Origin: Parahalioglobus pacificus | Lineage (GTDB): Bacteria; Pseudomonadota; Gammaproteobacteria; Pseudomonadales; Halieaceae | Direction of reading: 5' to 3' | Assembly: GCF_014652275.1 (NCBI RefSeq) | Contig: NZ_BMYM01000001.1 | Location: forward strand, 1,426,001-1,490,000 | Length of the DNA stretch: 64,000 nt | Shown: positions 1 through 64,000 of the stretch, one piece after another | Position numbering within the stretch: position 1 is the stretch's first letter | Layout: every line of letters starts with the position of its first letter | The notes under the pieces: model-generated | Databases searched by the model: none | The model's input: the letters and a program-made list of their open reading frames with translations, nothing else | Told to the model about the DNA's origin: nothing | Position numbers and translations under genes: made by a program

Positions 1-1064
1 ATGCCTGCCCAGCGCAGGGCATAGACCCCATGAGGCAGTTTTAAAACCGGGCCATGCTCCGCGGTGTAGAGTGTCTCGTTGAATGTCCAGCGCAGCGACC
101 TCCAGAGGCTGACCGTCACCGGCAGGTCGCGCTGCTCCAGCGTGTGCCAGCGGCCATCAAGGCGATAGCGGTTATCATCATCGGGATCGATAACCAGCTG
201 GTAGATATCGATCAGGTCGGGACGATTCACCGTATTCGACCAACCCAAATGCGCGTTGTGGCCGTGCAGAATGAGCGGGCTACCTGGGAAGGTCGCCCCC
301 GCCATGTCCCAGCCCTCCTCCGACTTCAGCCGCGCCTCGTACCAGGCAACCGGGCCCGTAAGCGGCTGGTGGGAATTCACCAGTAGCCGTGTATGACCGT
401 CGCTGGAGCGACTCGGAGCAATTGCAACACCCTGGCTGCCGACTTCAGGCTGAGGCTCAGCGGTAAACGTCAGAGCTTCCTCGCCGTGGACGGCGAGCTG
501 GCGAGGTTCACTACCGTCAAACAACTCGCCGACGGTTTCATCAAAGCCGTAGAAAAACGGTGTTTTAAAGACAAAGCCTGCAACCACATCCTTGCCGCTA
601 ATGGGCACCGCAAAAGGCAAGGCTTTGTCGGGGTTCTGCGCTGCATACAGGTTGTAACCGTCTGCGTAGGCGTCGGCGATACGCCGTGTGCTGGGTTTGA
701 GGCTATCGTATCCGGCATCAACGGCCTCCCAGACACCCATGAGCCCAACGAGGTAATCCGTGACCGCAGCATCGGCCCCTTTGACGGCGGCCAGCTTGCC
801 GCGGGTTGCCAGTACCACCTCTTGCTGTGTCGCGAAATCATCCTCGGCGTGGGCGTAAGCCAGGCCGAAGGCGGTAGCTGCATCCGTTTTGCCGTAGATG
901 TGAGGCACCCCGTAATCATCGCGATACACAGTGACTTGATAGTTCTGGCCTGCGGCAATCAGGGCCTGCCAATCGGGCGAAGGGGCAAGGTTTGCAAGAA
1001 ATTGCATAACCACCCACGTTACGGCCAAAACCGCGGCGAACAGCGCGATGCGAAGTGCTTTCAT
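1..1064 (-). CDS. Penicillin acylase family hydrolase (partial, 3' end outside window)
   Basis: The first 354 residues of a longer protein are present; the gene leaves the window at base 1. It begins at an ATG (1062-1064) with an N-terminal hydrophobic segment (MKALRIALFAAVLAV), so it is probably exported. The order of motifs is that of N-terminal nucleophile acylases: RDDYGVPHIYG, then GLAYAHAEDDF, then a Gly-Ser junction at about residue 210 (VGSQGVAIAPSRSSDG) where family members self-cleave to expose the catalytic Ser, followed by NSHQP. The usual GSN is GSQ here. Relatives (penicillin, aculeacin and acyl-homoserine-lactone acylases) hydrolyse amide-linked acyl chains in the periplasm; the substrate cannot be told from this fragment. 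It starts 4 nt after the stop of the PhyH-like gene, so the two are almost certainly co-transcribed. Confidence 0.85.
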   Translation of the reverse strand, partial: MKALRIALFAAVLAVTWVVMQFLANLAPSPDWQALIAAGQNYQVTVYRDDYGVPHIYGKTDAATAFGLAYAHAEDDFATQQEVVLATRGKLAAVKGADAAVTDYLVGLMGVWEAVDAGYDSLKPSTRRIADAYADGYNLYAAQNPDKALPFAVPISGKDVVAGFVFKTPFFYGFDETVGELFDGSEPRQLAVHGEEALTFTAEPQPEVGSQGVAIAPSRSSDGHTRLLVNSHQPLTGPVAWYEARLKSEEGWDMAGATFPGSPLILHGHNAHLGWSNTVNRPDLIDIYQLVIDPDDDNRYRLDGRWHTLEQRDLPVTVSLWRSLRWTFNETLYTAEHGPVLKLPHGVYALRWAG

Positions 1065-1068
1065 GGTG

Positions 1069-1950
1069 CTAGAAGAGGTTGGGATAGTCGCGCCAGTAAT
1101 ACTGGTAACGCGTACTCTGCCAATCGTTGTAGATACTGTCCCAGTCCAGCCCGTCAATACGCCAGCCGTGGTGCGGCTCCAGATTGGTAGAGAACACCGG
1201 CGCACCATAGTCGCAGAAGCGCGTGTCAACGCTCAGGCGCGCATGCGCTTCGGCGGTATTTGGCTGCGCCTTGTGGACACAGGCTGAGTGGAAAATCAGT
1301 ACGTCGCCGCAGGCATAATCCGACACATGCCACTCGTGCTCATCGTCATAAATCTCACACTGAACACCGCCCACACCGGTCGCTTCAAGCACCGGGCGAA
1401 CACCGCGGCGGTGAGAGCGCGGCAACACGGTCACGCGCCCCATGGTGTCATCAACATCGTGCAGCGCCACCCAGATACCGGCCATGGTTGGACCGGCGTG
1501 ATGTGAGTGTGCGTCTTGATGAGGGGGTGTTTCAAAACCGAGCTTCTTCGGTGTGGCGATGCGCGCCATCTTCATGGGATACACAAAGGGATTCTCGCCT
1601 GCCACCAGTTGCATCAGTCGGCGCAGCTCGGGCTGATGGAAAAACGTGTGAAAGCTCTCTAACCGCTGAATGCGTGGATACACACTGTCCCACACCTCAT
1701 CCGTCTCAAAGAACGGCTGACCATTCAGCACCGGTAGCTGCGTGCCCGGATCGCGAACGATGTGCGGCGCCAATTGCTGCAGCAGTTGCTCCAGCAGATC
1801 GTTGCACAGTGTGGGATCAACGCCGCCTTTGATGAAGAGATAGCCCAGCTCATCGAAGCGGGCCTGCAGCACCTCTCGGGGTTCGTCTACCTGCGACACC
1901 ACATAGGGTCGAATACGATCACCCCGTGGCGCCTTCTGCTGAAGGGTCAT
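1069..1950 (-). CDS. Phytanoyl-CoA dioxygenase (PhyH) family oxygenase
   Basis: A 293-residue protein with the pattern of non-haem Fe(II)/2-oxoglutarate oxygenases of the PhyH family. The facial triad is visible: His144 and Asp146 in PPHQDAH, and His226 in SACVHKAQPN, followed by RLSVDTR, whose Arg is the usual 2-oxoglutarate ligand. Family members hydroxylate lipids, acyl-CoAs, betaine-like compounds or secondary metabolites. The substrate is unknown; lack of a signal peptide suggests a cytosolic enzyme. It sits 7 nt downstream of the small membrane protein gene and 4 nt upstream of the acylase gene, so all three form one minus-strand unit. No strong Shine-Dalgarno sequence precedes its ATG, in keeping with translational coupling to the upstream gene. 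Confidence 0.85.
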   Translation of the reverse strand: MTLQQKAPRGDRIRPYVVSQVDEPREVLQARFDELGYLFIKGGVDPTLCNDLLEQLLQQLAPHIVRDPGTQLPVLNGQPFFETDEVWDSVYPRIQRLESFHTFFHQPELRRLMQLVAGENPFVYPMKMARIATPKKLGFETPPHQDAHSHHAGPTMAGIWVALHDVDDTMGRVTVLPRSHRRGVRPVLEATGVGGVQCEIYDDEHEWHVSDYACGDVLIFHSACVHKAQPNTAEAHARLSVDTRFCDYGAPVFSTNLEPHHGWRIDGLDWDSIYNDWQSTRYQYYWRDYPNLF

Positions 1951-1957
1951 CGCGCGC

Positions 1958-2392
1958 TTAGCTCAGCCAATGGCGCGTATTGGCATTGCGCGCAATCATG
2001 ACCAGTGCCACTGCAATGATGGTGACCAGCGCGGGCATCACCGCGGCCTGCACCCCCATGACCTGCAAGGTGTCGCTCATCAAGAAGGTGTAACTCTGCT
2101 GGGCGAGCACCGCGAATAGCGACAGCCACAGGAACAACAAACTCCATACCTTGCGCAAGACCAAGCCCAAGGCACCCAGTACGCCGCCAAACACAGCGAT
2201 GGCAAAGGCAATGAGTACCCATTGAGGCATGCTCTCAAGCAGGGCCTGCTGGGCCTCAGGCAATTCGGCAATCATCTCTGGCGTCATTGAGATTTGCATC
2301 ACAAAGGCCGCCACCCCCAGCAAGTTCCATACAACGGCCAGCGCAGCCGTTACGATAAACCAGCGCGGCACGGGTTTCTTTTCTGCCAGCAC
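1958..2392 (-). CDS. Small four-helix integral membrane protein, unknown function
   Basis: A 144-residue protein with four predicted transmembrane segments, judged by eye: about residues 11-33, 60-80, 83-104 and 112-137. The start is a GTG at 2392 preceded by a purine-rich stretch (GGGGGAAAG) at suitable distance. I do not recognise the family. It is the first gene of the three-gene minus-strand unit with the PhyH-like oxygenase and the acylase. Confidence 0.75.
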   Translation of the reverse strand: MLAEKKPVPRWFIVTAALAVVWNLLGVAAFVMQISMTPEMIAELPEAQQALLESMPQWVLIAFAIAVFGGVLGALGLVLRKVWSLLFLWLSLFAVLAQQSYTFLMSDTLQVMGVQAAVMPALVTIIAVALVMIARNANTRHWLS

Positions 2393-2439
2393 GACTTTCC
2401 CCCTCGAGGCGACTATCTGCCCCTTTGAATCTGTGCGGC

Positions 2440-2469
2440 AGTGTATGGGCTATCAAAGTCCACATACAA
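2440..2469 (-). promoter_or_regulatory. Candidate sigma-70 promoter for the membrane protein-PhyH-acylase unit
   Basis: On the minus strand TTGTAT (2464-2469) and TACACT (2440-2445) are separated by 18 nt. Each matches 4 of 6 consensus bases. The -10 lies about 48 nt before the GTG start at 2392. The divergent gene at 2527 has a good -10 (TATACT, 2495-2500) but no clear -35. Confidence 0.35.
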
Positions 2470-2526
2470 GCACCGCGGCGTCATATCCACACGCTATACT
2501 GCGCTCTTTGTACCAGGTGAACCGCC

Positions 2527-3351
2527 ATGCTGAAAAAACTGCTGCTGTTACCGCTTCTTCTCATCGTTGTGGCCACCGTGGGCCTAAATCTTTGGGGGCT
2601 CTCCCATCAGGGCACACATGAGCCCGGAAGCGATGCCAACATCAACCCCGACGCTAATCGCGTAGTGGTGGTGTTCGGTGCTACAGGATCCGTTGGTGAC
2701 AGCTTGCTGAAAACCGCTATGGCAGCCCCCCAGGTAGAGGAAGTCCATGTTGTGACTCGGCGCACCTCTCCCCGCATTGATGCCGGAGTCGCCAGCGGCC
2801 GCATCACCCTGCACATGCACAGCGACTTCACAGACTACACCGCATTAGAGCAAGTACTGCGCAAAACCAATACAGTGGTGTGGGGGCTGGGGACCACCTC
2901 CATAGGCATGGATGATGACACCTATACGCGTATCCACGTAGATTTTCCCATGGCGTTTATCCGCGATTGGCTAACCTACGCACAGACTGTGCCGCGCTCT
3001 TTCCACTTCGTCACCGGCATGGGCACCGACCCCGAGGGCGATCAGCACTGGGCCCGGGAAAAGGGTCGCACCGAACGCGAGATGGCAAGGTACGCTATGG
3101 GTAACCAACTGCGCACATTCAGCTATCGCTCGGGTTTCATTCAGCCGGCCAGCGACACAATTAATGCCGGACATACTTTGCTGATGTGGCTTTCGCGGCC
3201 TGGGTACCTTGCGGTCACCGGCGAAGAGTTAGGTGAGTCAATGCTGGAGATCTCCGCGCGCGTGGATGAGTTGCCCAATGGCAGCTTGATCGATAACGCC
3301 GATACCGTTGCCTATGCCCAGGCCTACCAACAGCGCATGAATACGCCTTAG
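2527..3351 (+). CDS. Membrane-anchored NAD(P)-binding Rossmann-fold protein (atypical SDR / NmrA-like)
   Basis: A 274-residue protein whose first 25 residues form a hydrophobic anchor or signal (MLKKLLLLPLLLIVVATVGL). Next come VVVVFGATGSVGDSL, a GxTGxxG dinucleotide-binding loop, and a Rossmann-like alternation through about residue 200 (VVTRRTSP, VWGLGTTS, FHFVTGMGTD). This resembles the NAD(P)H-binding (NmrA/YwnB-like) family more than classical SDRs, because no Tyr-x3-Lys pair is evident. The substrate is unknown. It starts with ATG after AGGTGA. It stands alone between the divergent minus-strand unit and sppA. Confidence 0.7.
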   Translation: MLKKLLLLPLLLIVVATVGLNLWGLSHQGTHEPGSDANINPDANRVVVVFGATGSVGDSLLKTAMAAPQVEEVHVVTRRTSPRIDAGVASGRITLHMHSDFTDYTALEQVLRKTNTVVWGLGTTSIGMDDDTYTRIHVDFPMAFIRDWLTYAQTVPRSFHFVTGMGTDPEGDQHWAREKGRTEREMARYAMGNQLRTFSYRSGFIQPASDTINAGHTLLMWLSRPGYLAVTGEELGESMLEISARVDELPNGSLIDNADTVAYAQAYQQRMNTP

Positions 3352-3664
3352 CAACACACAGCCGTAGTAAAAGTCCACGCATGTAGAGCGATGCGACGCG
3401 ACACGCAGGTTCGAACGCTTGAGTAAGCTATCAGGTAGCGCTGAACTAGGGCACATCGCAACCCATGCGCTCTGGCGGCAATGAGACAGCACTGTAGGCT
3501 GCGAGCGCCGCACGTGATCGCAAATACACTCAGAAAGTTTCGCCCGGTACGGCCGTTACTTAATTGACGTCTGCCCCATCAGGCGCTCCGGTCATCGCAT
3601 TGGCCGGCATCGCTGCGATTTAGAGTTATACTCTGCGCTAGTTTTTCAAATTCAGGAGATGGCA
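3352..3664. other. Intergenic region before sppA
   Basis: No convincing gene here. Near its right end TATACT (3627-3632) is a good -10 element for sppA, but no -35 hexamer is found at 16-18 nt (TTGGCC lies 21 nt upstream). The -10 context (TATACT followed by CTGCGCT) resembles that before the gene at 2527. AGGAG at 3654-3658 is the ribosome binding site for sppA. Confidence 0.4.
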
Positions 3665-5497
3665 GTGAAAGGATTCTTCAGCAAACTGGGCGCTTTTCTT
3701 ACCGGCGTTAGAGTCTGGACGATAAATATTTTTACCCTGGTGTTTATCGTATACCTAGTGGGTGTCGTGGTGTACCTGGTAAACCAGATGCCCGAGACTG
3801 TAGACCCCACCGGCAAAGTATTAATCATCGATCCGGAAGCGTTGGTGCTGGATCAGGAAATCTTCCCGGATGGCTTCGAATTTCCCTTTGCCTTGGAGAC
3901 TGAAGAACAACTTCAGACGCGCGACCTGATCAAGCTAATTCGCAGTGCTGCAGAGGACGACCGACTGGCTGGCGTTCTCCTCGACTTCAGCGGCACTTCC
4001 TTTGCAGGCATCAGTACCGCCATGCAAGTCGCTGAGGAACTCTCAGCAATCAAGGCCAGCGGCAAGCCCGTTATTGCTTACAGTCAGGCGCTCAGCACCG
4101 CTTCCTATCTGCAAGCGGCGCAGGCAGATGAAATCTTCGTCCACCCATCTGGCGCTGTCGCCATCACCGGTATCGGCGGTTATCGCGATTACACGCGCGA
4201 ACTTACCGACAAGCTCAAGATCACGATTCATAATTACAGTCAGGGTGACTATAAGTCTGCCGTTGAAGGCCTGACCCGCAACGACATGTCTGAGCCTGAC
4301 AAGGAGCAACGCCGCGCACTGTATGATCCATTGTGGCAAAACCTAAAAGCCAACATGGCCAATGCCCGCGGGGTAGATACGTCTCTTTTCCAGACGCTGG
4401 CCGACGAACACAGTCTGCCCTTGGTTGCAGAAGCCGGCTATAGCAACCTGAAATTTGCTGAAGAAAACGGCCTGATTGACGGCACAAAAACCTTCTATGA
4501 CATCCGTAGCTACATGATCGAGCGCTTCGGCGCCGACACCAGCGAAGGGGTTGAGACGGAGACCTACCCGCATATTAGCTGGCAAGCCTACTTGGCGCAG
4601 CAGCAACCACTTATCCCCTCCCCCACAACAGAAGATGCAGTTGCCGTGGTGTTTGTGCAGGGTGGCATTCAGGAGGGCCCCGAAGGACCCGGCGTTGCAG
4701 GCTCTGACGATATTGCATCACAACTGCGGCGTGCACACGAGGCGGACAACACGCGTGCGGTGGTATTGCGGGTTAACAGTCCCGGCGGTTCAATCGTAGC
4801 CAGCGACATTATTCGCAGCGAATTTGCGGCCGCCAAAGCCAAAGGCCTGCCGGTCGTTGTATCCATGGGCGATGTCGCCGCGTCGGGGGGCGTGTGGGTG
4901 AGCATGCCGGCTGACCGTATTTTTGCGGAGCCAGCCACGATTACGGGATCAATCGGCGTTGCCGTGGCCTTCCCTACCGTGGAAAACAGCCTCGACTATC
5001 TCGGCATTCATCTCGATGGACTCGCGACCAGCGAGCACGCAGGCTGGTCACCACTGATGCCCGTCAGTGAAAAGTTGGATGCTTTATTCGCACGCTGGGC
5101 CTCAGGCGCCTATGACCACTTTGTCAGCAGCGTGGCCAATGCGCGAGAAAAAGATCCCGAGTACATTCGCTCGATCGCGGGAGGGCGTGTTTGGTTGGCA
5201 CCGGATGCCTTGGAACGCGGCTTAATCGACGACTTCGGCACACTGGATGATGCCGTCGCCTTCGCGGCAAAGCAGGCCGGGCTGGAGAAGGACGCCTATG
5301 ATGTCAGCTACGTCACAAAGCCCGTTTCGCCAGCAGTATTATTCCTGCAACAGCTGGATCTCAGCGGGCAGGTGAGCGTGAACGGTAACTTGCAAAGCCT
5401 GGCAGAAGCCATCACTGATACCTTGCGCGGGCTGCAGGGTCTCAATGCACCCAAAGCGACCGTCATGTGCACGGACTGCATATTTGATTTCCAATAG
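3665..5497 (+). CDS. sppA: Signal peptide peptidase SppA (protease IV), 67-kDa type
   Basis: Long-form SppA, a membrane-bound Ser/Lys-dyad protease that degrades cleaved signal peptides in the periplasmic leaflet. An N-terminal transmembrane segment (about residues 16-40, TINIFTLVFIVYLVGVVVY) is followed by two tandem ClpP-like S49 domains. The general-base Lys is in GDYKSAVE (about residue 197) of the first domain, and the nucleophilic Ser in DVAASGGVW (about residue 407) of the second; E. coli SppA has K209 and S409 and is 618 residues long. I choose the GTG at 3665 because AGGAG (3654-3658) is 6 nt upstream of it, whereas the in-frame ATG at 3659 directly abuts that ribosome binding site. 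Followed by a structured intergenic region with a terminator-like hairpin. Confidence 0.95.
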   Translation: MKGFFSKLGAFLTGVRVWTINIFTLVFIVYLVGVVVYLVNQMPETVDPTGKVLIIDPEALVLDQEIFPDGFEFPFALETEEQLQTRDLIKLIRSAAEDDRLAGVLLDFSGTSFAGISTAMQVAEELSAIKASGKPVIAYSQALSTASYLQAAQADEIFVHPSGAVAITGIGGYRDYTRELTDKLKITIHNYSQGDYKSAVEGLTRNDMSEPDKEQRRALYDPLWQNLKANMANARGVDTSLFQTLADEHSLPLVAEAGYSNLKFAEENGLIDGTKTFYDIRSYMIERFGADTSEGVETETYPHISWQAYLAQQQPLIPSPTTEDAVAVVFVQGGIQEGPEGPGVAGSDDIASQLRRAHEADNTRAVVLRVNSPGGSIVASDIIRSEFAAAKAKGLPVVVSMGDVAASGGVWVSMPADRIFAEPATITGSIGVAVAFPTVENSLDYLGIHLDGLATSEHAGWSPLMPVSEKLDALFARWASGAYDHFVSSVANAREKDPEYIRSIAGGRVWLAPDALERGLIDDFGTLDDAVAFAAKQAGLEKDAYDVSYVTKPVSPAVLFLQQLDLSGQVSVNGNLQSLAEAITDTLRGLQGLNAPKATVMCTDCIFDFQ

Positions 5498-5801
5498 GCG
5501 CTCGACAGTCAGAAGCACTCGCCTCACGTGATACTTTTATCGGTTGCGAGGTACACGTCTCGCAATTTCTTAACGGCGCGAACCCCGATTGTGTTGGCGA
5601 GCAATACTCGCCAACCAGCCTAAACGCGATCACTTGCACCTGCTTGTCGGGTGCTTGTCTGATCAGTACCAGTGGCAGCGCACGCCGATATCGGTGGCGT
5701 CCAGCATTCGTACAGACTACCGGCTCGCGTAGCCGTCAAACAAATAAACCGCTGGGTGCACCCAGCCGTAAGTCTCCCGTGATCATTCTAGGAGAACACC
5801 G
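5498..5801. other. Hairpin-rich intergenic region between sppA and cytochrome c
   Basis: No gene seen. Besides the terminator-like hairpin it holds GTTGGCGAG/CTCGCCAAC (5593-5615, 9-bp stem, 5-nt loop, no T-run), GCACC/GGTGC with a 9-nt loop (about 5636-5654), CGGCT/AGCCG (5721-5735) and the perfect 16-nt palindrome GCTGGGTGCACCCAGC (5751-5766). The palindrome ends 24 nt before the AGGAGA ribosome binding site (5790-5795) of the cytochrome gene. Confidence 0.55.
5544..5571 (+). terminator. Terminator-like hairpin after sppA
   Basis: Perfect 7-bp inverted repeat TTGCGAG (5544-5550) / CTCGCAA (5559-5565) with an 8-nt loop, followed by TTTCTT. It lies 47 nt after the sppA stop. The stem is short and the T-run interrupted, so termination strength is uncertain. 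Confidence 0.5.
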
Positions 5802-6236
5802 TTGAATCCCGCAAACGTCGCTATTCTGGCATTCGCCGCATTCGCCATAGGTTTTCCGATCTGGGCCATGCAAAACAATGATTTCGACGGCAGGGACAAT
5901 CATGGCTGTTCCGGTGCCTGCTATGAGGAATGGAAAGAGGAAACCGGTGGTGTGGTTGCCATGGCACAGGCACAGGTCGCTGCCAAAGCGGCGGCATCAC
6001 CGGTCGAGTTAGGCAAGATGGCCTACACCGGCTGCATCGCTTGCCACGGTGCAGGGGGTGAAGGTGGCGTAGGGCCTCAATTGTCGGGTCAGAGCGCGGA
6101 CATGGTCGCGGGCAAGTTACTTCAGTACAAGGCAGGCGAAACGATTGGCAACCAGAGCGCGCTGATGTGGAGCCAAGCCGCACAGTTAAGCGACGCGGAC
6201 ATCGATAATCTCGCAGCATTCGTCGATAGCCTCTGA
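5802..6236 (+). CDS. Class I cytochrome c, membrane-anchored or periplasmic
   Basis: A 144-residue protein with an N-terminal hydrophobic stretch (VAILAFAAFAIGFPIWAM) that directs it to the periplasm, either as anchor or signal. A single haem-binding motif CIACH lies near residue 75 (TGCIACHGAGGEGGVGPQLSG); the probable distal Met is in QSALMW. The fold and length fit small c-type cytochromes of the c5/c553 kind, electron carriers for terminal oxidases. A CSGAC (CxxxC) pair near residue 34 lacks a following His and is unlikely to bind haem. The start is TTG, selected because AGGAGA is 6 nt upstream and no ATG or GTG is suitably placed. Confidence 0.85.
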   Translation: MNPANVAILAFAAFAIGFPIWAMQNNDFDGRDNHGCSGACYEEWKEETGGVVAMAQAQVAAKAAASPVELGKMAYTGCIACHGAGGEGGVGPQLSGQSADMVAGKLLQYKAGETIGNQSALMWSQAAQLSDADIDNLAAFVDSL

Positions 6237-6666
6237 AGCACCGGCATCGATGAACTGAAGCTAACCCAGAACCATGTTCTGTGGGTTCAAGACAGTGCTT
6301 AACCGTGGATGCGCCGCGCGGTCGGTTTTTTGCCTTGGCCGCCTGCACTGAAGCTAGGCCCATTCCGGCTCTGCGCAAATCTACGCTGTCCGCATCTATG
6401 GCGTGCTTGCGCCATCTCGAAAGTAGTCTCCAAATGCAGGTCGGCGGCAGCAACTGGAGGGTACTGATGGTCTCGATGGCGTCCATAGTATCCATATCGT
6501 CGATAAGAGTGATCCTCAAGTCAGACAACCGCGTAGTTACATTGAGTACTTGACCAGTATTTTAGCGGCACCTCGATGTACAACTTACCTTTTTATAGCT
6601 CCGAATCGGCTCGGCGGGTTAACGGTGCCTGATCTCGCGGCATTATTCGCCGGATTCCGGGTCGCG
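6237..6666. other. Intergenic region before the methyltransferase
   Basis: Apart from the possible terminator there is no supported gene. A 90-codon plus-strand reading frame (6281-6553) has no ribosome binding site, unusual composition and no recognisable domain. No convincing promoter pair was found. Confidence 0.4.
6301..6331 (+). terminator. Possible terminator after cytochrome c
   Basis: AACCG (6301-6305) can pair with CGGTT (6323-6327), with CCGC/GCGG nested in the loop, followed by TTTT. Stem pairing is modest. A second, bulged inverted repeat without T-run (6263-6287, AACCCAGAAC against GTTCTGTGGGTT) lies just upstream. Confidence 0.35.
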
Positions 6667-7395
6667 GTGAGATTGCTGGCACTTACTGTTTTTGGGTTAC
6701 TCCTAGCTGGCGCGGCCTTCCTCGTTACAACGCCGGATGACACACAGGAAGCGGACTCTCCCTACACCGCTATCGCGCCCACTCGTGACGGCACGGGCCG
6801 CGTTTACATGGACCGGGAAATTGCCCAGGTCATGGGCCATCTGGGCGCAGGCTGGCTGGAACGTTCGACCCGTGAGCAGGAAGAGCGCACCGATCTCTTG
6901 TTGAAGATGCTGGAGCTCGAGCCCGCTGACACAGTGCTGGACCTGGGTGCAGGCACGGGTTACTTCAGCTTCCCCATGGCCCAGCAAGTGCCACAGGGCG
7001 AGGTCATTGCGCTGGATATACAGCCGGAGATGCTCGCCATCATCGACAAGCGCAAGGCCAGTGACGGCGTGACTAACATCATCCCCACGCTGGGCGAACC
7101 CTGTGACCCCGGGCTTGCCGCGGCCACAGTAGACGTGGTTCTGATGGTTGACGCCTACCACGAGTTCAGCTGCCCGCTTGAAGTTATGCGCTCTGTGGTG
7201 ACGGCGCTCAAGCCAGAGGGTCGCATCGTATTGGTGGAATACCGCGCCGATGATCCCTCTGTACCCATCAAGCCATTGCACACGATGACCGTGGAGCAGG
7301 CCACACGAGAGATGGAGGCCGTGGGCCTTGTGCTGCAACGGGTGGACAATCGCCTACCCATGCAGCACGTGATGGAGTTTGTCCGTCCGGACTAG
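6667..7395 (+). CDS. Class I SAM-dependent methyltransferase with N-terminal export/anchor segment
   Basis: The core is a class I methyltransferase: motif I VLDLGAGTGYFS, motif II-like EVIALDIQPEML, motif IV VVLMVDAYHEF and a late EGRIVLVEYR strand. Before it, a hydrophobic segment (VRLLALTVFGLLLAGAAFL) looks like a signal peptide or membrane anchor, which suggests a periplasmic or membrane-facing enzyme, an unusual location for a SAM-dependent protein. The start is uncertain: GTG at 6667 puts the hydrophobic segment at the N-terminus, but no strong ribosome binding site precedes it. The frame is open back to 6550. The stop overlaps the stop of the convergent dehydrogenase by 4 nt (shared CTAG). 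Substrate unknown. Confidence 0.8.
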   Translation: MRLLALTVFGLLLAGAAFLVTTPDDTQEADSPYTAIAPTRDGTGRVYMDREIAQVMGHLGAGWLERSTREQEERTDLLLKMLELEPADTVLDLGAGTGYFSFPMAQQVPQGEVIALDIQPEMLAIIDKRKASDGVTNIIPTLGEPCDPGLAAATVDVVLMVDAYHEFSCPLEVMRSVVTALKPEGRIVLVEYRADDPSVPIKPLHTMTVEQATREMEAVGLVLQRVDNRLPMQHVMEFVRPD

Positions 7396-8396
7396 ATCTC
7401 CACGCAGATCTTGCCAAAGTGCTTGTGCGCTTCCTGATGCCGAAAGGCATCTGCCAACTCCGCCAGCGGAAACTGAATGTCTACCACGGGTTGCAGGTTG
7501 TTGGCCTCGACCGCGGCGATCATGTCCGCCTGCTGCTGCTGGCTACCTACAGTGATACCGCTGATCCGCGCGTTCTTCTGGAACAGCTCAGTAGTGGGCA
7601 CCTCTCCGGCAAACCCTGTCAGCACGCCGATCATGCTGACACAGCCCCCGAAAGCCACCGCACGCACCGACTGTGGCACTGTGGCGGGGCCGCCGACTTC
7701 AACGACAAGATCGACACCGCGCCCACCGGTGATTTCCAGTGCCTTGTCGCCCCAGTTTTCCACCTGCCGGTAGTTAATCAAGTGCTGCGCACCCAGCTCA
7801 CTCATTCGGGCCAGCTTCTCGTCGGATGATGAGGTGGCGATCACGTTGCAACCCATCATGCGGGCGAACTGAAGGGCAAAGATGGAGACACCGCCGCTGC
7901 CCTGAACCAACACCCAGTCACCGGGGCGAAGGTGGGTTTCCACCATCATGGCGCGCCAGGCAGTGAGCCCTGCGCAGGTCAGGGTGGATGCTGCGGCAAA
8001 ATCCAGATTCGACGGCATACGACTGAAGTGCGACGCGGGGCGAGTCACCGTTTGCGCGGCAAACCCCTGGGCCATATCACCGGGCACGCCCTGAACGCTG
8101 CTGAAGTCAGGCCTACCCGCAGGCCAGTGCGGAAAGAAGTAACTCAACACACGATCACCCACCGCGAAGGCGCTCACGCCCTCTCCTACCGCGGTCACCG
8201 TGCCGGCACCATCGGACATGGGGATACGTCCGTCCTCAACCGGAATGAGGCCCGCGACCACCGCGTAATCGTGGAAGTTGAGCGAGCTGGCTTTTACTTC
8301 CACCTGTATTTCACCGGGGCCTGGCGCCACAGGCTCGATATCAGTCATGACCAGGTTATCCAGTCCACCCGGGGCTTTGAGGGTCATCGCCTTCAT
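7392..8396 (-). CDS. Zinc-independent MDR family NAD(P)H:quinone oxidoreductase-like enzyme
   Basis: A 334-residue medium-chain dehydrogenase/reductase. A GroES-like N-domain (SSLNFHDYAVVAGLIP, GAGTVTAVGEGV) is followed by a Rossmann domain with GSGGVSIFALQFARMMG, the nucleotide-binding signature of quinone oxidoreductase/crotonase-type MDRs; structural-zinc cysteines are absent. It likely reduces enals or quinones with NADPH, or oxidises an alcohol. The start is ATG at 8394-8396 with AAGGAG upstream; the frame extends 38 codons further without support. Convergent with the methyltransferase gene, sharing the last 4 nt. Confidence 0.88.
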   Translation of the reverse strand: MKAMTLKAPGGLDNLVMTDIEPVAPGPGEIQVEVKASSLNFHDYAVVAGLIPVEDGRIPMSDGAGTVTAVGEGVSAFAVGDRVLSYFFPHWPAGRPDFSSVQGVPGDMAQGFAAQTVTRPASHFSRMPSNLDFAAASTLTCAGLTAWRAMMVETHLRPGDWVLVQGSGGVSIFALQFARMMGCNVIATSSSDEKLARMSELGAQHLINYRQVENWGDKALEITGGRGVDLVVEVGGPATVPQSVRAVAFGGCVSMIGVLTGFAGEVPTTELFQKNARISGITVGSQQQQADMIAAVEANNLQPVVDIQFPLAELADAFRHQEAHKHFGKICVEI

Positions 8397-8764
8397 CGTG
8401 TTCTCCTTATCGTCGGTTAGCGAGTGTTGTTCTGCGTCAAATTTATATAACCAAGTCCATTGCCTCCAGCGCACAGCGTGCAAGATCCTTCTGATGGTCC
8501 GGGCGAGCAATCCTCACTCGATAGGGCGTGCGCCATAAGGTAGCGGCCGTTCAAGTAGCGGTAGCACCCCATCGGAAAACATAGTTGAGTGCACGTCCGA
8601 ATCGAGACCATCGAATCGCACCGAATGAAGTCGCTCGAAGAAACACCTCTGACAGCTCTCTGGGCTCAAGCAAAAATCTGTACGTGGCGTCTGCCTATCG
8701 AGGCTCTGCACCGCAGGTTACAAGTCCTGGTGCACCGCTGGCAACCGCAGGGCTGACGACTGAA
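8397..8764. other. Intergenic region
   Basis: About 370 nt between the divergently oriented 5' end of the dehydrogenase gene and the 3' end of the DUF3429 gene. I see no gene, RNA or strong terminator in it. Reading frames that cross it have no ribosome binding site and no recognisable protein features. Confidence 0.4.
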
Positions 8765-9205
8765 TCAGGCGCCATTACTTGCGATGGTGCCTGCAACATA
8801 GACAACATGCATCGCCGTCGCGAGCAGCGTCAGCTGTGTTCTCAACCTGCCGTACCAGTTGTCCACATCACCCGTGTTGCGTTCGTACCAGAGCACTGCC
8901 AGATGCCCCAGCATCAGCAGTACTGCTGCAACCAGCAGTTGCGCCGTCAGCACGGCCATCGCTGCAAATACTGCTATTCCATTGCTGACTAGCAAGCGCT
9001 GCAACTTCGCGACGCCCGTGACGCCGATGGCACTGCCCCACAGGGACCCCGCCAGAAAACTGAGAATCACCAACGAGTAGATAACGAAGCCCTGGTAGCA
9101 GAGGGACTGAAGGAAGTCATCGAACACCCAGACCCCCGCCGCAAAAAAACCAAAGGGCAGTAAACCGGCGTAGCCAAGGCCACGCATCAAGGTGATGGAA
9201 TTCAC
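8765..9205 (-). CDS. DUF3429 family integral membrane protein
   Basis: A 146-residue protein with four to five hydrophobic segments. It matches the DUF3429 pattern as I know it: LGYAGLLPFG at the N-terminus, YSLVILSFLAGSLWG in the middle and WYGRLRTQLTLLA near the end. Proteins of this family are inner-membrane and functionally uncharacterised. It is a single gene on the minus strand, 43 nt downstream of the DUF3833 lipoprotein gene, with which it may be co-transcribed. Confidence 0.75.
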   Translation of the reverse strand: MNSITLMRGLGYAGLLPFGFFAAGVWVFDDFLQSLCYQGFVIYSLVILSFLAGSLWGSAIGVTGVAKLQRLLVSNGIAVFAAMAVLTAQLLVAAVLLMLGHLAVLWYERNTGDVDNWYGRLRTQLTLLATAMHVVYVAGTIASNGA

Positions 9206-9248
9206 GTGATTGTTCGCCGGCCGATATTCCTATCTTTCAAGGCGCACA

Positions 9249-9797
9249 CTAGGATGCGCGAGGCTCGCGCTTTTCGATCACCAGCAGAATCTGGCCCACT
9301 TTTACACCAAACTTATTCATGGCTGATTCATTAATCAAGGTGTTCGGATTAACCAGATACATGCGGTCGTCGATGCGCAGATCCAGCGTGCCGTCGTTCC
9401 AGGGAATTTGCAGCACGTAGTCCAGAAACATGCTGTTGCCCGCAAAGGTGACTGCGCCGTCTCCCACCACGTCACCTGCTCTACCGACATAGCGACCCGG
9501 GCCATCGGGTGTCAACGTCCACACACGGCGCTGCTTTTCGCCGTCATCGAACACGAAGTCTTCTTCCAGGGTGCCCACACCGTCTTTCCAATAGGCCGTG
9601 ATGTCGGCATTGAAGTAGCGAATCACTTTGCCACCGCGATCCTTGATCACGCCGTGGGCCGTGAGGTAGCCGTCAAAAAACGTTTTCGGGTCGAGTACGG
9701 GCGCGTTTTCCGCATAGTCCCTTACGGTCACTGAACCGCAACCATTCAGCAGCGACATAGCGAGCAACAAAGTTGCAACCTGAAGACGAAAAGCCAT
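9249..9797 (-). CDS. DUF3833 family lipoprotein
   Basis: A 182-residue lipoprotein. The signal peptide ends in the lipobox LLNGC, placing the lipidated Cys at residue 20. The body (VLDPKTFFDGYLTAHGV, EEDFVFDDGEKQRRVW, RIDDRMYLVNPNTLINES) is the conserved pattern of DUF3833, a lipocalin-like uncharacterised family of Gram-negative envelopes. The ATG at 9795-9797 is chosen because AGGA lies about 9 nt upstream; a TTG three codons earlier is possible. Likely outer-membrane attached, since no Asp follows the Cys. Confidence 0.82.
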   Translation of the reverse strand: MAFRLQVATLLLAMSLLNGCGSVTVRDYAENAPVLDPKTFFDGYLTAHGVIKDRGGKVIRYFNADITAYWKDGVGTLEEDFVFDDGEKQRRVWTLTPDGPGRYVGRAGDVVGDGAVTFAGNSMFLDYVLQIPWNDGTLDLRIDDRMYLVNPNTLINESAMNKFGVKVGQILLVIEKREPRAS

Positions 9798-9882
9798 CAC
9801 TATCAATCCTGTATTAGTCGATAGTTACCATACGATAGCGCCGGCAGCGGCGATCACAGGAACACCGTGTGTTTTTGCAGGC

Positions 9883-9912
9883 AAAAAAAACCCCGGCTCA
9901 AACGAGCCGGGG
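9883..9912 (-). terminator. Rho-independent terminator of the flavin monooxygenase gene
   Basis: Perfect 9-bp stem CCCCGGCTC (9891-9899) / GAGCCGGGG (9904-9912) with a 4-nt loop. On the minus strand it is followed by eight Ts (9883-9890). It lies 46 nt after the stop at 9958. Confidence 0.92.
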
Positions 9913-9957
9913 AAGAGTAACCATCTGGGGGAAGCGATGGTTTTGGAGACAAATCGA

Positions 9958-11136
9958 TCAGACAAAAAAGTCGGCGTTCTCAACCCCCAGTAGCGTGGCA
10001 CCCAGGTTTCTCGCAAACGACACCGGGTTGTTGGCGACGTGTGCTCTTGCTGTATGAATATCCAGAAAACGCTGCTGAATATCGCTACCGAGGAACACCG
10101 AGCTTCCACCTGCTGAAGAAAACAGACTGTCGACCACAGCCATGCTTTTTTCGATCACCAGTGAAGCCTGATATCGATACTTAATACGGTCCTGTACGGG
10201 CACCGGATCACCCGCATTGACCTGCAGGGTCATCTGGTCGAAGTTTCGGTACATGATGGTTTCCATCTCGTCGATGGCATTGGCTGCTTCGGCGATGCGC
10301 TCCTGGGTACCGGTATCTCCTGCCAATTTGGTGACATCACCGCTGGCTTTGCCCAACACCAGACCCTGGTACAGAGACAGAGCGGCTTTAGAGGCGCCGA
10401 TGGCCGGGGTGGAAACAACGCGAATGAACAACTGTGCCCACGGCAGGTGGTACAACGGTGCAGAATCCGCCGTGATGCCGGGATTGGTGCCCAGATAACC
10501 ATCTTCAGCTTTATGCGTTCTGTAATCAGGCACAAACACATCGTTCACCACGATGTCCTGGGAGCCAGTGCCCTGCAGGCCCATGGATTGCCAGGTGTCG
10601 ACAATCTCATAGTCGGCCCGTGGGATCAGGAAACTCCTGTAGCCGCCGTCGGGACAGACCCCGCCCAGCAATACCCAGGTGCAGTGCTCGCTGCCACTAC
10701 TCCAGCCCCAGCGACCACTGAAACGAAAGCCGCCTTCCACAGGCTCAACCTTGCCGAGTGGGGCGTAAGACGAAGAGACGCGGGTATGGATATCGTCGCC
10801 CCAAACGTCCTGCTGGGCTCGCTCGTCCATCAGCGCCAGCTGAAAGGCATGAACCGCGACAATACCGGACGCCCACGCAGTAGACATACAAGCCTCGGCA
10901 ATCGCCATTTGCATCCGGAAGAAGTCCTGCGGATCAAGCTCGTAGCCGCCCCAGGCCTTGGGCTGTAGCGCCAGAAAAAAGCCAGCCTCTTGCAGCGCGT
11001 CTATGTTCGCCTGGGGCACCTTGCGCTCGGCACGGGCCTGGTCGGCGTTATCGCGCAGCAATGGCTGCAGTGCGTAGATGGCATCCAGCATTTGCTGGGC
11101 TATGACGTGCTTGTCCTGGGATACGGGCGCGTTCAT
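9958..11136 (-). CDS. Class D flavin-dependent monooxygenase, HsaA/HpaH-like (acyl-CoA dehydrogenase fold)
   Basis: A 392-residue protein with the acyl-CoA-dehydrogenase fold. It matches the oxygenase component of two-component flavin monooxygenases (HsaA, HpaH and related hydroxylases) rather than true dehydrogenases: WASGIVAVHAFQLALMDERAQ, FRFSGRWGWSSGSEHCTW, MGLQGTGSQDIVV and a C-terminal SAGGSSVFLGSDIQQRFLDIH with ARNLG. Such enzymes hydroxylate phenols or steroid-derived rings using FADH2 or FMNH2 supplied by a separate reductase; none is encoded next to it. Length matches HsaA (about 394). The ATG at 11134-11136 is preceded by GGAGGAGA; an in-frame TTG five codons earlier overlaps that site and is rejected. 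Confidence 0.8.
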   Translation of the reverse strand: MNAPVSQDKHVIAQQMLDAIYALQPLLRDNADQARAERKVPQANIDALQEAGFFLALQPKAWGGYELDPQDFFRMQMAIAEACMSTAWASGIVAVHAFQLALMDERAQQDVWGDDIHTRVSSSYAPLGKVEPVEGGFRFSGRWGWSSGSEHCTWVLLGGVCPDGGYRSFLIPRADYEIVDTWQSMGLQGTGSQDIVVNDVFVPDYRTHKAEDGYLGTNPGITADSAPLYHLPWAQLFIRVVSTPAIGASKAALSLYQGLVLGKASGDVTKLAGDTGTQERIAEAANAIDEMETIMYRNFDQMTLQVNAGDPVPVQDRIKYRYQASLVIEKSMAVVDSLFSSAGGSSVFLGSDIQQRFLDIHTARAHVANNPVSFARNLGATLLGVENADFFV

Positions 11137-11275
11137 GACATTCTCCTCCAATTAGGTACTGCGTTAGTGTGGCCAGCAGCGCTGGCGCGCTCATACCTCA
11201 AATGGGTGCAGAAGTCGGCTGTGTTCAGATTTTGACCAGACCGCGGGGCTGCAAGTGATCAGCGCCGTTGAAAAC

Positions 11276-11299
11276 AAGAAAAGGGGCCAGCGGCCCCTT
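11276..11299 (-). terminator. Rho-independent terminator of the small secreted protein gene
   Basis: Perfect 8-bp stem AAGGGGCC (11281-11288) / GGCCCCTT (11292-11299) with a 3-nt loop. Reading on the minus strand it is followed by TTCTTGTTTT. It lies about 45 nt after the stop at 11344. Confidence 0.8.
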
Positions 11300-11343
11300 C
11301 TCTATGTGGCTGTGCTACTAACGCAGCGGCTTAAGACCGTACA

Positions 11344-11700
11344 CTACAGCTCGTAGCTGACGCCCACGGTTTGCGTGCAGGAGCGGCTCTCTACAAAGCT
11401 TTGCAGGCGGGCATTTACGAGACGCTGATTATCCTCGGAGATACCGAACATCAGTCCATCGAAGTAGCCCAGCGCCTTGGCATAGATCACATCGCCGTCC
11501 TGATCAGCGTAGCTGTCCAAAACATCGCCCACCATTGTGTTGTACTGGTCCTCATTGAGATAGCCCAGCGAGTCCTGCGCCAACACACAGGTCAGCTGCC
11601 GCGCGGCGGCGAATTCGTCGGGACCCAGCGCCAACGCCTTGGCACTGAGCGAACCCAGTGCCAGAGACAGCAAAACCACTATTTGGAATACAGATTTCAT
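11344..11700 (-). CDS. Small secreted protein of unknown function behind a Pho-box-like promoter
   Basis: A 118-residue protein with a clear Sec signal peptide (KSVFQIVVLLSLALGSLSAKALA, cleavage near residue 24). The mature part of about 94 residues is acidic, predicted helical, and has two Cys (LTCVL and RSCTQ) that could form one disulfide in the periplasm. I do not recognise a family. It is monocistronic: it has its own terminator and an upstream array of PhoB-box-like repeats 46 nt before the start codon, so I infer induction under phosphate limitation. Confidence 0.75.
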   Translation of the reverse strand: MKSVFQIVVLLSLALGSLSAKALALGPDEFAAARQLTCVLAQDSLGYLNEDQYNTMVGDVLDSYADQDGDVIYAKALGYFDGLMFGISEDNQRLVNARLQSFVESRSCTQTVGVSYEL

Positions 11701-11730
11701 AACGTAAACCGACGCTCATCAATGGCGCGC

Positions 11731-11785
11731 AAGATAGCCCATGACGGTGACAGTAATATGACAACGACATGACGTTTTATGACAG
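11731..11785 (-). promoter_or_regulatory. Pho-box-like repeat array and -10 element for the small secreted protein gene
   Basis: Read on the minus strand there are four 7-mers: CTGTCAT (11785-11779), ACGTCAT (11775-11769), TTGTCAT (11764-11758) and CTGTCAC (11753-11747). The spacers are 3, 4 and 4 nt. The last two form a near-consensus PhoB box (consensus CTGTCAT, 4 AT-rich nt, CTGTCAC). Ten nt downstream is TATCTT (11736-11731), a 4/6 -10 element. This is the geometry of PhoB-dependent promoters, in which the box replaces the -35. Confidence 0.65.
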
Positions 11786-11919
11786 CCAGGCCGCGCAACA
11801 CCGCGACCCACCCTGCCCAAAAACAGCACACCAGATCGCCAAATACGGACCACCCTGCCAACTGGTGAACCACCCGGGTTTTGCATACACTCAATGGATA
11901 ACAAAGCGAGGTATCCGCC

Positions 11920-13209
11920 ATGGCATCTGCATTCAATACCAAACCCGCGCACATCATCGAGTTCAACCAGGATCCGGGGGTTGTTGACCTAGATCCCTAC
12001 CAGGTTGATCTGAAAGACTTTGATGTCTCCAACGTCTACCTGTTCCAATCCGACAAACTGGGGCCCTGGTTTAAACGCCTGCGCGACGAAGCCCCGATCC
12101 ACTATTGCCATGAGGCCAACCTGGGCCCCTACTGGTCGGTCACCCGCTACGAAGACATCATGAAAGTGGACACCAGCCCCGAGCTTTACTCTTCAGAACC
12201 CTCCATCACCATGAGGGACCCGGAAGAGGACTTCACCTTGCCCATGTTTATTGCCATGGACGCGCCCAAGCACGACGACCAGCGCAAGGTGGTCAACCCT
12301 GCCGTGGGGCCCGCCGCGTTAAAACTGTTTGAGCCACTGATTCGCGAGCGTACCCAGGGCGTGCTCGATGCGATCCCCGTGGGCGAGGAATTTGACTGGG
12401 TGGATACCGTCTCCATCGAACTCACTACGCGCATGCTCGCAACACTGTTCGACTTTCCCTACGAAGACCGCCGCAAGCTGACTCGGTGGTCTGACCTGGC
12501 AACGGCCATCCCCGGCCAGGGCCTGATCGACAGTGAGCAGCAGCGGCGAGAGGAATTGGCCGAGTGCCTCGCTTACTTCACAGAGCTGTGGAACCAACGC
12601 GTCAACAGCGATGAGCCCGGGAACGATTTCATTTCTATGCTGGCGCACGGGCCCGCAACCAAAAACATGGACCCGCTGGAGTATCTGGGTAACCTGATGC
12701 TGCTGATCGTGGGTGGCAACGACACCACACGCAACACCATGACCGCCAGCGTCTACGCCCTGGATCAGAATCCAGCGGAATTTGCCAAGCTAACAGCCGA
12801 TCAAAGCCTGATTCCCAGCATGGTCTCCGAGACCATTCGCTGGCAAACGCCACTGGCGCATATGCGCCGCACCGCGGCTGTCGACACGGAGTTGGGTGGG
12901 CAGCAGATCAAGAAAGGCGACAAGGTGATCATGTGGTACTGGTCGGGCAATCGCGACGAACGCTTTTTTGACAAGCCCGACGACTACATCATTGATCGCG
13001 ACAAGGTGCGTGGGCATCTGTCCTTTGGATTCGGCATTCATCGCTGCATGGGTAACCGCCTTGCCGAGCTGCAGCTGAAGATTCTTTGGGAAGAGATTTT
13101 CAAACGCTTCGAGCGCATTGAAGTGGTAGGAGAGCCCGAGCGTACACTGTCGGTGTTTGTGCGTGGCTTTACCAAGCTGCCCGTGATTGCGCACCCGCGC
13201 AAGGCCTGA
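11920..13209 (+). CDS. Cytochrome P450, CYP153-type alkane/fatty-acid terminal hydroxylase
   Basis: A 429-residue soluble P450. The I-helix motif is VGGNDTTRNTM, the ExxR motif is ETIR (304-307) within ETIRWQTPLAHMRRTA, and the haem-thiolate loop is FGFGIHRCMGN with the ligand Cys at about 376, followed by RLAELQLKILWEEI. These strings are characteristic of CYP153, which hydroxylates medium-chain alkanes and similar aliphatic chains at the terminal carbon. CYP153 genes often sit beside a ferredoxin and ferredoxin reductase; neither is present here. The ATG at 11920 follows GAGG. The Pho-like array lies between this gene and the divergent secreted protein gene but is oriented away from the P450. 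Confidence 0.88.
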   Translation: MASAFNTKPAHIIEFNQDPGVVDLDPYQVDLKDFDVSNVYLFQSDKLGPWFKRLRDEAPIHYCHEANLGPYWSVTRYEDIMKVDTSPELYSSEPSITMRDPEEDFTLPMFIAMDAPKHDDQRKVVNPAVGPAALKLFEPLIRERTQGVLDAIPVGEEFDWVDTVSIELTTRMLATLFDFPYEDRRKLTRWSDLATAIPGQGLIDSEQQRREELAECLAYFTELWNQRVNSDEPGNDFISMLAHGPATKNMDPLEYLGNLMLLIVGGNDTTRNTMTASVYALDQNPAEFAKLTADQSLIPSMVSETIRWQTPLAHMRRTAAVDTELGGQQIKKGDKVIMWYWSGNRDERFFDKPDDYIIDRDKVRGHLSFGFGIHRCMGNRLAELQLKILWEEIFKRFERIEVVGEPERTLSVFVRGFTKLPVIAHPRKA

Positions 13210-13740
13210 AGCCCCCCGCAGAATAGCTCTAGGCAAAAGCGAACGCTCTTCAAGCTCCAGACACAAGGTCGGTACGTTTGCATGGCCCACGGTCGCTATG
13301 CTGGTCGTCGCAGGCGAGGTCGCCCACCGCGACAGTTGGCTATCGTAAAACATGCAGCAAGAAGGTATCTGTCACGCAGCAGCCGGGTGTATGCGAGGAA
13401 CCATGCTAAAAGCGCCGATCGGCAAGAACCTCGCACCAACATGGTGCGGCGCACGCCCAGTATCGACCTTGCTTGCAGCGCTTACGCACAGCGCAGCGCT
13501 ATTTTTTCGTTGCATGCCGTGGCTTTACCGTCGCTTTTGCTCACTGGCTCAAACATTGCATGTTCTGAATGGAATTATGAGTTTTAGGGTGCCTGCACAA
13601 TAGTGGCTCATCGCTTCCACTTGATCTCGGGAAAGGCACTATGCGACATTGGTGGATATCCTTTGTCGACCGTCTATGACGCCGATTAACCCTATAGAAT
13701 GTGAAAACAGCGGTACTTTAACGAAAGGAGAACCAACCGA
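13210..13740. other. Intergenic region between P450 and TonB receptor
   Basis: No supported gene. A plus-strand frame at 13282-13587 has Arg-rich, low-quality composition and no ribosome binding site. AGCGCT (13477-13482) and AGCGCT (13495-13500) can pair around a 12-nt loop and are followed by ATTTTTT, a weak terminator candidate. Just upstream of the receptor gene TATAGAAT (13693-13700) could be a -10, without a good -35. AAAGGAG at about 13724 is the receptor's ribosome binding site. Confidence 0.4.
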
Positions 13741-16194
13741 ATGCCGACTGGAATCAGAAGACGCAGAAATCCCCTTGCACATGCTGTAGCAATGGCATCT
13801 GCACCAGCCATTTTGATATCCACCCCTCATATACTTGCACAAGACACCAGCGGGGCCATGCTCGAGGAAGTAGTCGTTACCGCGTCTCGTCGCAGTGAAT
13901 CAGTCCAAGATATCCCGATCAACATTTCGGCAGTCACCGGCGACAAGATCAACGAGCTGCGTTTGTTCGGGATCAACGAAATCTCTAGGTACGTGCCTGG
14001 TTTGCAAGTAATAGACCGTGGCCCAAGGGACGAAGTGCCAGATATTCTTGTGCGAGGACTGAACACCACAGGACTGGGACCCGGATTTTCTTCGAATACA
14101 GTCGCTACCTACTTCGGGGACATACCGGTAGCCTTCGATGTGAAGCCTGTTGACCTTGAGCGTGTGGAGGTGCTGATCGGGCCGCAGGGAACTCTCTATG
14201 GTCAAGGCACCATGGGCGGCGCCATCCGATACCTACCGCAGCGCGCCGATTCAGAGGCGTTCAGTCTCGACGTGCGTGGAGTCATTAGCCAGAGTGGCGA
14301 GGCCGATGATTTTCTTAATGACGCCGGTTTCACCGTCAACATCCCCATTATCGAAGGTCAATTGGCGCTCCGAGCAAATGTGGATCGCCTGGACGACCCA
14401 GGGTTCATCGACTATTCGTTCGTAGTCAGGGAGTCTGGGGCTTCGAATCCAGAACCAGACTTTAGTAACCCAGCTGACGTAGAAGCGAACCTTCGAGACG
14501 TTGAAGACGTTAATTTCGAAGAAACCGTATCCACCCGAGTCAACCTTCGCTGGACGCCAACTGATTGGCTGGATGCTAGCCTGTGGTATCTCAACCAGGA
14601 TACCAAAAGCGGTGGCAGGCAAATCTCCCACGAACTTGCCTTTGGGACAAGTTTCTATGAGTCAGGACTCCGCTACTTGGAGCCAAATGATTATGAGAAC
14701 GAGCTCATCAGTCTGGAAGTGAAGGCCGATCTCGGTTTCGCAGAAGCAGTTTTCGTGTACGGCGAAACAGACTTCGACGAACTTGGACAGCGAGATCAAA
14801 CGGACCTACTGCTCAATTTCGAGTATGGATACGAGGCGTTTCCACAGTTTTCATCCTTCACCAGAGAAGTTGTGGAAGAGGAAACCGACACGCTTGAGGT
14901 TCGCTTCGTTTCGCAGCACGAGGGACCAATATCCTGGGTAGCTGGCTATTTCCAGAACGAACTTGAGGCGTTCAGTGAGTCGCGCGAGTTCACACCAGGC
15001 TTCGACCAGTTCGCCGTTGACAACTTTGGCGGTGTTCAACTGCGCCCTGATAGCCTCGAATATATCTCTCGTGGTTTCAACAACGAAAAAGAGACTGCAT
15101 TCTACGGAGAAATCTCTTATAGATTTTTGGACGAACGACTTGAGCTTACTGTTGGTTATCGGGCGTACGAGTTCGAGGTAGATAACACCAGCGGTTTTGG
15201 TCTGCCACTGTTCGAAACCGTCTTCCTAGGCGAACCGCAGGACTCGATAAATATCGATCTAGGCACCAACGTGGGGGACGACGACGGAGACCTGATAAAG
15301 CTCAACGCATCTTTTGACATTGACCAAGACAACATGATCTATGCGACTTATTCCGAGGGATATCGGAATGGCGGCGTCAATGCGGTTCCCGCCTGCACCG
15401 ATGACCAGATTAACAGTGGTACACAGCAACTCTGTGCTCTCCCGGACGAAGTTTTTGTAGACCCTGATCAGATCGACAACTATGAGCTCGGCTATAAGGG
15501 CTATTTGCTTGACGGAGCCATGTCTATTCAGGCCGCCCTCTTCTACATCGACTGGACTGACCTACAGGTCGGCACAGTTACCGATTTCGGTAGCCTGCCA
15601 ATCACAGGCAATGGCTCTGCCGCCGAGAGCAAGGGATTGGAATTCCAGGGATCCTGGGCGCTGAACTCAAGTCTGCAGGCAACGTTGACGTACGCATACA
15701 CCAACGCCGAGTTAGTCGAGGACGCGCCGGGCCTGGTGGACAACTTTACAGCACTTAGTGGAGCACGCCTGCCAGGACACGCAGAGCACCAAGGCACCTT
15801 CAACATTATCTACAGCACGAGTCTCGGGGAAATGGATCTGGATATTAACTATGGATTTGTATACTCCAGCGATGTATTTAATATCACTGGCGGCAACGAC
15901 GATCCCCTAGTTGATGACGATGGAAACTCAGGGGATTTTGGTGGTGAAGCTATACCCTCTTACGACGTGCACCATTTCTCAGCGACTCTCAGCAAAGACA
16001 GTTGGACGCTACAGGCTTTTGTAGACAATCTTTTCGATGAGGAGTACGTCACTGGTACCCGAACAACGAGAAGGTTCTTGCAGGACGAGCGGACAGGGCC
16101 AGGAAACAACATCGGTGGCTTTACGCTACGATCATACGGAAACTTTGTGGGCGCTCCGCGTACGGTCGGATTGCGCGCCACGTACGGATTCTGA
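13741..16194 (+). CDS. TonB-dependent outer-membrane receptor
   Basis: An 817-residue receptor with an N-terminal signal (HAVAMASAPAILISTPHILAQ), an energy-coupling segment LEEVVVTASRR (TonB box region, residues 41-51), a plug domain (VPGLQVIDRG, ILVRGLNTTG, VLIGPQGTLYGQGTMGGAIRY) and a 22-strand barrel ending in the typical aromatic C-terminus (GLRATYGF). It imports an unknown substrate through the outer membrane at the expense of proton motive force via TonB-ExbBD. It has a strong AAAGGAG ribosome binding site and a strong terminator immediately after. Base composition by eye is more AT-rich than in the flanking metabolic genes. The convergent neighbour is a TPR-sulfotransferase. Confidence 0.92.
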   Translation: MPTGIRRRRNPLAHAVAMASAPAILISTPHILAQDTSGAMLEEVVVTASRRSESVQDIPINISAVTGDKINELRLFGINEISRYVPGLQVIDRGPRDEVPDILVRGLNTTGLGPGFSSNTVATYFGDIPVAFDVKPVDLERVEVLIGPQGTLYGQGTMGGAIRYLPQRADSEAFSLDVRGVISQSGEADDFLNDAGFTVNIPIIEGQLALRANVDRLDDPGFIDYSFVVRESGASNPEPDFSNPADVEANLRDVEDVNFEETVSTRVNLRWTPTDWLDASLWYLNQDTKSGGRQISHELAFGTSFYESGLRYLEPNDYENELISLEVKADLGFAEAVFVYGETDFDELGQRDQTDLLLNFEYGYEAFPQFSSFTREVVEEETDTLEVRFVSQHEGPISWVAGYFQNELEAFSESREFTPGFDQFAVDNFGGVQLRPDSLEYISRGFNNEKETAFYGEISYRFLDERLELTVGYRAYEFEVDNTSGFGLPLFETVFLGEPQDSINIDLGTNVGDDDGDLIKLNASFDIDQDNMIYATYSEGYRNGGVNAVPACTDDQINSGTQQLCALPDEVFVDPDQIDNYELGYKGYLLDGAMSIQAALFYIDWTDLQVGTVTDFGSLPITGNGSAAESKGLEFQGSWALNSSLQATLTYAYTNAELVEDAPGLVDNFTALSGARLPGHAEHQGTFNIIYSTSLGEMDLDINYGFVYSSDVFNITGGNDDPLVDDDGNSGDFGGEAIPSYDVHHFSATLSKDSWTLQAFVDNLFDEEYVTGTRTTRRFLQDERTGPGNNIGGFTLRSYGNFVGAPRTVGLRATYGF

Positions 16195-16201
16195 ACCCAC
16201 T

Positions 16202-16232
16202 GCGACGTCGTCGACAGTGACGACGTCGCTTT
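16202..16232 (+). terminator. Rho-independent terminator of the TonB receptor
   Basis: Perfect 11-bp stem GCGACGTCGTC (16202-16212) / GACGACGTCGC (16219-16229) with a 6-nt loop and trailing TTTCT, 8 nt after the stop codon. Confidence 0.85.
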
Positions 16233-16338
16233 CTGCGCCGTGGAAAGTACTCCCACCTCAGAGAGCATCGTGAAAAAAAGCACCCAACATTGCAGATCTA
16301 CCTTTGCGTCGTTGGTGCCGCCCATCTTGAATCACGTG

Positions 16339-17937
16339 TTAGCTTGCCGAGCGAGTAATACCCAACTCCGCAAGCTTTCGTTTAGCGGGCTCGAGAATCG
16401 AGCCGTACTTCCTCCAGCGTCCGACAGCTGAAGAGTAAACAGGGGTTCTAACCTGGGACGCGCTGGGCGTGGCTACAGCTCGTTTATTTTCGAAGAAGCG
16501 AAGGCAGCTGGGCTCCCAATCTAGGCCCAAATAGTCAATCATGGCCCGCGAGAGCGATTCAGGCTCGCCAACGATCTGCTCGTAGTCGATGGCAAGCATT
16601 CTGTCACCTAATACTGCCTTCCAATGCTCGACTAAAGTCTCGAATGCTGCCACGTAAGATGCCGTATCTTCTAGGTCGTAGCTGTAGTTGTAATACGAGT
16701 AGTCAGCTGAGAACAGTTGGCGGTAGTTGGATAGCACCGCATCCATAGGATCTCGACGCAAAAGTATTACCTTTGCCCTTGGCATAAATCGCATGACATA
16801 GCCAAGCATAAACACGTTCAACGGTGTTTTATCAATGAAGTAGCTGGCCTCGGGTGGTACGTTTTTAAGCCGCGGGGCAATCGAATCCAGGTAGACACGC
16901 TCTAAGGGAATTGCGCCCCGGGCTGTGGATTCAATGATCTTGGGAGATATGACCTTGGAACCAGTATCGCCAGAGAGACGCTTTACAGCAGTCGGTAAGT
17001 CCTGGAGTTCGCCTAAGCTGGCTACTTTACTATGAGCCGTCAGTATCTGTTCGACTAGCGTTGTGCCGGTCCGAGGAAGCCCTACGACAAACAGAGGGGT
17101 TCGCAAAGGCACCCTGGGAGCATGCTCGTCCTTTGTCGGCTGCACCGTCATGAAGCTTTCGATCACAGCATTAAACAGCGCAGCGTCCTGATCAAACTCG
17201 TACCTGAGAGATTTCCTTCGCCGATTTTTGGCTGCACGAAGTCTTGTCAGCGCAGCAGAGTATTCTCCGCGAGACTCATCTATGCGGAACAAAGCATGGG
17301 CTAAGTAGAGTTCGTCTCGATCACTAAGCCCCGGCCGTTGAGCCAGAGCCCTCATCGATCTCTCATGACGATCGCTGACGTCGACTTTTTCCAGTTCAGA
17401 AAGCGCCCAATAGCCTCTGGCATTATCTGGCTGTAACTGGGTTACGCGCTCGTAATTCTTGCGAGCATCATCATGCCTACCCATAAACTGCATTGAGGCT
17501 GCCAGATTGAAAATTACTTCAGGATCCGCTGGCTTGAGGTCAGCAGCTTGAATCAATAAATTCAGCGCATTTTCGTGTCTACCTAAGCGGGTGTAGACCA
17601 CACCTAACGTGTTCATTGATTGAGACGATCGGACACCTACGCTGACTGCCATGTCGGCTGCATTGCCGGCTTCTGCGTCTTGGTTGGCCGAAGAGTGGTA
17701 CCTTGCTTTTTGGGTCAGGTATTCAGGATTCGCACGATCGATCTCTAGAGCCCTATCAACCAGCTTCAACGCGGCTGGTAGATTTCCTCCCACTTCGGCA
17801 GCGACCGACTCGAGAAACCATGCGTCGGCGTAAAGGGGATTCTCAGACCGCATCGCTCTACAAAGAGCAACTAGCTGACGAAAATTCCCTATGCGTAATG
17901 CTTTAGCACTGGCACTATCGAAGTCTGTACTATTCAT
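16339..17937 (-). CDS. TPR-containing sulfotransferase
   Basis: A 532-residue two-domain protein. Residues 1 to about 230 are tetratricopeptide repeats (ADAWFLESVAAEVGGNLPAAL, NTLGVVYTRLGRHENALNLL, VIFNLAASMQFMGRHDDARK). Residues about 280-510 form a PAPS-dependent sulfotransferase: the 5'-phosphosulfate loop GLPRTGTTLVEQ near 288, and the 3'-phosphate-binding region RRDPMDAVLSNYRQ. It would transfer sulfate from PAPS to a hydroxyl or amine of an unknown acceptor; no signal peptide is seen. Genes of this architecture are often found near TonB receptors in marine and freshwater Proteobacteria, as here. It starts at ATG 17935-17937 after GGAGAGG. Confidence 0.88.
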   Translation of the reverse strand: MNSTDFDSASAKALRIGNFRQLVALCRAMRSENPLYADAWFLESVAAEVGGNLPAALKLVDRALEIDRANPEYLTQKARYHSSANQDAEAGNAADMAVSVGVRSSQSMNTLGVVYTRLGRHENALNLLIQAADLKPADPEVIFNLAASMQFMGRHDDARKNYERVTQLQPDNARGYWALSELEKVDVSDRHERSMRALAQRPGLSDRDELYLAHALFRIDESRGEYSAALTRLRAAKNRRRKSLRYEFDQDAALFNAVIESFMTVQPTKDEHAPRVPLRTPLFVVGLPRTGTTLVEQILTAHSKVASLGELQDLPTAVKRLSGDTGSKVISPKIIESTARGAIPLERVYLDSIAPRLKNVPPEASYFIDKTPLNVFMLGYVMRFMPRAKVILLRRDPMDAVLSNYRQLFSADYSYYNYSYDLEDTASYVAAFETLVEHWKAVLGDRMLAIDYEQIVGEPESLSRAMIDYLGLDWEPSCLRFFENKRAVATPSASQVRTPVYSSAVGRWRKYGSILEPAKRKLAELGITRSAS

Positions 17938-18356
17938 GCTGCCATTTACCTCTCCTAGTTTGGCCTATAACGAGCGACTATCCCATTTTACCTAAGATGC
18001 AGTTCATCTCAGCAAAATAGAAACTCTGGGCTCAGAGCAAACAGGCATTGCGATGACCTATACGCGCAATGATAGCTGAGAGTGCGGTCATTGGAGCCTC
18101 AGCACTGCTGCACTGCGATCTCCAGAAGGGCCGACCGAACCAGTGCAGATTTTTCCAAGAGCTGCCATATTGGGTTTCACAGAAAAGGCGGGTACTGCAA
18201 AGGCAGAACGTACAAACAGTCTGTTTCACCCACCGCAAGACGGCGAACGTAACAGGCCTGCCCGTTGTTGGAAGACCCCGTGGCGCCACACTAAATTGCC
18301 TGCTAACTTCTTTACTTGGGTGGTCCTATATCAGTCAACGAGAGATCCTTAACGAT
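17938..18356. other. Intergenic region between sulfotransferase and dehalogenase
   Basis: Divergent spacer of about 420 nt. The frame of the dehalogenase is open back to 18069, but that 96-codon extension has no ribosome binding site, places a Cys/Arg-rich stretch before an obvious signal peptide, and is not accepted. No clear promoter, RNA or repeat was found. Confidence 0.4.
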
Positions 18357-19394
18357 ATGAAAAAACTGCTTCCGTGGTTAATGATAAATCTGCTTCTGGT
18401 ACCGGTAATCTCGCTTGCAGAGGCAGTTGCACCGGGCGTCTTGCGCACGCCTGATAGCCGCTTTGAGCATCTGCAGGACTATCCATTTACACCTCACTAC
18501 ATGGATATTCAGGGCTTGCGCGTCCACTACCTGGACGAAGGTCCAGAAGACGGAGCTCCCATCGTTTTGCTACATGGCGAGCCAACCTGGAGTTACCTTT
18601 TTCGCACCATGATCCCGGTCCTAACCGCCGCAGGGCATAGGGTAATTGCACCTGACATGATTGGCTTCGGGCGATCGGACAAACTCATCGAGCGAGAGGC
18701 CTACACTTACCCATTCCATATCGAAACCATAAGTGAGCTGGTTGAGCGATTAGATCTTCGCGACGCCACTTTCTTCGGGCAGGACTGGGGTGGTCTGGTG
18801 GGGCTGCGGGTCGTGGCAGCAAACCCGGAGCGTTTTGCCCGCGTGGTTGTTTCCAATACCGGCCTACCCGACGCTGACGGCCTACGCGCGTTCATCGCCG
18901 AGCGGCTTTTCAGGCTACTGGCGTGGTGGGAGAACCCGGTCACGATTGACGAACTGATCAACGACCCTGCCTTTCCTAAATGGGTCGCCTATTCCTACTA
19001 CGGCGACGACCTGTCTGTCGCCAAGGTCATGTCTTTCCTTGGGAATATAAGCGATCCCGAAATCGTCGCCGGCTACACTGCACCTTACCCCGATGCTCGT
19101 TATAAGGCAGGTGCGCAGATTTTTCCCTACCTCATACCGACACAGTTAACAGAAAACAGGGCGGCTTGGGAAGAAGTATTCGAGCGATGGAATAAACCAT
19201 TCCTAGTTGCTTTCACAGACTCAGACCCGGTGACTAGTGCCACTGATATGGCGGCACAGTTCGCAACTCGCGTGCCCGGCGCAACACAAGTGACCATTAA
19301 GGGCGTGGGTCATTTTGTGCAGGAAGAGGTGGGGCCGGAGCTCGCGGCACTCATCAACGATTTCATTGCAGGCAAACCTGTGCAGGGATTCTAG
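18357..19394 (+). CDS. Haloalkane dehalogenase (HLD-I, DhlA-like) with signal peptide
   Basis: A 345-residue alpha/beta-hydrolase that closely resembles DhlA-type haloalkane dehalogenases: HGEPTWSYLFRTMIPV (oxyanion region), nucleophile Asp143 with its adjacent halide-binding Trp in GQDWGG, a candidate acid Asp at 288 or 290 (FTDSDP) and the base His319 in GVGHFVQEE. It would hydrolyse carbon-halogen bonds to an alcohol plus halide. Unlike classical cytosolic HLDs it begins with a Sec signal peptide (MKKLLPWLMINLLLVPVISLAEA), suggesting a periplasmic enzyme. The internal ATG at 18357 is chosen because it places this signal peptide at the N-terminus. The neighbouring TonB receptor could supply a substrate, but that is speculative. 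Confidence 0.85.
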   Translation: MKKLLPWLMINLLLVPVISLAEAVAPGVLRTPDSRFEHLQDYPFTPHYMDIQGLRVHYLDEGPEDGAPIVLLHGEPTWSYLFRTMIPVLTAAGHRVIAPDMIGFGRSDKLIEREAYTYPFHIETISELVERLDLRDATFFGQDWGGLVGLRVVAANPERFARVVVSNTGLPDADGLRAFIAERLFRLLAWWENPVTIDELINDPAFPKWVAYSYYGDDLSVAKVMSFLGNISDPEIVAGYTAPYPDARYKAGAQIFPYLIPTQLTENRAAWEEVFERWNKPFLVAFTDSDPVTSATDMAAQFATRVPGATQVTIKGVGHFVQEEVGPELAALINDFIAGKPVQGF

Positions 19395-19773
19395 TGACCC
19401 TTTAGTGCACCTTCGGCGAAATAACACGCTTTACAAATCGCAACCCCAACCGCAAGTAGTGCGCGATGACACCGTTTTCTGCAGTTAAGCACGGACTGAG
19501 CGTAGCCTCTTCGAACTGCGACCGAGCAAAATTCGTAGGGTGCTCTCTTCGCCTTCCGCGCTCTCTCCGGAGTGGAAAAGGGCAATAGAGAAACCTCCAC
19601 CTTTGGCCATTGAGCTACGGCTGACTCTAGCGTTGCCCGGTGATGAGAGCTATGCAGCCGCTGGGCTCATTAGCTGTGAGCCAGAGGGCTTCTTTGACTG
19701 CCAATCCGCACTGCCCGCTAATGCGAAAGTGCCAGCGGGCTGCACGCCAGAAAACCACGGTACCAGATCGTTG
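19395..19773. other. Intergenic region between dehalogenase and GST
   Basis: A convergent spacer of about 380 nt with no gene found. GCCCGCT (19713-19719) and AGCGGGC (19734-19740) form a 7-bp inverted repeat with a 14-nt loop near the 3' end of the GST gene, without a T-run on either strand. Confidence 0.35.
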
Positions 19774-20433
19774 CTATCGCTTGGCGGCCAAGCGCGCCAT
19801 GAACTCGGGAGCATTCGCCTTCTGGTCAGCATCGATGCGTTCAGCAATGTCGGTGCTCGCCATCAGTTCATCCCACGCTGCCAGCCCGTCGATACTGGCA
19901 AGAATATCCCAGTCCAAATGGGCTTTCCCAACGAGACGAGGAATGGCCAGGGCATAGCGCAGATAGATATCGGCCAGCGTTAGCGTTTCACCGTTCATGT
20001 AAGGGGTGAACGTCGCCAGCGCATTCAGGCCATCAACGCCGCGCTGCAGGGTATTGCGTACCTCTTCCTTGAGCGCTTCAGGCGGCTCCCCGCCACCAAG
20101 GGCAAATGGCAACAAGCGACGTGCCGGCAGTTCAATGTAGAGTTCGGTCAGCTTTATCATTTGCCGCACATGCCCGCGCTCAGAGGCATTTGCGGGGTAA
20201 AGAAGCACCTCAGAATAGGCGTCTTCGATGTAGTCCAACAGTACCGTGCTCTCCGAAAGATTCACGCCGTCTTCGGTGGTCATGGCCGGCACCTTGCCCG
20301 CCGGACTCACCGCAAGCAGTTCTGCCATGTCCGGGTAGACTTTGTTCTCCTCAAAGGCTACCCCTTTGTACAGCAATGCATGCTTGACGATGTTGTAGTA
20401 ATTACTGAATGAGAAGCCGTGAAGTATCAGCAT
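19774..20433 (-). CDS. Glutathione S-transferase family protein
   Basis: A 219-residue cytosolic GST: an N-terminal thioredoxin-like domain (FSFSNYYNIVKHALLYKGV, then the cis-Pro loop AGKVPAM and the glutathione gamma-Glu contact ESTVLLDYIE) and an all-helical C-terminal domain (LTLADIYLRYALAIPRL). Probably conjugates or reduces electrophiles with glutathione; the class is not clear. It starts at ATG 20431-20433 with AGGAG 7 nt upstream. The lipoprotein gene upstream is separated by a strong terminator, so it is transcribed independently. Confidence 0.88.
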   Translation of the reverse strand: MLILHGFSFSNYYNIVKHALLYKGVAFEENKVYPDMAELLAVSPAGKVPAMTTEDGVNLSESTVLLDYIEDAYSEVLLYPANASERGHVRQMIKLTELYIELPARRLLPFALGGGEPPEALKEEVRNTLQRGVDGLNALATFTPYMNGETLTLADIYLRYALAIPRLVGKAHLDWDILASIDGLAAWDELMASTDIAERIDADQKANAPEFMARLAAKR

Positions 20434-20582
20434 GGTTATCTCCTGATGGATTGAAGGCCGGTGCGCGGTTTAGGCAAGAGAGTGCTTTGCGAAGCCCCTC
20501 GCCGATGCTGTTCGTTAATACGCGGCGATCCAAAGTATCAGTTCAATGCAGGCTTTGGTGCACCGGACAAAATCTTGAAGGC

Positions 20583-20609
20583 AAAAAAAAACCGCGCCCA
20601 AGGACGCGG
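20583..20609 (-). terminator. Rho-independent terminator of the TonB receptor-lipoprotein operon
   Basis: In minus-strand RNA a 7-bp stem including one G-U pair (20592-20598 with 20603-20609) closes a 4-nt loop, followed by nine Ts (20583-20591). It lies 32 nt after the lipoprotein stop. Confidence 0.85.
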
Positions 20610-20640
20610 CTAATCTTACAAGAACAGGGTTTTTTTTGAA

Positions 20641-23487
20641 TCAGTCCAGGGAGCCCGGAACAATCCAGCCAGCCCACCAGGCATCTTCGGGGCTTGTGCC
20701 CGGCTCAACGGCACCGATGAAGTCGGTATCGTCGAACTCAAAGCCAGAGCCGTTATCGACGGCAATGATGCCCGGTGCCATTACCGATGCTTCCGCGTCC
20801 GTGATCGCATAAGCCGCGTCCAGAGTCACGCCGGTGTTGGTGTCTTCGCCGGCGTTGTCTGCACTATCGGCGGCACGGCGGCTGTAGAAACCGTCCATAC
20901 ACTCACCCAGCACGTTAACCAGACCCACGGTGGAAGGCACGATGGTCGAACCGTCACCGTTGATATCTGCATCGTCGATGCGCACACAACCATTATCGAA
21001 CTCTTTGACCGCCGTGTTGTAGATGGTGGTGGTCAGGGCACCGCGCAGACGCATGCCTGGCTGTGCACCCGCATCAGAGTCGGGGTTGTTGCTCACATCG
21101 CTACCGATCAGCAGGATATTGGCAAGTACCGCTTCGGTCTCGGGCACGTACTCATCGTCAGACGAGTTCGCCTCGATGCCGCGCGGGTCGTTAGAACCAG
21201 TGGGGCCAGGCTTGTTGGGGTTCTTACGCACAATGGCGTACTGGATGTTGCCCTTGAAGCCTTCGTCGAAGTCGATGTCGTCATCGTCGTTGTTGGTCAG
21301 AACGGCGTAGCGCACGTTCACAGTACCGCCGAACCACTCGATGCCATCATCCAGGTTACCGTGAACCTGCACGTACTCGATGGTGGTGCCATGACCCACA
21401 CCCTGCAGGGTGAGACCATTCACTTCGTTATTGGGACCAGCCACCAGGCCACCCTCGGCGATAACCATATAGCGGATCTCACCGCTGTCGTCCGCGGGGT
21501 CATTACCGCCGTAATTGCCCACGAAGGTACCACCCTCACCGATAACGTTACATACGGTGCCAGAGCCAAAGCAGGGTCCAGTGCCGCCGGCACCGAACTG
21601 GGGTGCAAAGCCCTGAACGAGCACTCCGCCCCACTCACCTTCGCCGTCCAGATCGTCGTCGAGGCTTGAGAACACGATTGGGCTGGCTGCAGAGCCAATG
21701 GCATTTAGCTTGGAGCCGCGAGTAACGATCAGCGAACCGTCGTCGAAGGCCTTAACCTGAACACCAGCACGGATAGTCAGGGTAACGCCCGCATCCTTGA
21801 TAGCTTGCACGTCGGCGTCACCTGCGACTTCACGGTTACCGTCACCGACCACCACGTCACCAGACAGGCGCCATTCGATACCAGAGATCAGCGTGTAATC
21901 CTGGTCGATAGTGCCGGAGAGGGTGCACACCTCGTTGCCGGCATCGCAGCTTACGAAGTCAGCGGGCTCAACTTCTTCTGACTCGCCCACGGTGTCTGGC
22001 AGAGTCCAGCCTTCCCACCAGCCGCTGGAGGCAGCAGGATCAACCGCACCGACGTAGGCAGTCTGGTCGAACATGAAGCCCGAGCCATTGTTGACTGCAT
22101 TGATCACGGGTGCAGAGTCGAGAACAGCTTCGGACTCGTTGATCGCCAGTGTGTTGCTGTAAGTCAGGGTCAGCAGTTCTACATTGTCTTCAACGTCGGC
22201 ATCACGCTTGTTGTAGATACCGTCTCGACAGTCATTGAGAACGTTGATCAGAGACACATTGGAGGGGATGATGACACTGCCGTCGCCGTTCACGTCGGCA
22301 TCATCAATGCGGTGACAGCCTTCGTTGAACTCGGCTACAGACGAGTTGAAGATGCTCACCGTAACCGCACCACGAAGGCGAGTACCCGGCTGTGGACCGG
22401 CATCAGAGTCTTCGTTGTTGTTCAGGTCACTACCAATGATTGTCACGTTGGCAATGACTGCTTCAGTCTCAGGCACGTACTCGTCGTCTGAAGAGTTCGC
22501 CTCAATCGCGCGAGGGTCGTTAGAGCCGGTAGGTGCGTCCTTGTCCTTGGCCTTCTCAACAATCGCGTACTGAATGTTGCCCTGGTAACCCTCATCGAAA
22601 TCGATGTCGTCATCGTCGTTACCGGTCAGTACCAGGTAGCGCGCGTCCACCGTACCGCCGAACCACTCGACACCGTCGTCCAGGTTGTTGTGGACCTGAA
22701 CGTATTCAACGGTAGTGCCATGGCCGACGCCCTGCAGCGTGAGGCCATTCACTTCGTTGTTGGGTCCAGCTACCAGACCGCCTTCGGCGATGCGGACGTA
22801 GCGGACTGTACCGCTGTTGTCGTCAGGCTCATTACCACCGTAGTTACCCACGAAGGTTCCGCCCTCACCGATAACGTTACAGACAGTGCCCTCGCCAAAA
22901 CAGGCGCCTGTGCCGCCTGGACCGAACTGGGGTGCGAAACCTTGTACAAGCACCCCGCCCCACTCGCCGAGACCGTCGAAACCGTCGTCCAGCGAGCTGA
23001 AGGTAATCGGTGCCGCTGCCGTACCGTTGGCTTCAAGTCGCGAGCCGCGAGTGATGATCAGGGAGCCGTCATCGAACGCTTTGATATCCGCGCCCGCTTC
23101 GACTTCCAGCACCACGCCTGCGTCCTTAACTGCCTGGACATCGGCGTCATCCAGCACTTCGCGGTTACCGTCACCGACAACCACGTCGCCGGACAGGCGC
23201 CACTCAACGCCCGCTCCGAGTCGGTAATCTTCAAGTACGGAGCCTGACAGCGTGCCGACTGAACAGTCGTCATTGAACTCGACAAAGTCAGCCTCCACAA
23301 CGGAATCGCAGTCTCCGTCGCCGTCTCCGTCGCCGTCGCCGTCGCCATCACCGTCTCCATCACCGTCTCCGTCGCCGTCTCCACCTGGTGGTGGTACGAC
23401 GATAGTTACGTCGTCACCCTCATCTCCCGAACAACCCACAAGGGTCGTAAAGACAAGGAGGAACGCTATCAATAGCTCTTTCTTCAT
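20641..23487 (-). CDS. Large lipoprotein with two tandem beta-helix-like repeats and a Gly-Asp linker
   Basis: A 948-residue lipoprotein. The signal peptide ends in TTLVGC (Cys19 lipidated; next residue Ser, so outer membrane). A linker of 12 Gly-Asp dipeptides follows. Two copies of a module of about 430 residues come next, roughly 65-510 and 515-948, sharing many identical strings (RLSGDVVVGDGNREV, AFDDGSLI, LEWGGVLVQGFAPQF-like, NEVNGLTLQGVGHGTT, NSSDDEYVPETEAV). Recurring short strands ending in Gly or Asn suggest a right-handed parallel beta-helix. I know such lipoproteins as companions of TonB receptors but not their function. Co-transcribed with the receptor gene 83 nt upstream and hence behind its Pho-box array; a surface partner in substrate capture is plausible. 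Confidence 0.85.
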   Translation of the reverse strand: MKKELLIAFLLVFTTLVGCSGDEGDDVTIVVPPPGGDGDGDGDGDGDGDGDGDGDGDGDCDSVVEADFVEFNDDCSVGTLSGSVLEDYRLGAGVEWRLSGDVVVGDGNREVLDDADVQAVKDAGVVLEVEAGADIKAFDDGSLIITRGSRLEANGTAAAPITFSSLDDGFDGLGEWGGVLVQGFAPQFGPGGTGACFGEGTVCNVIGEGGTFVGNYGGNEPDDNSGTVRYVRIAEGGLVAGPNNEVNGLTLQGVGHGTTVEYVQVHNNLDDGVEWFGGTVDARYLVLTGNDDDDIDFDEGYQGNIQYAIVEKAKDKDAPTGSNDPRAIEANSSDDEYVPETEAVIANVTIIGSDLNNNEDSDAGPQPGTRLRGAVTVSIFNSSVAEFNEGCHRIDDADVNGDGSVIIPSNVSLINVLNDCRDGIYNKRDADVEDNVELLTLTYSNTLAINESEAVLDSAPVINAVNNGSGFMFDQTAYVGAVDPAASSGWWEGWTLPDTVGESEEVEPADFVSCDAGNEVCTLSGTIDQDYTLISGIEWRLSGDVVVGDGNREVAGDADVQAIKDAGVTLTIRAGVQVKAFDDGSLIVTRGSKLNAIGSAASPIVFSSLDDDLDGEGEWGGVLVQGFAPQFGAGGTGPCFGSGTVCNVIGEGGTFVGNYGGNDPADDSGEIRYMVIAEGGLVAGPNNEVNGLTLQGVGHGTTIEYVQVHGNLDDGIEWFGGTVNVRYAVLTNNDDDDIDFDEGFKGNIQYAIVRKNPNKPGPTGSNDPRGIEANSSDDEYVPETEAVLANILLIGSDVSNNPDSDAGAQPGMRLRGALTTTIYNTAVKEFDNGCVRIDDADINGDGSTIVPSTVGLVNVLGECMDGFYSRRAADSADNAGEDTNTGVTLDAAYAITDAEASVMAPGIIAVDNGSGFEFDDTDFIGAVEPGTSPEDAWWAGWIVPGSLD
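23311..23382 (-). repeat. Hexanucleotide repeat coding for (Gly-Asp)12
   Basis: Twelve consecutive 6-nt units encode Gly-Asp. Units alternate among GGAGAC, GGCGAC and GGTGAT (minus strand), so the peptide is exactly repeated while the DNA is not. Confidence 0.9.
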
Positions 23488-23507
23488 GATGTTTCCCTTA
23501 CCCTTCT

Positions 23508-23525
23508 AAAAAATGCGAAATCGCA
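23508..23525 (-). terminator. Weak terminator or attenuator between receptor and lipoprotein genes
   Basis: On the minus strand TGCG/CGCA (around ATTT) forms a short hairpin immediately followed by six Ts. It sits 21 nt before the lipoprotein start. The stem is only 4 bp, so it may at most reduce read-through. Confidence 0.3.
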
Positions 23526-23570
23526 ACCCTGAAAAATATTCATCAAACGCCGACAAGCCGACGTCATCCC

Positions 23571-26500
23571 CTAGAAAAACTGGTAGGTCAGACCCACCTG
23601 AAACGTGGTTCCTGTCTCGAAACTCTCGATGGTGTTGCCGTTCTGCACAAACTCGAACTCATCGTTCAGCAGATTGTTAATCTGCGCACTCAAAGTGAGT
23701 GCTTCGCCAAACATCTTCGAGTAGGTGATGTCGACAATGATCCGGCCGGACTCAATCTCCGGTCCATTCTGCGTACCACGCGCCACACGGAAGATGCGAT
23801 CGTCGAAATAGTTCACCAGCAAGGTCACTTTCTGCTCGGTGGGATAGTGATCGAAACCCAGCTGAACATTTGCCAGCCACTCCGACTGCCCCTGCAGCAC
23901 ACGTCCGTTGGCGGACTCACCCTCGAGACGGATCGAATCTTCCGAGAGCTCCACTTCCGAGTCGATGTAAGACACGTTACCGCCTAGGAACAGCAGGTAC
24001 TCGTCTTCATCGAGCAGGTTCTTGGTGGCATCCAGTTCAATACCGAACAGATCGGCAGAATCCTGGTTGCGGAAGGTGATACCGCGCGCCGCTGAACCCG
24101 ATGCATCCGGAATCGCACGCTCGATAGGCTGATCAATTTCCTTGGCAAAAACTGCCAGAGAAATGCTCTCGGTATCAGAGAAGTAGTACTCGAGACGCGC
24201 GTCCAGGTTTTCAATGGTTGAGACCTGCAGGTTCGGGTTACCGAAAATCGGGTCGTCGGTGAACGGGTCGAAGGAAATCGACTCGGAACGCTCAATCAGG
24301 CCGGGGTAGGAGGCCGTTTCGCTGTAACCGACTCGGAACTGCCAATCGTCCAACGGACGCCAGGTCGCGCTGATCGCCGGGTACCAGTCATCGAAATTCA
24401 GCTCGTTGGATGAATCCGGCTCATTCGGGTAGTCCAGCGTCTGGCTGAAGTCCTCGAAGCGAGCACCGATGCCAAAGAACCAGGCGTCGCCTAAATCAGT
24501 GTTGGCATTCAGGTAATAGGCCTGAATCTCCTCTGTTGAATCGTAAGAATCAGTCTGGGTGGTATTGGCCGCCAGACGGAAGCGGTCCACGACAAAGTTC
24601 TGGTACGACAGGATCTCTTCAAGGTCTTGGTCGATGCCCAGGTCCACGTCTCGGAAATCGCCCTGACGTATGCCGAAACGGTACTGTTCGACGGTACGGT
24701 CTTTGTCGGACCAAAGGAGGCCAGCCTGCAGTTCCGTGGTGTTGTAGTCACCCCAGTCGATCGGCAGCTTATAGTCGAAGCCAAGGTCGATGCTGTCTTC
24801 AACCAGGTCTGACCAGCGCCGCTCAAAGGCCGAGGTCGACAGGTTATTGTTGAAGTAACTGTACTGGCGACGATCCGGCTCGTATCGGTCTGTACGAGAG
24901 TACGCGGCGCGCCAGTCGAATATATGCAAGCCGATATCGGACTCAAGCTCATTATGACCGGTAAACGCCTGGGAGAAGAATTGGCGCTCTACGTATTCGA
25001 GGATCGCGCTGGTGATTGCGTTGCCCTCCCGCCCATCGATGCCCGATTCGAGACGGGTTACATCGTCGGTAGCGCGGAGAATGCTGGTTTTGCTAAGAAC
25101 CTCGTCGGCCAGGCCGTATTCAAGACCAGTCACAAAGTAACCATTCAGGGCCACAGTTTCGCGGGTCCGGCGATACTCACCCTGTGTCTCGAGGGGGTTA
25201 CTCAACTCAGCATCACCACGATCATCGGTCTCGCGGCTGTAGTTGAGTGCGCCGTAGTAGCCCCACTCATTGTCGCCGGCAGGCAGGCGATCACCGTAGG
25301 CCCACCCCGCACTAACGTCTGGCAGGGCCTGCTTGTCACGAACGTTGTAATCATCCTGGAACTGCACAGCCAGCGCCGCGGCATCCAGCTGTGACGTACA
25401 GCGCTCAGGGTCAATCGCGGGATCACAGATTGTCAGTGACTGACCGCCGTCGGTGGCATTCACAACACGGTTGGGTAGGTCGCGTAAACCGTTGTCAAAG
25501 CCCAGCCACTCGGTCTCGCTGGAGCGATGCGCCAAGACGTCATCGCCCGTGAAATCGAAGTTATACGCGAGGTCGCCGGAGACCTGGTTGATCTTCTCGT
25601 CGGGGAGGCCCTTGGTATTGATCTTGATGGAGCCGCCCGTGGTCGTTGCCAGCTGATCGGGCGTGTAGGACTTCTGGATTTCGATGCCGCCCAGAATATT
25701 GGTCGGGAACAGGTCCAACTGCACGTCGCGGCGCTGCGGGTCGGTACTGGGCATCAACAGGCCGTTCAGTGTTGCCGAGATATACCGTCCGTCCAGACCG
25801 CGTACGGTGGCGTACTTACTGTCTGTTACCGATACACCTGCCACACGCACCAGGGCTGAGGCGACATCGCTGTCGCCGAAGCGCTGCAGCTGTTCGATAT
25901 CAATCGCGTTGGTGATGGAGGTCGCGAAGCGCTCAATGCCCTCTGAGGTGTCGGTTGGGTTGAATACGCCGAGAACAACAACCTCTTCCAATTGCGTGGA
26001 TGGCAGCTGTACCGCCACAGCGTCACTCTCAGCGGCGTACATAGTGACGCCAGCCGTAACGCCGGTGTCGGCAAGCACGCGCACATTGGGAATGTCGACT
26101 GACCGGTAGTCCGGTGCAACTACACGCACATCGTAGGCGCCGCGCGGAAGCTCCAGCACGTAAACGCCATCGCTATCAGTGGCTGTGCTTGCATCGACGC
26201 CCTCGGCAATGATGTTGGCGCCGACCACGGGGGCGCCCACGGTATTTTTCACCGTGCCGGTAATAAACCCTGTCGCTGCAACGTCACCTACCGCAAAGCG
26301 TTTTACGCTGACGACAGGCTCATCACCTGTGCTCGCTGTGAAAGTGACAACAATCTCCACGTCCTCATCGGCGCCGGAACTGAAAGCAACAGGGAAGGTC
26401 AGGTCATCGTCCGACAAACCCAACACGTGCTCGCCGGCAGTCAGCGGTGCTGAGATGCGGCCATTGCCATCAGTTTCGCCGATGGGTGTGTCGTCCAGGG

Positions 26501-26621
26501 TCACCGTGACTCCGCGCAGGGGGGCCTCGTCCAGGAAAACCATAAGGTATGCATCGGCGGCAATAGCGCGGGATGCAGTAAAGAGCAGCAGTAGTCCTAG
26601 CGTAACTGCGATTTTCTTCAT
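23571..26621 (-). CDS. TonB-dependent receptor with N-terminal carboxypeptidase-regulatory-like domains
   Basis: A 1016-residue outer-membrane receptor. Signal peptide about 1-21 (KKIAVTLGLLLLFTASRAIA); two Ig-like/carboxypeptidase-regulatory-like domains, about 22-100 and 115-200 (FITGTVKNTVGAPVVGANI); a TonB-box-like LEEVVVLG; a plug (VRVAGVSVTDSKYATVRGLDGRY, TPDQLATTTGGSIKI); and a barrel ending in YQFF. Substrate unknown. The ATG at 26619-26621 is chosen over the upstream-extended frame because it places the signal peptide at the N-terminus. It is first gene of an operon with the duplicated lipoprotein and lies downstream of a four-repeat Pho-box array, so I infer PhoB control and possibly a role in acquiring a phosphorus-containing nutrient. 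Confidence 0.9.
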   Translation of the reverse strand: MKKIAVTLGLLLLFTASRAIAADAYLMVFLDEAPLRGVTVTLDDTPIGETDGNGRISAPLTAGEHVLGLSDDDLTFPVAFSSGADEDVEIVVTFTASTGDEPVVSVKRFAVGDVAATGFITGTVKNTVGAPVVGANIIAEGVDASTATDSDGVYVLELPRGAYDVRVVAPDYRSVDIPNVRVLADTGVTAGVTMYAAESDAVAVQLPSTQLEEVVVLGVFNPTDTSEGIERFATSITNAIDIEQLQRFGDSDVASALVRVAGVSVTDSKYATVRGLDGRYISATLNGLLMPSTDPQRRDVQLDLFPTNILGGIEIQKSYTPDQLATTTGGSIKINTKGLPDEKINQVSGDLAYNFDFTGDDVLAHRSSETEWLGFDNGLRDLPNRVVNATDGGQSLTICDPAIDPERCTSQLDAAALAVQFQDDYNVRDKQALPDVSAGWAYGDRLPAGDNEWGYYGALNYSRETDDRGDAELSNPLETQGEYRRTRETVALNGYFVTGLEYGLADEVLSKTSILRATDDVTRLESGIDGREGNAITSAILEYVERQFFSQAFTGHNELESDIGLHIFDWRAAYSRTDRYEPDRRQYSYFNNNLSTSAFERRWSDLVEDSIDLGFDYKLPIDWGDYNTTELQAGLLWSDKDRTVEQYRFGIRQGDFRDVDLGIDQDLEEILSYQNFVVDRFRLAANTTQTDSYDSTEEIQAYYLNANTDLGDAWFFGIGARFEDFSQTLDYPNEPDSSNELNFDDWYPAISATWRPLDDWQFRVGYSETASYPGLIERSESISFDPFTDDPIFGNPNLQVSTIENLDARLEYYFSDTESISLAVFAKEIDQPIERAIPDASGSAARGITFRNQDSADLFGIELDATKNLLDEDEYLLFLGGNVSYIDSEVELSEDSIRLEGESANGRVLQGQSEWLANVQLGFDHYPTEQKVTLLVNYFDDRIFRVARGTQNGPEIESGRIIVDITYSKMFGEALTLSAQINNLLNDEFEFVQNGNTIESFETGTTFQVGLTYQFF

Positions 26622-26719
26622 GTCAGGGGAAGCCTTCTGGTCCAAAAGTGATTCGGTTCTTGGTGCACACGGCACGCTGCATTGGCTGGACAGGTACCAG
26701 ACAACGCTTGATTGAGCGC

Positions 26720-26775
26720 ATCCTATGAGGCGGAAGTGACAGAAATGTGATTGAAATGTGTCAGTTGTGTGACAA
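26720..26775 (-). promoter_or_regulatory. Four-repeat Pho-box array with -10 element
   Basis: Read on the minus strand four 7-mers recur with exact 11-nt period: TTGTCAC (26775-26769), CTGACAC (26764-26758), CAATCAC (26753-26747) and CTGTCAC (26742-26736), separated by AT-rich 4-nt spacers. The PhoB consensus is CTGTCAT/CTGTCAC with a 4-nt spacer. Ten nt downstream of the last repeat is TAGGAT (26725-26720), a 4/6 match to a -10. The array lies 115 nt upstream of the receptor's start codon. Confidence 0.75.
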
Positions 26776-26891
26776 GAGCGCAGCATGCAGGACGAGGCAA
26801 CAACGCTAAGTCGCTCACAGATCAGCTGAATGAATCAATAGCAGGAACAGGCCCACACAAGTGCGGCACCTGCATTACCATGGTGTGGCGA

Positions 26892-27920
26892 CTAGGGTCT
26901 TAGACTTTTACTCACGAAGCGATTTCGATAGTCGGTGGGGGTACTCCCCGCCCAGCGCCTGAAAGCACGTGTGAAAACCGTGGGGTCGCGATAGCCCAGG
27001 CTTTCGCTGATGTCAGCCACGGAGTGCTTCCCCTCCCTTAGCAGGGCCTCGGCACGCAATTGCCGCAGCTGATCCAGCTCGGTCTTCAACGAGGTACCCA
27101 TATCGCTAAGGCGCCGTACCAAGGTTCGTTTGCTAATGCCGCACAGCTCCGCGACATGGTCCGCATCGAGGCCAGGCTCATGCAGGTGTTTTTCCAACAC
27201 GTAACGCAGGGCTGCCAAGGTGTCGGAAGGTGCCCGATTGCGGGCGAAAATCCGTGCGTCGTCTGCCGCGCTGGCACGGAGCTGCGGCGCCAGCAGCAGC
27301 CATGTGCTGGGGAACGACACACTGAAACCGCTGGTATTCGCGCCAGCCACCCTGATGTCCCAATGCCCTGGGGGAAATACCTCGGGGTCACACACTTGCA
27401 CGAGCACGTTATGCCCCGCCCAATTGCCGCCCATCGCCTGCCGCAAAATAGACAGAATGTACGCAGCGCCGAAACCGTCGTTGTGACGCGGCAGCCTGCC
27501 GCCATCAGTGACGCGCCTTTCGGTAAAGATGGTTCTGCTACCCCGGGTTTCCAGCTTGAATTCCACTGAATTCGCATCGCGGTAGGCGTCAATGGAGAAG
27601 CGCAGCAGTAGATCACCCACCGATTGTGCCTGCCGCGCTGCATCGGCCATCGGCGACCATTCAAACGGGTTCAAGGAAGTACCCAGGTTCACACCGCAGT
27701 GCGGATCTCCCGTGAGCTCGGCCAGAGTCTCCACCAGGTCGTACATCACGGCGGCGGTCACGAACTGTTCCTGGTCTCCAAAGCTGGCCTCCGACAGGCA
27801 ATAGGGTTCGAGGCTTGCCTGTACACGCTTACCACTGCGAAGCGCCGCATCAAGAAAGGGCTGCGCAAGAGCGAGACGCACCATGGGCAGTTGCAATTTT
27901 TCCCGCGCCTGTGACGCCAT
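26892..27920 (-). CDS. AraC family transcriptional regulator (OruR/arabinose-binding-domain type)
   Basis: A 342-residue regulator. The N-terminal 220 or so residues match the Arabinose_bd-like domain of the OruR/ArgR branch of AraC proteins (FGDQEQFVTAAVMYDLVETLAELTGDPHCGVNLG). The C-terminal 100 residues hold two helix-turn-helix motifs (ADHVAELCGISKRTLVRRL and SVADISESLGYRDPTVFTRAF) ending in the family signature FRRWAGSTPTDYR. It is divergently transcribed from the amidohydrolase-porin pair across 161 nt and is a good candidate for their regulator. The effector is unknown. No strong ribosome binding site precedes its ATG. Confidence 0.9.
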   Translation of the reverse strand: MASQAREKLQLPMVRLALAQPFLDAALRSGKRVQASLEPYCLSEASFGDQEQFVTAAVMYDLVETLAELTGDPHCGVNLGTSLNPFEWSPMADAARQAQSVGDLLLRFSIDAYRDANSVEFKLETRGSRTIFTERRVTDGGRLPRHNDGFGAAYILSILRQAMGGNWAGHNVLVQVCDPEVFPPGHWDIRVAGANTSGFSVSFPSTWLLLAPQLRASAADDARIFARNRAPSDTLAALRYVLEKHLHEPGLDADHVAELCGISKRTLVRRLSDMGTSLKTELDQLRQLRAEALLREGKHSVADISESLGYRDPTVFTRAFRRWAGSTPTDYRNRFVSKSLRP

Positions 27921-28081
27921 AAGCCGTGAATCCTATACCGGGGTTGTCTCGGCAGTGTAAACCAATTTCAGACAATTCGAGCCAAACAGACTGCTTAATG
28001 GCGCTAATCGCCAACACGCACAGGCTGAATTGAAGCTATAGTCTTCCCTAATAATTCACTCGGATGTAGGGGCATAACATC

Positions 28082-29452
28082 ATGAAATAGCTAGTTATTA
28101 CTCTGGTCGCACTGTTCACACCGGCCATCAGCGCGCAGGAAACGGCCGCACCGCAGGTGCTGTTCACGAACGTTCATGTTTTCGACGGGGTTAACGAGCG
28201 CCGGATAGAAAACGCCAGCGTGCTGGTGGAAGGCAACAAGATCAAAACCGTCAGCAAGGGGGCCATTGAGGCGCCCGGCGCACAAGTTGTTGACGGGGGC
28301 GGCCGCACCCTGCTGCCCGGCTTTATCGAGGCACACGCCCACCTAATGCTGATGGGCCCGAGCCTGCCCGCCATGGAAGCAAACACCACCTGGGAAGACT
28401 TTGGCATCCACGGCACTCGCATGGCCGAGATGTACCTGATGCAGGGCTTTACCACCGTGCGCGATGCAGGCGGGGCCAATGGCGGCCTACGGAGGGCCAT
28501 CGACTCCGGGGCCATCGTCGGTCCGCGCTTTTACACCTCGGCAGCGTTCCTGGGCACGCGCGGCGGGCATGCCGACTTCGCCAACTTTACCTCCCCCGTG
28601 GGCGAGTCTACGAACTTTAGTCGTCTTAACATGGCGCAAGAGGTCGACAACGTTGCGGACGTGCAAAAGTTCGGTCGCAACAATTTCCGCATGGGTGCCA
28701 CACAATTGAAGTACATGCAGTCCGGTGGGGTTGTCTCGGCGTTTGATCCTTGGCAACTATTGGCCGGCTCGCAGGCGGAGATCGAAGCCGCCGTGCAGGT
28801 TGCTAACGAGTACGGCAGCTACGTGATGGCGCACTCTTACCGCAAAGAGGCCATGATGAGCGCATTGGAAGCCGGTGTTAAATCCATCGAGCACGGCTTC
28901 TCCTTTGACTGCGAAGTTGCCAAGGTTATGAAGCAGAAAGGCGCCTTCATCACAACCAATCTAACCGCCTTTGACCCAGGCCTGCTGGACATTCCCGCGG
29001 TAGCCAATGTTCCCTCCAGTCTCGCCAAAGCAAAGTCAGCATCCGCGACCTTTGCCGGCTATATCGACAATATGAAGAAGTGCCCGGTCAAGCGTGCGGC
29101 CCAAACGGACTGTGTGGGCTCAGTCACCGCCTGCAACATTCAGATCGCGTACGAAAAACACCTCAATAACGAGTTCTTCGGCCCGCACACCTCGCTGGTA
29201 ACCATGACCTCGACAGGTGGAGAACTGGTGGCGTTGTCCGGAGACTTTATGAACCCTTACCCAGAGGGCAAGCTAGGCGTGATCGAGGAAGGCGCCTATG
29301 CCGACATCCTGATCGTCGACGGCAACCCGCTAGAGGACTTCAGCGTTGTAGGCACCGGCACACAATGGTTTGGTGCCGATCCCAGGCCCGATAGCCCGGA
29401 GACGCTGCGTGTCATCATGAAGGACGGAAAAATCTATAAGAACACGCTATGA
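28082..29452 (+). pseudogene. Exported amidohydrolase with an in-frame amber codon in its signal peptide
   Basis: The coding frame continues upstream of its first usable start (GTG 28157) into a typical signal peptide beginning at ATG 28082 (AGGGG about 10 nt before). Codons 1-3 read ATG AAA TAG; the stop at 28088-28090 is followed by LVITLVALFTPAISAQETAAP. One C-to-T change from CAG would explain it. The rest is intact (about 430 residues) and carries the metallo-amidohydrolase ligands: HAH in GFIEAHAHLM, a candidate Lys in QLKYMQSGG, MAHSYR, SIEHGF and QTDCVG. Relatives include prolidase- and imidazolonepropionase-like enzymes. Expression from GTG 28157 would yield a cytosolic protein. The stop overlaps the porin start by 4 nt (ATGA). 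Confidence 0.75.
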
Positions 29453-30708
29453 GGCACTGGAGAAACAGTGCGTGTGCTTGCGCTCTTCTCTCGTCGACGT
29501 CCACGCTTGCGGTCGAGCAGCCCTCCCCCGGCTTTGGGGGACCGGATGCGGTCGAGCAGACACTGCAGACGGACCGCGCTGAGAAAGACAGTTTCATTGA
29601 GGCGGAAATATTCAAACCGCTGGAAGACTGGCAACAGCGCCTTGAGGACAACCACGGCTTCAGTATCGGCGCGGACTACTCCTTCGTCACACTGGGGGCC
29701 AGCGACGTTATCGATGACGCAGACGACACCGCCAGCAGTGGCATGCTACGTGTCTTCGGCCGTTGGAATCTCACTGGCAGCGGCGCGGAGAGTTCTGGCG
29801 CGCTGGTCTACAAGCTGGAACATCGCCACAGCTATGGCGATTCTGCGCCCAGCGATTTTTACCTGGGGAATGTGGGATACGTTGGCCTGACTGCCCCACC
29901 TTTCAGCGATCAGGGCACACGCTGGAGCAACCTGTATTGGCGTCAAAGCATCAACAGTGGAAAGACGGTGCTGTTGGGGGGCTTTCTGGATGTCACCGAC
30001 TTCGTGGATGTTTACGGGCTCGCAAGCCCCTGGCTGCACTTCATAAATCTGGCATTCTCCACAGGCTCAGGCAGCATTGATCTGCCCAGTGACGCCAGTC
30101 TGGGCATCGCCGGCGGTCACATCTTCGATAACAATGTGTACGTTATTGGCAGCGTGGTTGATCGCAATGGCGACCCCACTGAAATTCAGGACGGCTTCGA
30201 TACGTTCTTCGGCGACAACGAGTATTTCAGCAGCATCGAGATCGGACATACCAGCTCGCACTCCCGAATTGCATTGGATAACGTGCACCTGACGATGTGG
30301 CATGCCGATGCGCGCGAGGATGCCGGCGCACCCTCCGGTTGGGGAGCGAACTTCTCCTGGTCCAGCTACATCAATGATCAATGGATGCCCTTTCTCCGCG
30401 CGGGTTATACGGATGACGGCGGTTCACTGCTGGAAAAGACGCTCAGTGTAGGATTTGCCTACCAGCCCGGCGGTGGCACAGACACACCAGGCAACCTCAT
30501 GGGCGCCGCAATCAATTGGGGCGAAGTCAACGAGAACGCATTCGGCCCTGGTCTTGATGATCAGTACACCTTCGAGGCTTTCTACCGCTGGCAACTCACA
30601 CGCAAATTTGCCCTGACGCTGGATTACCAGTACCTACAGGACCCGGCGCTCAATGCGGATGAGGACAGCTCACACGTGTTGTCACTGCGCGGTCGCTTTG
30701 CACTCTAG
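29449..30708 (+). CDS. OprB-like carbohydrate-selective porin family protein
   Basis: A 419-residue outer-membrane protein. A short signal region (ACACALLSSTSTLAV) leads into a barrel-like sequence with many alternating strands (FSIGADYSFVTLGASD, GMLRVFGRWNLTG, LVYKLEHRHSYG, NLYWRQSINSGKTVLLGGFLD) and a C-terminal aromatic-rich end (SLRGRFAL). These match the OprB family, which passes sugars or other small polar compounds. Its ATG overlaps the TGA of the amidohydrolase gene, so translation is probably coupled. An upstream amber codon in that gene could therefore also affect porin expression. Convergent with the next gene, with 5 nt between stops. Confidence 0.78.
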   Translation: MRHWRNSACACALLSSTSTLAVEQPSPGFGGPDAVEQTLQTDRAEKDSFIEAEIFKPLEDWQQRLEDNHGFSIGADYSFVTLGASDVIDDADDTASSGMLRVFGRWNLTGSGAESSGALVYKLEHRHSYGDSAPSDFYLGNVGYVGLTAPPFSDQGTRWSNLYWRQSINSGKTVLLGGFLDVTDFVDVYGLASPWLHFINLAFSTGSGSIDLPSDASLGIAGGHIFDNNVYVIGSVVDRNGDPTEIQDGFDTFFGDNEYFSSIEIGHTSSHSRIALDNVHLTMWHADAREDAGAPSGWGANFSWSSYINDQWMPFLRAGYTDDGGSLLEKTLSVGFAYQPGGGTDTPGNLMGAAINWGEVNENAFGPGLDDQYTFEAFYRWQLTRKFALTLDYQYLQDPALNADEDSSHVLSLRGRFAL

Positions 30709-30713
30709 GAACG

Positions 30714-32540
30714 TTACTGGAGCGAAAATACGCCATCGTTCAATAGCGCATCAATTTTGAGAAAGGCATCCACCGCGTGCTGGGTGGAATCGACACGCAC
30801 ACGATTGTTTGCGACGCTCACCCGCAACGCGCCCTCCACACAGTCTCGGCAAGGCACGAAGTACATACGCTCGCCGCGATACTGCAAGTTGTCGAGATTG
30901 GATAACGCCATACGCAGTGCATCCGAATACAAGCTAACACGCAGGTCGTCGCCCTGCTGGTGGGCTGTGTGCAACGCGTGCGCCACCCCCTCCATATACA
31001 CCGCGTCGGAGCTTGCGTGCGGGCTGCCATACTGGGGTGTTTCCGGATTGTAAAAGCGGCCCCGATACTGCGGATGAGATGCACCCGAGTCCAATAGCTC
31101 CAGCAACTTATCGGTGAGCGTGAAAACAGCCGCCGGATACCGTTCATCACCAGTCAATGCATAGAGCGCACGCAGCGATTGCACATGCCAGGGCACATAG
31201 GCCGGGTAATAGTTTTCTTCCAGGTCATCCACATAGCGCTGCAGATACACATCCTGCAAAGCCACCGTCCTGGCCAGTACTGGCGCATCATCCGCTCGCT
31301 GTGCGTACTCCGCCAGCGCCAGCAGCGCCTCACCACTGTAAAACGTGAGTAAGCGCTGCTCATCGAAAGCGTAGTCCGGTTCTATATACCAGGCCCGAAA
31401 CCCTTGTCTGCCCGCATCCAGAGAAAGAATACCGTTCACTAATGCGCGCGCCTGCTCGGCATACTCTTCATAGAAGGGGCTGTACACCAACGTGCGCAGC
31501 GCCATGGCCATCGCCCCCAATTTGGACTTGTCCCGAAAGACGATGTAGCCCTCGCCGTTCGACTCCCAGTACCAGTGGGTGAACATGTAGTTCAGATTGT
31601 CGCGGTGGGCCGCGAGCAGCGCCGGTTGCTCACTCGCGAGCTCCGCCAGCGTTCGTGAGGCCATCAACTGCCTGAGCACATTGTCGCGGGATGCAGGCCA
31701 TCGATCGCGTGCAGGCAAGTAGAGATACCTGAAGTCGCCCGATGGCTTTTGAGACGCGAGCAGCCACTGCTGTGCCCGGTTGCCTAACGCCCTGTAGTCG
31801 TCATGATTGACGACCGCATCGGCAGAGAAAGTGTTGCCCATGGCGTACTTGACCACCTCAGAGCCCGCCCCCGAAAAGTGGTCGACCCGGTAGTAGTAAC
31901 GGCTGATAGCCGATTCCGTGCTACCGGCACTAATCAGCGATCCGTCGATCACTTGCAGTAGTTTCTCCTCGCTGAGGTTGGCCTCCACCGCATAAGCACC
32001 GTAGTAGTTAGCCGTGGCCTCGGCCATCACACTGAGCCCATGCAGGCCGTGGATATAGCCACCGCCGGTCATAGGCCTGTCTCTACCCATCACGTGCAAA
32101 TGGATATCAAGCTCATCCGCTGTCGCTGCCCTACTCAACTGCGTCGTATCCGCAAGCCTGGCGGCTTTTTCTGCGGCGCTCAAAACGTTTTGAGTAAGGC
32201 TTTTCCCATGCGCCCAGGCTGACGCAATTCGCTGCCTCTGATGCCAGGCCACTACGTAGACACGATGCTCCGCATCGGCGAGCACCGGCTGAATCGCCGC
32301 ATCGCTTTGGCCGGTCCCAGTCATTGCGTCCAGTAGAGATGCCCGCGCGAGCGCCAACAATTGTTGCCTCTGTGTATCAGACAATCGCGGCAACTCATGT
32401 GCGGGCCCCGCAAAGGGGCTGGGCGTTGATGTCACAGAAGTCTGCCCCCAGGGCAGGGACAGTTGACCTGACACCGCCAGAACCACCAGCGAAAGCAATC
32501 CCGCATAGATAAGCACGCGTAGCACGCTGGCTTTGGTCAT
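30714..32540 (-). CDS. Membrane-anchored or secreted protein with an alpha/alpha-toroid-like C-terminal domain
   Basis: A 608-residue protein that I cannot assign to a characterised family. The start at ATG 32538-32540 gives an N-terminal anchor/signal (VLRVLIYAGLLSLVVLAVSGQL), so it acts in the periplasm. Residues about 55-170 weakly resemble an AMMECR1-like domain (ending TADELDIHLHVMG). From about 200 on, helical pairs with Trp/Tyr-rich loops (TFYSGEALLALAEYAQR, PAYVPWHVQSLRALYALTG, ASSDAVYMEGVAHALHTAH) suggest a six-hairpin toroid as in glycoside hydrolases, epimerases or terpene-cyclase-like proteins. It is divergent from the SutA-like/OlsF/PlcP genes, with which it may share regulation. 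Confidence 0.7.
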   Translation of the reverse strand: MTKASVLRVLIYAGLLSLVVLAVSGQLSLPWGQTSVTSTPSPFAGPAHELPRLSDTQRQQLLALARASLLDAMTGTGQSDAAIQPVLADAEHRVYVVAWHQRQRIASAWAHGKSLTQNVLSAAEKAARLADTTQLSRAATADELDIHLHVMGRDRPMTGGGYIHGLHGLSVMAEATANYYGAYAVEANLSEEKLLQVIDGSLISAGSTESAISRYYYRVDHFSGAGSEVVKYAMGNTFSADAVVNHDDYRALGNRAQQWLLASQKPSGDFRYLYLPARDRWPASRDNVLRQLMASRTLAELASEQPALLAAHRDNLNYMFTHWYWESNGEGYIVFRDKSKLGAMAMALRTLVYSPFYEEYAEQARALVNGILSLDAGRQGFRAWYIEPDYAFDEQRLLTFYSGEALLALAEYAQRADDAPVLARTVALQDVYLQRYVDDLEENYYPAYVPWHVQSLRALYALTGDERYPAAVFTLTDKLLELLDSGASHPQYRGRFYNPETPQYGSPHASSDAVYMEGVAHALHTAHQQGDDLRVSLYSDALRMALSNLDNLQYRGERMYFVPCRDCVEGALRVSVANNRVRVDSTQHAVDAFLKIDALLNDGVFSLQ

Positions 32541-32551
32541 AAATCTTTCAC
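32534..32551 (+). promoter_or_regulatory. Degenerate Pho-box-like sequence before the SutA-like/OlsF/PlcP genes
   Basis: TGGTCAT (32534-32540) and CTTTCAC (32545-32551) are separated by AAAT and match the PhoB consensus at 11 of 14 repeat positions. It overlaps the divergent gene's start codon, and the -10 region at the expected distance (TTTCTC) is poor. Confidence 0.25.
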
Positions 32552-32621
32552 CGTAGTGTCGTTTCTCTGCAATCAGCAGCACGCATGCTGCCGCCAATCT
32601 CTTGGTACGGAGCTAATTGAG

Positions 32622-32816
32622 ATGCCTAATCATATCGACTCTGTTGTGGATGTGGCGAAGAAAAAAATGCGCGAGGAAATCGATCAACAGGTCGAACTAT
32701 TCCTAAAGAGAGGTGGCCGAATCGATGTCCTATTGCCACCAGAACCTGCGGCCCGCCATGAGCGGGGTTCTGTCTGGCACAGTCCGAACGAATTCGCGGA
32801 CGTGCGGGACGACTAG
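32622..32816 (+). CDS. Small SutA-like protein
   Basis: A 64-residue charged protein: an amphipathic helix (VDVAKKKMREEIDQQVELFL) followed by KRGGRIDVLLPPEPAARHERGS. The second half resembles the C-terminal part of Pseudomonas SutA, an RNA polymerase-binding factor of slow-growing cells, as I remember it (FLSRGGKVQEIEPN). The acidic N-terminal half of SutA is missing, so this could be a separate family sharing that motif. ATG 32622 has GGAG 9 nt upstream. It precedes the OlsF-like gene by 9 nt and is likely co-transcribed with it. Confidence 0.55.
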   Translation: MPNHIDSVVDVAKKKMREEIDQQVELFLKRGGRIDVLLPPEPAARHERGSVWHSPNEFADVRDD

Positions 32817-32825
32817 GGCAACCCA

Positions 32826-34568
32826 ATGTTTGACGTCAAAGAGATAATCCAAACACGGTTCCCAGCATTCTCACAGCGTCATGCCCGCACCGCACGCATC
32901 CTTTCAAGATTTCTATCACTACTGTTTTACGAAACACGTTTCCAGCAATTCGAGCGCAACTACCCTCATTTGGAGGGCTTAGACTTTGTTGAGCAAACAC
33001 TGCGTTACTTCGACTTCAGACTGCGCGTGCGCGAGGACGAGCGCGCACGAATTCCTGCGACAGGTCGCGTTGTAATCGCAGCGAATCACCCCATTGGCTC
33101 ACTGGACGGTCTGTCTTTGCTGCACCTGGTGCGTCAGGTCAGGGCTGACGTGAAAGTCGTTGCGAACGAATTGCTGTCTGAGGTGAAGCCTTTACACCCA
33201 CTGCTGCTGCCAGTGAACAACATGGGCGGGCAGACAGCGCGTAACAACCTCAAAAACATCAAAGCGCACCTGGAGTCAGAGGGTGCGCTGATTATCTTCC
33301 CTGCCGGTGAGGTATCACGTCTGGGGTCCAAGGGCGTCAAGGACGGTGAGTGGCACAGCGGATTTGTGAAGATGGCTCGCACCGCGGGCGCACCGATTCT
33401 TCCCGTTTATGTTGCCGGACGTAACTCGCTATTTTTCTATAGCCTGTCTGCGCTTGCTAAGCCACTTTCCACACTCTGGCTTATTCGGGAGATGTTCAAG
33501 CAGAGCCATAACACCATCGATGCGCGAATAGGCAGACCCGTTACGCAAGAAATCTACGATGCTAACCAGTTCTCTGCGAAGCAACTTGCTCGGATGTTCC
33601 GCAAACATGTGTACCGCATGGCGCGGGATGGCAAGCCAATTTTCCGCTCTGTTGATACTGTCGCCGCGCCCGAGAACAGGCAACTCCTCAATCGGGAACT
33701 GCTTGCCAGCGAACGCTTGGGACAAACTCGGGACGGCAAACATATCTACCTGTGCAGAATGGGCAGTGCCCCATGCGTGATGCGTGAAATTGGTCGCTTG
33801 CGAGAAATTGCTTTTCGCAGCGTAGGCGAAGGTTCAGGGCTGCCCAGGGATATCGACCGATATGATGCCACCTACCTGCAACTGGTGTTGTGGGACAGTG
33901 AGGCCCTGGAGATCGCCGGTGCCTATCGCATCGGTGATGCCAAACAAATTATCGCACGGCAGGGGCTCGACGGGCTGTATACGCAGTCGCTTTTCCGTTT
34001 TGGCGAGAGCACAGTGCCTTATCTTGAACATGGCCTGGAGCTGGGACGCAGTTTTGTGCAACCCCGGTACCAGAACAAGAACAGCCTTGACTACCTCTGG
34101 TATGGAATCGGTGCCTACCTTGGCAAATACCCCCATTATCGCTATTTGTATGGGCCAGCCTCGATCAGCCGCTACTATGGTAGGGAAGGCATTGCCATGC
34201 TGGCCCACTACTTCTCCGGCTATTACAACAGTCTCCCCGTGGATGTGTCAGCCCGAGATCCGTTCGTCGTCGACGCAGAACTCAGCGAAAAGCTGGCGCG
34301 GACGTTCTCCGGTGAACATCGGGAGCAGGACTTCAAAACCTTGAAGCGCGCGCTCAAAGAACGCGGGCTACCTGTTCCACCGTTGTATAAACATTATTCT
34401 CAGGCGACAGATACCGACGGCGTTACTTTCACGGCTTTCAATATTGATCGTGATTTCGGTGATTGTGTGGACGGATTTGTAATCGCAGACCTGGAACGTC
34501 TCACTGAAAAAAAACGGCAACGCTATCTCTCAGGGGAGGATAACGACAATGGAGGCAATACGGACTGA
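32826..34568 (+). CDS. olsF: OlsF-like bifunctional ornithine lipid synthase (fused acyltransferases)
   Basis: A 580-residue cytosolic or membrane-associated protein with two acyltransferase domains. Residues about 80-260 are PlsC-like: AANHPIGSLDG (the NHPxGxxD form of the catalytic motif), LIIFPAGEVSRLGSKGVKDG and ILPVYVAGRNS. Residues about 310-500 are a GNAT-like domain of the OlsB/COG3176 type: MREIGRLREIAFRSVGEG, YDATYLQLVLWD, GLELGRSFVQPRYQ and LYGPASISRYYG. This order and length fit OlsF, in which the C-terminal half N-acylates ornithine with a 3-hydroxyacyl group and the N-terminal half O-acylates the product. Ornithine lipids are phosphorus-free. The 3' end overlaps the PlcP-like gene by 20 nt. 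Confidence 0.78.
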   Translation: MFDVKEIIQTRFPAFSQRHARTARILSRFLSLLFYETRFQQFERNYPHLEGLDFVEQTLRYFDFRLRVREDERARIPATGRVVIAANHPIGSLDGLSLLHLVRQVRADVKVVANELLSEVKPLHPLLLPVNNMGGQTARNNLKNIKAHLESEGALIIFPAGEVSRLGSKGVKDGEWHSGFVKMARTAGAPILPVYVAGRNSLFFYSLSALAKPLSTLWLIREMFKQSHNTIDARIGRPVTQEIYDANQFSAKQLARMFRKHVYRMARDGKPIFRSVDTVAAPENRQLLNRELLASERLGQTRDGKHIYLCRMGSAPCVMREIGRLREIAFRSVGEGSGLPRDIDRYDATYLQLVLWDSEALEIAGAYRIGDAKQIIARQGLDGLYTQSLFRFGESTVPYLEHGLELGRSFVQPRYQNKNSLDYLWYGIGAYLGKYPHYRYLYGPASISRYYGREGIAMLAHYFSGYYNSLPVDVSARDPFVVDAELSEKLARTFSGEHREQDFKTLKRALKERGLPVPPLYKHYSQATDTDGVTFTAFNIDRDFGDCVDGFVIADLERLTEKKRQRYLSGEDNDNGGNTD

Positions 34569-35346
34569 CGGTAAGATTAGCTGCCGTACTTTATGGATTT
34601 CAGACGTACACCTGGGCAGTGTACACAGCAAAGCAGAAAGCCTGCTGCAGTTGCTCAAGCGCGTGGAATGCGAGCGCTTGTATCTGGTCGGCGACATCGT
34701 CGATGTGTGGGCGATGCACAAACGTGTCTATTGGCCTGAGGCGCACAATCGGGTACTGCGACAAATACTAAAAATGTCCAAACGTCAGGTGGACGTTATT
34801 TACATCCCGGGCAATCACGACCAAAACTTCCGCGAGTTCTGCGGCAGCGAATTCGGCAACATCACCATACACAAACAGGTGGAGCACAAGACGCTTGCTG
34901 GCAAGCGTATGCTGGTGATGCACGGTGATGAATTCGATTATGCCGTTCGCTACTCACGCCTGAATCGCTGGATCGGCGACATTGGCTACGATCTACTGAT
35001 GTGGTTCAACCGGTATATCAATCGCGCCCGAGAAGCACTGGGTAAACCCTATTGGTCTCTGGCCAAATGGGTAAAGGTCAATATTTCACAGGCTGGCGAT
35101 GCCATACTGGCCTACCAGCGGGCAGCTGCCCACTTTGCCCGCGACAACCGCTTTGACGGAATCATCTGTGGTCACCTGCACTATCCTGTTATCAGCGAGA
35201 TCGACGGGGTGACGTACTGCAACGACGGCGACTGGGTCGAGAATTGCACCGCTTTGGTTGAAGATTGGGAGGGTGCTCTGCACCTGGTGAAAGGGTTACC
35301 CGTTATGGAAGATAGTTCGGAACTGGTGCTGGCGAAGGCGCAATAA
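34549..35346 (+). CDS. PlcP-like metallophosphoesterase (COG2908)
   Basis: A 265-residue calcineurin-like phosphoesterase: SDVHLG (metal ligands), YLVGDIVDVW, PGNHDQNF, MHGDEFD and CGHLHYPV supply the two-metal site. Automatic annotation would say LpxH, but GKPYWSLAKWVKVNISQAGD, WPEAHNRV and CNDGDWVENCTALVEDWEG are features I associate with PlcP. PlcP is the phospholipase C that removes head groups from membrane phospholipids during phosphate starvation in marine bacteria and rhizobia; this family call is from memory. Its start (ATG 34549, after GGGGAGG) lies inside the olsF-like gene, a 20-nt overlap implying coupled translation. The pair could replace phospholipid with ornithine lipid. Confidence 0.75.
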   Translation: MEAIRTDGKISCRTLWISDVHLGSVHSKAESLLQLLKRVECERLYLVGDIVDVWAMHKRVYWPEAHNRVLRQILKMSKRQVDVIYIPGNHDQNFREFCGSEFGNITIHKQVEHKTLAGKRMLVMHGDEFDYAVRYSRLNRWIGDIGYDLLMWFNRYINRAREALGKPYWSLAKWVKVNISQAGDAILAYQRAAAHFARDNRFDGIICGHLHYPVISEIDGVTYCNDGDWVENCTALVEDWEGALHLVKGLPVMEDSSELVLAKAQ

Positions 35347-35353
35347 GCACAGT

Positions 35354-35379
35354 GCTGCCGCCGGTGGCCCGGCGGCAGC
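35354..35379. terminator. Bidirectional hairpin between convergent genes
   Basis: Inverted repeat GCTGCCGCCGG (35354-35364) / CCGGCGGCAGC (35369-35379), 11 bp with a 4-nt loop, between the PlcP-like and SDR stops. No T-run follows on either strand, so termination may not be purely intrinsic. Confidence 0.55.
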
Positions 35380-35385
35380 GATTGA

Positions 35386-36261
35386 TCAGAGCTGCGGAAT
35401 CTCCGCTTGATCAATAGGCAACTCCGCTCTACCGATGCGTTGTGCGCGCTGCTGCAGCGTAGCCTCAGCATCCTCGACCCCAATCATGATTACAAACCGC
35501 CCCTCGCGCACACCGCCGAGACAGTAGCGAGCCAACTCGTCCAGATCCTGCACTTCCAGAGTCATGCCTGCGGCCTCGGCCGCAACCTGAAAATCCTGCA
35601 CCGTAGGCACGGGGTCGTAGGGTTTTTCCCTGGCCAGATCTTCAGGCCGGTTCCGGTCCGTTGTCCAGATACCGGTATCCAGCAGACCGCCGGAGGGGTA
35701 GAAAATCGACGCACCCAACTGGGTGCCCTCGCTCTGCAACTGCGCACTCAGGCATTCGGTGATGCAAGACACTGCCGCTTTGCTGGAGGCATATACCGAC
35801 TGGTAAGGCAATGGCGAGATGCCACCGTCACCGGATGAGGTGTTGATCACATGCCCAGGCTGCCCGCTCGCGATCATGCGTGGCACGAACACCTGAATCC
35901 CATACACAACACCCATCACGTTCACCCCGTGAACCCAAGCCCAGTCGTTAGGCGTGGTCTCCCACACGTTAGCCGACGGTGCTGCGACACCGGCATTGTT
36001 GAACAACAGGTGACAGGCGCCGTGCTGGTCGTAGACGAAGTCGGCAAAGGCTGTCACTGAATCGAGGCTGGAAACGTCAGCCGTGGTTCCAGTCACCTCG
36101 CCAAGGTCGGCAAACTCGGCCAGCACTTTGTCCAGCGCGCTTTGCTCCACATCACCGATAACGACCTTGGCACCGGCCTTCAGTAGTTCTTTCACCAGAG
36201 AGCGACCGATACCACTGGCGCCGCCCGTTACGGCCGCCACTTTTCCCGAAATGTCCTGCAT
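35386..36261 (-). CDS. Short-chain dehydrogenase/reductase
   Basis: A 291-residue classical SDR: TGGASGIGRS (cofactor loop), NNAGVA, a Ser-Ser in VINTSSGDGG and the catalytic YASSK. A cytosolic NAD(P)-dependent alcohol/ketone oxidoreductase of unknown substrate. Asp in VVIGDVEQ at the end of strand 2 favours NAD(H). It starts at ATG 36259-36261 after AGGACA. It is the last gene of the long minus-strand series, 125 nt after the tandem HCCA-isomerase-like gene, and may be transcribed with it or from its own promoter. Confidence 0.9.
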   Translation of the reverse strand: MQDISGKVAAVTGGASGIGRSLVKELLKAGAKVVIGDVEQSALDKVLAEFADLGEVTGTTADVSSLDSVTAFADFVYDQHGACHLLFNNAGVAAPSANVWETTPNDWAWVHGVNVMGVVYGIQVFVPRMIASGQPGHVINTSSGDGGISPLPYQSVYASSKAAVSCITECLSAQLQSEGTQLGASIFYPSGGLLDTGIWTTDRNRPEDLAREKPYDPVPTVQDFQVAAEAAGMTLEVQDLDELARYCLGGVREGRFVIMIGVEDAEATLQQRAQRIGRAELPIDQAEIPQL

Positions 36262-36386
36262 TATTGTTGTCCTGTGCTAAACGGAATGAGGCTCTGTTAT
36301 ACACCCTCATTCGCACAAGAGAACGACTTGCAGCAGCGGATTTCTGCAAATCTTGCCGGTGGAATAAAACCTTAGCCTGATCAGAC

Positions 36387-37751
36387 TCAGGCTTGCACCA
36401 GAAGCCGCTGTATCTCGCGCGCCATAACCCACAGTCGGTCCTGGCCCCAGGCCCAGCACACTTCCTCACCTTCGCTGTCTAGCAGGCGGAAGCTGGGCAC
36501 GCCCCAGCTACCCGTTTCCAACATTTGCAGACGGTTTGCTTCCAGTTCCTCTTCCCACCCACGAGACCCCAGATAACGTTGCGCCTCAGACCAGTCCAAA
36601 CCGGCCGCTTCAACGACCTTGCGCAAACCGCGATCATTGTTGGTGTTAGTCCCCTCCAGAAACGCGGCATTGAGGAAAGCGCTGATATAGGCCACTGACC
36701 TGCCCTGCTCTCTGGCCCATGGAAACAGAGAGTAAGCCTGGCGAACAGGGTTACCAATGGGATCATAGAACGGTCCAAAGCGGCCACCGCGGGCGCGCGC
36801 TTCACGGGCTGTGTCTCTGAAGATGTACATGCCCTTTGTCCGCGTCAGCGAGACGCCGCGCATAACCATAGGCAGCACCGGCTTCACCTCTAGACGTACA
36901 CCTGCGCGGTCGCACAGGGCCACGGCTTCGTCGAACGAAATCGCCGTGTAGGGGCTACGCAGAGACACATAAGCTTCGAGTGTCAGGCTGCCATTGGCCT
37001 TATACGTTCCAGGGTCTATGGCAGGCCTGGGGTAAAGCACACCTTCACCCTGTGCGCCAATCCCCAGCGACTGCAATCGCGACTCCAGCAGGTAGAGCCG
37101 ATCCACGCCCCAGTACCAGTCACCTCCGTAATAGAACATGCCACCGGAATAGTGTTTGAGTGCGGACTGATGCGCATCCCCCGCCTGCAGTGCAGCACGA
37201 GCCTCGTCCACACTGGCCAGCTTCAGGGTATCCAGCACACCCGCAAGGTCAGAGCCCGGCGTGAACAACGCCAAGCCCACTCGCTCGGCTGCCGCAGCAA
37301 ACTGTTCCACCGGCAAATCACAGAGTGCACGACGAGCCAGTTCCACCTGATCGGTGGTGGGCACCACCGGCGTCGAAGGAAAATGTAATGCGTAATAAGG
37401 GGCAACCAGTGCTGCATCGTAACGCGCCAGAGGCAGCAACATGTCGGGTTCGGGGTTGTTGCGTCCGTCAGCGCCACTCACCAAATGAATCTTCCATTCG
37501 ACGGGATACCTGGCCATCAGCGCGGGTAGGCATTGCGCTGCCATCACACTGTAGGGATCGTCCACCTGGTGGAAGTACTCGATGCAATGCGCCCTGCCCT
37601 GCTTTACCCGCGCCTTCTCAGCATCGCTGTGGCGACGTTCTTCAGCACCTTCGCGCACCATCGCGCTCATCACTCGTGACTGCATCCAGCGCGCAAGCGC
37701 CGGTGGGTTCATTGTGGCAGCGCCACCCTGATCTTCAAACTGCTCTGCCAT
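36387..37751 (-). CDS. Tandem 2-hydroxychromene-2-carboxylate isomerase/DsbA-like protein
   Basis: A 454-residue protein made of two thioredoxin-fold domains of the GST-kappa/HCCA-isomerase/DsbA superfamily. Domain 1 (about 50-235) starts HCIEYFHQVDDPYSVMAAQCL. Domain 2 (about 255-450) starts LTLEAYVSLRSPYTAISFDEA and has the cis-Pro loop TGSWGVPSFRLL. Both have an SPY[ST]-like site with Ser or Thr where DsbA has CxxC, so a disulfide oxidase role is unlikely. Family members act as glutathione-dependent isomerases in aromatic catabolism. No signal peptide. The single-chain duplication is unusual, since most homologues are single-domain homodimers. It lies 51 nt after the M20 peptidase gene in the same direction. 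Confidence 0.75.
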   Translation of the reverse strand: MAEQFEDQGGAATMNPPALARWMQSRVMSAMVREGAEERRHSDAEKARVKQGRAHCIEYFHQVDDPYSVMAAQCLPALMARYPVEWKIHLVSGADGRNNPEPDMLLPLARYDAALVAPYYALHFPSTPVVPTTDQVELARRALCDLPVEQFAAAAERVGLALFTPGSDLAGVLDTLKLASVDEARAALQAGDAHQSALKHYSGGMFYYGGDWYWGVDRLYLLESRLQSLGIGAQGEGVLYPRPAIDPGTYKANGSLTLEAYVSLRSPYTAISFDEAVALCDRAGVRLEVKPVLPMVMRGVSLTRTKGMYIFRDTAREARARGGRFGPFYDPIGNPVRQAYSLFPWAREQGRSVAYISAFLNAAFLEGTNTNNDRGLRKVVEAAGLDWSEAQRYLGSRGWEEELEANRLQMLETGSWGVPSFRLLDSEGEEVCWAWGQDRLWVMAREIQRLLVQA

Positions 37752-37802
37752 GTTTTATTCCCGTACTATTCAAGCTCAACTGAGTTAGCTATCGCGACGC
37801 AT

Positions 37803-39125
37803 TCACTGCTGCTGGGATAAGCGATACAGCACCACTGCTGCTCGCTGCGTTTGCGATACCAGTGTGGAGAGGTCTGCTATCTCGTCCACGGTGTGTCCAC
37901 CCTCTCCCATCAAACCCAAGCCATCCAATGCCATATCAACATACTCAGCGGCAAATGAAATATCGGCTGCTCCCGCCCGGCGCGGATCAACGGCAGTGAC
38001 ACTGCCGTGTCCCAAATCGCGGCTGGCGCTATCAAACATTGCCAGCAGGCGACGGTTGCCGTCCGTGGGCGCCATAGGGGGGTATGCGGGGAAAAACTCG
38101 AAACTGGCTTGAGCGTTTGGCCCGCTTTCAGATGCAATTTCTTGCATAGTGGCTATCGCCGCATCCAGCTGCAACTGGCTCAGGGCGCGAATCCCACCGC
38201 TCACGGTTGCGTGTCCGGCAATCACATTGTCTTTGCCAGCGGCACTGCCCATGGCCCTTACTCTGTCACGCTCCACCGCAGTACCACCCAATATCAGTCC
38301 CGGGTTAAAGGTCAGATTGGGCTCATCGGAAAGTGCTTCGCGCCATCCGTCCAAGATTCTGGCCGCCTCGAAAATCGCACCATTGCCAACATCCTCTCGA
38401 AAGATCTGGGAACTGTGTCCGCTGCCTGCGGCGATAGTGAGTGTCCAGCTACCCGCGCTGCGCCTGGCTATGACCGCGGTTCTTGGGTCGCTATCACCGT
38501 CTTCAAAACCCAGTGCCACGTCAGCCCATTGGGCCGCTTCAATCAATGCAGCATTGGCGAGGCTGTAGGGTTTACCGCGACGTTCCTCATCACCGGCAAG
38601 CACCACACGTACCTGCAATTGATCCAGCACTCCATTTTGCAGCAGTGACTGCAGCGCCAGAAGCATGACGACATTTCCACCTTTCATATCGGTAATGCCC
38701 GGACCGCGGGCACGGTTATCAGGCAGCAGTTCGTACTGCTGGAACGGACTGTCGATGGGGAAAACCGTATCGAGGTGGCCGATGAGCAATATTTTAGGAC
38801 CTTTGGTGCCGTGGGAGGCGACAAGGTGGCCGGCGCGCTCAAATGGCGTGCCATCGATCCACTGTGTATCAAAACCCAAGTCTGCGAACTGTTGCTGGAA
38901 CAGTTCACCGGTCGCCTTCACGCCGGCAAAGTTCATCGTGCCACTGTTGATATTTACGCTGGTTTCCAACAGCTCGAGCGCTTTCGCTTGTCCCGCCACA
39001 ATCGCATCGGCAATGGACTTTTCGGTACTGTCCAGGGACCAGACAGCGCCCGCGAGCAGCCACCACAAACCCCAGACCCAAGCAATTTTTGCGGGCAAGC
39101 CTTGACAATGAGTGTTCAGGTTCAT
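37803..39125 (-). CDS. Periplasmic M20 family metallopeptidase (glutamate carboxypeptidase-like)
   Basis: A 440-residue exported zinc peptidase. A signal segment (IAWVWGLWWLLAGAVWS) is followed by the M20 pattern: IGHLDTVFP (first metal His, catalytic Asp), GITDMKGGN (bridging Asp), LAGDEERRG (catalytic Glu and metal Glu), a lid domain with GSGHSSQ, and the last metal His in GEGGHTVDE near the C-terminus. It resembles carboxypeptidase G2-type enzymes, which remove C-terminal Glu or hydrolyse N-acyl amino acids. In the minus-strand series it comes 73 nt after the Rieske gene and might release an amide-linked substrate in the periplasm before uptake. Confidence 0.88.
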   Translation of the reverse strand: MNLNTHCQGLPAKIAWVWGLWWLLAGAVWSLDSTEKSIADAIVAGQAKALELLETSVNINSGTMNFAGVKATGELFQQQFADLGFDTQWIDGTPFERAGHLVASHGTKGPKILLIGHLDTVFPIDSPFQQYELLPDNRARGPGITDMKGGNVVMLLALQSLLQNGVLDQLQVRVVLAGDEERRGKPYSLANAALIEAAQWADVALGFEDGDSDPRTAVIARRSAGSWTLTIAAGSGHSSQIFREDVGNGAIFEAARILDGWREALSDEPNLTFNPGLILGGTAVERDRVRAMGSAAGKDNVIAGHATVSGGIRALSQLQLDAAIATMQEIASESGPNAQASFEFFPAYPPMAPTDGNRRLLAMFDSASRDLGHGSVTAVDPRRAGAADISFAAEYVDMALDGLGLMGEGGHTVDEIADLSTLVSQTQRAAVVLYRLSQQQ

Positions 39126-39198
39126 GCGCGATGGCCTCCAACCATACTGTGCTCGGGACCAGCGTTTGCACCCGCAACCGAGACGTTCAATATCGCCG

Positions 39199-40452
39199 TT
39201 ACTGAGCGTTAGCCGCCGTCATGGCGCGAATATACCAGCGATGAAAGGACATCAGCGTGGCTTCGAACTCCAATTGCAGAGGCCCTGGCCGGTACAACCG
39301 CGAGAGAACGCCAGCACGATTTCGGGAGATGATGTACTCGTCCTCCAGGGTTGTGTGGTGCCACAACCACGTCAGCTTCTCCAAGTCGTAGTCCCTGCCT
39401 GCCTGGGCTTCACCACTCACAAACCACACTACCGTCATATCGGTGAGATCTGGACCGAGGGGCATGAAGCGATACAACACGCAGTGATCGGGGTAATTCA
39501 GCATGAAGCTGACAGGGCCGAACTGAAAGTCGCCCGCACCGCCGTCATAGTCATGTATCTTGCCCATCAGCGGCGCCAGCGGCTGGCCGTCTTCACTGCC
39601 GGTGACGTTCCCCTCAAACAGCCCATAGCGTTGATGGGACACGCAGTTACCAAAACCCGTTGCCTCATCGTAGATCCGGTAATGTTCATCGGCGATACCC
39701 GGCACCCCGGTGACGGCCTCTGCACGCTCCCACAATGCATCCAGTTGTGGCTGCACCTTTGCTTGCGGATCCTTCAATGTATGAAGGCGCGCATAGGCCC
39801 GATGGGAAGGTGCGCAGTGATAGCACTCCAGATAGTTTTCGAGGCAAAGCTTCCAATTCGCCTGAACTCGGTAACTGTGGGAGTGCGCAATGCGCGCTGA
39901 TGGTAAATCGTAGGCAGCCAGCGCCGGCAGCACCGGCGCCACCGCCTGTGTCAGATCACTGGCCGCCGGATCAGCGTTGACAAACACCAGACCCTCCACG
40001 GTTGCCAGCCGCAGCTCGAGTAGGCCTAAGTCGTCCGCATTGAAGGCGGCATTGCCCTGCATCTCACGAGCGCCGCGCAAACGTCCATCATTGGCATAAA
40101 CCCAGCCGTGATAGGGACAGACAAAGCGCGTGGTATTACCCGCCGCCTCTTCGCACACGCGTGCGCCGCGGTGGCGACAGCTATTACTGAATGCACGCAG
40201 TTCCCCATCATCGCCACGCACAACCAGGATGGAATCCTCACCCAGCTCGATCGACACATAATCACCGGGCGTTGCTACCTGCGACACATGCGCGGCATAG
40301 ATCCAGCTTTTCAGCAGTAGCGCATCCAACTCCCGCTCGTAGGCCAGAGGGGAGCGGTAGAAATACCCCGACAGCGCACGCCCCGGTGCAGAGCCCTGCT
40401 CTCGCAGGGCATCGCCCAGTCGCTCGGCAGTATCGTCGGGCAGCGGCAGCAC
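39199..40452 (-). CDS. Rieske non-haem iron oxygenase, alpha subunit (betaine/choline monooxygenase-like)
   Basis: A 417-residue oxygenase. The Rieske [2Fe-2S] cluster is bound by CRHRGARVC and CPYHGW, near residues 90-115. The mononuclear iron site lies in NWKLCLENYLECYHCAPSHRAY (two His), with a third, acidic ligand expected in the C-terminal half. Length and motif spacing fit the choline, glycine-betaine and carnitine monooxygenase branch, which removes N-methyl groups as formaldehyde or splits C-N bonds. A reductase partner is not encoded nearby. It lies 5 nt downstream of the GcvT-like gene. The substrate is unknown; a methylated amine or ether is inferred from its neighbours. Confidence 0.88.
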   Translation of the reverse strand: MLPLPDDTAERLGDALREQGSAPGRALSGYFYRSPLAYERELDALLLKSWIYAAHVSQVATPGDYVSIELGEDSILVVRGDDGELRAFSNSCRHRGARVCEEAAGNTTRFVCPYHGWVYANDGRLRGAREMQGNAAFNADDLGLLELRLATVEGLVFVNADPAASDLTQAVAPVLPALAAYDLPSARIAHSHSYRVQANWKLCLENYLECYHCAPSHRAYARLHTLKDPQAKVQPQLDALWERAEAVTGVPGIADEHYRIYDEATGFGNCVSHQRYGLFEGNVTGSEDGQPLAPLMGKIHDYDGGAGDFQFGPVSFMLNYPDHCVLYRFMPLGPDLTDMTVVWFVSGEAQAGRDYDLEKLTWLWHHTTLEDEYIISRNRAGVLSRLYRPGPLQLEFEATLMSFHRWYIRAMTAANAQ

Positions 40453-40457
40453 GGTGA

Positions 40458-41642
40458 CTACAGCGCCGGCGCGGGTGTTTGGCGGCGCCGCGGCGGATCA
40501 AAGGGCGCGCGATCTATGGCCACACAGGGGGCAAGCACTTTGTTCCATCGCAGCTCGCGCTCATAGTAGATTTCTGCGACCAGGCCAGTCAGGGAGGCAT
40601 CCGCCGGCAACTCCAACTGGGCAAACGCAAGATTGGTTTTCGCCGTGGGACACCAGGCCGCCGATGTGACCGTGCCGACCACCTTCCCGTGCTGCAGGAT
40701 GAAGCTGTGATGCGCGGGCTTGTTCCCGTCCACATCCAGCATCACGTAGCGATAGCGGGAACCCGCGTCACGCTCCGCCAGCAATGCCTTGCGGCCGTTG
40801 AACCGCGGTTTGTCAAAGTCCACCAGCCAGCCCAGTCCAAGCTCGAAAGGCGAACGGGTACAGCCGCGCCGGACGGCGGTTTCCGCCGGCACAAAATCGA
40901 CACCTGCTTGCAGAAAGCCTGCTTCAATACGGGCAATCTCCAGCGCCTCTGTGCCAATGGCTTTAATCAGGTAGGGTTCCCCTGCTGCAAACAAGGCATC
41001 CCATAAGGCCTCACCGGCGGACGTGTCTATCCAGAGCTCATAGCCCAAGTCACCGGTGAAGCCCGTTCTGCTGACGGTGAGAGTCTGGCCCTGGAAGCTC
41101 ACCTCAAGAATGCCAAAGGGTTTGAGCGACTCCAGTCCGGTCACACCCATGGCCGTGAGCACGGTGCATGAGGTTGGCCCCTGTACCGCCAGTGCAGCCA
41201 CAGTGCCCGTTTCATCTTCGATGGCAACATCAAAGCCCAGACTGGACCAGTACAGCCATTCGTAGGCGCGGGTATAGCTGCACAGCCGATAATCGTTGTC
41301 GCCAAGATGAAACAGTGTGCCGTCGTCCATCACCTGGCCGGCATCGTCACACCAGATGCAGTACCCCACCCTGCCGTTCTTGATCTTGGCCACGTCACGC
41401 GTGAGTACACGGTTCAAAAAGGCTTCGGCATCCGGCCCAGTAACGCGGTACTTATTCATGGGGCTCAGATCGAAGACGGCCGTTGTACTGCGAATCGCAA
41501 AGTACTCCAGCTCAATATCGGTATAAGCCTCGGGTTTCAGGTAACCGTTCCAGCCTCCCCAGGCATGCAACAGATTGTGCTGTTGCTGGCGACTGTGAAA
41601 CGCGGTGGGCAGGTATATGGGTTCGTCCTGATGCGGGTTCAT
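40458..41642 (-). CDS. GcvT-like tetrahydrofolate-dependent methyl/aminomethyl transferase
   Basis: A 394-residue protein of the glycine-cleavage T-protein family: MNKYRVTGPDAEAFL, the folate-site Asp in GQVMDDGTLF, SRTGFTGDLGYELW and GTEALEIARIEAG. Family members pass a one-carbon unit from a methylated or aminomethyl substrate to tetrahydrofolate (GcvT, dimethylglycine and sarcosine oxidases, DMSP or aryl-ether demethylases). It is not a canonical GcvT: no gcvH or gcvP is near, and it is flanked by a Rieske oxygenase and two flavoproteins. Its start overlaps the stop of the flavoprotein gene by 4 nt (ATGA), indicating coupled translation in the operon. Confidence 0.88.
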   Translation of the reverse strand: MNPHQDEPIYLPTAFHSRQQQHNLLHAWGGWNGYLKPEAYTDIELEYFAIRSTTAVFDLSPMNKYRVTGPDAEAFLNRVLTRDVAKIKNGRVGYCIWCDDAGQVMDDGTLFHLGDNDYRLCSYTRAYEWLYWSSLGFDVAIEDETGTVAALAVQGPTSCTVLTAMGVTGLESLKPFGILEVSFQGQTLTVSRTGFTGDLGYELWIDTSAGEALWDALFAAGEPYLIKAIGTEALEIARIEAGFLQAGVDFVPAETAVRRGCTRSPFELGLGWLVDFDKPRFNGRKALLAERDAGSRYRYVMLDVDGNKPAHHSFILQHGKVVGTVTSAAWCPTAKTNLAFAQLELPADASLTGLVAEIYYERELRWNKVLAPCVAIDRAPFDPPRRRQTPAPAL

Positions 41643-43195
41643 GATTGCTTCTCCATCTTCAGGATCGTATCGGCGGCGTTGCGGCCGGGCAAACCACTGA
41701 GATTACCGCCCGGGTGACTGCCCGCGCCGCACAGGTACAAACCGGGCACCGATGCGTCATAGCGAGCGGCGGCCGGGAAGGGTCGCATCATGAGCACCTG
41801 ATCCAGACTGATCTCAACATGATCCCAGTGCCCACCCTGAACGCGGTACTGCTGCTCCAGATCGGCCGGCGTCAATATCTCTGCGGCCACAATGTGCTCG
41901 CGTATGTCAGGGGCATACTGCGCCAGGCAATCGATCCAGTCAGACAACGCCCGCTCACGCTGCGTCGACCAGCCCCCGGCGGGGCTGTGGCTAACGTGCT
42001 GCACAATGGCAGACAACACATGCTGGCCATCGGGTGCCAGTGAGGGGTCGTTCACACTGGGGATGCTGATATCCATCGTGGGCAGTGACGCGTACTCGCC
42101 GTACTTCACCGGATTAAAGGCGCGCTCTACATAGTTTGGGTCCGGGGCAATCAACAGCCGCTGACCGAGCTGCGAGGCGTCGAGGCCAGTAAAGTTCGGT
42201 AAGCCACTGAGCGCCAAATGCAACTTTGCCGTCCCGCTCTTTATGCGAATCTGGGACACCCGGCGCGCAGTATCGGTCTCAACTTTGGCAAGGCCCAGCA
42301 GTGATTCAAAGGTGGTCACCGGATCGACGCTGGAGACAACACAGCCGGCACGCAACTCGGTGCCATCCGCCAGTTGAACACCCTCTACGCAATCGCCCGG
42401 CATAATCAGACTCTGGACCTCGGCACCGTAACGCAGTGTGACGCCGGCTGCCTGAGCGGCGTTCGCCAACGCGGTTCCCAGTCCAGCCATACCACCGCGA
42501 ACCTGACTCACTTCCCCGCCCCATGCCCACTGCAGCTTGCGCTGCAGCAAGGTGAACACGGTATTGGGGGAACGTGGCCCGAAGTGAGTGCCCTGCACCG
42601 CCTCAAGCGAGAGCATGCCTTTTAACAGGGGGCTTTCAAACCGCTCCTGCAAAAGGTCGTATACATTGTTCAGCGCCTGGCGCAGCAGCTCGCTCATGTC
42701 GTCGCTGCCCATGAGCCTTAGGCGAAGTCCCAGATCTGCCAGAGCAAGCTTGTCACGCAGCTTCCCTTCCACAAGGTAAGGCGGCGGCCGCTTGGAGAGA
42801 CGCAGCAACAGGCGATTCACCTTTGACAGCAATCGATACAGTTCGGCAAAGGCAGCGCGATCGGCATCAGAAATTTCACCGCTAACCTCGCCCTGCTTTA
42901 GGCTAATCGTATTCCCGTCTGCAGACAGACCGATACTGGTGAGGTCTGTGGCGGCGAGTTCCAGGCCGTGCTGCTCTAACTTCAATTCCCGAATCAATTG
43001 TGGCGAGAACTGGGTCAGCCACTGGGCACAACCCGGCACCTGAAAACCCGGCGCTATCTCGCGATTCACCGCCATACCGCCGGGCTGCTCACCGGCCTCG
43101 AGCACCATCACACTGCGACCCGCACTGGCAAGCTGCGTTGCACAGACCAGGCCGTTATGCCCGGCACCGATCACTAAAACGTCGACATCAGTCAT
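41639..43195 (-). CDS. FAD-dependent oxidoreductase, phytoene-desaturase/PYROXD2-like (second copy)
   Basis: A 518-residue flavoprotein. The N-terminal FAD-binding motif DVLVIGAGHNGLVCATQL (GxGxxG) and the C-terminal signature VPGLYLCGAGSHPGGNLSG place it in the phytoene-desaturase/PYROXD2 group of amine-oxidase-fold enzymes. It is a paralogue of the adjacent gene. I start it at ATG 43193-43195, because GGAGGG precedes it at the right distance; it overlaps the upstream stop by 8 nt. Carotenoid synthesis genes are absent, so a catabolic oxidation, perhaps of an amine or a saturated ring, is more likely. Confidence 0.85.
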   Translation of the reverse strand: MTDVDVLVIGAGHNGLVCATQLASAGRSVMVLEAGEQPGGMAVNREIAPGFQVPGCAQWLTQFSPQLIRELKLEQHGLELAATDLTSIGLSADGNTISLKQGEVSGEISDADRAAFAELYRLLSKVNRLLLRLSKRPPPYLVEGKLRDKLALADLGLRLRLMGSDDMSELLRQALNNVYDLLQERFESPLLKGMLSLEAVQGTHFGPRSPNTVFTLLQRKLQWAWGGEVSQVRGGMAGLGTALANAAQAAGVTLRYGAEVQSLIMPGDCVEGVQLADGTELRAGCVVSSVDPVTTFESLLGLAKVETDTARRVSQIRIKSGTAKLHLALSGLPNFTGLDASQLGQRLLIAPDPNYVERAFNPVKYGEYASLPTMDISIPSVNDPSLAPDGQHVLSAIVQHVSHSPAGGWSTQRERALSDWIDCLAQYAPDIREHIVAAEILTPADLEQQYRVQGGHWDHVEISLDQVLMMRPFPAAARYDASVPGLYLCGAGSHPGGNLSGLPGRNAADTILKMEKQS

Positions 43196-44804
43196 CCGCA
43201 TAACCCTCCGGCACCACATTGGGCTCTCTCAGGTCAGCGAGAATCTCGCGCGCGGCATTGGCGCCCGGCGCGGCCATGACACCGCCACCCGGGTGAGTGG
43301 CAGAACCACACATATACATTCCTTTCACCGGCCCCCTGTACTGGGCATAACCCGGGAAGGGACGATTGAACAGTAGCTGATCGAAAGTGAGCTCACCCTG
43401 GAAGATATTCCCCTCGGTCAGGCCGACCTCGTTCTCCAGTTCACGAGGCGTGCGCGTTTCACAATGCACAATCAAGTCCCTGAAGTCGGGGCTGTAATTT
43501 GAGATCTGGTCCAGTACCGATTTTTCAAAGCCGGCTTTGTCTTCATCCGTCCACTCGCGGCCATTGATTTTGGGCGGCGCGTACTGCACGAACACAGTCA
43601 TCATGTGCTTCCCGGGCGGCGCAACGGTGGGATCAAACAAACTGGGGATCAGAAGGTCGAGGTAAGGGTCCTTGGACCAGGTTTCGTTCTTCCAATCATC
43701 GTAGGCGCGTTCCAGTCGTGGCAACGAATCGTGGAAGTGGAAATCACCGACCATCAGACGGCTTTTTTTGTCCAACCCGTTAAAGGTGGGCAGCCCGTCC
43801 AGCGCGATATTGAGCTTCCCGCTGGAACCACGAATCTTGAAGTTGCGAGCCCGCTGGACAACGGTCTGGGGTAAATCGCCCTCGTCCATCAGGTCCAGGA
43901 ACGTACGCTTGGCGTCTAAGTTGGACACGACGATTTTGGATCGGAACTCTCTACCATCGCGCAGTGCTACCCCGGTGACCTTACCGCCCGACACCATGAT
44001 ATTGCCCACGTCGGCATCAGAGATGATCTCACCCCCATAGCTCTGCAGAGCAGCGGCCAATGCGCCGGATACTGCACCCATACCACCGCGCGCAAAACCC
44101 CATGAGCCCACATTGCCATCAACGTCGCCCATGTAGTGATGCAGCAGGACATAGGCGGTGCCCGGTGAGTAAACCCCCAGCGCAGTACCGATAATCCCGC
44201 TGCCCGCCAAGTGAGCTTTGATGACGTCTGTCTCGAAAAACTCCTCCAGGTAGTCCGCTACGCTTTTAGTCCAGAAGCGCATGGTATCGGCCAACCCCGC
44301 CTCGCCCATCTCACCAAAGGCGGCGCCGTACTCGGCCAACTCGCGCAAGCGACCGGGGCGCAGGGACGTTGGGTTGGGCGGGCGCTTCATGAGAAACGGC
44401 CGGATCAACCGGGTTTGTTTCATGGTATCGGCGGCATAGCGTTGCCAGGCGTCGGCATCACGGCGAGAGTGGCGCTGCATTTCACGGTAGCGGCGCTCCG
44501 GCTCGGGATACTTGCCGAAGATGTCGCCGTTCTGCATGAAGGTGACACCACCGCCATAGGGAACCACCTGCAGACCGTGTCGCGGCAGTTCAAGGTCGCG
44601 GGCTATTTCAGGGCGCAACAGACTGCAGACATAAGAGCAGTTGGAATAGGTCCAACCCTCGTGCAGTTCTCGGCTGACAGTTGCACCACCGATGTAGGGG
44701 TTACGTTCCAATACCGCCACCTTCAGCCCGGCTCGGGCCAGGTAGGCAGCATTGGTAAGACCATTGTGGCCGGCCCCGATGACTATCGCATCGTACTCGT
44801 TCAC
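43188..44804 (-). CDS. FAD-dependent oxidoreductase, phytoene-desaturase/PYROXD2-like (first copy)
   Basis: A 538-residue flavoprotein: YDAIVIGAGHNGLTNAAYL at the N-terminus, ERNPYIGGATVSREL, and a C-terminal VKGMYMCGSATHPGGGVMA. Closest to NAD(P)/FAD oxidoreductases annotated as phytoene dehydrogenase-like. The GTG at 44804 puts the FAD motif at the usual distance from the N-terminus; another GTG at 44834 is possible, and neither has a strong ribosome binding site. It is the first gene of the minus-strand operon and is divergent from glcD. The two paralogues may form a heterodimer or catalyse successive steps. Confidence 0.85.
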   Translation of the reverse strand: MNEYDAIVIGAGHNGLTNAAYLARAGLKVAVLERNPYIGGATVSRELHEGWTYSNCSYVCSLLRPEIARDLELPRHGLQVVPYGGGVTFMQNGDIFGKYPEPERRYREMQRHSRRDADAWQRYAADTMKQTRLIRPFLMKRPPNPTSLRPGRLRELAEYGAAFGEMGEAGLADTMRFWTKSVADYLEEFFETDVIKAHLAGSGIIGTALGVYSPGTAYVLLHHYMGDVDGNVGSWGFARGGMGAVSGALAAALQSYGGEIISDADVGNIMVSGGKVTGVALRDGREFRSKIVVSNLDAKRTFLDLMDEGDLPQTVVQRARNFKIRGSSGKLNIALDGLPTFNGLDKKSRLMVGDFHFHDSLPRLERAYDDWKNETWSKDPYLDLLIPSLFDPTVAPPGKHMMTVFVQYAPPKINGREWTDEDKAGFEKSVLDQISNYSPDFRDLIVHCETRTPRELENEVGLTEGNIFQGELTFDQLLFNRPFPGYAQYRGPVKGMYMCGSATHPGGGVMAAPGANAAREILADLREPNVVPEGYADD

Positions 44805-44906
44805 GCTATTACTCTGACGCTGAAAACACAGCACGATAAGGGGCCTGCAGTGGCTGAGTCAATCGCTCCCTATAGGCACTTTGAACTGGGTTGACTATGG
44901 CTTAGC

Positions 44907-46406
44907 ATGGCCGCTCGCTATTACGATCCGACCCTGCCAATGTCTGAAGCAGATTCCGACGCAGCACTCCCCGCGATTGACGCCGACGCATTGATCACTG
45001 AGTTGCGCAACATCATCCCCGGCGACGGTGTGGTGGTGGAGCGAGAAGGCCTAACGCCCTTCGAGTGCGACGGCCTAATGCTCTACAAGGCGTTGCCTCT
45101 GGTAGCAGTTATGCCGCGGTCAAAAGCGGAGGTACAGGCTGTGGTTAAGTGCTGCGCCCGTCACCGCGTACCTGTGGTTGCGCGTGGCTCAGGTACGGGC
45201 ATCTGCGGTGGTGCTATGCCGCATCCTGAGGGCGTGCTGTTGGATTTGGCGAAGCTGGACTCCATTGTCGCCATTGACCCCTTGGCCCGAACCGCCACGC
45301 TACAGCCTGGCGTCACTAACCTGCGTATATCGCAGACTGCGGCGAAACATGGTCTTTACTACGCGCCGGACCCCTCCTCCCAAATTGCCTGCAGCATTGG
45401 CGGTAACGTCGCCGAAAACGCCGGCGGTGTTCACTGCCTGAAGTATGGACTCACGGTGAACAACTTACTGTCCCTGGAAATGTTGACCGCAGACGGTGAA
45501 TTAGTTCGCCTGGGCAGCGACGGCCTCGATAACCCGGGCTACGACATGATGGCGCTGATAACGGGTTCAGAGGGCCTGCTGGGCGTGGTGACCGAGGTTA
45601 CCGTTAGGTTGCTGCCTACCCCACCCTGCGCACGCGTGTTGCTGGCGGGTTTCCCCAGCGTCAGGGCGGCCGGCGACGCGGTCGGCGACATCATTGCCGA
45701 TGGCATCGTTCCCGCCGGGCTTGAAATGATGGACAAACTGGCCATTACCGCCGCAGAGGATTTTGCACAAGCAGGCTACCCCCGGGACGCGGAAGCACTC
45801 TTGCTTTGCGAGGTGGATGGCACGGAAGAAGAAGTGGCCAGTCACACTGAGCGGGTGAGTGCACTCTTAAACAAAGCGGGAGCCACCAGTGTTCGCGTGT
45901 CGGACAGTGAGGCCGAACGCGCGCTGCTGTGGAAGGGCCGTAAATCTGCCTTCCCCGCGGTGGGTCGCTTGGCGCCGGATTACTATTGCATGGACGGCAC
46001 AATTCCCCGCAGCCGCATCTCTGAAGTTTTGGAAGAGATCAATGACAGAGCCACAGCCTATGGCCTGTCTGTTGCCAACGTATTTCATGCGGGAGACGGC
46101 AATCTGCACCCGCTGATTCTCTACAACGCGGGCGACCCGGACTCCGTGGCCAAGGCAGAAAAGCTAGGGTCGGACATTCTCTCGCTCAGTGTACGCGTGG
46201 GCGGCGCCATTACAGGCGAGCACGGCGTTGGCATCGAAAAGCTTGCGCACATGGCTGAGCAATTTGGTGAGGCCGAGTTGCGGCAGATGGAAGAGATCAA
46301 GGCCGCATTCGACCCCGCGCTGATACTCAACCCCGGCAAAGGCGTTCCCATCTTAAAGCGCTGTCAGGAATACCGCGCGCTGCCGGGAAAGCACAACCAT
46401 GGGTGA
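44907..46406 (+). CDS. glcD: Glycolate oxidase subunit GlcD (FAD-linked)
   Basis: A 499-residue FAD-binding oxidase of the PCMH/VAO type: VARGSGTGICGGAMPHPEGVLLDLAKL, SIGGNVAENAGGVHCLKYGLT and the C-terminal GGAITGEHGVGIEKL and ALILNPGKG. With GlcE and GlcF it oxidises glycolate to glyoxylate and passes electrons to the respiratory chain, allowing use of algal photorespiratory glycolate. It overlaps glcE by 8 nt. It diverges from the flavoprotein operon across about 100 nt. Confidence 0.94.
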   Translation: MAARYYDPTLPMSEADSDAALPAIDADALITELRNIIPGDGVVVEREGLTPFECDGLMLYKALPLVAVMPRSKAEVQAVVKCCARHRVPVVARGSGTGICGGAMPHPEGVLLDLAKLDSIVAIDPLARTATLQPGVTNLRISQTAAKHGLYYAPDPSSQIACSIGGNVAENAGGVHCLKYGLTVNNLLSLEMLTADGELVRLGSDGLDNPGYDMMALITGSEGLLGVVTEVTVRLLPTPPCARVLLAGFPSVRAAGDAVGDIIADGIVPAGLEMMDKLAITAAEDFAQAGYPRDAEALLLCEVDGTEEEVASHTERVSALLNKAGATSVRVSDSEAERALLWKGRKSAFPAVGRLAPDYYCMDGTIPRSRISEVLEEINDRATAYGLSVANVFHAGDGNLHPLILYNAGDPDSVAKAEKLGSDILSLSVRVGGAITGEHGVGIEKLAHMAEQFGEAELRQMEEIKAAFDPALILNPGKGVPILKRCQEYRALPGKHNHG

Positions 46407-47442
46407 TATCAGCACACAGCTTGCCCATACCGTTGCCGAGGCATACCGGGCGCGCACACCACTTAAGATTCGCGGCGGAGGCAGTAAAGCCGATGTGCTT
46501 GGCAGGGACGTGGAAGGCACGCCACTTGATATTGCCGAGCACAGCGGTGTGATCGACTACAACCCGGCGGAACTGGTGCTCACTGCCAGAGCCGGCACAC
46601 CGATCGCCGAGATCAACAAACTGCTTGGCGAGCAGGGTCAGCAGTTGCCGCCTGAGACACCGGCGCTCGCTGGCAAAGCCACGTTGGGCGGCAGCCTGGC
46701 CTGCAATCACTCCGGGCCTGCGCGCCCCTGGCAAGGTTCGTTGCGAGACATGGTGCTGGGAACCCGCCTGATTAATGGTCGGGGCGAACAGCTGCGGTTT
46801 GGCGGACAGGTCATGAAGAATGTTGCTGGGTACGATGTCTCGCGCATGCAGGCCGGCGCCCTGGGCACGCTGGCGGTGATCACCGAACTCAGCCTCAAGG
46901 TGCTGCCCAGACCCGAGACCACGAAAACATTGGCCTATTCACTCTCTGCGCATGACGCGCTTGATGTGATGCGCCAGCGAGCGACTGAACCCAGACCACT
47001 GAACGCCGCCTGTTGGTTTGAAGGCACTCTGTACCTGCGTCTCTCTGGCGCCAAAGCCGCCGTAGAGAGCACTGCACAATTGTGGGGTGGTGACAGCGTT
47101 GAACAGCCGCCATGGCAGGCGATTGCCGATGGCGAGCTGCCCTGCCTGAATCAGGCAGGCAGCCTGTATCGGTTATCTGTCCCCACGGGCAGCGCTCTTG
47201 CCCCCAGCGATAGCGTGCTGATCGACTGGGGAGGCGCCCAGCGCTGGGTTTACGACCAGCCAGAGATTGTGGCGGCCGCAGTTTCAGAGCGCGGTCACGC
47301 CTGGCTGTACCGCGGCGGCGACCGTAAGAACGAGACTGCGCCACCGCTTACCAGAACCCAGCGGCAACTGCATACGGCGCTGAAAAATGCCATGGACCCC
47401 GAGGGTATTTTGAACCCCGGGCGTCTCTACAGCTGGCTATAG
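46399..47442 (+). CDS. glcE: Glycolate oxidase subunit GlcE (FAD-binding)
   Basis: A 347-residue second FAD-binding subunit, shorter than GlcD as usual: TPLKIRGGGSKADVLG, GTPIAEINKLLGEQGQQLP, ATLGGSLACNHSGPARPW and the C-terminal ILNPGRLYS. It pairs with GlcD and GlcF in the membrane-associated glycolate dehydrogenase. Start at ATG 46399, inside the end of glcD; glcF follows after 9 nt. Confidence 0.93.
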   Translation: MGDISTQLAHTVAEAYRARTPLKIRGGGSKADVLGRDVEGTPLDIAEHSGVIDYNPAELVLTARAGTPIAEINKLLGEQGQQLPPETPALAGKATLGGSLACNHSGPARPWQGSLRDMVLGTRLINGRGEQLRFGGQVMKNVAGYDVSRMQAGALGTLAVITELSLKVLPRPETTKTLAYSLSAHDALDVMRQRATEPRPLNAACWFEGTLYLRLSGAKAAVESTAQLWGGDSVEQPPWQAIADGELPCLNQAGSLYRLSVPTGSALAPSDSVLIDWGGAQRWVYDQPEIVAAAVSERGHAWLYRGGDRKNETAPPLTRTQRQLHTALKNAMDPEGILNPGRLYSWL

Positions 47443-47451
47443 GGCGCGCTC

Positions 47452-48675
47452 ATGCACGTTGAACTCCATCCCAGGTACCAGAACACAACCGAAGGCCAGC
47501 GCGGTGCCGAACTATTGAGCGCTTGCGTGCATTGCGGCTTCTGTCTGGCAACCTGTCCAACCTACCTGGATACGCCGGACGAACGCGACAGCCCCAGAGG
47601 ACGCATTTATCTAGTCAAGAATCTGCTTGAACAGGGCGATGCCAGTGCGCTTACGCGCCAACACCTGGATCGCTGCCTCACCTGTCGCAGCTGCGAAACA
47701 ACCTGCCCATCAGGGATGCAATATGGGGCATTGGTAGACCTGGGTCGCGGCCTGGTGGACGAGTTGGCGCCGCGCCCGTGGTGGCAACGAATCACACGAT
47801 TAGCCCTGCGCAAAACCCTGACCTCGCCCAGGCTGTTCCAGCCCCTAATACGTTTAGGGCAGATGCTGCGTCCGGTGCTACCCAAGGCACTTGCTCAGGC
47901 GGTACCCGCCCCGCGCCAGCGACACCCTACCCCAAGCAGCCAGCACCGGCGCAGGGTGCTGTTACTTGACGGCTGCGTGCAGGCGGCCGCCACCCCTCAA
48001 ACCAACGACGCGGTAATCAGGATTCTGAATGCACTGGGGATCGACGGCGAGTTCAGCGTGGGTGCTGGCTGCTGTGGTGCGGTGAATTACCACCTGGGCG
48101 CGCACGATGATGGTTTGGATGATATGCGGCGCAATATTGACGCCTGGTGGCCCGCCATTGAAGCTGGCGCAGAAGCCGTGGTGACCAGTGCGAGCGGCTG
48201 TGGCGCCACCGTACATGAATATGGTCAGTATCTGGTCGGGGACCCGGACTACGCAACTCGCGCGGCAAAGATCTCCGAACTGGCTGTAGACATCGCGCAA
48301 TTGCTCGCGAGTGAGGATTTGACCCCGCTAACTGCGCAGACCCAACCGCGGGTGGCGCTGCACACCCCCTGCACGCTTCAGCACGTGCTGGGGGCTGATG
48401 AAGCGGTTCGATCTATTCTCCAAGGTGCCGGCATCGAACTCACACAGACCTGTGATGATCACCTTTGCTGTGGCTCCGCGGGCACCTATTCATTGCTGCA
48501 GCCTGAGCGCAGCCAACGACTGCGGGAACGGAAGATCGCAGCACTGACCGGCGACGCACCCGAGCGCATCGTCACCGCGAATGTGGGGTGTCAGCTGCAC
48601 CTGGACGCTGCCGCCACACAACCGGTGCATCACTGGGTGGAATTGCTGGACCCCTCCCCGGTCGATCCCGCCTGA
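47452..48675 (+). CDS. glcF: Glycolate oxidase iron-sulfur subunit GlcF
   Basis: A 407-residue electron-transfer subunit with two 4Fe-4S cluster motifs (CVHCGFCLATCP and CLTCRSCETTCP) in the first 90 residues and two CCG-type domains (VGAGCCGAVNYH and DHLCCGSAGTYS) in the C-terminal half. It moves electrons from the flavins of GlcD/E to quinone. Last gene of the glcDEF operon; the weak inverted repeat CGCGA/TCGCG about 20 nt downstream is not a convincing terminator. Confidence 0.94.
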   Translation: MHVELHPRYQNTTEGQRGAELLSACVHCGFCLATCPTYLDTPDERDSPRGRIYLVKNLLEQGDASALTRQHLDRCLTCRSCETTCPSGMQYGALVDLGRGLVDELAPRPWWQRITRLALRKTLTSPRLFQPLIRLGQMLRPVLPKALAQAVPAPRQRHPTPSSQHRRRVLLLDGCVQAAATPQTNDAVIRILNALGIDGEFSVGAGCCGAVNYHLGAHDDGLDDMRRNIDAWWPAIEAGAEAVVTSASGCGATVHEYGQYLVGDPDYATRAAKISELAVDIAQLLASEDLTPLTAQTQPRVALHTPCTLQHVLGADEAVRSILQGAGIELTQTCDDHLCCGSAGTYSLLQPERSQRLRERKIAALTGDAPERIVTANVGCQLHLDAAATQPVHHWVELLDPSPVDPA

Positions 48676-48714
48676 GGTCACATCCCGCGAATATCGCGTG
48701 TGTACGGCCACAAA

Positions 48715-48742
48715 TTGTGAATTATTACCATTTCGTTATATG
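48715..48742 (+). promoter_or_regulatory. Candidate promoter of rmf
   Basis: TTGTGA (48715-48720) and TATATG (48737-48742) with 16-nt spacing form the best sigma-70-like pair between glcF and rmf. It would give a 5' untranslated region of about 205 nt containing several GC-rich inverted repeats. AGGAGG lies 8 nt before the rmf ATG. Confidence 0.35.
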
Positions 48743-48954
48743 AGCACAGAGCGCTGAGAACAAAACGTTGTTGGCGACTTCGCTCCCCGTTTGCTTTTAT
48801 TAGAGAGCGTGTCTCAGACACCCCCGAGGTGCCGCTGCGCCTGTAAGGGCCGGCACTGCCTTACAAACACACTGATTTCGGTATCGCAGCCGCGCGTTGC
48901 GCGAGGGCGCTGTCGGCGGCAAAGCCGGTACCCGAGCCCCAGGAGGCAATCTCT

Positions 48955-49158
48955 ATGAAAAGACAGAAACGTGACATGTACACCCGGGCATTCGATCGCG
49001 GCTACAAGGCCGGCGTATCGGGCCGAAGTAGCGAGTTCTGCCCCCATGTCAGTGATCAATCCCGCCAAGCCTGGCTGTCCGGCTGGCGCGAGGGTCGCAG
49101 CGATCAATGGGATGGGCTGACTGGCATTTCCGGTGTACACAAAATGCGCACGTTCTGA
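48955..49158 (+). CDS. rmf: Ribosome modulation factor
   Basis: A 67-residue basic protein that starts MKRQKRDMYTRAFDRGYKAG and continues GRSSEFCPH and WLSGWREGRSDQ, closely following E. coli RMF (MKRQKRD, GYQAG, GRSKEMCPY, WLGGWREA). RMF dimerises 70S ribosomes into inactive 100S particles in slow growth and stationary phase. It carries about a dozen extra C-terminal residues compared with the 55-residue E. coli protein. It has a strong AGGAGG ribosome binding site and a hairpin after its stop, so it is monocistronic. Confidence 0.95.
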   Translation: MKRQKRDMYTRAFDRGYKAGVSGRSSEFCPHVSDQSRQAWLSGWREGRSDQWDGLTGISGVHKMRTF

Positions 49159-49172
49159 CGATCCATCACCCT

Positions 49173-49190
49173 AGCGGGGTACGCCCCGCT
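49173..49190 (+). terminator. Hairpin after rmf
   Basis: Perfect 7-bp stem AGCGGGG (49173-49179) / CCCCGCT (49184-49190) with a TACG tetraloop, 14 nt after the rmf stop. The following TAAGTT is only weakly T-rich. Confidence 0.6.
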
Positions 49191-49373
49191 TAAGTTCCCC
49201 ACCACGTTCCTTCCACAGAGCCCTTTAGACAAGTCACAACACAAGAACAGAACCCCTCGCCACGCGAGAGGTCATGTTCACTTTGGTATCGTGTTTCGAG
49301 AAACAGACCCCTAGGCATAGCGGCCCGCGGGAATCTACTAACGAGCGCTACTACCCAGCGGGCTGCGGTGCCA

Positions 49374-52300
49374 TCAATCGCGACTGCTGCTCTGCGCCAG
49401 ATCCAGAAGCTCCCGGTTTGCCACGGCGAACATGGCGAAGTCGGGGGAATCGGTACTGTGCAGCTCGGTCAGCATCTCTTGCCAGCGAGTGACCAGTGGT
49501 GACTGATGTTCCTCCCAGGTACGCAGACATTTCAACAAGTCCCGGTCTTCCGCCATGTGCTTTAACACACCTACCGCCAAGGTCCGCTGTTGCCACTCCA
49601 GGTCTTCAAGGTAGGTGTCTCGCGCCATGGCCTGCCATTCATTGTCCACTTTGCTGGCGAGAATCTGCCCACCGAACCAATCCAGCTCCAGGCGCTCGCC
49701 CAGCACGTAGAATGCACGCGCAACGTCAGCCAGGGGTTCGCCTGTCTCCGTCGCCGCTTGAATAATACCCAGCGCGGTGTAGGCCTGAATGGTTGCTGCA
49801 ACACTGGCTGCCAGTGACTCCTCAACGCCCTGTTCAAGGTAATACTCAAACTGCTCCTTGTACTGCTGCGCAGCCCGGCTGCGCCCCTTAAGCAGCGTGG
49901 GCAGGGCCTCGCGCAATTGCGCCACGCCATCGCTGAATTCCGCAATGATGGCCGTGGGCGCTAGTTTGTGACGACGGTTTCGCAGCAGCCAGCGCGTGGC
50001 GCGCTTCACCAGACGAATCAGTGCGACCATCATGCTAAGCTGAATACTGGCGTCGATCTTATGATCCAGCTGTTCAACGCGCTCCCAGACATCGCCAATG
50101 CCAAAGATCGCCATGACCGCGGTATACGCGCGAGCTATGTCCTGCGCGGTGGCCCCCGTCGCCTTGTGCTGACGTGCCACGAAGTTAAAACCCATGCGGT
50201 TGACAATGTCATTAGCGATCTGGGTGCACATAATTTCCCGATGCAGTCTGTGCTCGCGAATCTCTTCGTCGTAATCCTCAACCAGTCTTGCGGGAAAGGC
50301 TGTGGTCACCGCGCCAGCCAACACCGGATCAATACCGAGATCGGAGTCCAGCAGTCGCTCTTTCAGCAGCGCCTTACTGTAGGACACCAGCACCGCGAGC
50401 TCGGGACGCGTTAGCCCCTTGCCCTGCACGCGCCGATCGGCCAGTTCCTCATCACTGGGTAGAAACTCCAACCCCCTGTCCAGGCGGCCCGAACTTTCCA
50501 GAAGCGTAATGTACCGGCGGAACTCACCGCTGCGTTCCAGCGCCTGATGCTCCGCCAAACTGATCGCCTGCACCTGCCGGTAGTTATTCGCCAGCACCAG
50601 TTCGGCAACACTGCCGGTCATGTCCTCCAGCAACTCATTGCGGTGCTTACCGGTGAGGTCACCGCGCGCCACCACCGCATTGAGCAGGATCTTGATGTTC
50701 ACCTCGTGGTCGGAACAATCCACTCCGCCCGCGTTATCAATAAAGTCGGTGTTGCAACGCCCGCCGTTGCGGTCGAATTCGATCCGCGCGAGCTGGGTCA
50801 TACCCAGGTTGCCCCCTTCCCCGACCACTTTGCAGTGCAACTCCGACGCATCCACGCGCAGGCCGTCGTTGGCTTTGTCGCCGACATCGGTATGGGACTC
50901 AAGACTGGACTTAACGTACGTGCCGATGCCGCCGTTCCACAGCAAGTCCACCGGCGCCTTTAACAGATAAGCAATCAGTTCATTGGGCGTCAGGTGGTCC
51001 CGGTCTATGGTAAACGCCGCCTTCATCTCCGGCGAGACAGTGATGGACTTGGCTGAGCGACTGAAAATACCGCCGCCGGCAGATATCAATGCGTTGTCGT
51101 AGTCTGCCCAGGACGAGCGCGGCAATTCAAACAACCGCTTGCGTTCGGCAAAACTCGCAGCCGCGTCAGGGTTGGGATCGACGAAGATATGCAGATGATT
51201 GAACGCGGCCTGCAGACGGATGTGTTCAGACGAGAGCATGCCATTGCCGAACACGTCGCCGCCCATGTCACCGACACCGATAACCGTGAAATCGGTGCGT
51301 TGCACATCGATACCCATCTCGCGAAAGTGACGCTGCACCGATACCCAGGCGCCGCGCGCGGTAATGCCCATCTTTTTATGGTCGTAGCCGGCACTGCCGC
51401 CGGAGGCGAAAGCATCGCCCAGCCAGAAGTTGTATTCCGCAGAAATGCTGTTGGCGATATCGCTAAAGGTCGCAGTTCCCTTGTCGGCGGCGACCACCAG
51501 GTAAGGGTCCTCGTCGTCCTTGGCCACGACATGCTCGGGGCGCTCGATACCGATATCAGTGCGGTTGTCGGTAATATCCAGCAGGCCGCGAATAAAGAGC
51601 TTGTAGCAAGCAATCCCCTCTTGCTGTATCTCATCCCGCGACATCTCCGGGGTTACGCGCTTGGCAACAAATCCTCCCTTGGCGCCCACAGGGACAATCA
51701 CCGCGTTTTTAACTTGCTGCGCTTTCACAAGCCCCAGCACCTCGGTACGGAAATCCTCCTGACGATCGGACCAGCGCAAACCGCCCCGTGCCACTTTGCC
51801 GCCACGCAAGTGCACCCCTTCCACCCTCGGCGAGTAGACAAAGATTTCAAACATGGGCACAGGACGCGGGATATCGGGAATCGCACCCGGCTTCAACTTG
51901 AACGATATATAGGGCTTGAAGCCGAGGGCATCGTCTTGCTGGAAGAAATTGGTGCGCACGGTCGCTTTGATCACCGTGACAAACTGGCGAATGATGCGGT
52001 CTTCGCCCAGATTCTCTACTTCATCCAGAGAGTCGAGAATGCGCTGCTCTACCGCTAGCTCCCGCTGCGCGCGCCAGTCTTCGTCACCGTCGAACACGGG
52101 AGAGAAACGCGTAAGGAACAGCTCCACGATGCAGGTAGTCAGGTGCATGTGGTTTGCCATTGTTTCGGCGATGTAATCGGCGCTGTAGGGGAAAGCGATC
52201 TGGCGCAAATAGCGGGAGTAAGCCCGCAGTAAGGCGATCTCGCGCCAGCTCAGCCTTGTGCCCAGCAGCAAGCGGTTGAAAGAGTCACTCTCAGCCTCGC

Positions 52301-54251
52301 CAAACCAGATACGGGCAAAGGCGTCCTCGAACTCTTCGCGCACGCCGTCGAGGTCGATATTCCTCGCCAGGCTGTAGATCAGGCTGAATTCCTGCACCCA
52401 GTAGCGCTGCCCGTCCGCGGCGCGCACACCGTAGGGCCGCTCCGAAACCACACGCAGACCCAGGTTTTCCAGAATGGGCAAGATGTCCGAGAGCGGCATA
52501 GGGTTGCCGCGGTTGTAGAGCCGCAGCTTCAGCTGTTCGTCGCCCTCCTCCACCATGCGGTACAGACTCATGCCCAGGTCCTTGCCAGCCATGATGGGCA
52601 GGAATTTGCGCACATCCATCACTGCAACGCGGGGGTCAAAGTCGTCCTGATAGCCGGGCGGGAAACCCGCGCCCAGATCCCGCATTAACTCCTCGCCGCG
52701 TTCCTCACCGAACTCCTCCAGTAGCCGCTGGCGCAGTCGATCTTCCCAGGCCTGTGTCGCGTGCACTATCTGTTCCTCAAGTTCTGTGATGTCGTAGTCC
52801 ACAGAGCGCGCGGGGTTCACCCGCAGCACCAGGTGCACCCGCACCAAAATGGACTCTGTAAACAGGGTGGTAAATTCGGACTCTTCGGCTTCAAACGTGC
52901 GGGTCAATATGTCTTGAACCCGCTGCCGCCGCTCGGTGGTATAACGATCACGCGGCATGTACACCAGCGCACTGACAAATTTGCTGTGAACATCCTGGCG
53001 CACAAACACCCGGGTTTGACGACGCTCCTGAATGCGCGCCACAGCGCCCGCAGTCGCAAACAGTTCAGCCGTGCTGGACTGGAACAATTCGTCGCGGGGG
53101 AAGAGCTCGAGAATGCGTAACAGCTCGCGCCCGTCGTGCTCACCCTTATCCAGGCCCGACATATCCAGCACGCCCTGCACTTTGCGACGCAGAATAGGAA
53201 TCATGCCGGGGTTCATGGTGTAGACCGTCGAGGTGTATAGCCCCATGAAACGGTGCTGACCGACAACGTCACCGCTGTCGTCAAACACTTTGATCTCAAC
53301 GTAGTCGGGGTAGGTCAGGCGATGAATACGCGAAGGTGAGCGCGACTTGCCAAAACTGAGCTGACGCTGCTGTAGCTCATCTCGACTCATGCGCTCCAGA
53401 TCGGCCCGCAGATCGCTCTCGCCACGGGTATTGCGCCTGCGTAAGTTCCCCAGGTGCTTATCGGGATCAGCGGTTACACGCACTTCACCGCCACTGCGGT
53501 TCACCTCCAGGTATTCGTACCCCAGGAAGGTCATGTGATTGCCGCCCAACCAGTTCAGAAACGCCAGCGCCTCATCACGCCACTCGGAGGCCACGCAATC
53601 ACTGCAGTCAACGGCCTGCTTAGCCATCTGCAGATGGCTGCGCATCGCATCGAAATCACCGACAACCAGACCGACCTCAACAAGAATATCGGTGAGTTCA
53701 CGCCTGAGTTCTTCGAGATCATCCACGTCAGAATGACGCGCCACTTCGAAGTACAGCAGGCTCTCCCGCGACAGAACGCCGCCATTGCCCGATTCGTTAC
53801 TGGCATCCCTAGGCTCGGAGCCGTGTGGCAACACCTCAAGCAGCTCGCCACTTTCATCCCGGCGCGTCACCAGATTGCAGCTAGTCAGCGTATGAATGGG
53901 TAGGTTGCGCGCGTTCATCTCTCCGCGCACTGATGCCGTGCAAAACGGCATGTCACGGCACAGTATGGCGATGACCGTGTAGCGAGATTCCCAGCCATGC
54001 GCCTGCACATCGGGATTGAAGATGCGCACCTTGGGCTCGCCATCGGACCAGTGGTTTATAAATCGCAGCAGACCGTAGAGGCAGCCGTAAAGATTCTCCG
54101 AGGAACGGCCCCTCAGATCTTCCGGCGCAAAGCGCGAGAAGAAGGTCGCTGCCAGGTTGTTTAACGCGCTGCGATGGGCGGCGTCGCCACGGGCTTCAAT
54201 CCGCTGCGCGACGTCGTCCAGCAGGCTTTGTTTCAGTGCTTCCCAGGCCAT
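49374..54251 (-). CDS. gdhB: NAD-specific glutamate dehydrogenase, 180-kDa class
   Basis: A 1625-residue protein, the length of large NAD-dependent glutamate dehydrogenases known from Pseudomonas and Streptomyces. The catalytic region in the middle third has [50 protein letters not shown] and [15 protein letters not shown]. Long N- and C-terminal regulatory segments flank it ([31 protein letters not shown]). It deaminates glutamate to 2-oxoglutarate and ammonia and is chiefly catabolic, for example in amino-acid use. It starts at ATG 54249-54251 with GGAGAG upstream. Convergent with rmf and divergent from the moxR operon. The symbol follows Pseudomonas usage. Confidence 0.94.
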   Translation of the reverse strand: [1625 protein letters not shown]

Positions 54252-54354
54252 GGATTGCGGGTTCTCTCCAGGCTAACGGGCACCTTATCGGCACCACTTA
54301 TTGAATTGCGCATAGTCTAGACCATAGCCCTTGGTATGTAGCCCCCGCCGTTGA

Positions 54355-54440
54355 ACTTTTCGGGTGGTGAAAAGTCACATTGGCAGATATTAAGGTCACC
54401 ATTCTGGCGACGATTGGAAGGCCAGCGAGTGTCATATAGA
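54355..54440 (+). promoter_or_regulatory. Candidate promoter region of the moxR-bat operon
   Basis: TTGGAA (54414-54419) and TATAGA (54435-54440) with 15-nt spacing are a possible sigma-70 pair. Upstream is an inverted repeat ACTTTTC (54355-54361) / GAAAAGT (54369-54375), a possible operator or hairpin. Confidence 0.3.
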
Positions 54441-54513
54441 ATGCGGCATCCGCGCCTACGTCGCGGACAATGCACCCATCGAACCGTACACCACAGACAT
54501 CACAGGAGCTCGC

Positions 54514-55470
54514 GTGAGTAGCGCAGACCTTCGAGTATTGGAAGCCTGGCTAAGCCAGCAGATTATTGGACAGTCCCATCTGGTTCAGCGCCTGATCATC
54601 GCCCTGTTGGCAGATGGACACTTACTTGTAGAGGGCGCGCCGGGGCTGGCCAAAACACGGGCCATCAAGACCCTGGCCGATGGTCTGGAGGGCAGTTTCC
54701 ACCGAATTCAGTTCACCCCCGATTTGCTACCCGGCGACGTGACGGGTACAGAGATTTACAGGCCCCAGGAAGCCAGCTTCCATTTCCAGCAGGGCCCCGT
54801 GTTCCACAACCTCGTGCTCGCGGATGAGATCAACCGTGCTCCGGCCAAAGTGCAGTCTGCCCTGCTTGAGGCAATGGCAGAACGTCAGGTAAGCGTGGGC
54901 AGCCAAACCTACGAACTCCCCGAGTTGTTCCTAGTGATGGCGACCCAGAACCCCATTGAGCAGGAGGGCACCTATCCCCTGCCTGAGGCTCAGTTAGATC
55001 GATTCCTGCTGCACGTGACTGTCGATTACCCCGATGCGGAAGCCGAGACCAACATCCTCAGACTCACCCGCGCAGAGGCCACCGGCACCAACAGTGAACC
55101 GCCTCAGGCGCTGTCGCAGGCCAGCGTCTTTCAGGCACGCCGCGAAGTGCTGTCGCTGCATATGGCGGAGTCCGTTGAACAGTACATCGTACAGTTGGTG
55201 ATGGGCACACGCAGACCAGAGCACTACTCCGAGCAGTTGGCCTCCTGGATTGAATTCGGCGGCAGTCCCCGCGCCACCATCGCCCTGGACCGGTGTGCCC
55301 GGGCGCACGCCTGGCTTCGCGGGCAGGACTTTGTCTCTCCCGATGATGTGCAAGCGGTGGCGGCCGACGTATTCCGGCACCGTTTACTGCTTAGCTTCGA
55401 AGCCGAAGCCAACGGCATCACACCTGATGATGTCACGGCAGAGCTACTCAAGCTGGTCCCCGTCGGCTAA
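54514..55470 (+). CDS. MoxR family AAA+ ATPase
   Basis: A 318-residue MoxR-type AAA+ ATPase: Walker A EGAPGLAKT, Walker B VLADEINRAPAKVQSALLEAM, sensor ATQNPIEQEGTYPLPEAQLDRF and a C-terminal helical lid domain. MoxR proteins act as chaperones that help assemble metal-dependent or envelope complexes, together with VWA proteins encoded beside them. It starts with GTG, with AGGAG upstream. It is first gene of a six-gene operon with DUF58, DUF4381, BatA, BatB/C and BatD; the gap to the next gene is 8 nt. Confidence 0.93.
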   Translation: MSSADLRVLEAWLSQQIIGQSHLVQRLIIALLADGHLLVEGAPGLAKTRAIKTLADGLEGSFHRIQFTPDLLPGDVTGTEIYRPQEASFHFQQGPVFHNLVLADEINRAPAKVQSALLEAMAERQVSVGSQTYELPELFLVMATQNPIEQEGTYPLPEAQLDRFLLHVTVDYPDAEAETNILRLTRAEATGTNSEPPQALSQASVFQARREVLSLHMAESVEQYIVQLVMGTRRPEHYSEQLASWIEFGGSPRATIALDRCARAHAWLRGQDFVSPDDVQAVAADVFRHRLLLSFEAEANGITPDDVTAELLKLVPVG

Positions 55471-55478
55471 ACCCGGGC

Positions 55479-56420
55479 ATGCGCGCCGCTGACCTATCCC
55501 TGCCGCCCCGGGGCGCCTACACAGCGCTGGATGAATTGATCGCGCTGCGCTTCTCTGCGCGCCAGCTCAACATCACGCGACGCAGCCGGGCCTTGAGCGC
55601 ACTCGCAGGCCCCAACAAGTCCAATTTCCGCGGTCGCGGCATAGACTTCGAGGAGGTGCGCTTCTACCAGCCCGGCGACGACATCCGCACCATTGACTGG
55701 CGAGTCACTGCGCGCACCGGCGAGGCCCACACCAAGCTGTTCCGGGAAGAGCGCGAGCGTCCTGTCATCATCGTCGCTGATCAGCGCAGCCAAATGTTCT
55801 TTGGCTCAAGCCATTGCTTTAAGTCGGTGATCGCCGCCCATATCAGTGCGTTGCTGGCCTGGAGCGGGCTGGAAAACGGCGAACGCGTGGGCGGGCTGGT
55901 ATTTAACGACGCACAGCATCGGGAACTCAGACCCAAGCGAAGCCGCCGTACCGTACTGGCGCTGTTGTCTGAAATTGATCGCTACAACCACCAGTTACCA
56001 CCCGAGGCGGGCACAGATTCCCAGAGTTTCGGCGACATGCTCAGCAAACTGCGACGCATAGCACGCCCGGGCAGCAGTCTTTTTATCGTCAGCGACTTCA
56101 GTGGCGCCGACACTGAACCAGCGCGCGAACACCTCTACCAGTTGGCCCAACACACAGAAATCACTGCAGTGAAGTGCAGCGACCCGCTGGAACAACAATT
56201 ACCGCGCAGTGGCCGCTACGCTGTGACGGACGGGGTCACTCGCAGCGAGTTGAACACTGCGGATAAAGGGCTGCAACGCAAGTTCTCTGAAGAGAAAGCC
56301 ACGCAGGCCAAGCAGCTTGCCAGCGACCTCAGCCGCCTGGGTATTCCCCTGATCCGCGCGAGCACTGGTGTTTCGGCACTGTCCGCCTTGCAACCCGTGT
56401 ATGGGGACAAGCGTCGATGA
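55479..56420 (+). CDS. DUF58 domain protein (MoxR-associated, VWA-like)
   Basis: A 313-residue cytosolic protein with the DUF58 core: GIDFEEVRFYQPGDDIRTIDWRVTARTG followed by KLFREERERPVIIVADQRSQMFFGS. The second half has a VWA-like fold. It is almost always encoded directly after moxR and probably links the ATPase to its clients. Its stop overlaps the start of the DUF4381 gene (ATGA). Confidence 0.9.
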   Translation: MRAADLSLPPRGAYTALDELIALRFSARQLNITRRSRALSALAGPNKSNFRGRGIDFEEVRFYQPGDDIRTIDWRVTARTGEAHTKLFREERERPVIIVADQRSQMFFGSSHCFKSVIAAHISALLAWSGLENGERVGGLVFNDAQHRELRPKRSRRTVLALLSEIDRYNHQLPPEAGTDSQSFGDMLSKLRRIARPGSSLFIVSDFSGADTEPAREHLYQLAQHTEITAVKCSDPLEQQLPRSGRYAVTDGVTRSELNTADKGLQRKFSEEKATQAKQLASDLSRLGIPLIRASTGVSALSALQPVYGDKRR

Positions 56421-56893
56421 ACCCGCAATCGGACCCATTGGCCGCGCTGCACCCCCTGCGCGAGCCCGCTGCGATCGCACTGTGGCCCCCCGCTCCCGGC
56501 TGGTGGTTATTGGCGCTCTTGTTGATGGTGCTGTTAATCGCGGCGGCACTGTGGCTGCGGCGCCGGTATCAGATGGGAGCCTATCGTCGTCAAGGCCTGC
56601 AACAGCTGAGCCTGATCCGTGCCAGATGGCAAACCAGTGACGACGAGAAACGCTATGTCGCCGAGGTCAACGCCCTGCTGAAGGCAGTGGCGATGCGTGC
56701 ACTGCCAGAGCCAACGGTTGCCAGCGCCAGCGGCCAAGAATGGCTGGCGCTACTGGATGCACATGCACCGAAAGATTGGACAGCACCCAAATTGCTGGCC
56801 ACAGGCCCCTACTCTCCCGCGCCCGATACCGGCGCCGAAACACTCTATGACATGTCCGCGCGATGGATCAGGGAACACAGGGCAGAATCATGA
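56417..56893 (+). CDS. DUF4381 small membrane protein
   Basis: A 158-residue protein with one transmembrane helix (PGWWLLALLLMVLLIAAALWL, about residues 25-47) followed by a short cytosolic helical domain (EVNALLKAVAMRA, EWLALLDAH). The N-terminal PLAALHPLREPAAIALWPPAPGW pattern fits DUF4381, a constant member of moxR-bat operons. Function is unknown; it probably anchors part of the complex. Its stop overlaps the batA start by 4 nt. Confidence 0.85.
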   Translation: MNPQSDPLAALHPLREPAAIALWPPAPGWWLLALLLMVLLIAAALWLRRRYQMGAYRRQGLQQLSLIRARWQTSDDEKRYVAEVNALLKAVAMRALPEPTVASASGQEWLALLDAHAPKDWTAPKLLATGPYSPAPDTGAETLYDMSARWIREHRAES

Positions 56894-57930
56894 TCGAGTG
56901 GGTATGGCCATTGATGCTGCTACTTTTGCCGCTGCCGCTAGTGGTGAGACGTTTGCTGCCACCCAGTGGTGGCGATGAGGCAGCTCTACGCGCGCCGTTC
57001 TTCGCCGACTGGCAGGCGCTGACCGCCGAGCAAGGCAACACCATGGGCGGCAGTGACCGGTTGTCGCTGGTCGGGCTCTGGTTGGTGTGGCTTTGCCTGG
57101 TACTCGCCGCGGCCAGACCGATGTGGATCGGTGAACCCATCGAGCTACCCAACAGTGGTAGAGACCTGATGCTGGCGGTCGACATCTCCGGCAGCATGCG
57201 CATCGAGGATATGAAGGTTGGCAATGCCGTTGCGAGGCGTATCGATGCGGTGAAGCAAGTGGGTGCCGACTTTATCGAACGACGCACAGGCGATCGGTTG
57301 GGCCTGATCCTGTTTGGGAGCAACGCCTACGTTCAGTCTCCGTTGAGTTTTGATACAGGCACCGTCAAACGTTTTTTGCTGGAGGCGCAGATTGGTTTTG
57401 CCGGCCAGGAGACGGCCATTGGTGACGCCGTTGGTCTGTCTGTAAAACGGTTGCGCGAGCGCCCCGCCGACAGCCGTGTACTGGTACTTCTAACTGATGG
57501 GCAAGACACCGCAAGCACGATCACACCGCAGGATGCTGCGCGACTGGCAAGGGATCTGGATATCAAGATCTACACCATCGGCATCGGCGCCGATGAGCTC
57601 ACCTTGCCCGGCATTTTCGGCTCCAGTTTCGGCCGCCGGCAGGTCAACCCTTCCGCAGAGTTGGACGAAGCCAGTCTCAAGGAAATAGCCCAGCTCACCG
57701 GTGGTCGCTACTTCCGCGCCAGAGACCCGGCAGAGCTGGCCAACATTTACGCCGTACTGGACGAGTTGGAGCCCGTAGAGCAGGAGGCCGCAGTTTACCG
57801 CCCCCGGCAGTCGCTGGGTTATCTGCCGCTGGGCGTCGCCATTATCCTGAGTTTTCTGCTCGCCCTGCGCCATGCGGCGCGTGCTGGTGGCTGGCTTGGC
57901 AGAGAACGAGCAGTAGGTGCACAACCATGA
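56890..57930 (+). CDS. batA: BatA-like VWA domain membrane protein
   Basis: A 346-residue protein with N-terminal transmembrane segments (MIEWVWPLMLLLLPLPLVVR and a second near 60-80), a von Willebrand A domain with the metal-binding MIDAS DISGSM, VLLTDGQDT and GIGADE, and a last transmembrane helix near the C-terminus (LGYLPLGVAIILSFLLAL). BatA is predicted to work with MoxR and BatB in envelope quality control or stress tolerance. I use the ATG at 56890, which overlaps the previous stop, instead of one nine codons earlier that lacks a ribosome binding site. Confidence 0.9.
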   Translation: MIEWVWPLMLLLLPLPLVVRRLLPPSGGDEAALRAPFFADWQALTAEQGNTMGGSDRLSLVGLWLVWLCLVLAAARPMWIGEPIELPNSGRDLMLAVDISGSMRIEDMKVGNAVARRIDAVKQVGADFIERRTGDRLGLILFGSNAYVQSPLSFDTGTVKRFLLEAQIGFAGQETAIGDAVGLSVKRLRERPADSRVLVLLTDGQDTASTITPQDAARLARDLDIKIYTIGIGADELTLPGIFGSSFGRRQVNPSAELDEASLKEIAQLTGGRYFRARDPAELANIYAVLDELEPVEQEAAVYRPRQSLGYLPLGVAIILSFLLALRHAARAGGWLGRERAVGAQP

Positions 57931-59747
57931 GCCTGCTGCAGGAACTTCACCTGATGCGACCTGAGTGGTTGTGGGCGCTGATACCCGCCATCGGCCTGGG
58001 TATATGGCTGTGGATCGCTCGCGGCCGTTCGGGAAGCTGGCGTTCAGTGATCGACGCGGAGCTGCTGCCTTATCTCATCAATGATTCACAGAGCCGGGGC
58101 AGCGGCCACTGGCTGCTACTCGCCCTCCTCATCTGCTGGTGTCTGGCCGTATTTGCCGCCGCTGGCCCCAGCTGGCGACAGCTGCCACAGCCCATACATC
58201 AGAAGCAGGACGCCATGGTGTTGATGCTTGATCTGAGCTATTCGATGAAGGCGGCCGACCTTGCTCCCTCGCGCATTGATCGTGCACGGCAGAAGCTACT
58301 GGACCTACTCTCAGAGCGGCGCGAAGGTGTTACTGGGCTCGTGGCCTATGCCGGGGACGCGCATATTGTGACCCCCTTAACAGACGACAACCCCACCATC
58401 GCCAATCTTCTACCCGCGCTTAATCCCGACATGATGCCAGTACCGGGTTCGGATGCGGATGCCGCCGTGTCGCTGGCGGTGTCGCTGTTGGACTCAGCGG
58501 GCATTCGCGGCGGCCAGCTGTTACTGGTCACCGACGGGGTCAGCGAACGCGCCGTCAAGGCCATACAGAGCCGTCTTGATGGCAGCACGGCGCGCCTGTC
58601 GGTGTTAGGTGTTGGCACAGCTAGTGGTGCACCTATCCCGCTGCCAGGCGGCGGTTTTTTGAAAGACCGCGAGGGCGCTATTGTCATTCCTGGCCTCGAT
58701 GAGGGCCCGCTGCGAGAACTCTCAACACTACCCGGCAGCCAATATCAGCGCATGCAGATTGGCGATGGCGACATCCAGCAAGTGCTGACTCAGAGCGCAC
58801 TGACCAACTCTTCGGAAACGCTGGAACTGGAGCGCAGTGCCGACACCTGGGAAGACCAGGGATACTGGTTCGTACTGTTGCTGCTGCCTCTGGCACTGGG
58901 ACTGTTTCGACGGGGAACACTCGCCAGCGTTGCCCTGGCCGGTGTGCTACTGATGGACAGCCCGGGCGCCCAGGCACAGGTTTGGGATTCCCTGTGGTTT
59001 ACGCCAGATCAGCAGGGCCAGCGTGCACTGGATGCTGGCGATGCCGCGCGTGCCAGCGAGCTCTTTGAAAACAGCGACTGGGCTGGCACCGCGGCCTATC
59101 GCAGTGGCGATTTTGAAACCGCAGCGGAGTTGTTCGACAGCAACCAGAGTAGCGATGGCTGGTACAACCGGGGTAACGCACTGGCGCGTGCCGGCGACCT
59201 CCCCGCCGCCGCCGAGGCCTACCGCGAATCACTTGCCCTAACACCCGAGCGGGAAGACGCTAGCGAAAATCTCGCTCTGGTCGAGGAACTGATGCGCCAG
59301 GAAGAGCAGCAACAGGAACAGCAGAACAATCAGGACCAGCAAGACCCCAACCAGGATCAGGAGGGCGAGCAACAGCAGCAGGATGCTCAGTCGAACGATT
59401 CGAGCCAGCCTTCCGATGACAACCAGGGTGAGCAGTCAGACGGTCAGGAGAGCCCCCAGCAAAGCCCACCGCAGGAGCAGGAGCCCGCGTCCCAGACGGA
59501 TGAGCAGGAGGACGGTGAGAACAGCGAGCAGGAACAGTCGTCCCAAGAGCAGGAGGGGCAGCAGACACCCCAGCCCGATATCGACATGTCAGCTCTGGAT
59601 GAGGACATAGAGCGTGATCAGGCACTGGAGCAGTGGTTACGGCGCGTGCCGGATGACCCCTCCGGCCTGTTACGAGAAAAATTCCGATACGAAAGCCGTC
59701 AGCGACAGCAACGCGGCGAGACCAAGAATGATGACACCTATTGGTAA
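57927..59747 (+). CDS. batB: BatB/BatC fusion: VWA domain plus TPR and Gln-rich tail
   Basis: A 606-residue protein. Two N-terminal transmembrane helices flank a VWA domain with DLSYSMKAADL as MIDAS (about residues 90-290). A further helix follows (YWFVLLLLPLALGLF), then TPR units (NRGNALARAGDLPAAAEAYRESL, the BatC part) and a tail of about 130 residues rich in Gln, Glu, Asp and Ser (from about 455 to 565). BatB and BatC are separate in some bacteria and fused in others. The low-complexity tail is likely disordered. It overlaps batA by 4 nt and batD by 20 nt. Confidence 0.88.
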   Translation: MSLLQELHLMRPEWLWALIPAIGLGIWLWIARGRSGSWRSVIDAELLPYLINDSQSRGSGHWLLLALLICWCLAVFAAAGPSWRQLPQPIHQKQDAMVLMLDLSYSMKAADLAPSRIDRARQKLLDLLSERREGVTGLVAYAGDAHIVTPLTDDNPTIANLLPALNPDMMPVPGSDADAAVSLAVSLLDSAGIRGGQLLLVTDGVSERAVKAIQSRLDGSTARLSVLGVGTASGAPIPLPGGGFLKDREGAIVIPGLDEGPLRELSTLPGSQYQRMQIGDGDIQQVLTQSALTNSSETLELERSADTWEDQGYWFVLLLLPLALGLFRRGTLASVALAGVLLMDSPGAQAQVWDSLWFTPDQQGQRALDAGDAARASELFENSDWAGTAAYRSGDFETAAELFDSNQSSDGWYNRGNALARAGDLPAAAEAYRESLALTPEREDASENLALVEELMRQEEQQQEQQNNQDQQDPNQDQEGEQQQQDAQSNDSSQPSDDNQGEQSDGQESPQQSPPQEQEPASQTDEQEDGENSEQEQSSQEQEGQQTPQPDIDMSALDEDIERDQALEQWLRRVPDDPSGLLREKFRYESRQRQQRGETKNDDTYW

Positions 59748-61407
59748 ATTACAGACCCGGCGACTGCTAGTACTGCTACTGACGGTGTTCTGGGCAGGCA
59801 CGCTAAAAGCTGATGTCACTGCCACCCTGGATCGCGAAAGCGTGGCCATGGGCGACACTCTGCGCCTGCAGATCGTCGCTACCGCCGGCGAGCCCATTGA
59901 CGACATTCCACTGAGCGAGCTACTCACCGATTTCGAGATTCTGCAGCGAGGCACCAGCAGCAGTACGCGCGTGGTCAATGGCAAGTCCACCAGCAGCCGC
60001 ACCATCAATCTGGACATTACGCCTCGCCGAGAGGGCGATCTGAGGGTGCCTGCCTTGACCGCCGGCTTGATCCAAACAGTGCCCATTGCCGTGACGGTGG
60101 GTCCTGCTCCCACACTGGCGGCTAACGGCGATCTGGTTCTGTTTGAGGCCGAGCTGGACCGTGAGCAAGTCTACGTGCAAGGTCAATTACTGCTGACCTT
60201 GAGACTACAACAGGCCGTGTCCCTTGAGGCGCGCAGCATTACCGAACTGCAGATAGACGGTGCGTTCGTAAAACCCCTGCAGCAGCGGACGTTCAACCGG
60301 CGCGTCAACGGACAGACCTGGCAAGTGTATGAAGTTCGCTATGCCGTTTTCCCTGAACAAAGCGGTGTACTGACAATACCCAGCCAAACCTTTAACGCGC
60401 GCATTGCCCAGCAACGTCGCAGCCTGTTCGATGTCGGCGGCGGCGGTAAACCGATACGCCGCAGCACACTGCCACTCAGCATCGAAGTCCTGCCCCGCCC
60501 CGCCGGGTACCCGGACCAAACCTGGTTGCCAGCAACGGCCCTCCGCGTTGAAGAGAGCTGGTCTACGCCGCCAGAATCATTAAAGGCCGGCGAATCGGCG
60601 ACGCGCACCCTGCGACTAGTCGGTGAAGGACTACAAGGTGCCCAGCTACCGCCACTGCCGCTGCCTGAGGTGAGCGGTCTCAAGTTCTACCCCGACCAGC
60701 CGGACATCAGTGAACGGGAAAGCGATGCGGGCATTACGGGCGTAAGGGTCGACAGCGCTGCCATTGTCCCCACCAACAGCGGCAGCTGGACGCTGCCTGA
60801 GATCCGCATTCCCTGGTGGGACACCAACAGCGGTTCTTTGCAGTTTGCCACAGTGCCCGCCCGTGAAGTCAGCGTCAGCGGCCCCGCCACAGCCGCGGCA
60901 GAGCTTGCTCCAACAACTGCCCTGCCTGCCCCCTCACAGGCTGTGGCTGACGCAACACCTTTCACTGCGGGTTACTGGCCCTGGGTTGCCGCAGCAGCGC
61001 TAATGGGCTGGATGTTGACCGCCCTCGCCTGGCTGTACAGCCGTCGTGGCAGCACCGCCAGCGAGCCCGCGGCACGAGAAGAGCACCCCGATGAAAAAAA
61101 TGCGTTCAAAGCACTGTCGGCCGCGTGTGCCAGCGACCAACCCCTGGCCGCACGTCAGGCCCTGATCACTTGGGCGAATTGCCGGGGCCACACGACAACA
61201 CGCCTTGAGAGCGTGGCAGCTGCACTGGCCGGGCCTGATGACCGCACCCTCTGGGATGACACTGTGACCGAGCTTGAAGCTGCAGCATTCAGTGACACCG
61301 CCCATGGGTGGCAAGGCTCTCAGCTGCTGGGGCTGGTGAAAGATGCTCGGCAGCGCAAGCCAGCTGTGCAAAAGCACGACAATACGCTGCAGCTCTACCC
61401 GGGTTAA
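59728..61407 (+). CDS. batD: BatD-like protein
   Basis: A 559-residue exported protein with a signal peptide (RLLVLLLTVFWAGTLKA), several immunoglobulin-like beta domains (VTATLDRESVAMGDTLRLQI, NLDITPRREGDLRVPALTAG, GVLTIPSQTFNARI), one transmembrane helix near residue 425 (WPWVAAAALMGWMLTALAWL) and a short cytosolic tail. This is the BatD architecture, the last member of the Bat complex. ATG 59728 lies inside batB; the frame is open further upstream, but only this start gives the signal peptide. Confidence 0.88.
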   Translation: MMTPIGKLQTRRLLVLLLTVFWAGTLKADVTATLDRESVAMGDTLRLQIVATAGEPIDDIPLSELLTDFEILQRGTSSSTRVVNGKSTSSRTINLDITPRREGDLRVPALTAGLIQTVPIAVTVGPAPTLAANGDLVLFEAELDREQVYVQGQLLLTLRLQQAVSLEARSITELQIDGAFVKPLQQRTFNRRVNGQTWQVYEVRYAVFPEQSGVLTIPSQTFNARIAQQRRSLFDVGGGGKPIRRSTLPLSIEVLPRPAGYPDQTWLPATALRVEESWSTPPESLKAGESATRTLRLVGEGLQGAQLPPLPLPEVSGLKFYPDQPDISERESDAGITGVRVDSAAIVPTNSGSWTLPEIRIPWWDTNSGSLQFATVPAREVSVSGPATAAAELAPTTALPAPSQAVADATPFTAGYWPWVAAAALMGWMLTALAWLYSRRGSTASEPAAREEHPDEKNAFKALSAACASDQPLAARQALITWANCRGHTTTRLESVAAALAGPDDRTLWDDTVTELEAAAFSDTAHGWQGSQLLGLVKDARQRKPAVQKHDNTLQLYPG

Positions 61408-61677
61408 GGCCGTGGGCTAATCCGCTCCCATTGCCCCGCGCGTACAATCATTAAGAACAGGTTTGATGAGTATTCGAGTAGCGGCGCACATGTTGTCGGG
61501 ACCCAAACGAACCCCATGCGGGCACTCTCCGGAGGTCTTCGTCTTCGTCTACGGTCGGTCCTAAAGGTGCTGTACCCGCTCAAGACTTGCGTTACAATGT
61601 AGTCAGCGTTGTGCAACGGATGCACCGAGGGACGCCCTAGGGACAGGATACGGTTTTCCCAAGAGGCAGGGTGTTAT

Positions 61678-62868
61678 ATGAAACAGGCTCAGCGCGTTCT
61701 CTTCATCACGCCACAGGCGCCCGCGAGTGGCGGCAATGCCTGTTCGATGAAGAGCCTCGAGGCCCTCGCGCTTTTCAGCCAGCATTACCCTGTAACGCTT
61801 GCCTGCCCCGCTCGTTCAGATCGCGAACCCCAAGCATTGAAAGACACCCTTGGGCTGGAGGGCATCATCTGGGCCAAGCCCGATGCCGCTGTGCAAGCCG
61901 ACGAGGTGGCGCAGCGTCTGAACGCTATGATCGCGCCGGACACCACGAACCGTTTCAGCGAGGCCCTGGCTCGCCAGGTGACGAATGTCGCCGCAGATTT
62001 TGACATCATCGTCATCGACCATTTTTACGCCTTCTTTTACCAGCCCGCTGAATTTACCGGCACCACCATCTATCACGCCCATGCTGCACATTTCGCAGAC
62101 ATACAGGCACAACCCGACTGTGCCGGCCTTGAAGAAAAAGTAGTGAACGGCTTGCGCAAGCGAGAACTGGACGCCTGCGCCGGCGTTGATCATGTGTTCG
62201 CTACAGCAAATGACGCCCTGCGTCTGGCGGATGCTGGTGTTCCTTTCGGGAAGCTACAAAGCTCGCTGCTAGGCAGCCACATTGATACGCGCAAAAGCGA
62301 CGCCATTGACTTCAACCGGACGAAAGCCCAGCTACTGTACGTGGGGTATCTGGGCGATGCCGACAACGTGCGCAGCCTGATGTGGTTTATACGGGAGGTG
62401 CTGCCTCAGCTGCGGGAAAGCATGCCGCGTTTACCCCTGCACCTTGTGGGCAAAGACCCGGACCTGCAACTGCTAACCCTGGGCATGAGCGACCCGAACA
62501 TTCACTTCCATCGTTCCATGGAAGAAGCAGAAATGGCCGGCGAATCTTTCCGGGTCAGCATTGATCCGCTGCTCTATGAGCGCGTGGTCGACACCAAACT
62601 GATCAATAACCTGGCCAGGGGCACACCGACAGTCACCACCGTTGCCGGCGTTGCTCGTCTACGCGGCGAGGCACCTGATACTGTGGTTGCGGCTCAGTCA
62701 TCCGGTGATATGGCAGCACACATCCGTACACTGCTCACCGACAAATCGGCTTGGCGCAAGCTGGCAGTGGCCAACCGTGAATTTGCGCGCTCTCGCCTGC
62801 ACGTGCACGACCTGATGTATCGCCTGCGGGCCCAGTTGTCTCAGCAAGGTGCTGTTGGCGCGGCCTGA
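61678..62868 (+). CDS. Glycosyltransferase, GT-B fold (group 4-like)
   Basis: A 396-residue protein with a two-domain GT-B pattern: the N-domain opens VLFITPQAPASGGNACSMKSLEAL and contains DIIVIDHFYAFFY; the C-domain has QLLYVGYLGDADNVRSLMWFIREVLPQL, LHLVGKDPD and NNLARGTPTVTT, as in glycosyltransferases that scan for a dominant host position in surface sugars. Donor and acceptor are unknown; no other polysaccharide genes are nearby. The ATG at 61678 is used because a purine-rich GGCAGGG precedes it. The 270-nt spacer upstream (61408-61677) holds a TACAAT -10-like element near 61593 but no clear -35. Confidence 0.78.
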   Translation: MKQAQRVLFITPQAPASGGNACSMKSLEALALFSQHYPVTLACPARSDREPQALKDTLGLEGIIWAKPDAAVQADEVAQRLNAMIAPDTTNRFSEALARQVTNVAADFDIIVIDHFYAFFYQPAEFTGTTIYHAHAAHFADIQAQPDCAGLEEKVVNGLRKRELDACAGVDHVFATANDALRLADAGVPFGKLQSSLLGSHIDTRKSDAIDFNRTKAQLLYVGYLGDADNVRSLMWFIREVLPQLRESMPRLPLHLVGKDPDLQLLTLGMSDPNIHFHRSMEEAEMAGESFRVSIDPLLYERVVDTKLINNLARGTPTVTTVAGVARLRGEAPDTVVAAQSSGDMAAHIRTLLTDKSAWRKLAVANREFARSRLHVHDLMYRLRAQLSQQGAVGAA

Positions 62869-62891
62869 GCTACGCACTACGCACTCGCGTA

Positions 62892-64000
62892 TTAGGCGAG
62901 AGAACGGCTGACCACTTCAAACACATCCGGCGACAAACCCGACACCGCGGCCAATTCCTCCAGCTCGGCCCGCATCATGTCGCCTCTGCCCTGATAGTTT
63001 CGCCATTTGGTGAGCGGGCCCAGCAGCCGCGAAGCAATTTGCGGATTCATGCCATCGAGCACAGCAACCTGCTCTCTCAAGAAGCGATAGCCCGCGCCAT
63101 CGCGCCGGTGAAAGTTCACCGGGTTACCACTGGCAAAAGCGCCGATAACAGCCCGCACCTTATTCGGGTTTCGCAGGTCGAAGGCATCGTGCGCCATCAG
63201 CGCCTGCACGCGCGATAAGGCATCCTCCAGCGGCAACATGGCCTGTAGCTGCAACCATTGATTCACTACCAGAGCTTCGTGGTGCCACTTGTCAAAGCAA
63301 TCTGCCAAGGCTGCGTCACGCTGTACGTCGTTACCGAAATAAGCGACAGCCTGCAGGCCAGCCAGCCTGTCGGTCATATTGTTAGCGCCGTGATACTGCG
63401 CCAGCGCCAGCTCAACGCCATCGACACTGTCGGCACTGAGATAGCCCAGCGCCGCGTTGCACAAGCTGCGCCTGGCTATCTCCGGTCCGCTGGCCTGGTA
63501 GGGCTCAACGCTGTGCAAACGCCCGAACAGGCTCTGCCACTGCTCCGACAGTGCGCTGGCTAGCGCTTCACGAACGCTGTCCCTTGCAGCATGAATACCA
63601 TCTACATCAGCCTGGCCAGTATGACTTGCGAGCTCTGCCAGATAATTTTCACCGGGCAAGGTCACCATCATGGCCACCATTGCAGGATCCAGCGACGTAT
63701 CGGCGATAACCGCTGCTACAGAGTCAATCAGCAACGGATCAACGTCCGGCTCACTGCCGGCATCGAGTTGCGCCTGAACGTCCATAATCACCTGCACAGC
63801 CAATTGCTGGCTGGCATCCCAGCGGACAAAACCGTCGGCATCGTGACTGATAAGCGCCTGCAAGTCTTTACGGGTATAGGGGTAGTCAAGCCGCACTGGC
63901 GCTGAGAAGCCGCGCAGCAGCGAGGGGACAGGCGCTTCGTTCACGCCGGTGAAGACAAATCGTTGCTCGGCGGAATCGACAGTCAGCACGCGATGCGTAT
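62892..64000 (-). CDS. pepN: Aminopeptidase N (PepN), C-terminal part
   Basis: The last 369 or so codons of PepN, a cytosolic M1 zinc aminopeptidase; the 5' part with the HExxH catalytic site lies outside the window. The visible part includes the FVFTGVNEAPVPSLLRGFSAPVRLDY segment in pieces (EQRFVF, PVPSLLRGFSAP), EANNMTD-like GANNMTDRLAGLQAV, SNPxNFHRRDGAGYRFL-like FHRRDGAGYRFL and NPQIASRLLGPL, which parallel E. coli PepN (FSAPVKL, EANNMTD, FHAEDGSGYLFL, NPQVASRL). The frame stays open to the edge. Convergent with the glycosyltransferase gene across 23 nt. Confidence 0.93.
   Translation of the reverse strand, partial: THRVLTVDSAEQRFVFTGVNEAPVPSLLRGFSAPVRLDYPYTRKDLQALISHDADGFVRWDASQQLAVQVIMDVQAQLDAGSEPDVDPLLIDSVAAVIADTSLDPAMVAMMVTLPGENYLAELASHTGQADVDGIHAARDSVREALASALSEQWQSLFGRLHSVEPYQASGPEIARRSLCNAALGYLSADSVDGVELALAQYHGANNMTDRLAGLQAVAYFGNDVQRDAALADCFDKWHHEALVVNQWLQLQAMLPLEDALSRVQALMAHDAFDLRNPNKVRAVIGAFASGNPVNFHRRDGAGYRFLREQVAVLDGMNPQIASRLLGPLTKWRNYQGRGDMMRAELEELAAVSGLSPDVFEVVSRSLA

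Follow-up and report, generated by a model that had tools for sequence, protein, structure and literature searches.

The lipoprotein gene described here lies in a 64-kb stretch of the Parahalioglobus pacificus genome, hereafter the window, where a single ORF encodes a 948-aa protein with two similar modules, A and B (Table 1). A gene for a TonB-dependent receptor, in which both the Plug and the barrel domain are present, is on the same strand and ends 83 bp 5' of it. For this receptor, the ATG at 26621 is a likelier start than the listed ORF start at 26786, as the latter would place the PhoB-like sites within coding sequence. A weak terminator-like hairpin (23598–23582) overlaps the end of the receptor gene and could split transcription of receptor and lipoprotein. 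A stronger one follows the lipoprotein gene; the window contains nine terminator-like sites, against 5.1 expected.

Table 1. Features of the lipoprotein–receptor locus and its context in the window
Feature	Position	Strand	Basis
Gene for two-module, putatively surface-exposed lipoprotein (948 aa)	20641..23487	-	ORF, translation, module alignment
Signal peptide and lipobox LVGC (residues 16–19), Cys19	23431..23487	-	sequence; lipobox by eye
(Gly-Asp)12 acidic tether, residues 36–59, from lipid anchor to module A	23311..23382	-	sequence
Module A, residues 67–501 (435 aa), predicted right-handed beta-helix	21985..23289	-	alignment, model, fold search
Inter-module linker, 8 residues	21961..21984	-	module alignment
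Module B, residues 510–948 (439 aa), predicted right-handed beta-helix	20644..21960	-	alignment, model, fold search
Terminator-like hairpin and T-run, 3' of lipoprotein gene	20590..20611	-	hairpin scan
TonB-dependent receptor with CarboxypepD_reg-type domain	23571..26621	-	Plug, barrel and CarboxypepD_reg matches
Four tandem PhoB-like half-sites, 11-bp period, 24/28 matches	26736..26775	-	motif score
Context: OlsF, bifunctional ornithine lipid synthase (phosphorus-free lipid)	32826..34568	+	782 bits (cut-off 620)
Context: calcineurin-like phosphoesterase (PlcP-like is a guess)	34549..35346	+	family scan

A sequence-only reading of the window had proposed that the protein is a beta-helix lipoprotein with an internal duplication, that it is paired with a TonB receptor and that a long acidic linker lies between its modules. 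The duplication and the pairing were borne out. In the alignment of modules A and B (434 positions, 575 bits by blastp), 69.6% of amino acids and 69.3% of nucleotides are identical, a likeness far beyond chance, and both are modelled as beta-helices. Of 68 loci recovered by a scan of genome contigs, 63 have at least 1.5 kb of upstream sequence (5 were too short), and in 61 of these a receptor relative on the same strand ends no more than 1.3 kb upstream. The acidic stretch was misplaced, as it precedes module A and only the 8 residues of the linker separate A from B.

An AlphaFold2 model built from 34 two-module proteins, that of the window included, has a mean pLDDT of 88.8 and a pTM of 0.65, so the folds of the modules are firm and the placement of A and B relative to each other is less so. 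By structure comparison each module resembles solved right-handed parallel beta-helices with Z scores of about 19–22, and Foldseek gave the same picture. The best matches were the epimerase AlgE4, NosD, AlgG, PL6 alginate lyases, Pel9A and phage tailspikes; as NosD and the tailspikes match about as well as the others, the fold alone names no function. Across the 34 aligned proteins (window's included), each module has acidic residues that never vary, among them D249, D250, E253, D271, D272, D275 and D277 in module A, and D692, D693, E696, D714, D715, D718, D720 and E721 in module B (alignment numbering, which is the protein residue minus 21). Neither the lipoprotein nor the other members of its family that were scanned reached the cut-off of a Pfam or NCBIfam model or matched a solved structure by sequence, and PHROGs gave no family for the lipoprotein either. 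A search of its own genome for a second copy recovered this gene only. A genome search for Slam-type surface export gave no match, yet the control too matched nowhere.

Relatives were found in 71 of 145 related genomes, own genome included. After removal of 16 partial or contig-edge rows, 70 distinct complete proteins (window's included) remained, in a set that leans to two-module proteins because it was fetched with a two-module query: 47 have two modules, 4 have three and 19 rows have one. Three of these 19 are atypical: L079 is one half of a double gene broken by a frameshift, L095 is a fragment that is likewise frameshifted, and L072 is a paralogue resembling module B. The other 16 are plain single-module proteins. 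In a module-profile search across the phylum, 58 of 397 genomes had a match, again with the own genome among them. In 24 other genomes of the 397, two neighbouring matches lay in frames of equal length, and in G490 there were three; a direct domain search checked 9 of the 24 and G490. The loci L129–L148 were hand-picked from these matches and do not sample them at random. Two modules are standard in the window's clade and frequent outside it, and single-module relatives are common too. The expectation that relatives would be single-module thus fails for 47 of the 70 proteins, even if the set is biased, while single-module relatives do exist. Most relatives listed on plasmids (11/15) are annotated as 'hypothetical protein', and a Parabacteroides locus has the receptor first, followed by a 1644-nt gene with one module match.

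A scan of viral contigs returned 58 loci with a relative of the module, one matched stretch in each; the matches often cover only about profile positions 55–245 of 434, and many are near-copies. By a lenient motif, applied without a control, 53 of 57 viral relatives start like lipoproteins. A receptor-like gene adjoins 7 of the 58, but L157/L158 and L159/L160 look like near-copies, leaving perhaps five independent pairs. L161, a 77-kb contig with a relative and a receptor-like gene, also carries a terminase. Among the viral records searched, a terminase was found in 4/24 and a Plug domain in 9/24. None of 10 proteins scanned (nine viral plus P0001) matched a PHROG, so virus origin rests on the IMG/VR classification and the terminases found.

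The sequence-only reading had taken the duplication as possibly fairly recent, from long identical strings shared by the modules and visible similarity of their DNA. Identity between A and B at codon positions 1, 2 and 3 is 77, 81 and 50% (49.5% at the third), and dS is 1.3 (NG86) or 1.9 (YN00) by an experimental Biopython module whose maximum-likelihood value of 26 is plainly unusable. With silent sites near saturation, and with the double module present in 47 of 70 distinct complete proteins (window's included), the duplication is old and not a fresh copy. The identical strings are real, and they are located in the cores of the modules, which have the look of sequences homogenised over time and not of a new copy. 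Between A and B of the window gene, 169 of 302 identical residues are encoded by the same codon, where codon usage predicts 143; a second codon analysis gave 162 of 294 against 136 expected overall, and 81 of 132 against 64.7 in codons 121–280.

Trees of whole modules gave a mixed picture. In the Halieaceae and their neighbours, A and B mostly form separate clades (exceptions are L011_A, L017_B and L047_B), whereas in Hydrocarboniphaga, Oceanococcus, Teredinibacter and also in distant families the A and B modules of a given lineage group with each other. Separate trees were built for the core (columns 81–320) and the ends (columns 1–40 and 361–435) from 86 modules of 43 proteins, picked from 56 two-module ones with the mosaic L011 left out. 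The core tree has 27 changes of A/B label, close to the shuffled mean of 29 (129/500 shuffles were as low for A). The ends tree has 10 against a shuffled 29 (0/500 as low), although with 115 columns only 11 of its 83 inner branches are strongly supported. Cores cluster by protein, without positional signal, and ends cluster by position. These region borders were chosen after the profiles had been seen and differ among the tree, codon and 4-fold analyses, and p-values are optimistic because the proteins compared are related.

In quartet counts against the near relative L002, the window protein has 53 sites of orthologous, 9 of concerted and 0 of null pattern; the concerted sites lie in columns 41–200 apart from one in 321–360. 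The corresponding counts are 20, 22 and 4 for L009, 14, 14 and 3 for L012, and 2, 107 and 3 for the distant L139. L011, from genome G030, is a clear mosaic, with a core like that of its own B and ends like the A modules of other proteins. At the silent level, the fraction of identical codons at identical residues in cores within proteins is 0.580 against 0.471 expected, an excess of 0.109. The excess is 0.031–0.047 at module ends (0.478/0.431 and 0.462/0.431, observed/expected) and 0.022–0.034 between species (cores 0.453/0.422, excess 0.031). Mean 4-fold identity over 56 proteins is 0.514 in the centre and 0.433 at the ends, with the centre higher in only 40 of the 56; in the window gene alone the values are 0.43 for the centre and 0.47 for the ends, so conversion is not cleanly visible there.

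As cores cluster by protein and ends by position, and as the silent-site excess is found mainly in cores, the best account of the pattern across these genes seems to be an old duplication whose module cores have since undergone recurrent intragenic conversion. Many independent origins of the second module, in place of one or a few followed by conversion, would also unite A and B of one lineage in whole-module trees, as seen in several distant lineages. We consider this unlikely, because A and B mostly stay apart in the window's clade (L011, L017 and L047 excepted), because the ends tree parts A from B in most clades, and because separate origins would not raise silent identity chiefly in cores. 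Nor is it probable that the likeness of the cores reflects shared selection on two modules fitting the same receptor or ligand, instead of conversion of DNA. The concerted amino-acid pattern is indeed strong between clades (107 concerted against 2 orthologous sites for L001/L139) and the silent-site evidence is weak for the window gene alone, but selection on the protein leaves unexplained a core codon identity that exceeds the codon-usage expectation by 0.109 within proteins and by 0.031 between species.

The PhoB-like sites and the phosphate context of the locus escaped the sequence-only reading. The four half-sites (26775–26736) are direct repeats 5' of the receptor gene and form the best such site in the window. 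Their score, which uses a PhoB half-site consensus and was devised after the motif had been noticed by eye, is 24/28, compared with maxima of 20 among 20 simulated windows and 18 among 30 simulated upstream stretches. A score of at least 20 was reached by 37 of 60 stretches upstream of receptors (window's included), but of 1169 control stretches taken from these loci only 20 did so. The 60 exclude cases in which the receptor N-terminus did not align or the DNA was too short, and include some near-copies; the 23 that score below 20 include both Hydrocarboniphaga loci. A plain scan for two half-sites that allowed up to 3 mismatches missed this site and showed no excess, with 6 matches in the window where 4.96 were expected. 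The genome encodes PhoU and, above cut-off, PhoB, and a similar site lies about 60 bp before its own phoB (13/14 for one pair of half-sites, 20/28 for four). About 6 kb from the receptor promoter are the genes for OlsF and the phosphoesterase, relatives of one or both of which occur in the available flanks of eight other loci (both in two). Ornithine lipids replace phospholipids when phosphate is low.

Phosphate genes also surround relatives of the lipoprotein. Clustering placed PstS-, PstA/C-, PstB- and PhoU-like proteins on the receptor side of the lipoprotein in 13–15 loci, and a Pfam check of L061 found PBP_like_2, DUF3333 with BPD_transp_1, ABC_tran and PhoU, all on the same strand. On the other side, clusters of DUF3450, ExbB, ExbB, TonB and TPR proteins were found in 10–14 loci, and DUF3450, two ExbB, TonB and TPR genes were confirmed by a family check of L086. 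The Alteromonas macleodii plasmid pBGP9, a record in which three places match the module, has the phosphate-control link and a dedicated TonB-ExbB link in one row of genes: as annotated, phoB, phoR, a phosphate SBP, an oxygenase and a 4071-nt module-matching gene are followed by the receptor, DUF3450, ExbB, ExbB, ExbD, TonB and TPR. In L137 (one module) and L142 (two modules) the order is lipoprotein, receptor, GspC, GspD, GspE, with GspF in addition in L137. The same lipoprotein–receptor–Gsp order is annotated in Indioceanicola profundi and Sphingomonas parapaucimobilis, whose lipoprotein is 35.7% identical to module B of the window over 73%. Type II secretion (T2SS) neighbours are a trait of some homologues only: a family scan of neighbours in the window revealed neither pst nor T2SS genes (the gene at 19774–20433 lay outside the scan), and two GspD genes exceed the cut-off elsewhere in the own genome.

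From the PhoB-like sites, the pst-phoU/phoBR, TonB-ExbB and T2SS neighbours of relatives and the OlsF gene in the window, we judge it fairly probable that the pair is a PhoB-controlled, phosphorus-scavenging lipoprotein and TonB receptor, the modules of which had their cores homogenised after an old duplication. Receptor and lipoprotein would form one phosphate-starvation operon. When phosphate runs out, PhoB would bind the four half-sites and drive the receptor gene, then the lipoprotein gene. The lipoprotein, presumably lipidated at Cys19 of its lipobox, would be displayed at the surface on its flexible acidic tether, as suggested by ElpS of Caulobacter. Both modules, each keeping the invariant acidic cluster, may capture a phosphorus-containing ligand, for which an organophosphate or cation-bound phosphate would be our guess, and hand it to the neighbouring receptor for TonB-driven uptake. 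Repeated homogenisation of the cores of an old double module, with ends that remain distinct by position, would be in keeping with two working surfaces that are equivalent and held in a fixed order.

The lipoprotein might instead be an accessory factor, at the surface or released, by which extracellular phosphatases are activated or scaffolded, and not a delivery partner of the receptor; such a role has been proposed for Caulobacter ElpS. Overexpression of elpS raised alkaline phosphatase activity while ElpS itself showed none (PMC2996285), results that allow for a role other than ligand delivery, and T2SS genes adjoin elpS-type loci. This account is nonetheless improbable for the window pair. 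Deletion of elpS left phosphatase activity unchanged in the same report; in the window's clade it is the receptor that constantly accompanies the lipoprotein (61/63), and by eye there is no phosphatase or T2SS protein among the 25 commonest neighbour clusters, most of which were not family-scanned. That each module is an enzyme acting on an acidic or phosphorylated polymer (a lyase, epimerase or hydrolase), like many beta-helix proteins, is very unlikely despite the conserved acidic cluster and the matches to AlgE4, PL6 alginate lyases and Pel9A, since NosD and phage tailspikes match about equally and no enzyme family reached its cut-off. A hydrocarbon-related role, prompted by the names of several hosts, was set aside when a narrow literature search brought up an unrelated paper only and phosphate neighbours emerged instead.

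Taking the importer reading further, one may speculate, with considerable doubt, that such pairs are a widespread SusCD-like phosphorus importer in which a beta-helix replaces SusD. The modules would then be equivalent docking or binding surfaces on one receptor, with cores kept interchangeable by recurrent intragenic conversion for as long as these families have existed, and bacterial viruses would carry the receptor along with a one-module lipoprotein so that the infected cell is fed or shielded. Phosphate limits growth across much of the sea, and little is known of how large or bound phosphorus compounds get through the outer membrane. With the PhoB-like sites and the pst/phoBR links, the role can be tested directly, and homogenisation of the cores of two domains in one gene offers a natural way to ask whether both need to remain equivalent in function.

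The closest described system is that of Caulobacter crescentus, in which ElpS (CC_0170), a surface lipoprotein made in phosphate starvation, is encoded beside the TonB-dependent receptor CC_0171. ElpS is reported to be palmitoylated, protease-accessible and in the outer membrane, and its locus is ordered lipoprotein-TBDT-gspC-D-E (PMC2996285). The T2SS and various TonB receptors belong to the Caulobacter PhoB regulon (PMC11208175). Like ElpS, the window protein is a lipobox lipoprotein adjoining a TonB-dependent receptor, and the proposed tie between them rests on module-profile matches to lipoproteins in loci of elpS order. At about 50 kDa, ElpS has one module by size, whereas the window protein has two, and its gene precedes that of the receptor and lies beside T2SS genes, whereas in the window the receptor comes first, without T2SS genes among the neighbours scanned. 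We read the window pair as a probable double-module, receptor-first variant of the ElpS kind, which has been described but characterised only a little.

In Flavobacterium johnsoniae, the low-phosphate lipoproteins FI, FII (coded IPR011050) and FIII are 31–36% identical (50–54% coverage) to a Caulobacter low-phosphate lipoprotein, and two of four low-phosphate lipoproteins sit downstream of low-phosphate TBDTs (PMC8115612). FI–FIII resemble the window protein by description, the level at which they were compared. The same source describes SusCD and PusCD as a TBDT plus a ligand-binding surface lipoprotein, with PusCD phosphate-regulated (PMC8115612). The window pair likewise couples a TBDT with a lipoprotein, here presumably surface-displayed, but the latter has no SusD family match in Pfam or NCBIfam and is modelled as a beta-helix. 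SusD has another fold. The predicted right-handed parallel beta-helix is shared with PL6, AlgE and pectate-lyase enzymes, none of whose families the window lipoprotein matched at cut-off. Among titles and abstract openings of the open-access literature, we found no double-module version, no gammaproteobacterial pair of TBDT and beta-helix protein linked to phosphate, and no virus-borne TBDTs.

For the history of the modules, the nearest parallel is long-lasting concerted evolution in prokaryotes, reported for 26 genes in which old duplicates were recurrently homogenised (PMC6053082). As in those cases, old duplicates appear to have been homogenised repeatedly. The cases described there are paralogous genes, whereas here the duplicates are two domains of one gene and mainly their cores are affected.

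Module number varies among relatives of the two-module lipoprotein. Three modules are present in each ORF of the distant relatives L027-L030, where additional module matches lie close by in other frames. A single B-like module, without an adjacent receptor gene, was found at locus L072, which comes from the same source assembly as the double gene of L042. Hence, L072 looks like a paralogue that has lost module A. The modules of the L058 contig, which is labelled Flavobacteriaceae TMED48, fall with those of SAR92/Porticoccaceae in the module tree, and the Flavobacteriaceae label is probably a binning error.

Single-module relatives are also present on viral contigs from IMG/VR (loci L156-L213), and in 7 of the 58 viral loci the relative adjoins a TonB-receptor-like gene. 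One of these contigs, L161, also carries a terminase gene. As a guess, the viral relatives may have a metabolic or a receptor-shielding role.

Coordinates of window features and example viral loci
Feature	Sequence	Position	Strand
PhoB-like site	window	11736-11775	-
627-aa ORF	window	30714-32597	
PhoB-like site	window	32534-32573	
OlsF and phosphoesterase genes	window	32826-35346	
Viral locus	L158 (IMG/VR)	3848-7439	
Viral locus	L161 (IMG/VR)	3917-7431	
Viral locus	L196 (IMG/VR)	947-4855	

Elsewhere in the window, one PhoB-like site scores 21/28, with a best pair of 13/14, and is flanked by genes encoding a cytochrome P450 and an acyl-CoA dehydrogenase; the dehydrogenase gene is approximately 600 nt away on the same strand as the site. 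Pfam and NCBIfam scans of the 627-aa ORF returned no match. An OlsF ornithine lipid synthase gene adjoins one for a calcineurin-like phosphoesterase. The PhoB-like site at 32534-32573 also scores 21/28, weaker than the main site preceding the receptor gene; the best score in 20 simulated windows was 20. Together with this site, the OlsF and phosphoesterase genes possibly represent a second phosphate-starvation cluster in the window.

Follow-up and report, generated by a model that had tools for sequence, protein, structure and literature searches.

Which regulator controls the TonB receptor and lipoprotein genes in this window, by which we mean the whole 64-kb stretch of DNA that was analysed, and what do the two proteins do for the cell? 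The first-pass annotation had placed four 7-mers with an 11-nt period, followed at 10 nt by the hexamer TAGGAT, in front of a TonB receptor gene and a duplicated lipoprotein gene, and had assigned both to the phosphate-starvation regulon. Direct reading of the sequence bears out the four repeats, their period and the position of the hexamer. The features of the locus are as follows:

26769..26775, minus strand: Pho half-box 1, TTGTCAC (sequence score 8.0)
26758..26764, minus strand: Pho half-box 2, CTGACAC (sequence score 6.6)
26747..26753, minus strand: Pho half-box 3, CAATCAC, the weakest (sequence score 3.7)
26736..26742, minus strand: Pho half-box 4, proximal, CTGTCAC (sequence score 9.5)
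26720..26725, minus strand: -10 hexamer TAGGAT, exactly 10 nt past box 4, no -35 hexamer
23571..26621, minus strand: TonB-dependent receptor, 1016 aa, with signal peptide, CarboxypepD_reg, Plug and barrel domains (PF13620, PF07715, PF00593)
20641..23487, minus strand: lipoprotein, 948 aa, ElpS-type, with lipobox LVGC and two beta-helix domains
20590..20611, minus strand: intrinsic terminator directly past the lipoprotein stop codon, closing the two-gene operon

The promoter and the two genes

On the minus strand, the receptor promoter reads 5' to 3' TTGTCAC acaa CTGACAC attt CAATCAC attt CTGTCAC ttccgcctca TAGGAT, with an exact 11-nt period in the array (26775-26736) and a spacer of exactly 10 nt to TAGGAT. 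A search of the region before the receptor gene for a sigma-70 promoter with -35 and -10 hexamers found none. PhoB-dependent promoters of Escherichia coli consist of CTGTCAY half-sites with an 11-nt period and a -10 element about 10 nt downstream, without a -35 element, and four half-sites fall inside the range known for Pho boxes. The region 26720-26775 combines CTGTCAT-like direct repeats, period, -10 spacing and absence of a -35 element in the same way as the Escherichia coli sites, and differs from these only in gene content. The longest open reading frame called for the receptor (start 26786) runs through the array. Nevertheless, the array lies upstream of the gene, because the true start is the ATG at 26621, 98 nt from the end of the -10 hexamer: translation from this codon opens with a signal peptide, as it does in the orthologues.

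For scoring, we used a half-box matrix derived from the textbook consensus, which was fixed once the window site was known, but ahead of the reading of any orthologue. The four-box score of the array is 28.3. In 60 simulated windows of 64 kb with matching dinucleotide composition, this score averaged 13.9 (sd 2.2) and never exceeded 19.9. The combined score of box pair and -10 element in the receptor upstream region was significant as well (p = 0.003 against 300 shuffles). Elsewhere in the window, a lone two-box site (48944-48977, minus strand; score 14.8) has no clear gene downstream and is probably a chance match.

The receptor is a TonB-dependent receptor by its plug and barrel, which follow the signal peptide. 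Its partner carries the lipobox at residues 16-19, and both lipobox and signal peptide are kept in the orthologues. The earlier description of a duplicated lipoprotein holds if it is taken to mean a single polypeptide, the two halves of which are 68% identical over 448 residues. With 18% Asp+Glu against 4% Lys+Arg, the protein is very acidic, and it contains about a dozen invariant Asp, Glu and Asn residues, many of them within the motifs DDGxEWFGG and NDDDxIDxDxG. We found no sequence relative in Pfam, NCBIfam or the PDB; the closest named relatives come from Halieaceae, with 74% identity to the protein of Parahaliea mediterranea. The model of the second half is a parallel beta-helix (mean pLDDT 88.7). 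A fold search against the PDB returned general beta-helix matches only (best E = 1.5e-3), namely chondroitinase B, pectate lyases and epimerases, which do not name a function.

Conservation of the array before orthologous operons

The first-pass annotation had proposed to score the array across related genomes and had named orthologous operons without it as the finding that would speak against Pho control. We performed this comparison. Relatives of the lipoprotein are encoded in 70 of 195 genomes of the same order. A first set comprised the window and 17 orthologous receptor-lipoprotein operons, and a site consisting of box pair and -10 element was significant in 17 of these 18 (p <= 0.027 each, against shuffles of the same DNA). 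The sole exception is a close orthologue (L073), which has no site. When period and spacer were varied in a 5x5 grid for this set, the combination of 11 and 10 nt gave the highest mean of all 25.

The second set was organism-named and scored with the same matrix; it contained 23 loci with the receptor gene first (class A) and 33 with the lipoprotein gene first (class B). Both classes scored above the promoters of neighbouring genes (class A, p = 6e-10; class B, p = 8e-10), and 33 of the 56 loci exceeded the 95th percentile of these promoters, with 2.8 expected. This control contains true Pho genes and is therefore conservative. An earlier null, drawn from slices of the ortholog loci, was discarded, since it contained true promoters.

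To look at the distal boxes, 46 promoters were aligned by their proximal box and -10 element alone. The mean half-box score has its maxima precisely 11, 22 and 33 nt further upstream, indicating that the four-repeat array itself is conserved. The promoter from Litorirhabdus (L097) matches the window array box for box, reading TTGTCAC acaa GTGACAC ctgc CAATAAC agta CTGTCAT, 10 nt, TAGCAT. A site of this geometry is absent from eight of nine alphaproteobacterial loci. It was likewise not found in the three loci scanned (L135, L140, L144) from a subfamily with very long lipoproteins. This subfamily (also including L085 and L137) encodes lipoproteins of 1100-1400 aa and closely related receptors, and may serve another purpose.

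The gene neighbourhoods point in the same direction as the promoters. Receptor and lipoprotein genes accompany each other at almost every locus, with either one first. Genes of the pho, pst or pit type are present in 23 of 99 loci and phoB in 11; by our own arithmetic for a single-copy gene, 15-kb stretches and genomes of about 4 Mb, well under one phoB would be expected. In SAR92/Porticoccaceae, pstA-pstB-phoU or pstB-phoU stands directly before the receptor gene: in four loci (L099, L100, L102, L103) the receptor and lipoprotein genes directly follow pst, and in three of these phoU intervenes. In Alteromonas marina, phoB-phoR-pstS precedes the lipoprotein and receptor genes. Near two lipoprotein loci we also observed porin genes with Pho-type sites of their own (L124:12536-13495, minus strand, site score 22.4; L152:13220-14191, minus strand, site score 21.7), which are candidate phosphate porins.

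Many relatives carry a cluster of DUF3450/ttpB2, exbB, exbD, tonB and TPR genes after the receptor-lipoprotein pair. At nine loci this TonB2-type cluster has its own Pho-type site, with scores of 13.7-21.0:

L095:8129, Pho-sited TonB2 cluster
L096:8542, Pho-sited TonB2 cluster
L105:8518, Pho-sited TonB2 cluster
L118:11215, Pho-sited TonB2 cluster
L128:11102, Pho-sited TonB2 cluster
L132:11333, Pho-sited TonB2 cluster
L136:11169, Pho-sited TonB2 cluster
L150:12494, Pho-sited TonB2 cluster
L151:12236, Pho-sited TonB2 cluster

The gene order is that of the TonB2 systems of Vibrio (ttpB2-ttpC2-exbB2-exbD2-tonB2-ttpD2), which are described for iron and siderophore uptake (PMC6957404), whereas the clusters of the relatives stand after receptor and lipoprotein genes and have Pho-type promoters. 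They may possibly represent a TonB system dedicated to phosphate starvation. The genome studied here has a TonB2-type cluster elsewhere, without a Pho-type site.

The probable regulator and its other putative targets in this genome

The genome encodes PhoB (333 bits, above the PhoB cut-off) and PhoR, as well as pstS-pstC-pstA-pstB-phoU in one run. The phoB promoter reads GTGTCAT-gttg-CTGTCAC-10 nt-TCTAAT (score 21.8), and a Pho-type site of the same geometry (score 18.6) precedes a Na/Pi cotransporter gene. Genome-wide statements rest on pattern scans. With up to three mismatches, the scan gave 22 matches, compared to 23 for the reversed pattern, and thus no excess. Therefore, single sites are credible only together with comparative evidence. 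Several matches inside genes were dropped, and a site near phoD (C1:333004) was rejected because it stands after and not before this gene.

Two further loci of the window carry Pho-type arrays:

11344..11700, minus strand: 118-aa exported helical protein, no Pfam family
11731..11785, minus strand: second Pho-type promoter, before the gene for the 118-aa protein (four-box score 25.1)
32826..34568, plus strand: bifunctional ornithine lipid synthase OlsF (NCBIfam equivalog NF052615, 782 bits)
32534..32589, plus strand: third, degenerate four-box array with CATGCT at 10 nt (four-box score 21.4)

The promoter of the 118-aa protein contains CTGTCAT (11785), ACGTCAT and TTGTCAT atta CTGTCAC, followed at 10 nt by TATCTT. 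The protein occurs in seven of the 195 genomes of the order sample, all within the family of the source organism, and its gene adjoins the receptor-lipoprotein operon in two of the seven. The four relatives whose promoters were examined have strong sites (22.1, 24.4, 25.3 and 29.0). Its AlphaFold model consists of four helices and the sequence has two conserved cysteines; a fold search gave no structural match. The 118-aa protein is a probable further component of the same phosphate-starvation response.

OlsF produces ornithine lipid, a membrane lipid free of phosphorus. The degenerate array lies 237 nt before its gene. Similar arrays are found at the same distance in three relatives, and OlsF is encoded beside the receptor in three relatives. 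This arrangement suggests phosphate-controlled lipid replacement. A calcineurin-type phosphoesterase is encoded after OlsF (in 32534-35346, plus strand).

Three other explanations of the array bear on its regulator. A chance resemblance would be in keeping with two-box single sites not being enriched genome-wide at three mismatches, but is contradicted by the shuffles, the simulated windows, the orthologous promoters and the peaks at 11, 22 and 33 nt, and we regard it as practically negligible. Control by the AraC-family gene just upstream (26892-27920), which adjoins the operon on the same strand, is very improbable: a relative of this gene is present at none of the 99 orthologous loci, whereas the Pho-type array recurs, and this neighbour was rejected as the regulator for lack of conservation. 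The repeats might also be bound by an OmpR-family regulator other than PhoB. Other members of this family use 11-nt direct repeats as well, and the genome encodes three further full-length OmpR-type regulators. But PhoB targets are characterised by this half-site, CTGTCAY, and by 10-nt spacing, and in this genome phoB and the gene for the Na/Pi cotransporter are preceded by the same site. We consider such a regulator very improbable. Binding of PhoB to the array and induction of the operon are highly probable in our judgement, and the reading as a whole, a class-II PhoB-dependent promoter of a surface uptake operon, is very probable. The membership in the phosphate-starvation regulon claimed in the first-pass annotation is supported by the orthologous promoters, by linkage to pho and pst genes, by the phoB and phoR genes of the genome and by the published induction of homologues.

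Known systems and a possible function of the pair

The published homologues come from other groups of bacteria. In Caulobacter crescentus, ElpS (CC_0170) is produced and surface-exposed only under phosphate starvation, its secretion accompanies extracellular phosphatase activity, and elpS, the receptor gene CC_0171 and type II secretion genes adjoin each other (PMC2996285). In Caulobacter, type II secretion and several TonB receptors form part of the PhoB regulon (PMC11208175). The lipoprotein of the window is 34-36% identical over 436-466 residues to two Phenylobacterium proteins (L161, L113). In this member of the Caulobacteraceae, the genes are arranged in the order lipoprotein-receptor-gspC-gspD (gspC and gspD by Pfam). 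Judged by homology and by gene order via Phenylobacterium, the lipoprotein belongs with ElpS. Both systems pair a lipoprotein, which in the case of ElpS is made under phosphate starvation, with an adjacent TonB receptor. They differ in that here the receptor gene comes first and the lipoprotein gene second under one Pho promoter for both, the lipoprotein is doubled and no type II secretion genes are adjacent. Moreover, the Caulobacter receptor is reported as not induced, being expressed in rich and poor medium alike (PMC2996285).

In Flavobacterium johnsoniae, the lipoproteins FI, FII and FIII show modest similarity to the Caulobacter protein, two of them adjoin TonB transporters, and all three are among the proteins most strongly induced by phosphate limitation (PMC8115612). 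The lipoprotein of the window probably belongs with them too, the relation being drawn through this literature description. Both systems (in Flavobacterium PUSIII and PUSIV; PMC8115612) combine a TonB transporter with a beta-helix-type lipoprotein, and those of Flavobacterium are induced only by phosphate depletion. However, Flavobacterium belongs to the Bacteroidota, and the neighbouring genes there encode proteases and sigma/FecR regulators. The SusCD-like PusCD of the same organism shares a TonB transporter, a surface lipoprotein and phosphate control (PMC8115612), but SusD is a different family: the lipoprotein described here has no SusD match in Pfam and is modelled as a beta-helix, and the pair is not of the SusCD/PusCD type.

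We propose that at low external phosphate PhoR would phosphorylate PhoB, dimers of which would bind the two 22-bp boxes formed by the four half-sites, stand in for the -35 element and bring RNA polymerase to TAGGAT, the -10 hexamer. Transcription of the two-gene operon would yield the outer-membrane TonB-dependent receptor and the ElpS-type surface lipoprotein with its two beta-helix domains. The acidic lipoprotein might then bind or trim a phosphorus-bearing ligand at the cell surface, which the receptor would import with TonB energy. The most likely job of the pair is outer-membrane uptake under phosphate starvation.

That the ligand itself contains phosphorus, as the first-pass annotation had suggested, is plausible; it is the simplest way to read the context, based on association, and somewhat more likely than its opposite. 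Alternatively, the operon could be induced by phosphate starvation while its receptor takes up something that is no phosphorus source but is required by the starved cell, such as iron or another metal, or a carbon glycan. The TonB subfamilies closest to the barrel are broad ones, among them receptors of the heme and Xanthomonas-Caulobacter types, the beta-helix model weakly resembles polysaccharide lyases and epimerases, and in Vibrio, TonB2 clusters with this layout function in the uptake of siderophores (PMC6957404). Such a ligand appears rather unlikely to us: in many lineages the genes are closely linked to pst, phoU and phoB, and the lipoprotein homologues of Caulobacter and Flavobacterium are associated with phosphatase activity or are tightly repressed when iron and nitrogen are limiting (PMC2996285, PMC8115612). 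It is also conceivable that the lipoprotein works as an enzyme at the surface, a hydrolase or lyase freeing phosphate or phosphorylated fragments, and not as the binding partner of the receptor. The parallel beta-helix fold is common to lyases and glycosidases, many of the invariant acidic and Asn residues lie in the two motifs given above, and ElpS secretion goes along with extracellular phosphatase activity (PMC2996285). But no enzyme family of Pfam or NCBIfam matches the protein, its best structural match is the weak one mentioned above, and the pairing of the two genes in nearly all loci fits a physical pair; we consider an enzymatic role possible, but not the favoured one. Uptake of a phosphorus-bearing ligand by the pair remains our preferred reading. 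More tentatively, the operon could supply the outer-membrane half of an import machine that is dedicated to phosphate starvation and occurs widely among marine Gammaproteobacteria. The receptor, the lipoprotein and, in many lineages, a separate TonB2-type energiser would all be switched on by PhoB, and the machine would import a phosphorus-bearing polymer or complex too large for porins ahead of its hydrolysis ('selfish' uptake).

We did not find Pho control of this operon in Gammaproteobacteria described in the open-access literature. The kind of system is already known; the cis evidence in Gammaproteobacteria and the promoter shared by receptor and lipoprotein are what we did not find described. 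The surface proteins with the strongest phosphate induction in Caulobacter and Flavobacterium include ElpS-type lipoproteins. The conserved Pho promoter common to receptor and lipoprotein across marine Gammaproteobacteria argues for one uptake system, and the pst and phoB genes and the putatively Pho-controlled TonB energiser often found alongside tie the pair further together. Since the array also precedes the corresponding genes of many marine bacteria, this bacterium probably obtains phosphorus with the pair when phosphate runs out, and the identity of the ligand can be addressed in genera that grow in culture, among them Alteromonas, Colwellia and Parahaliea.
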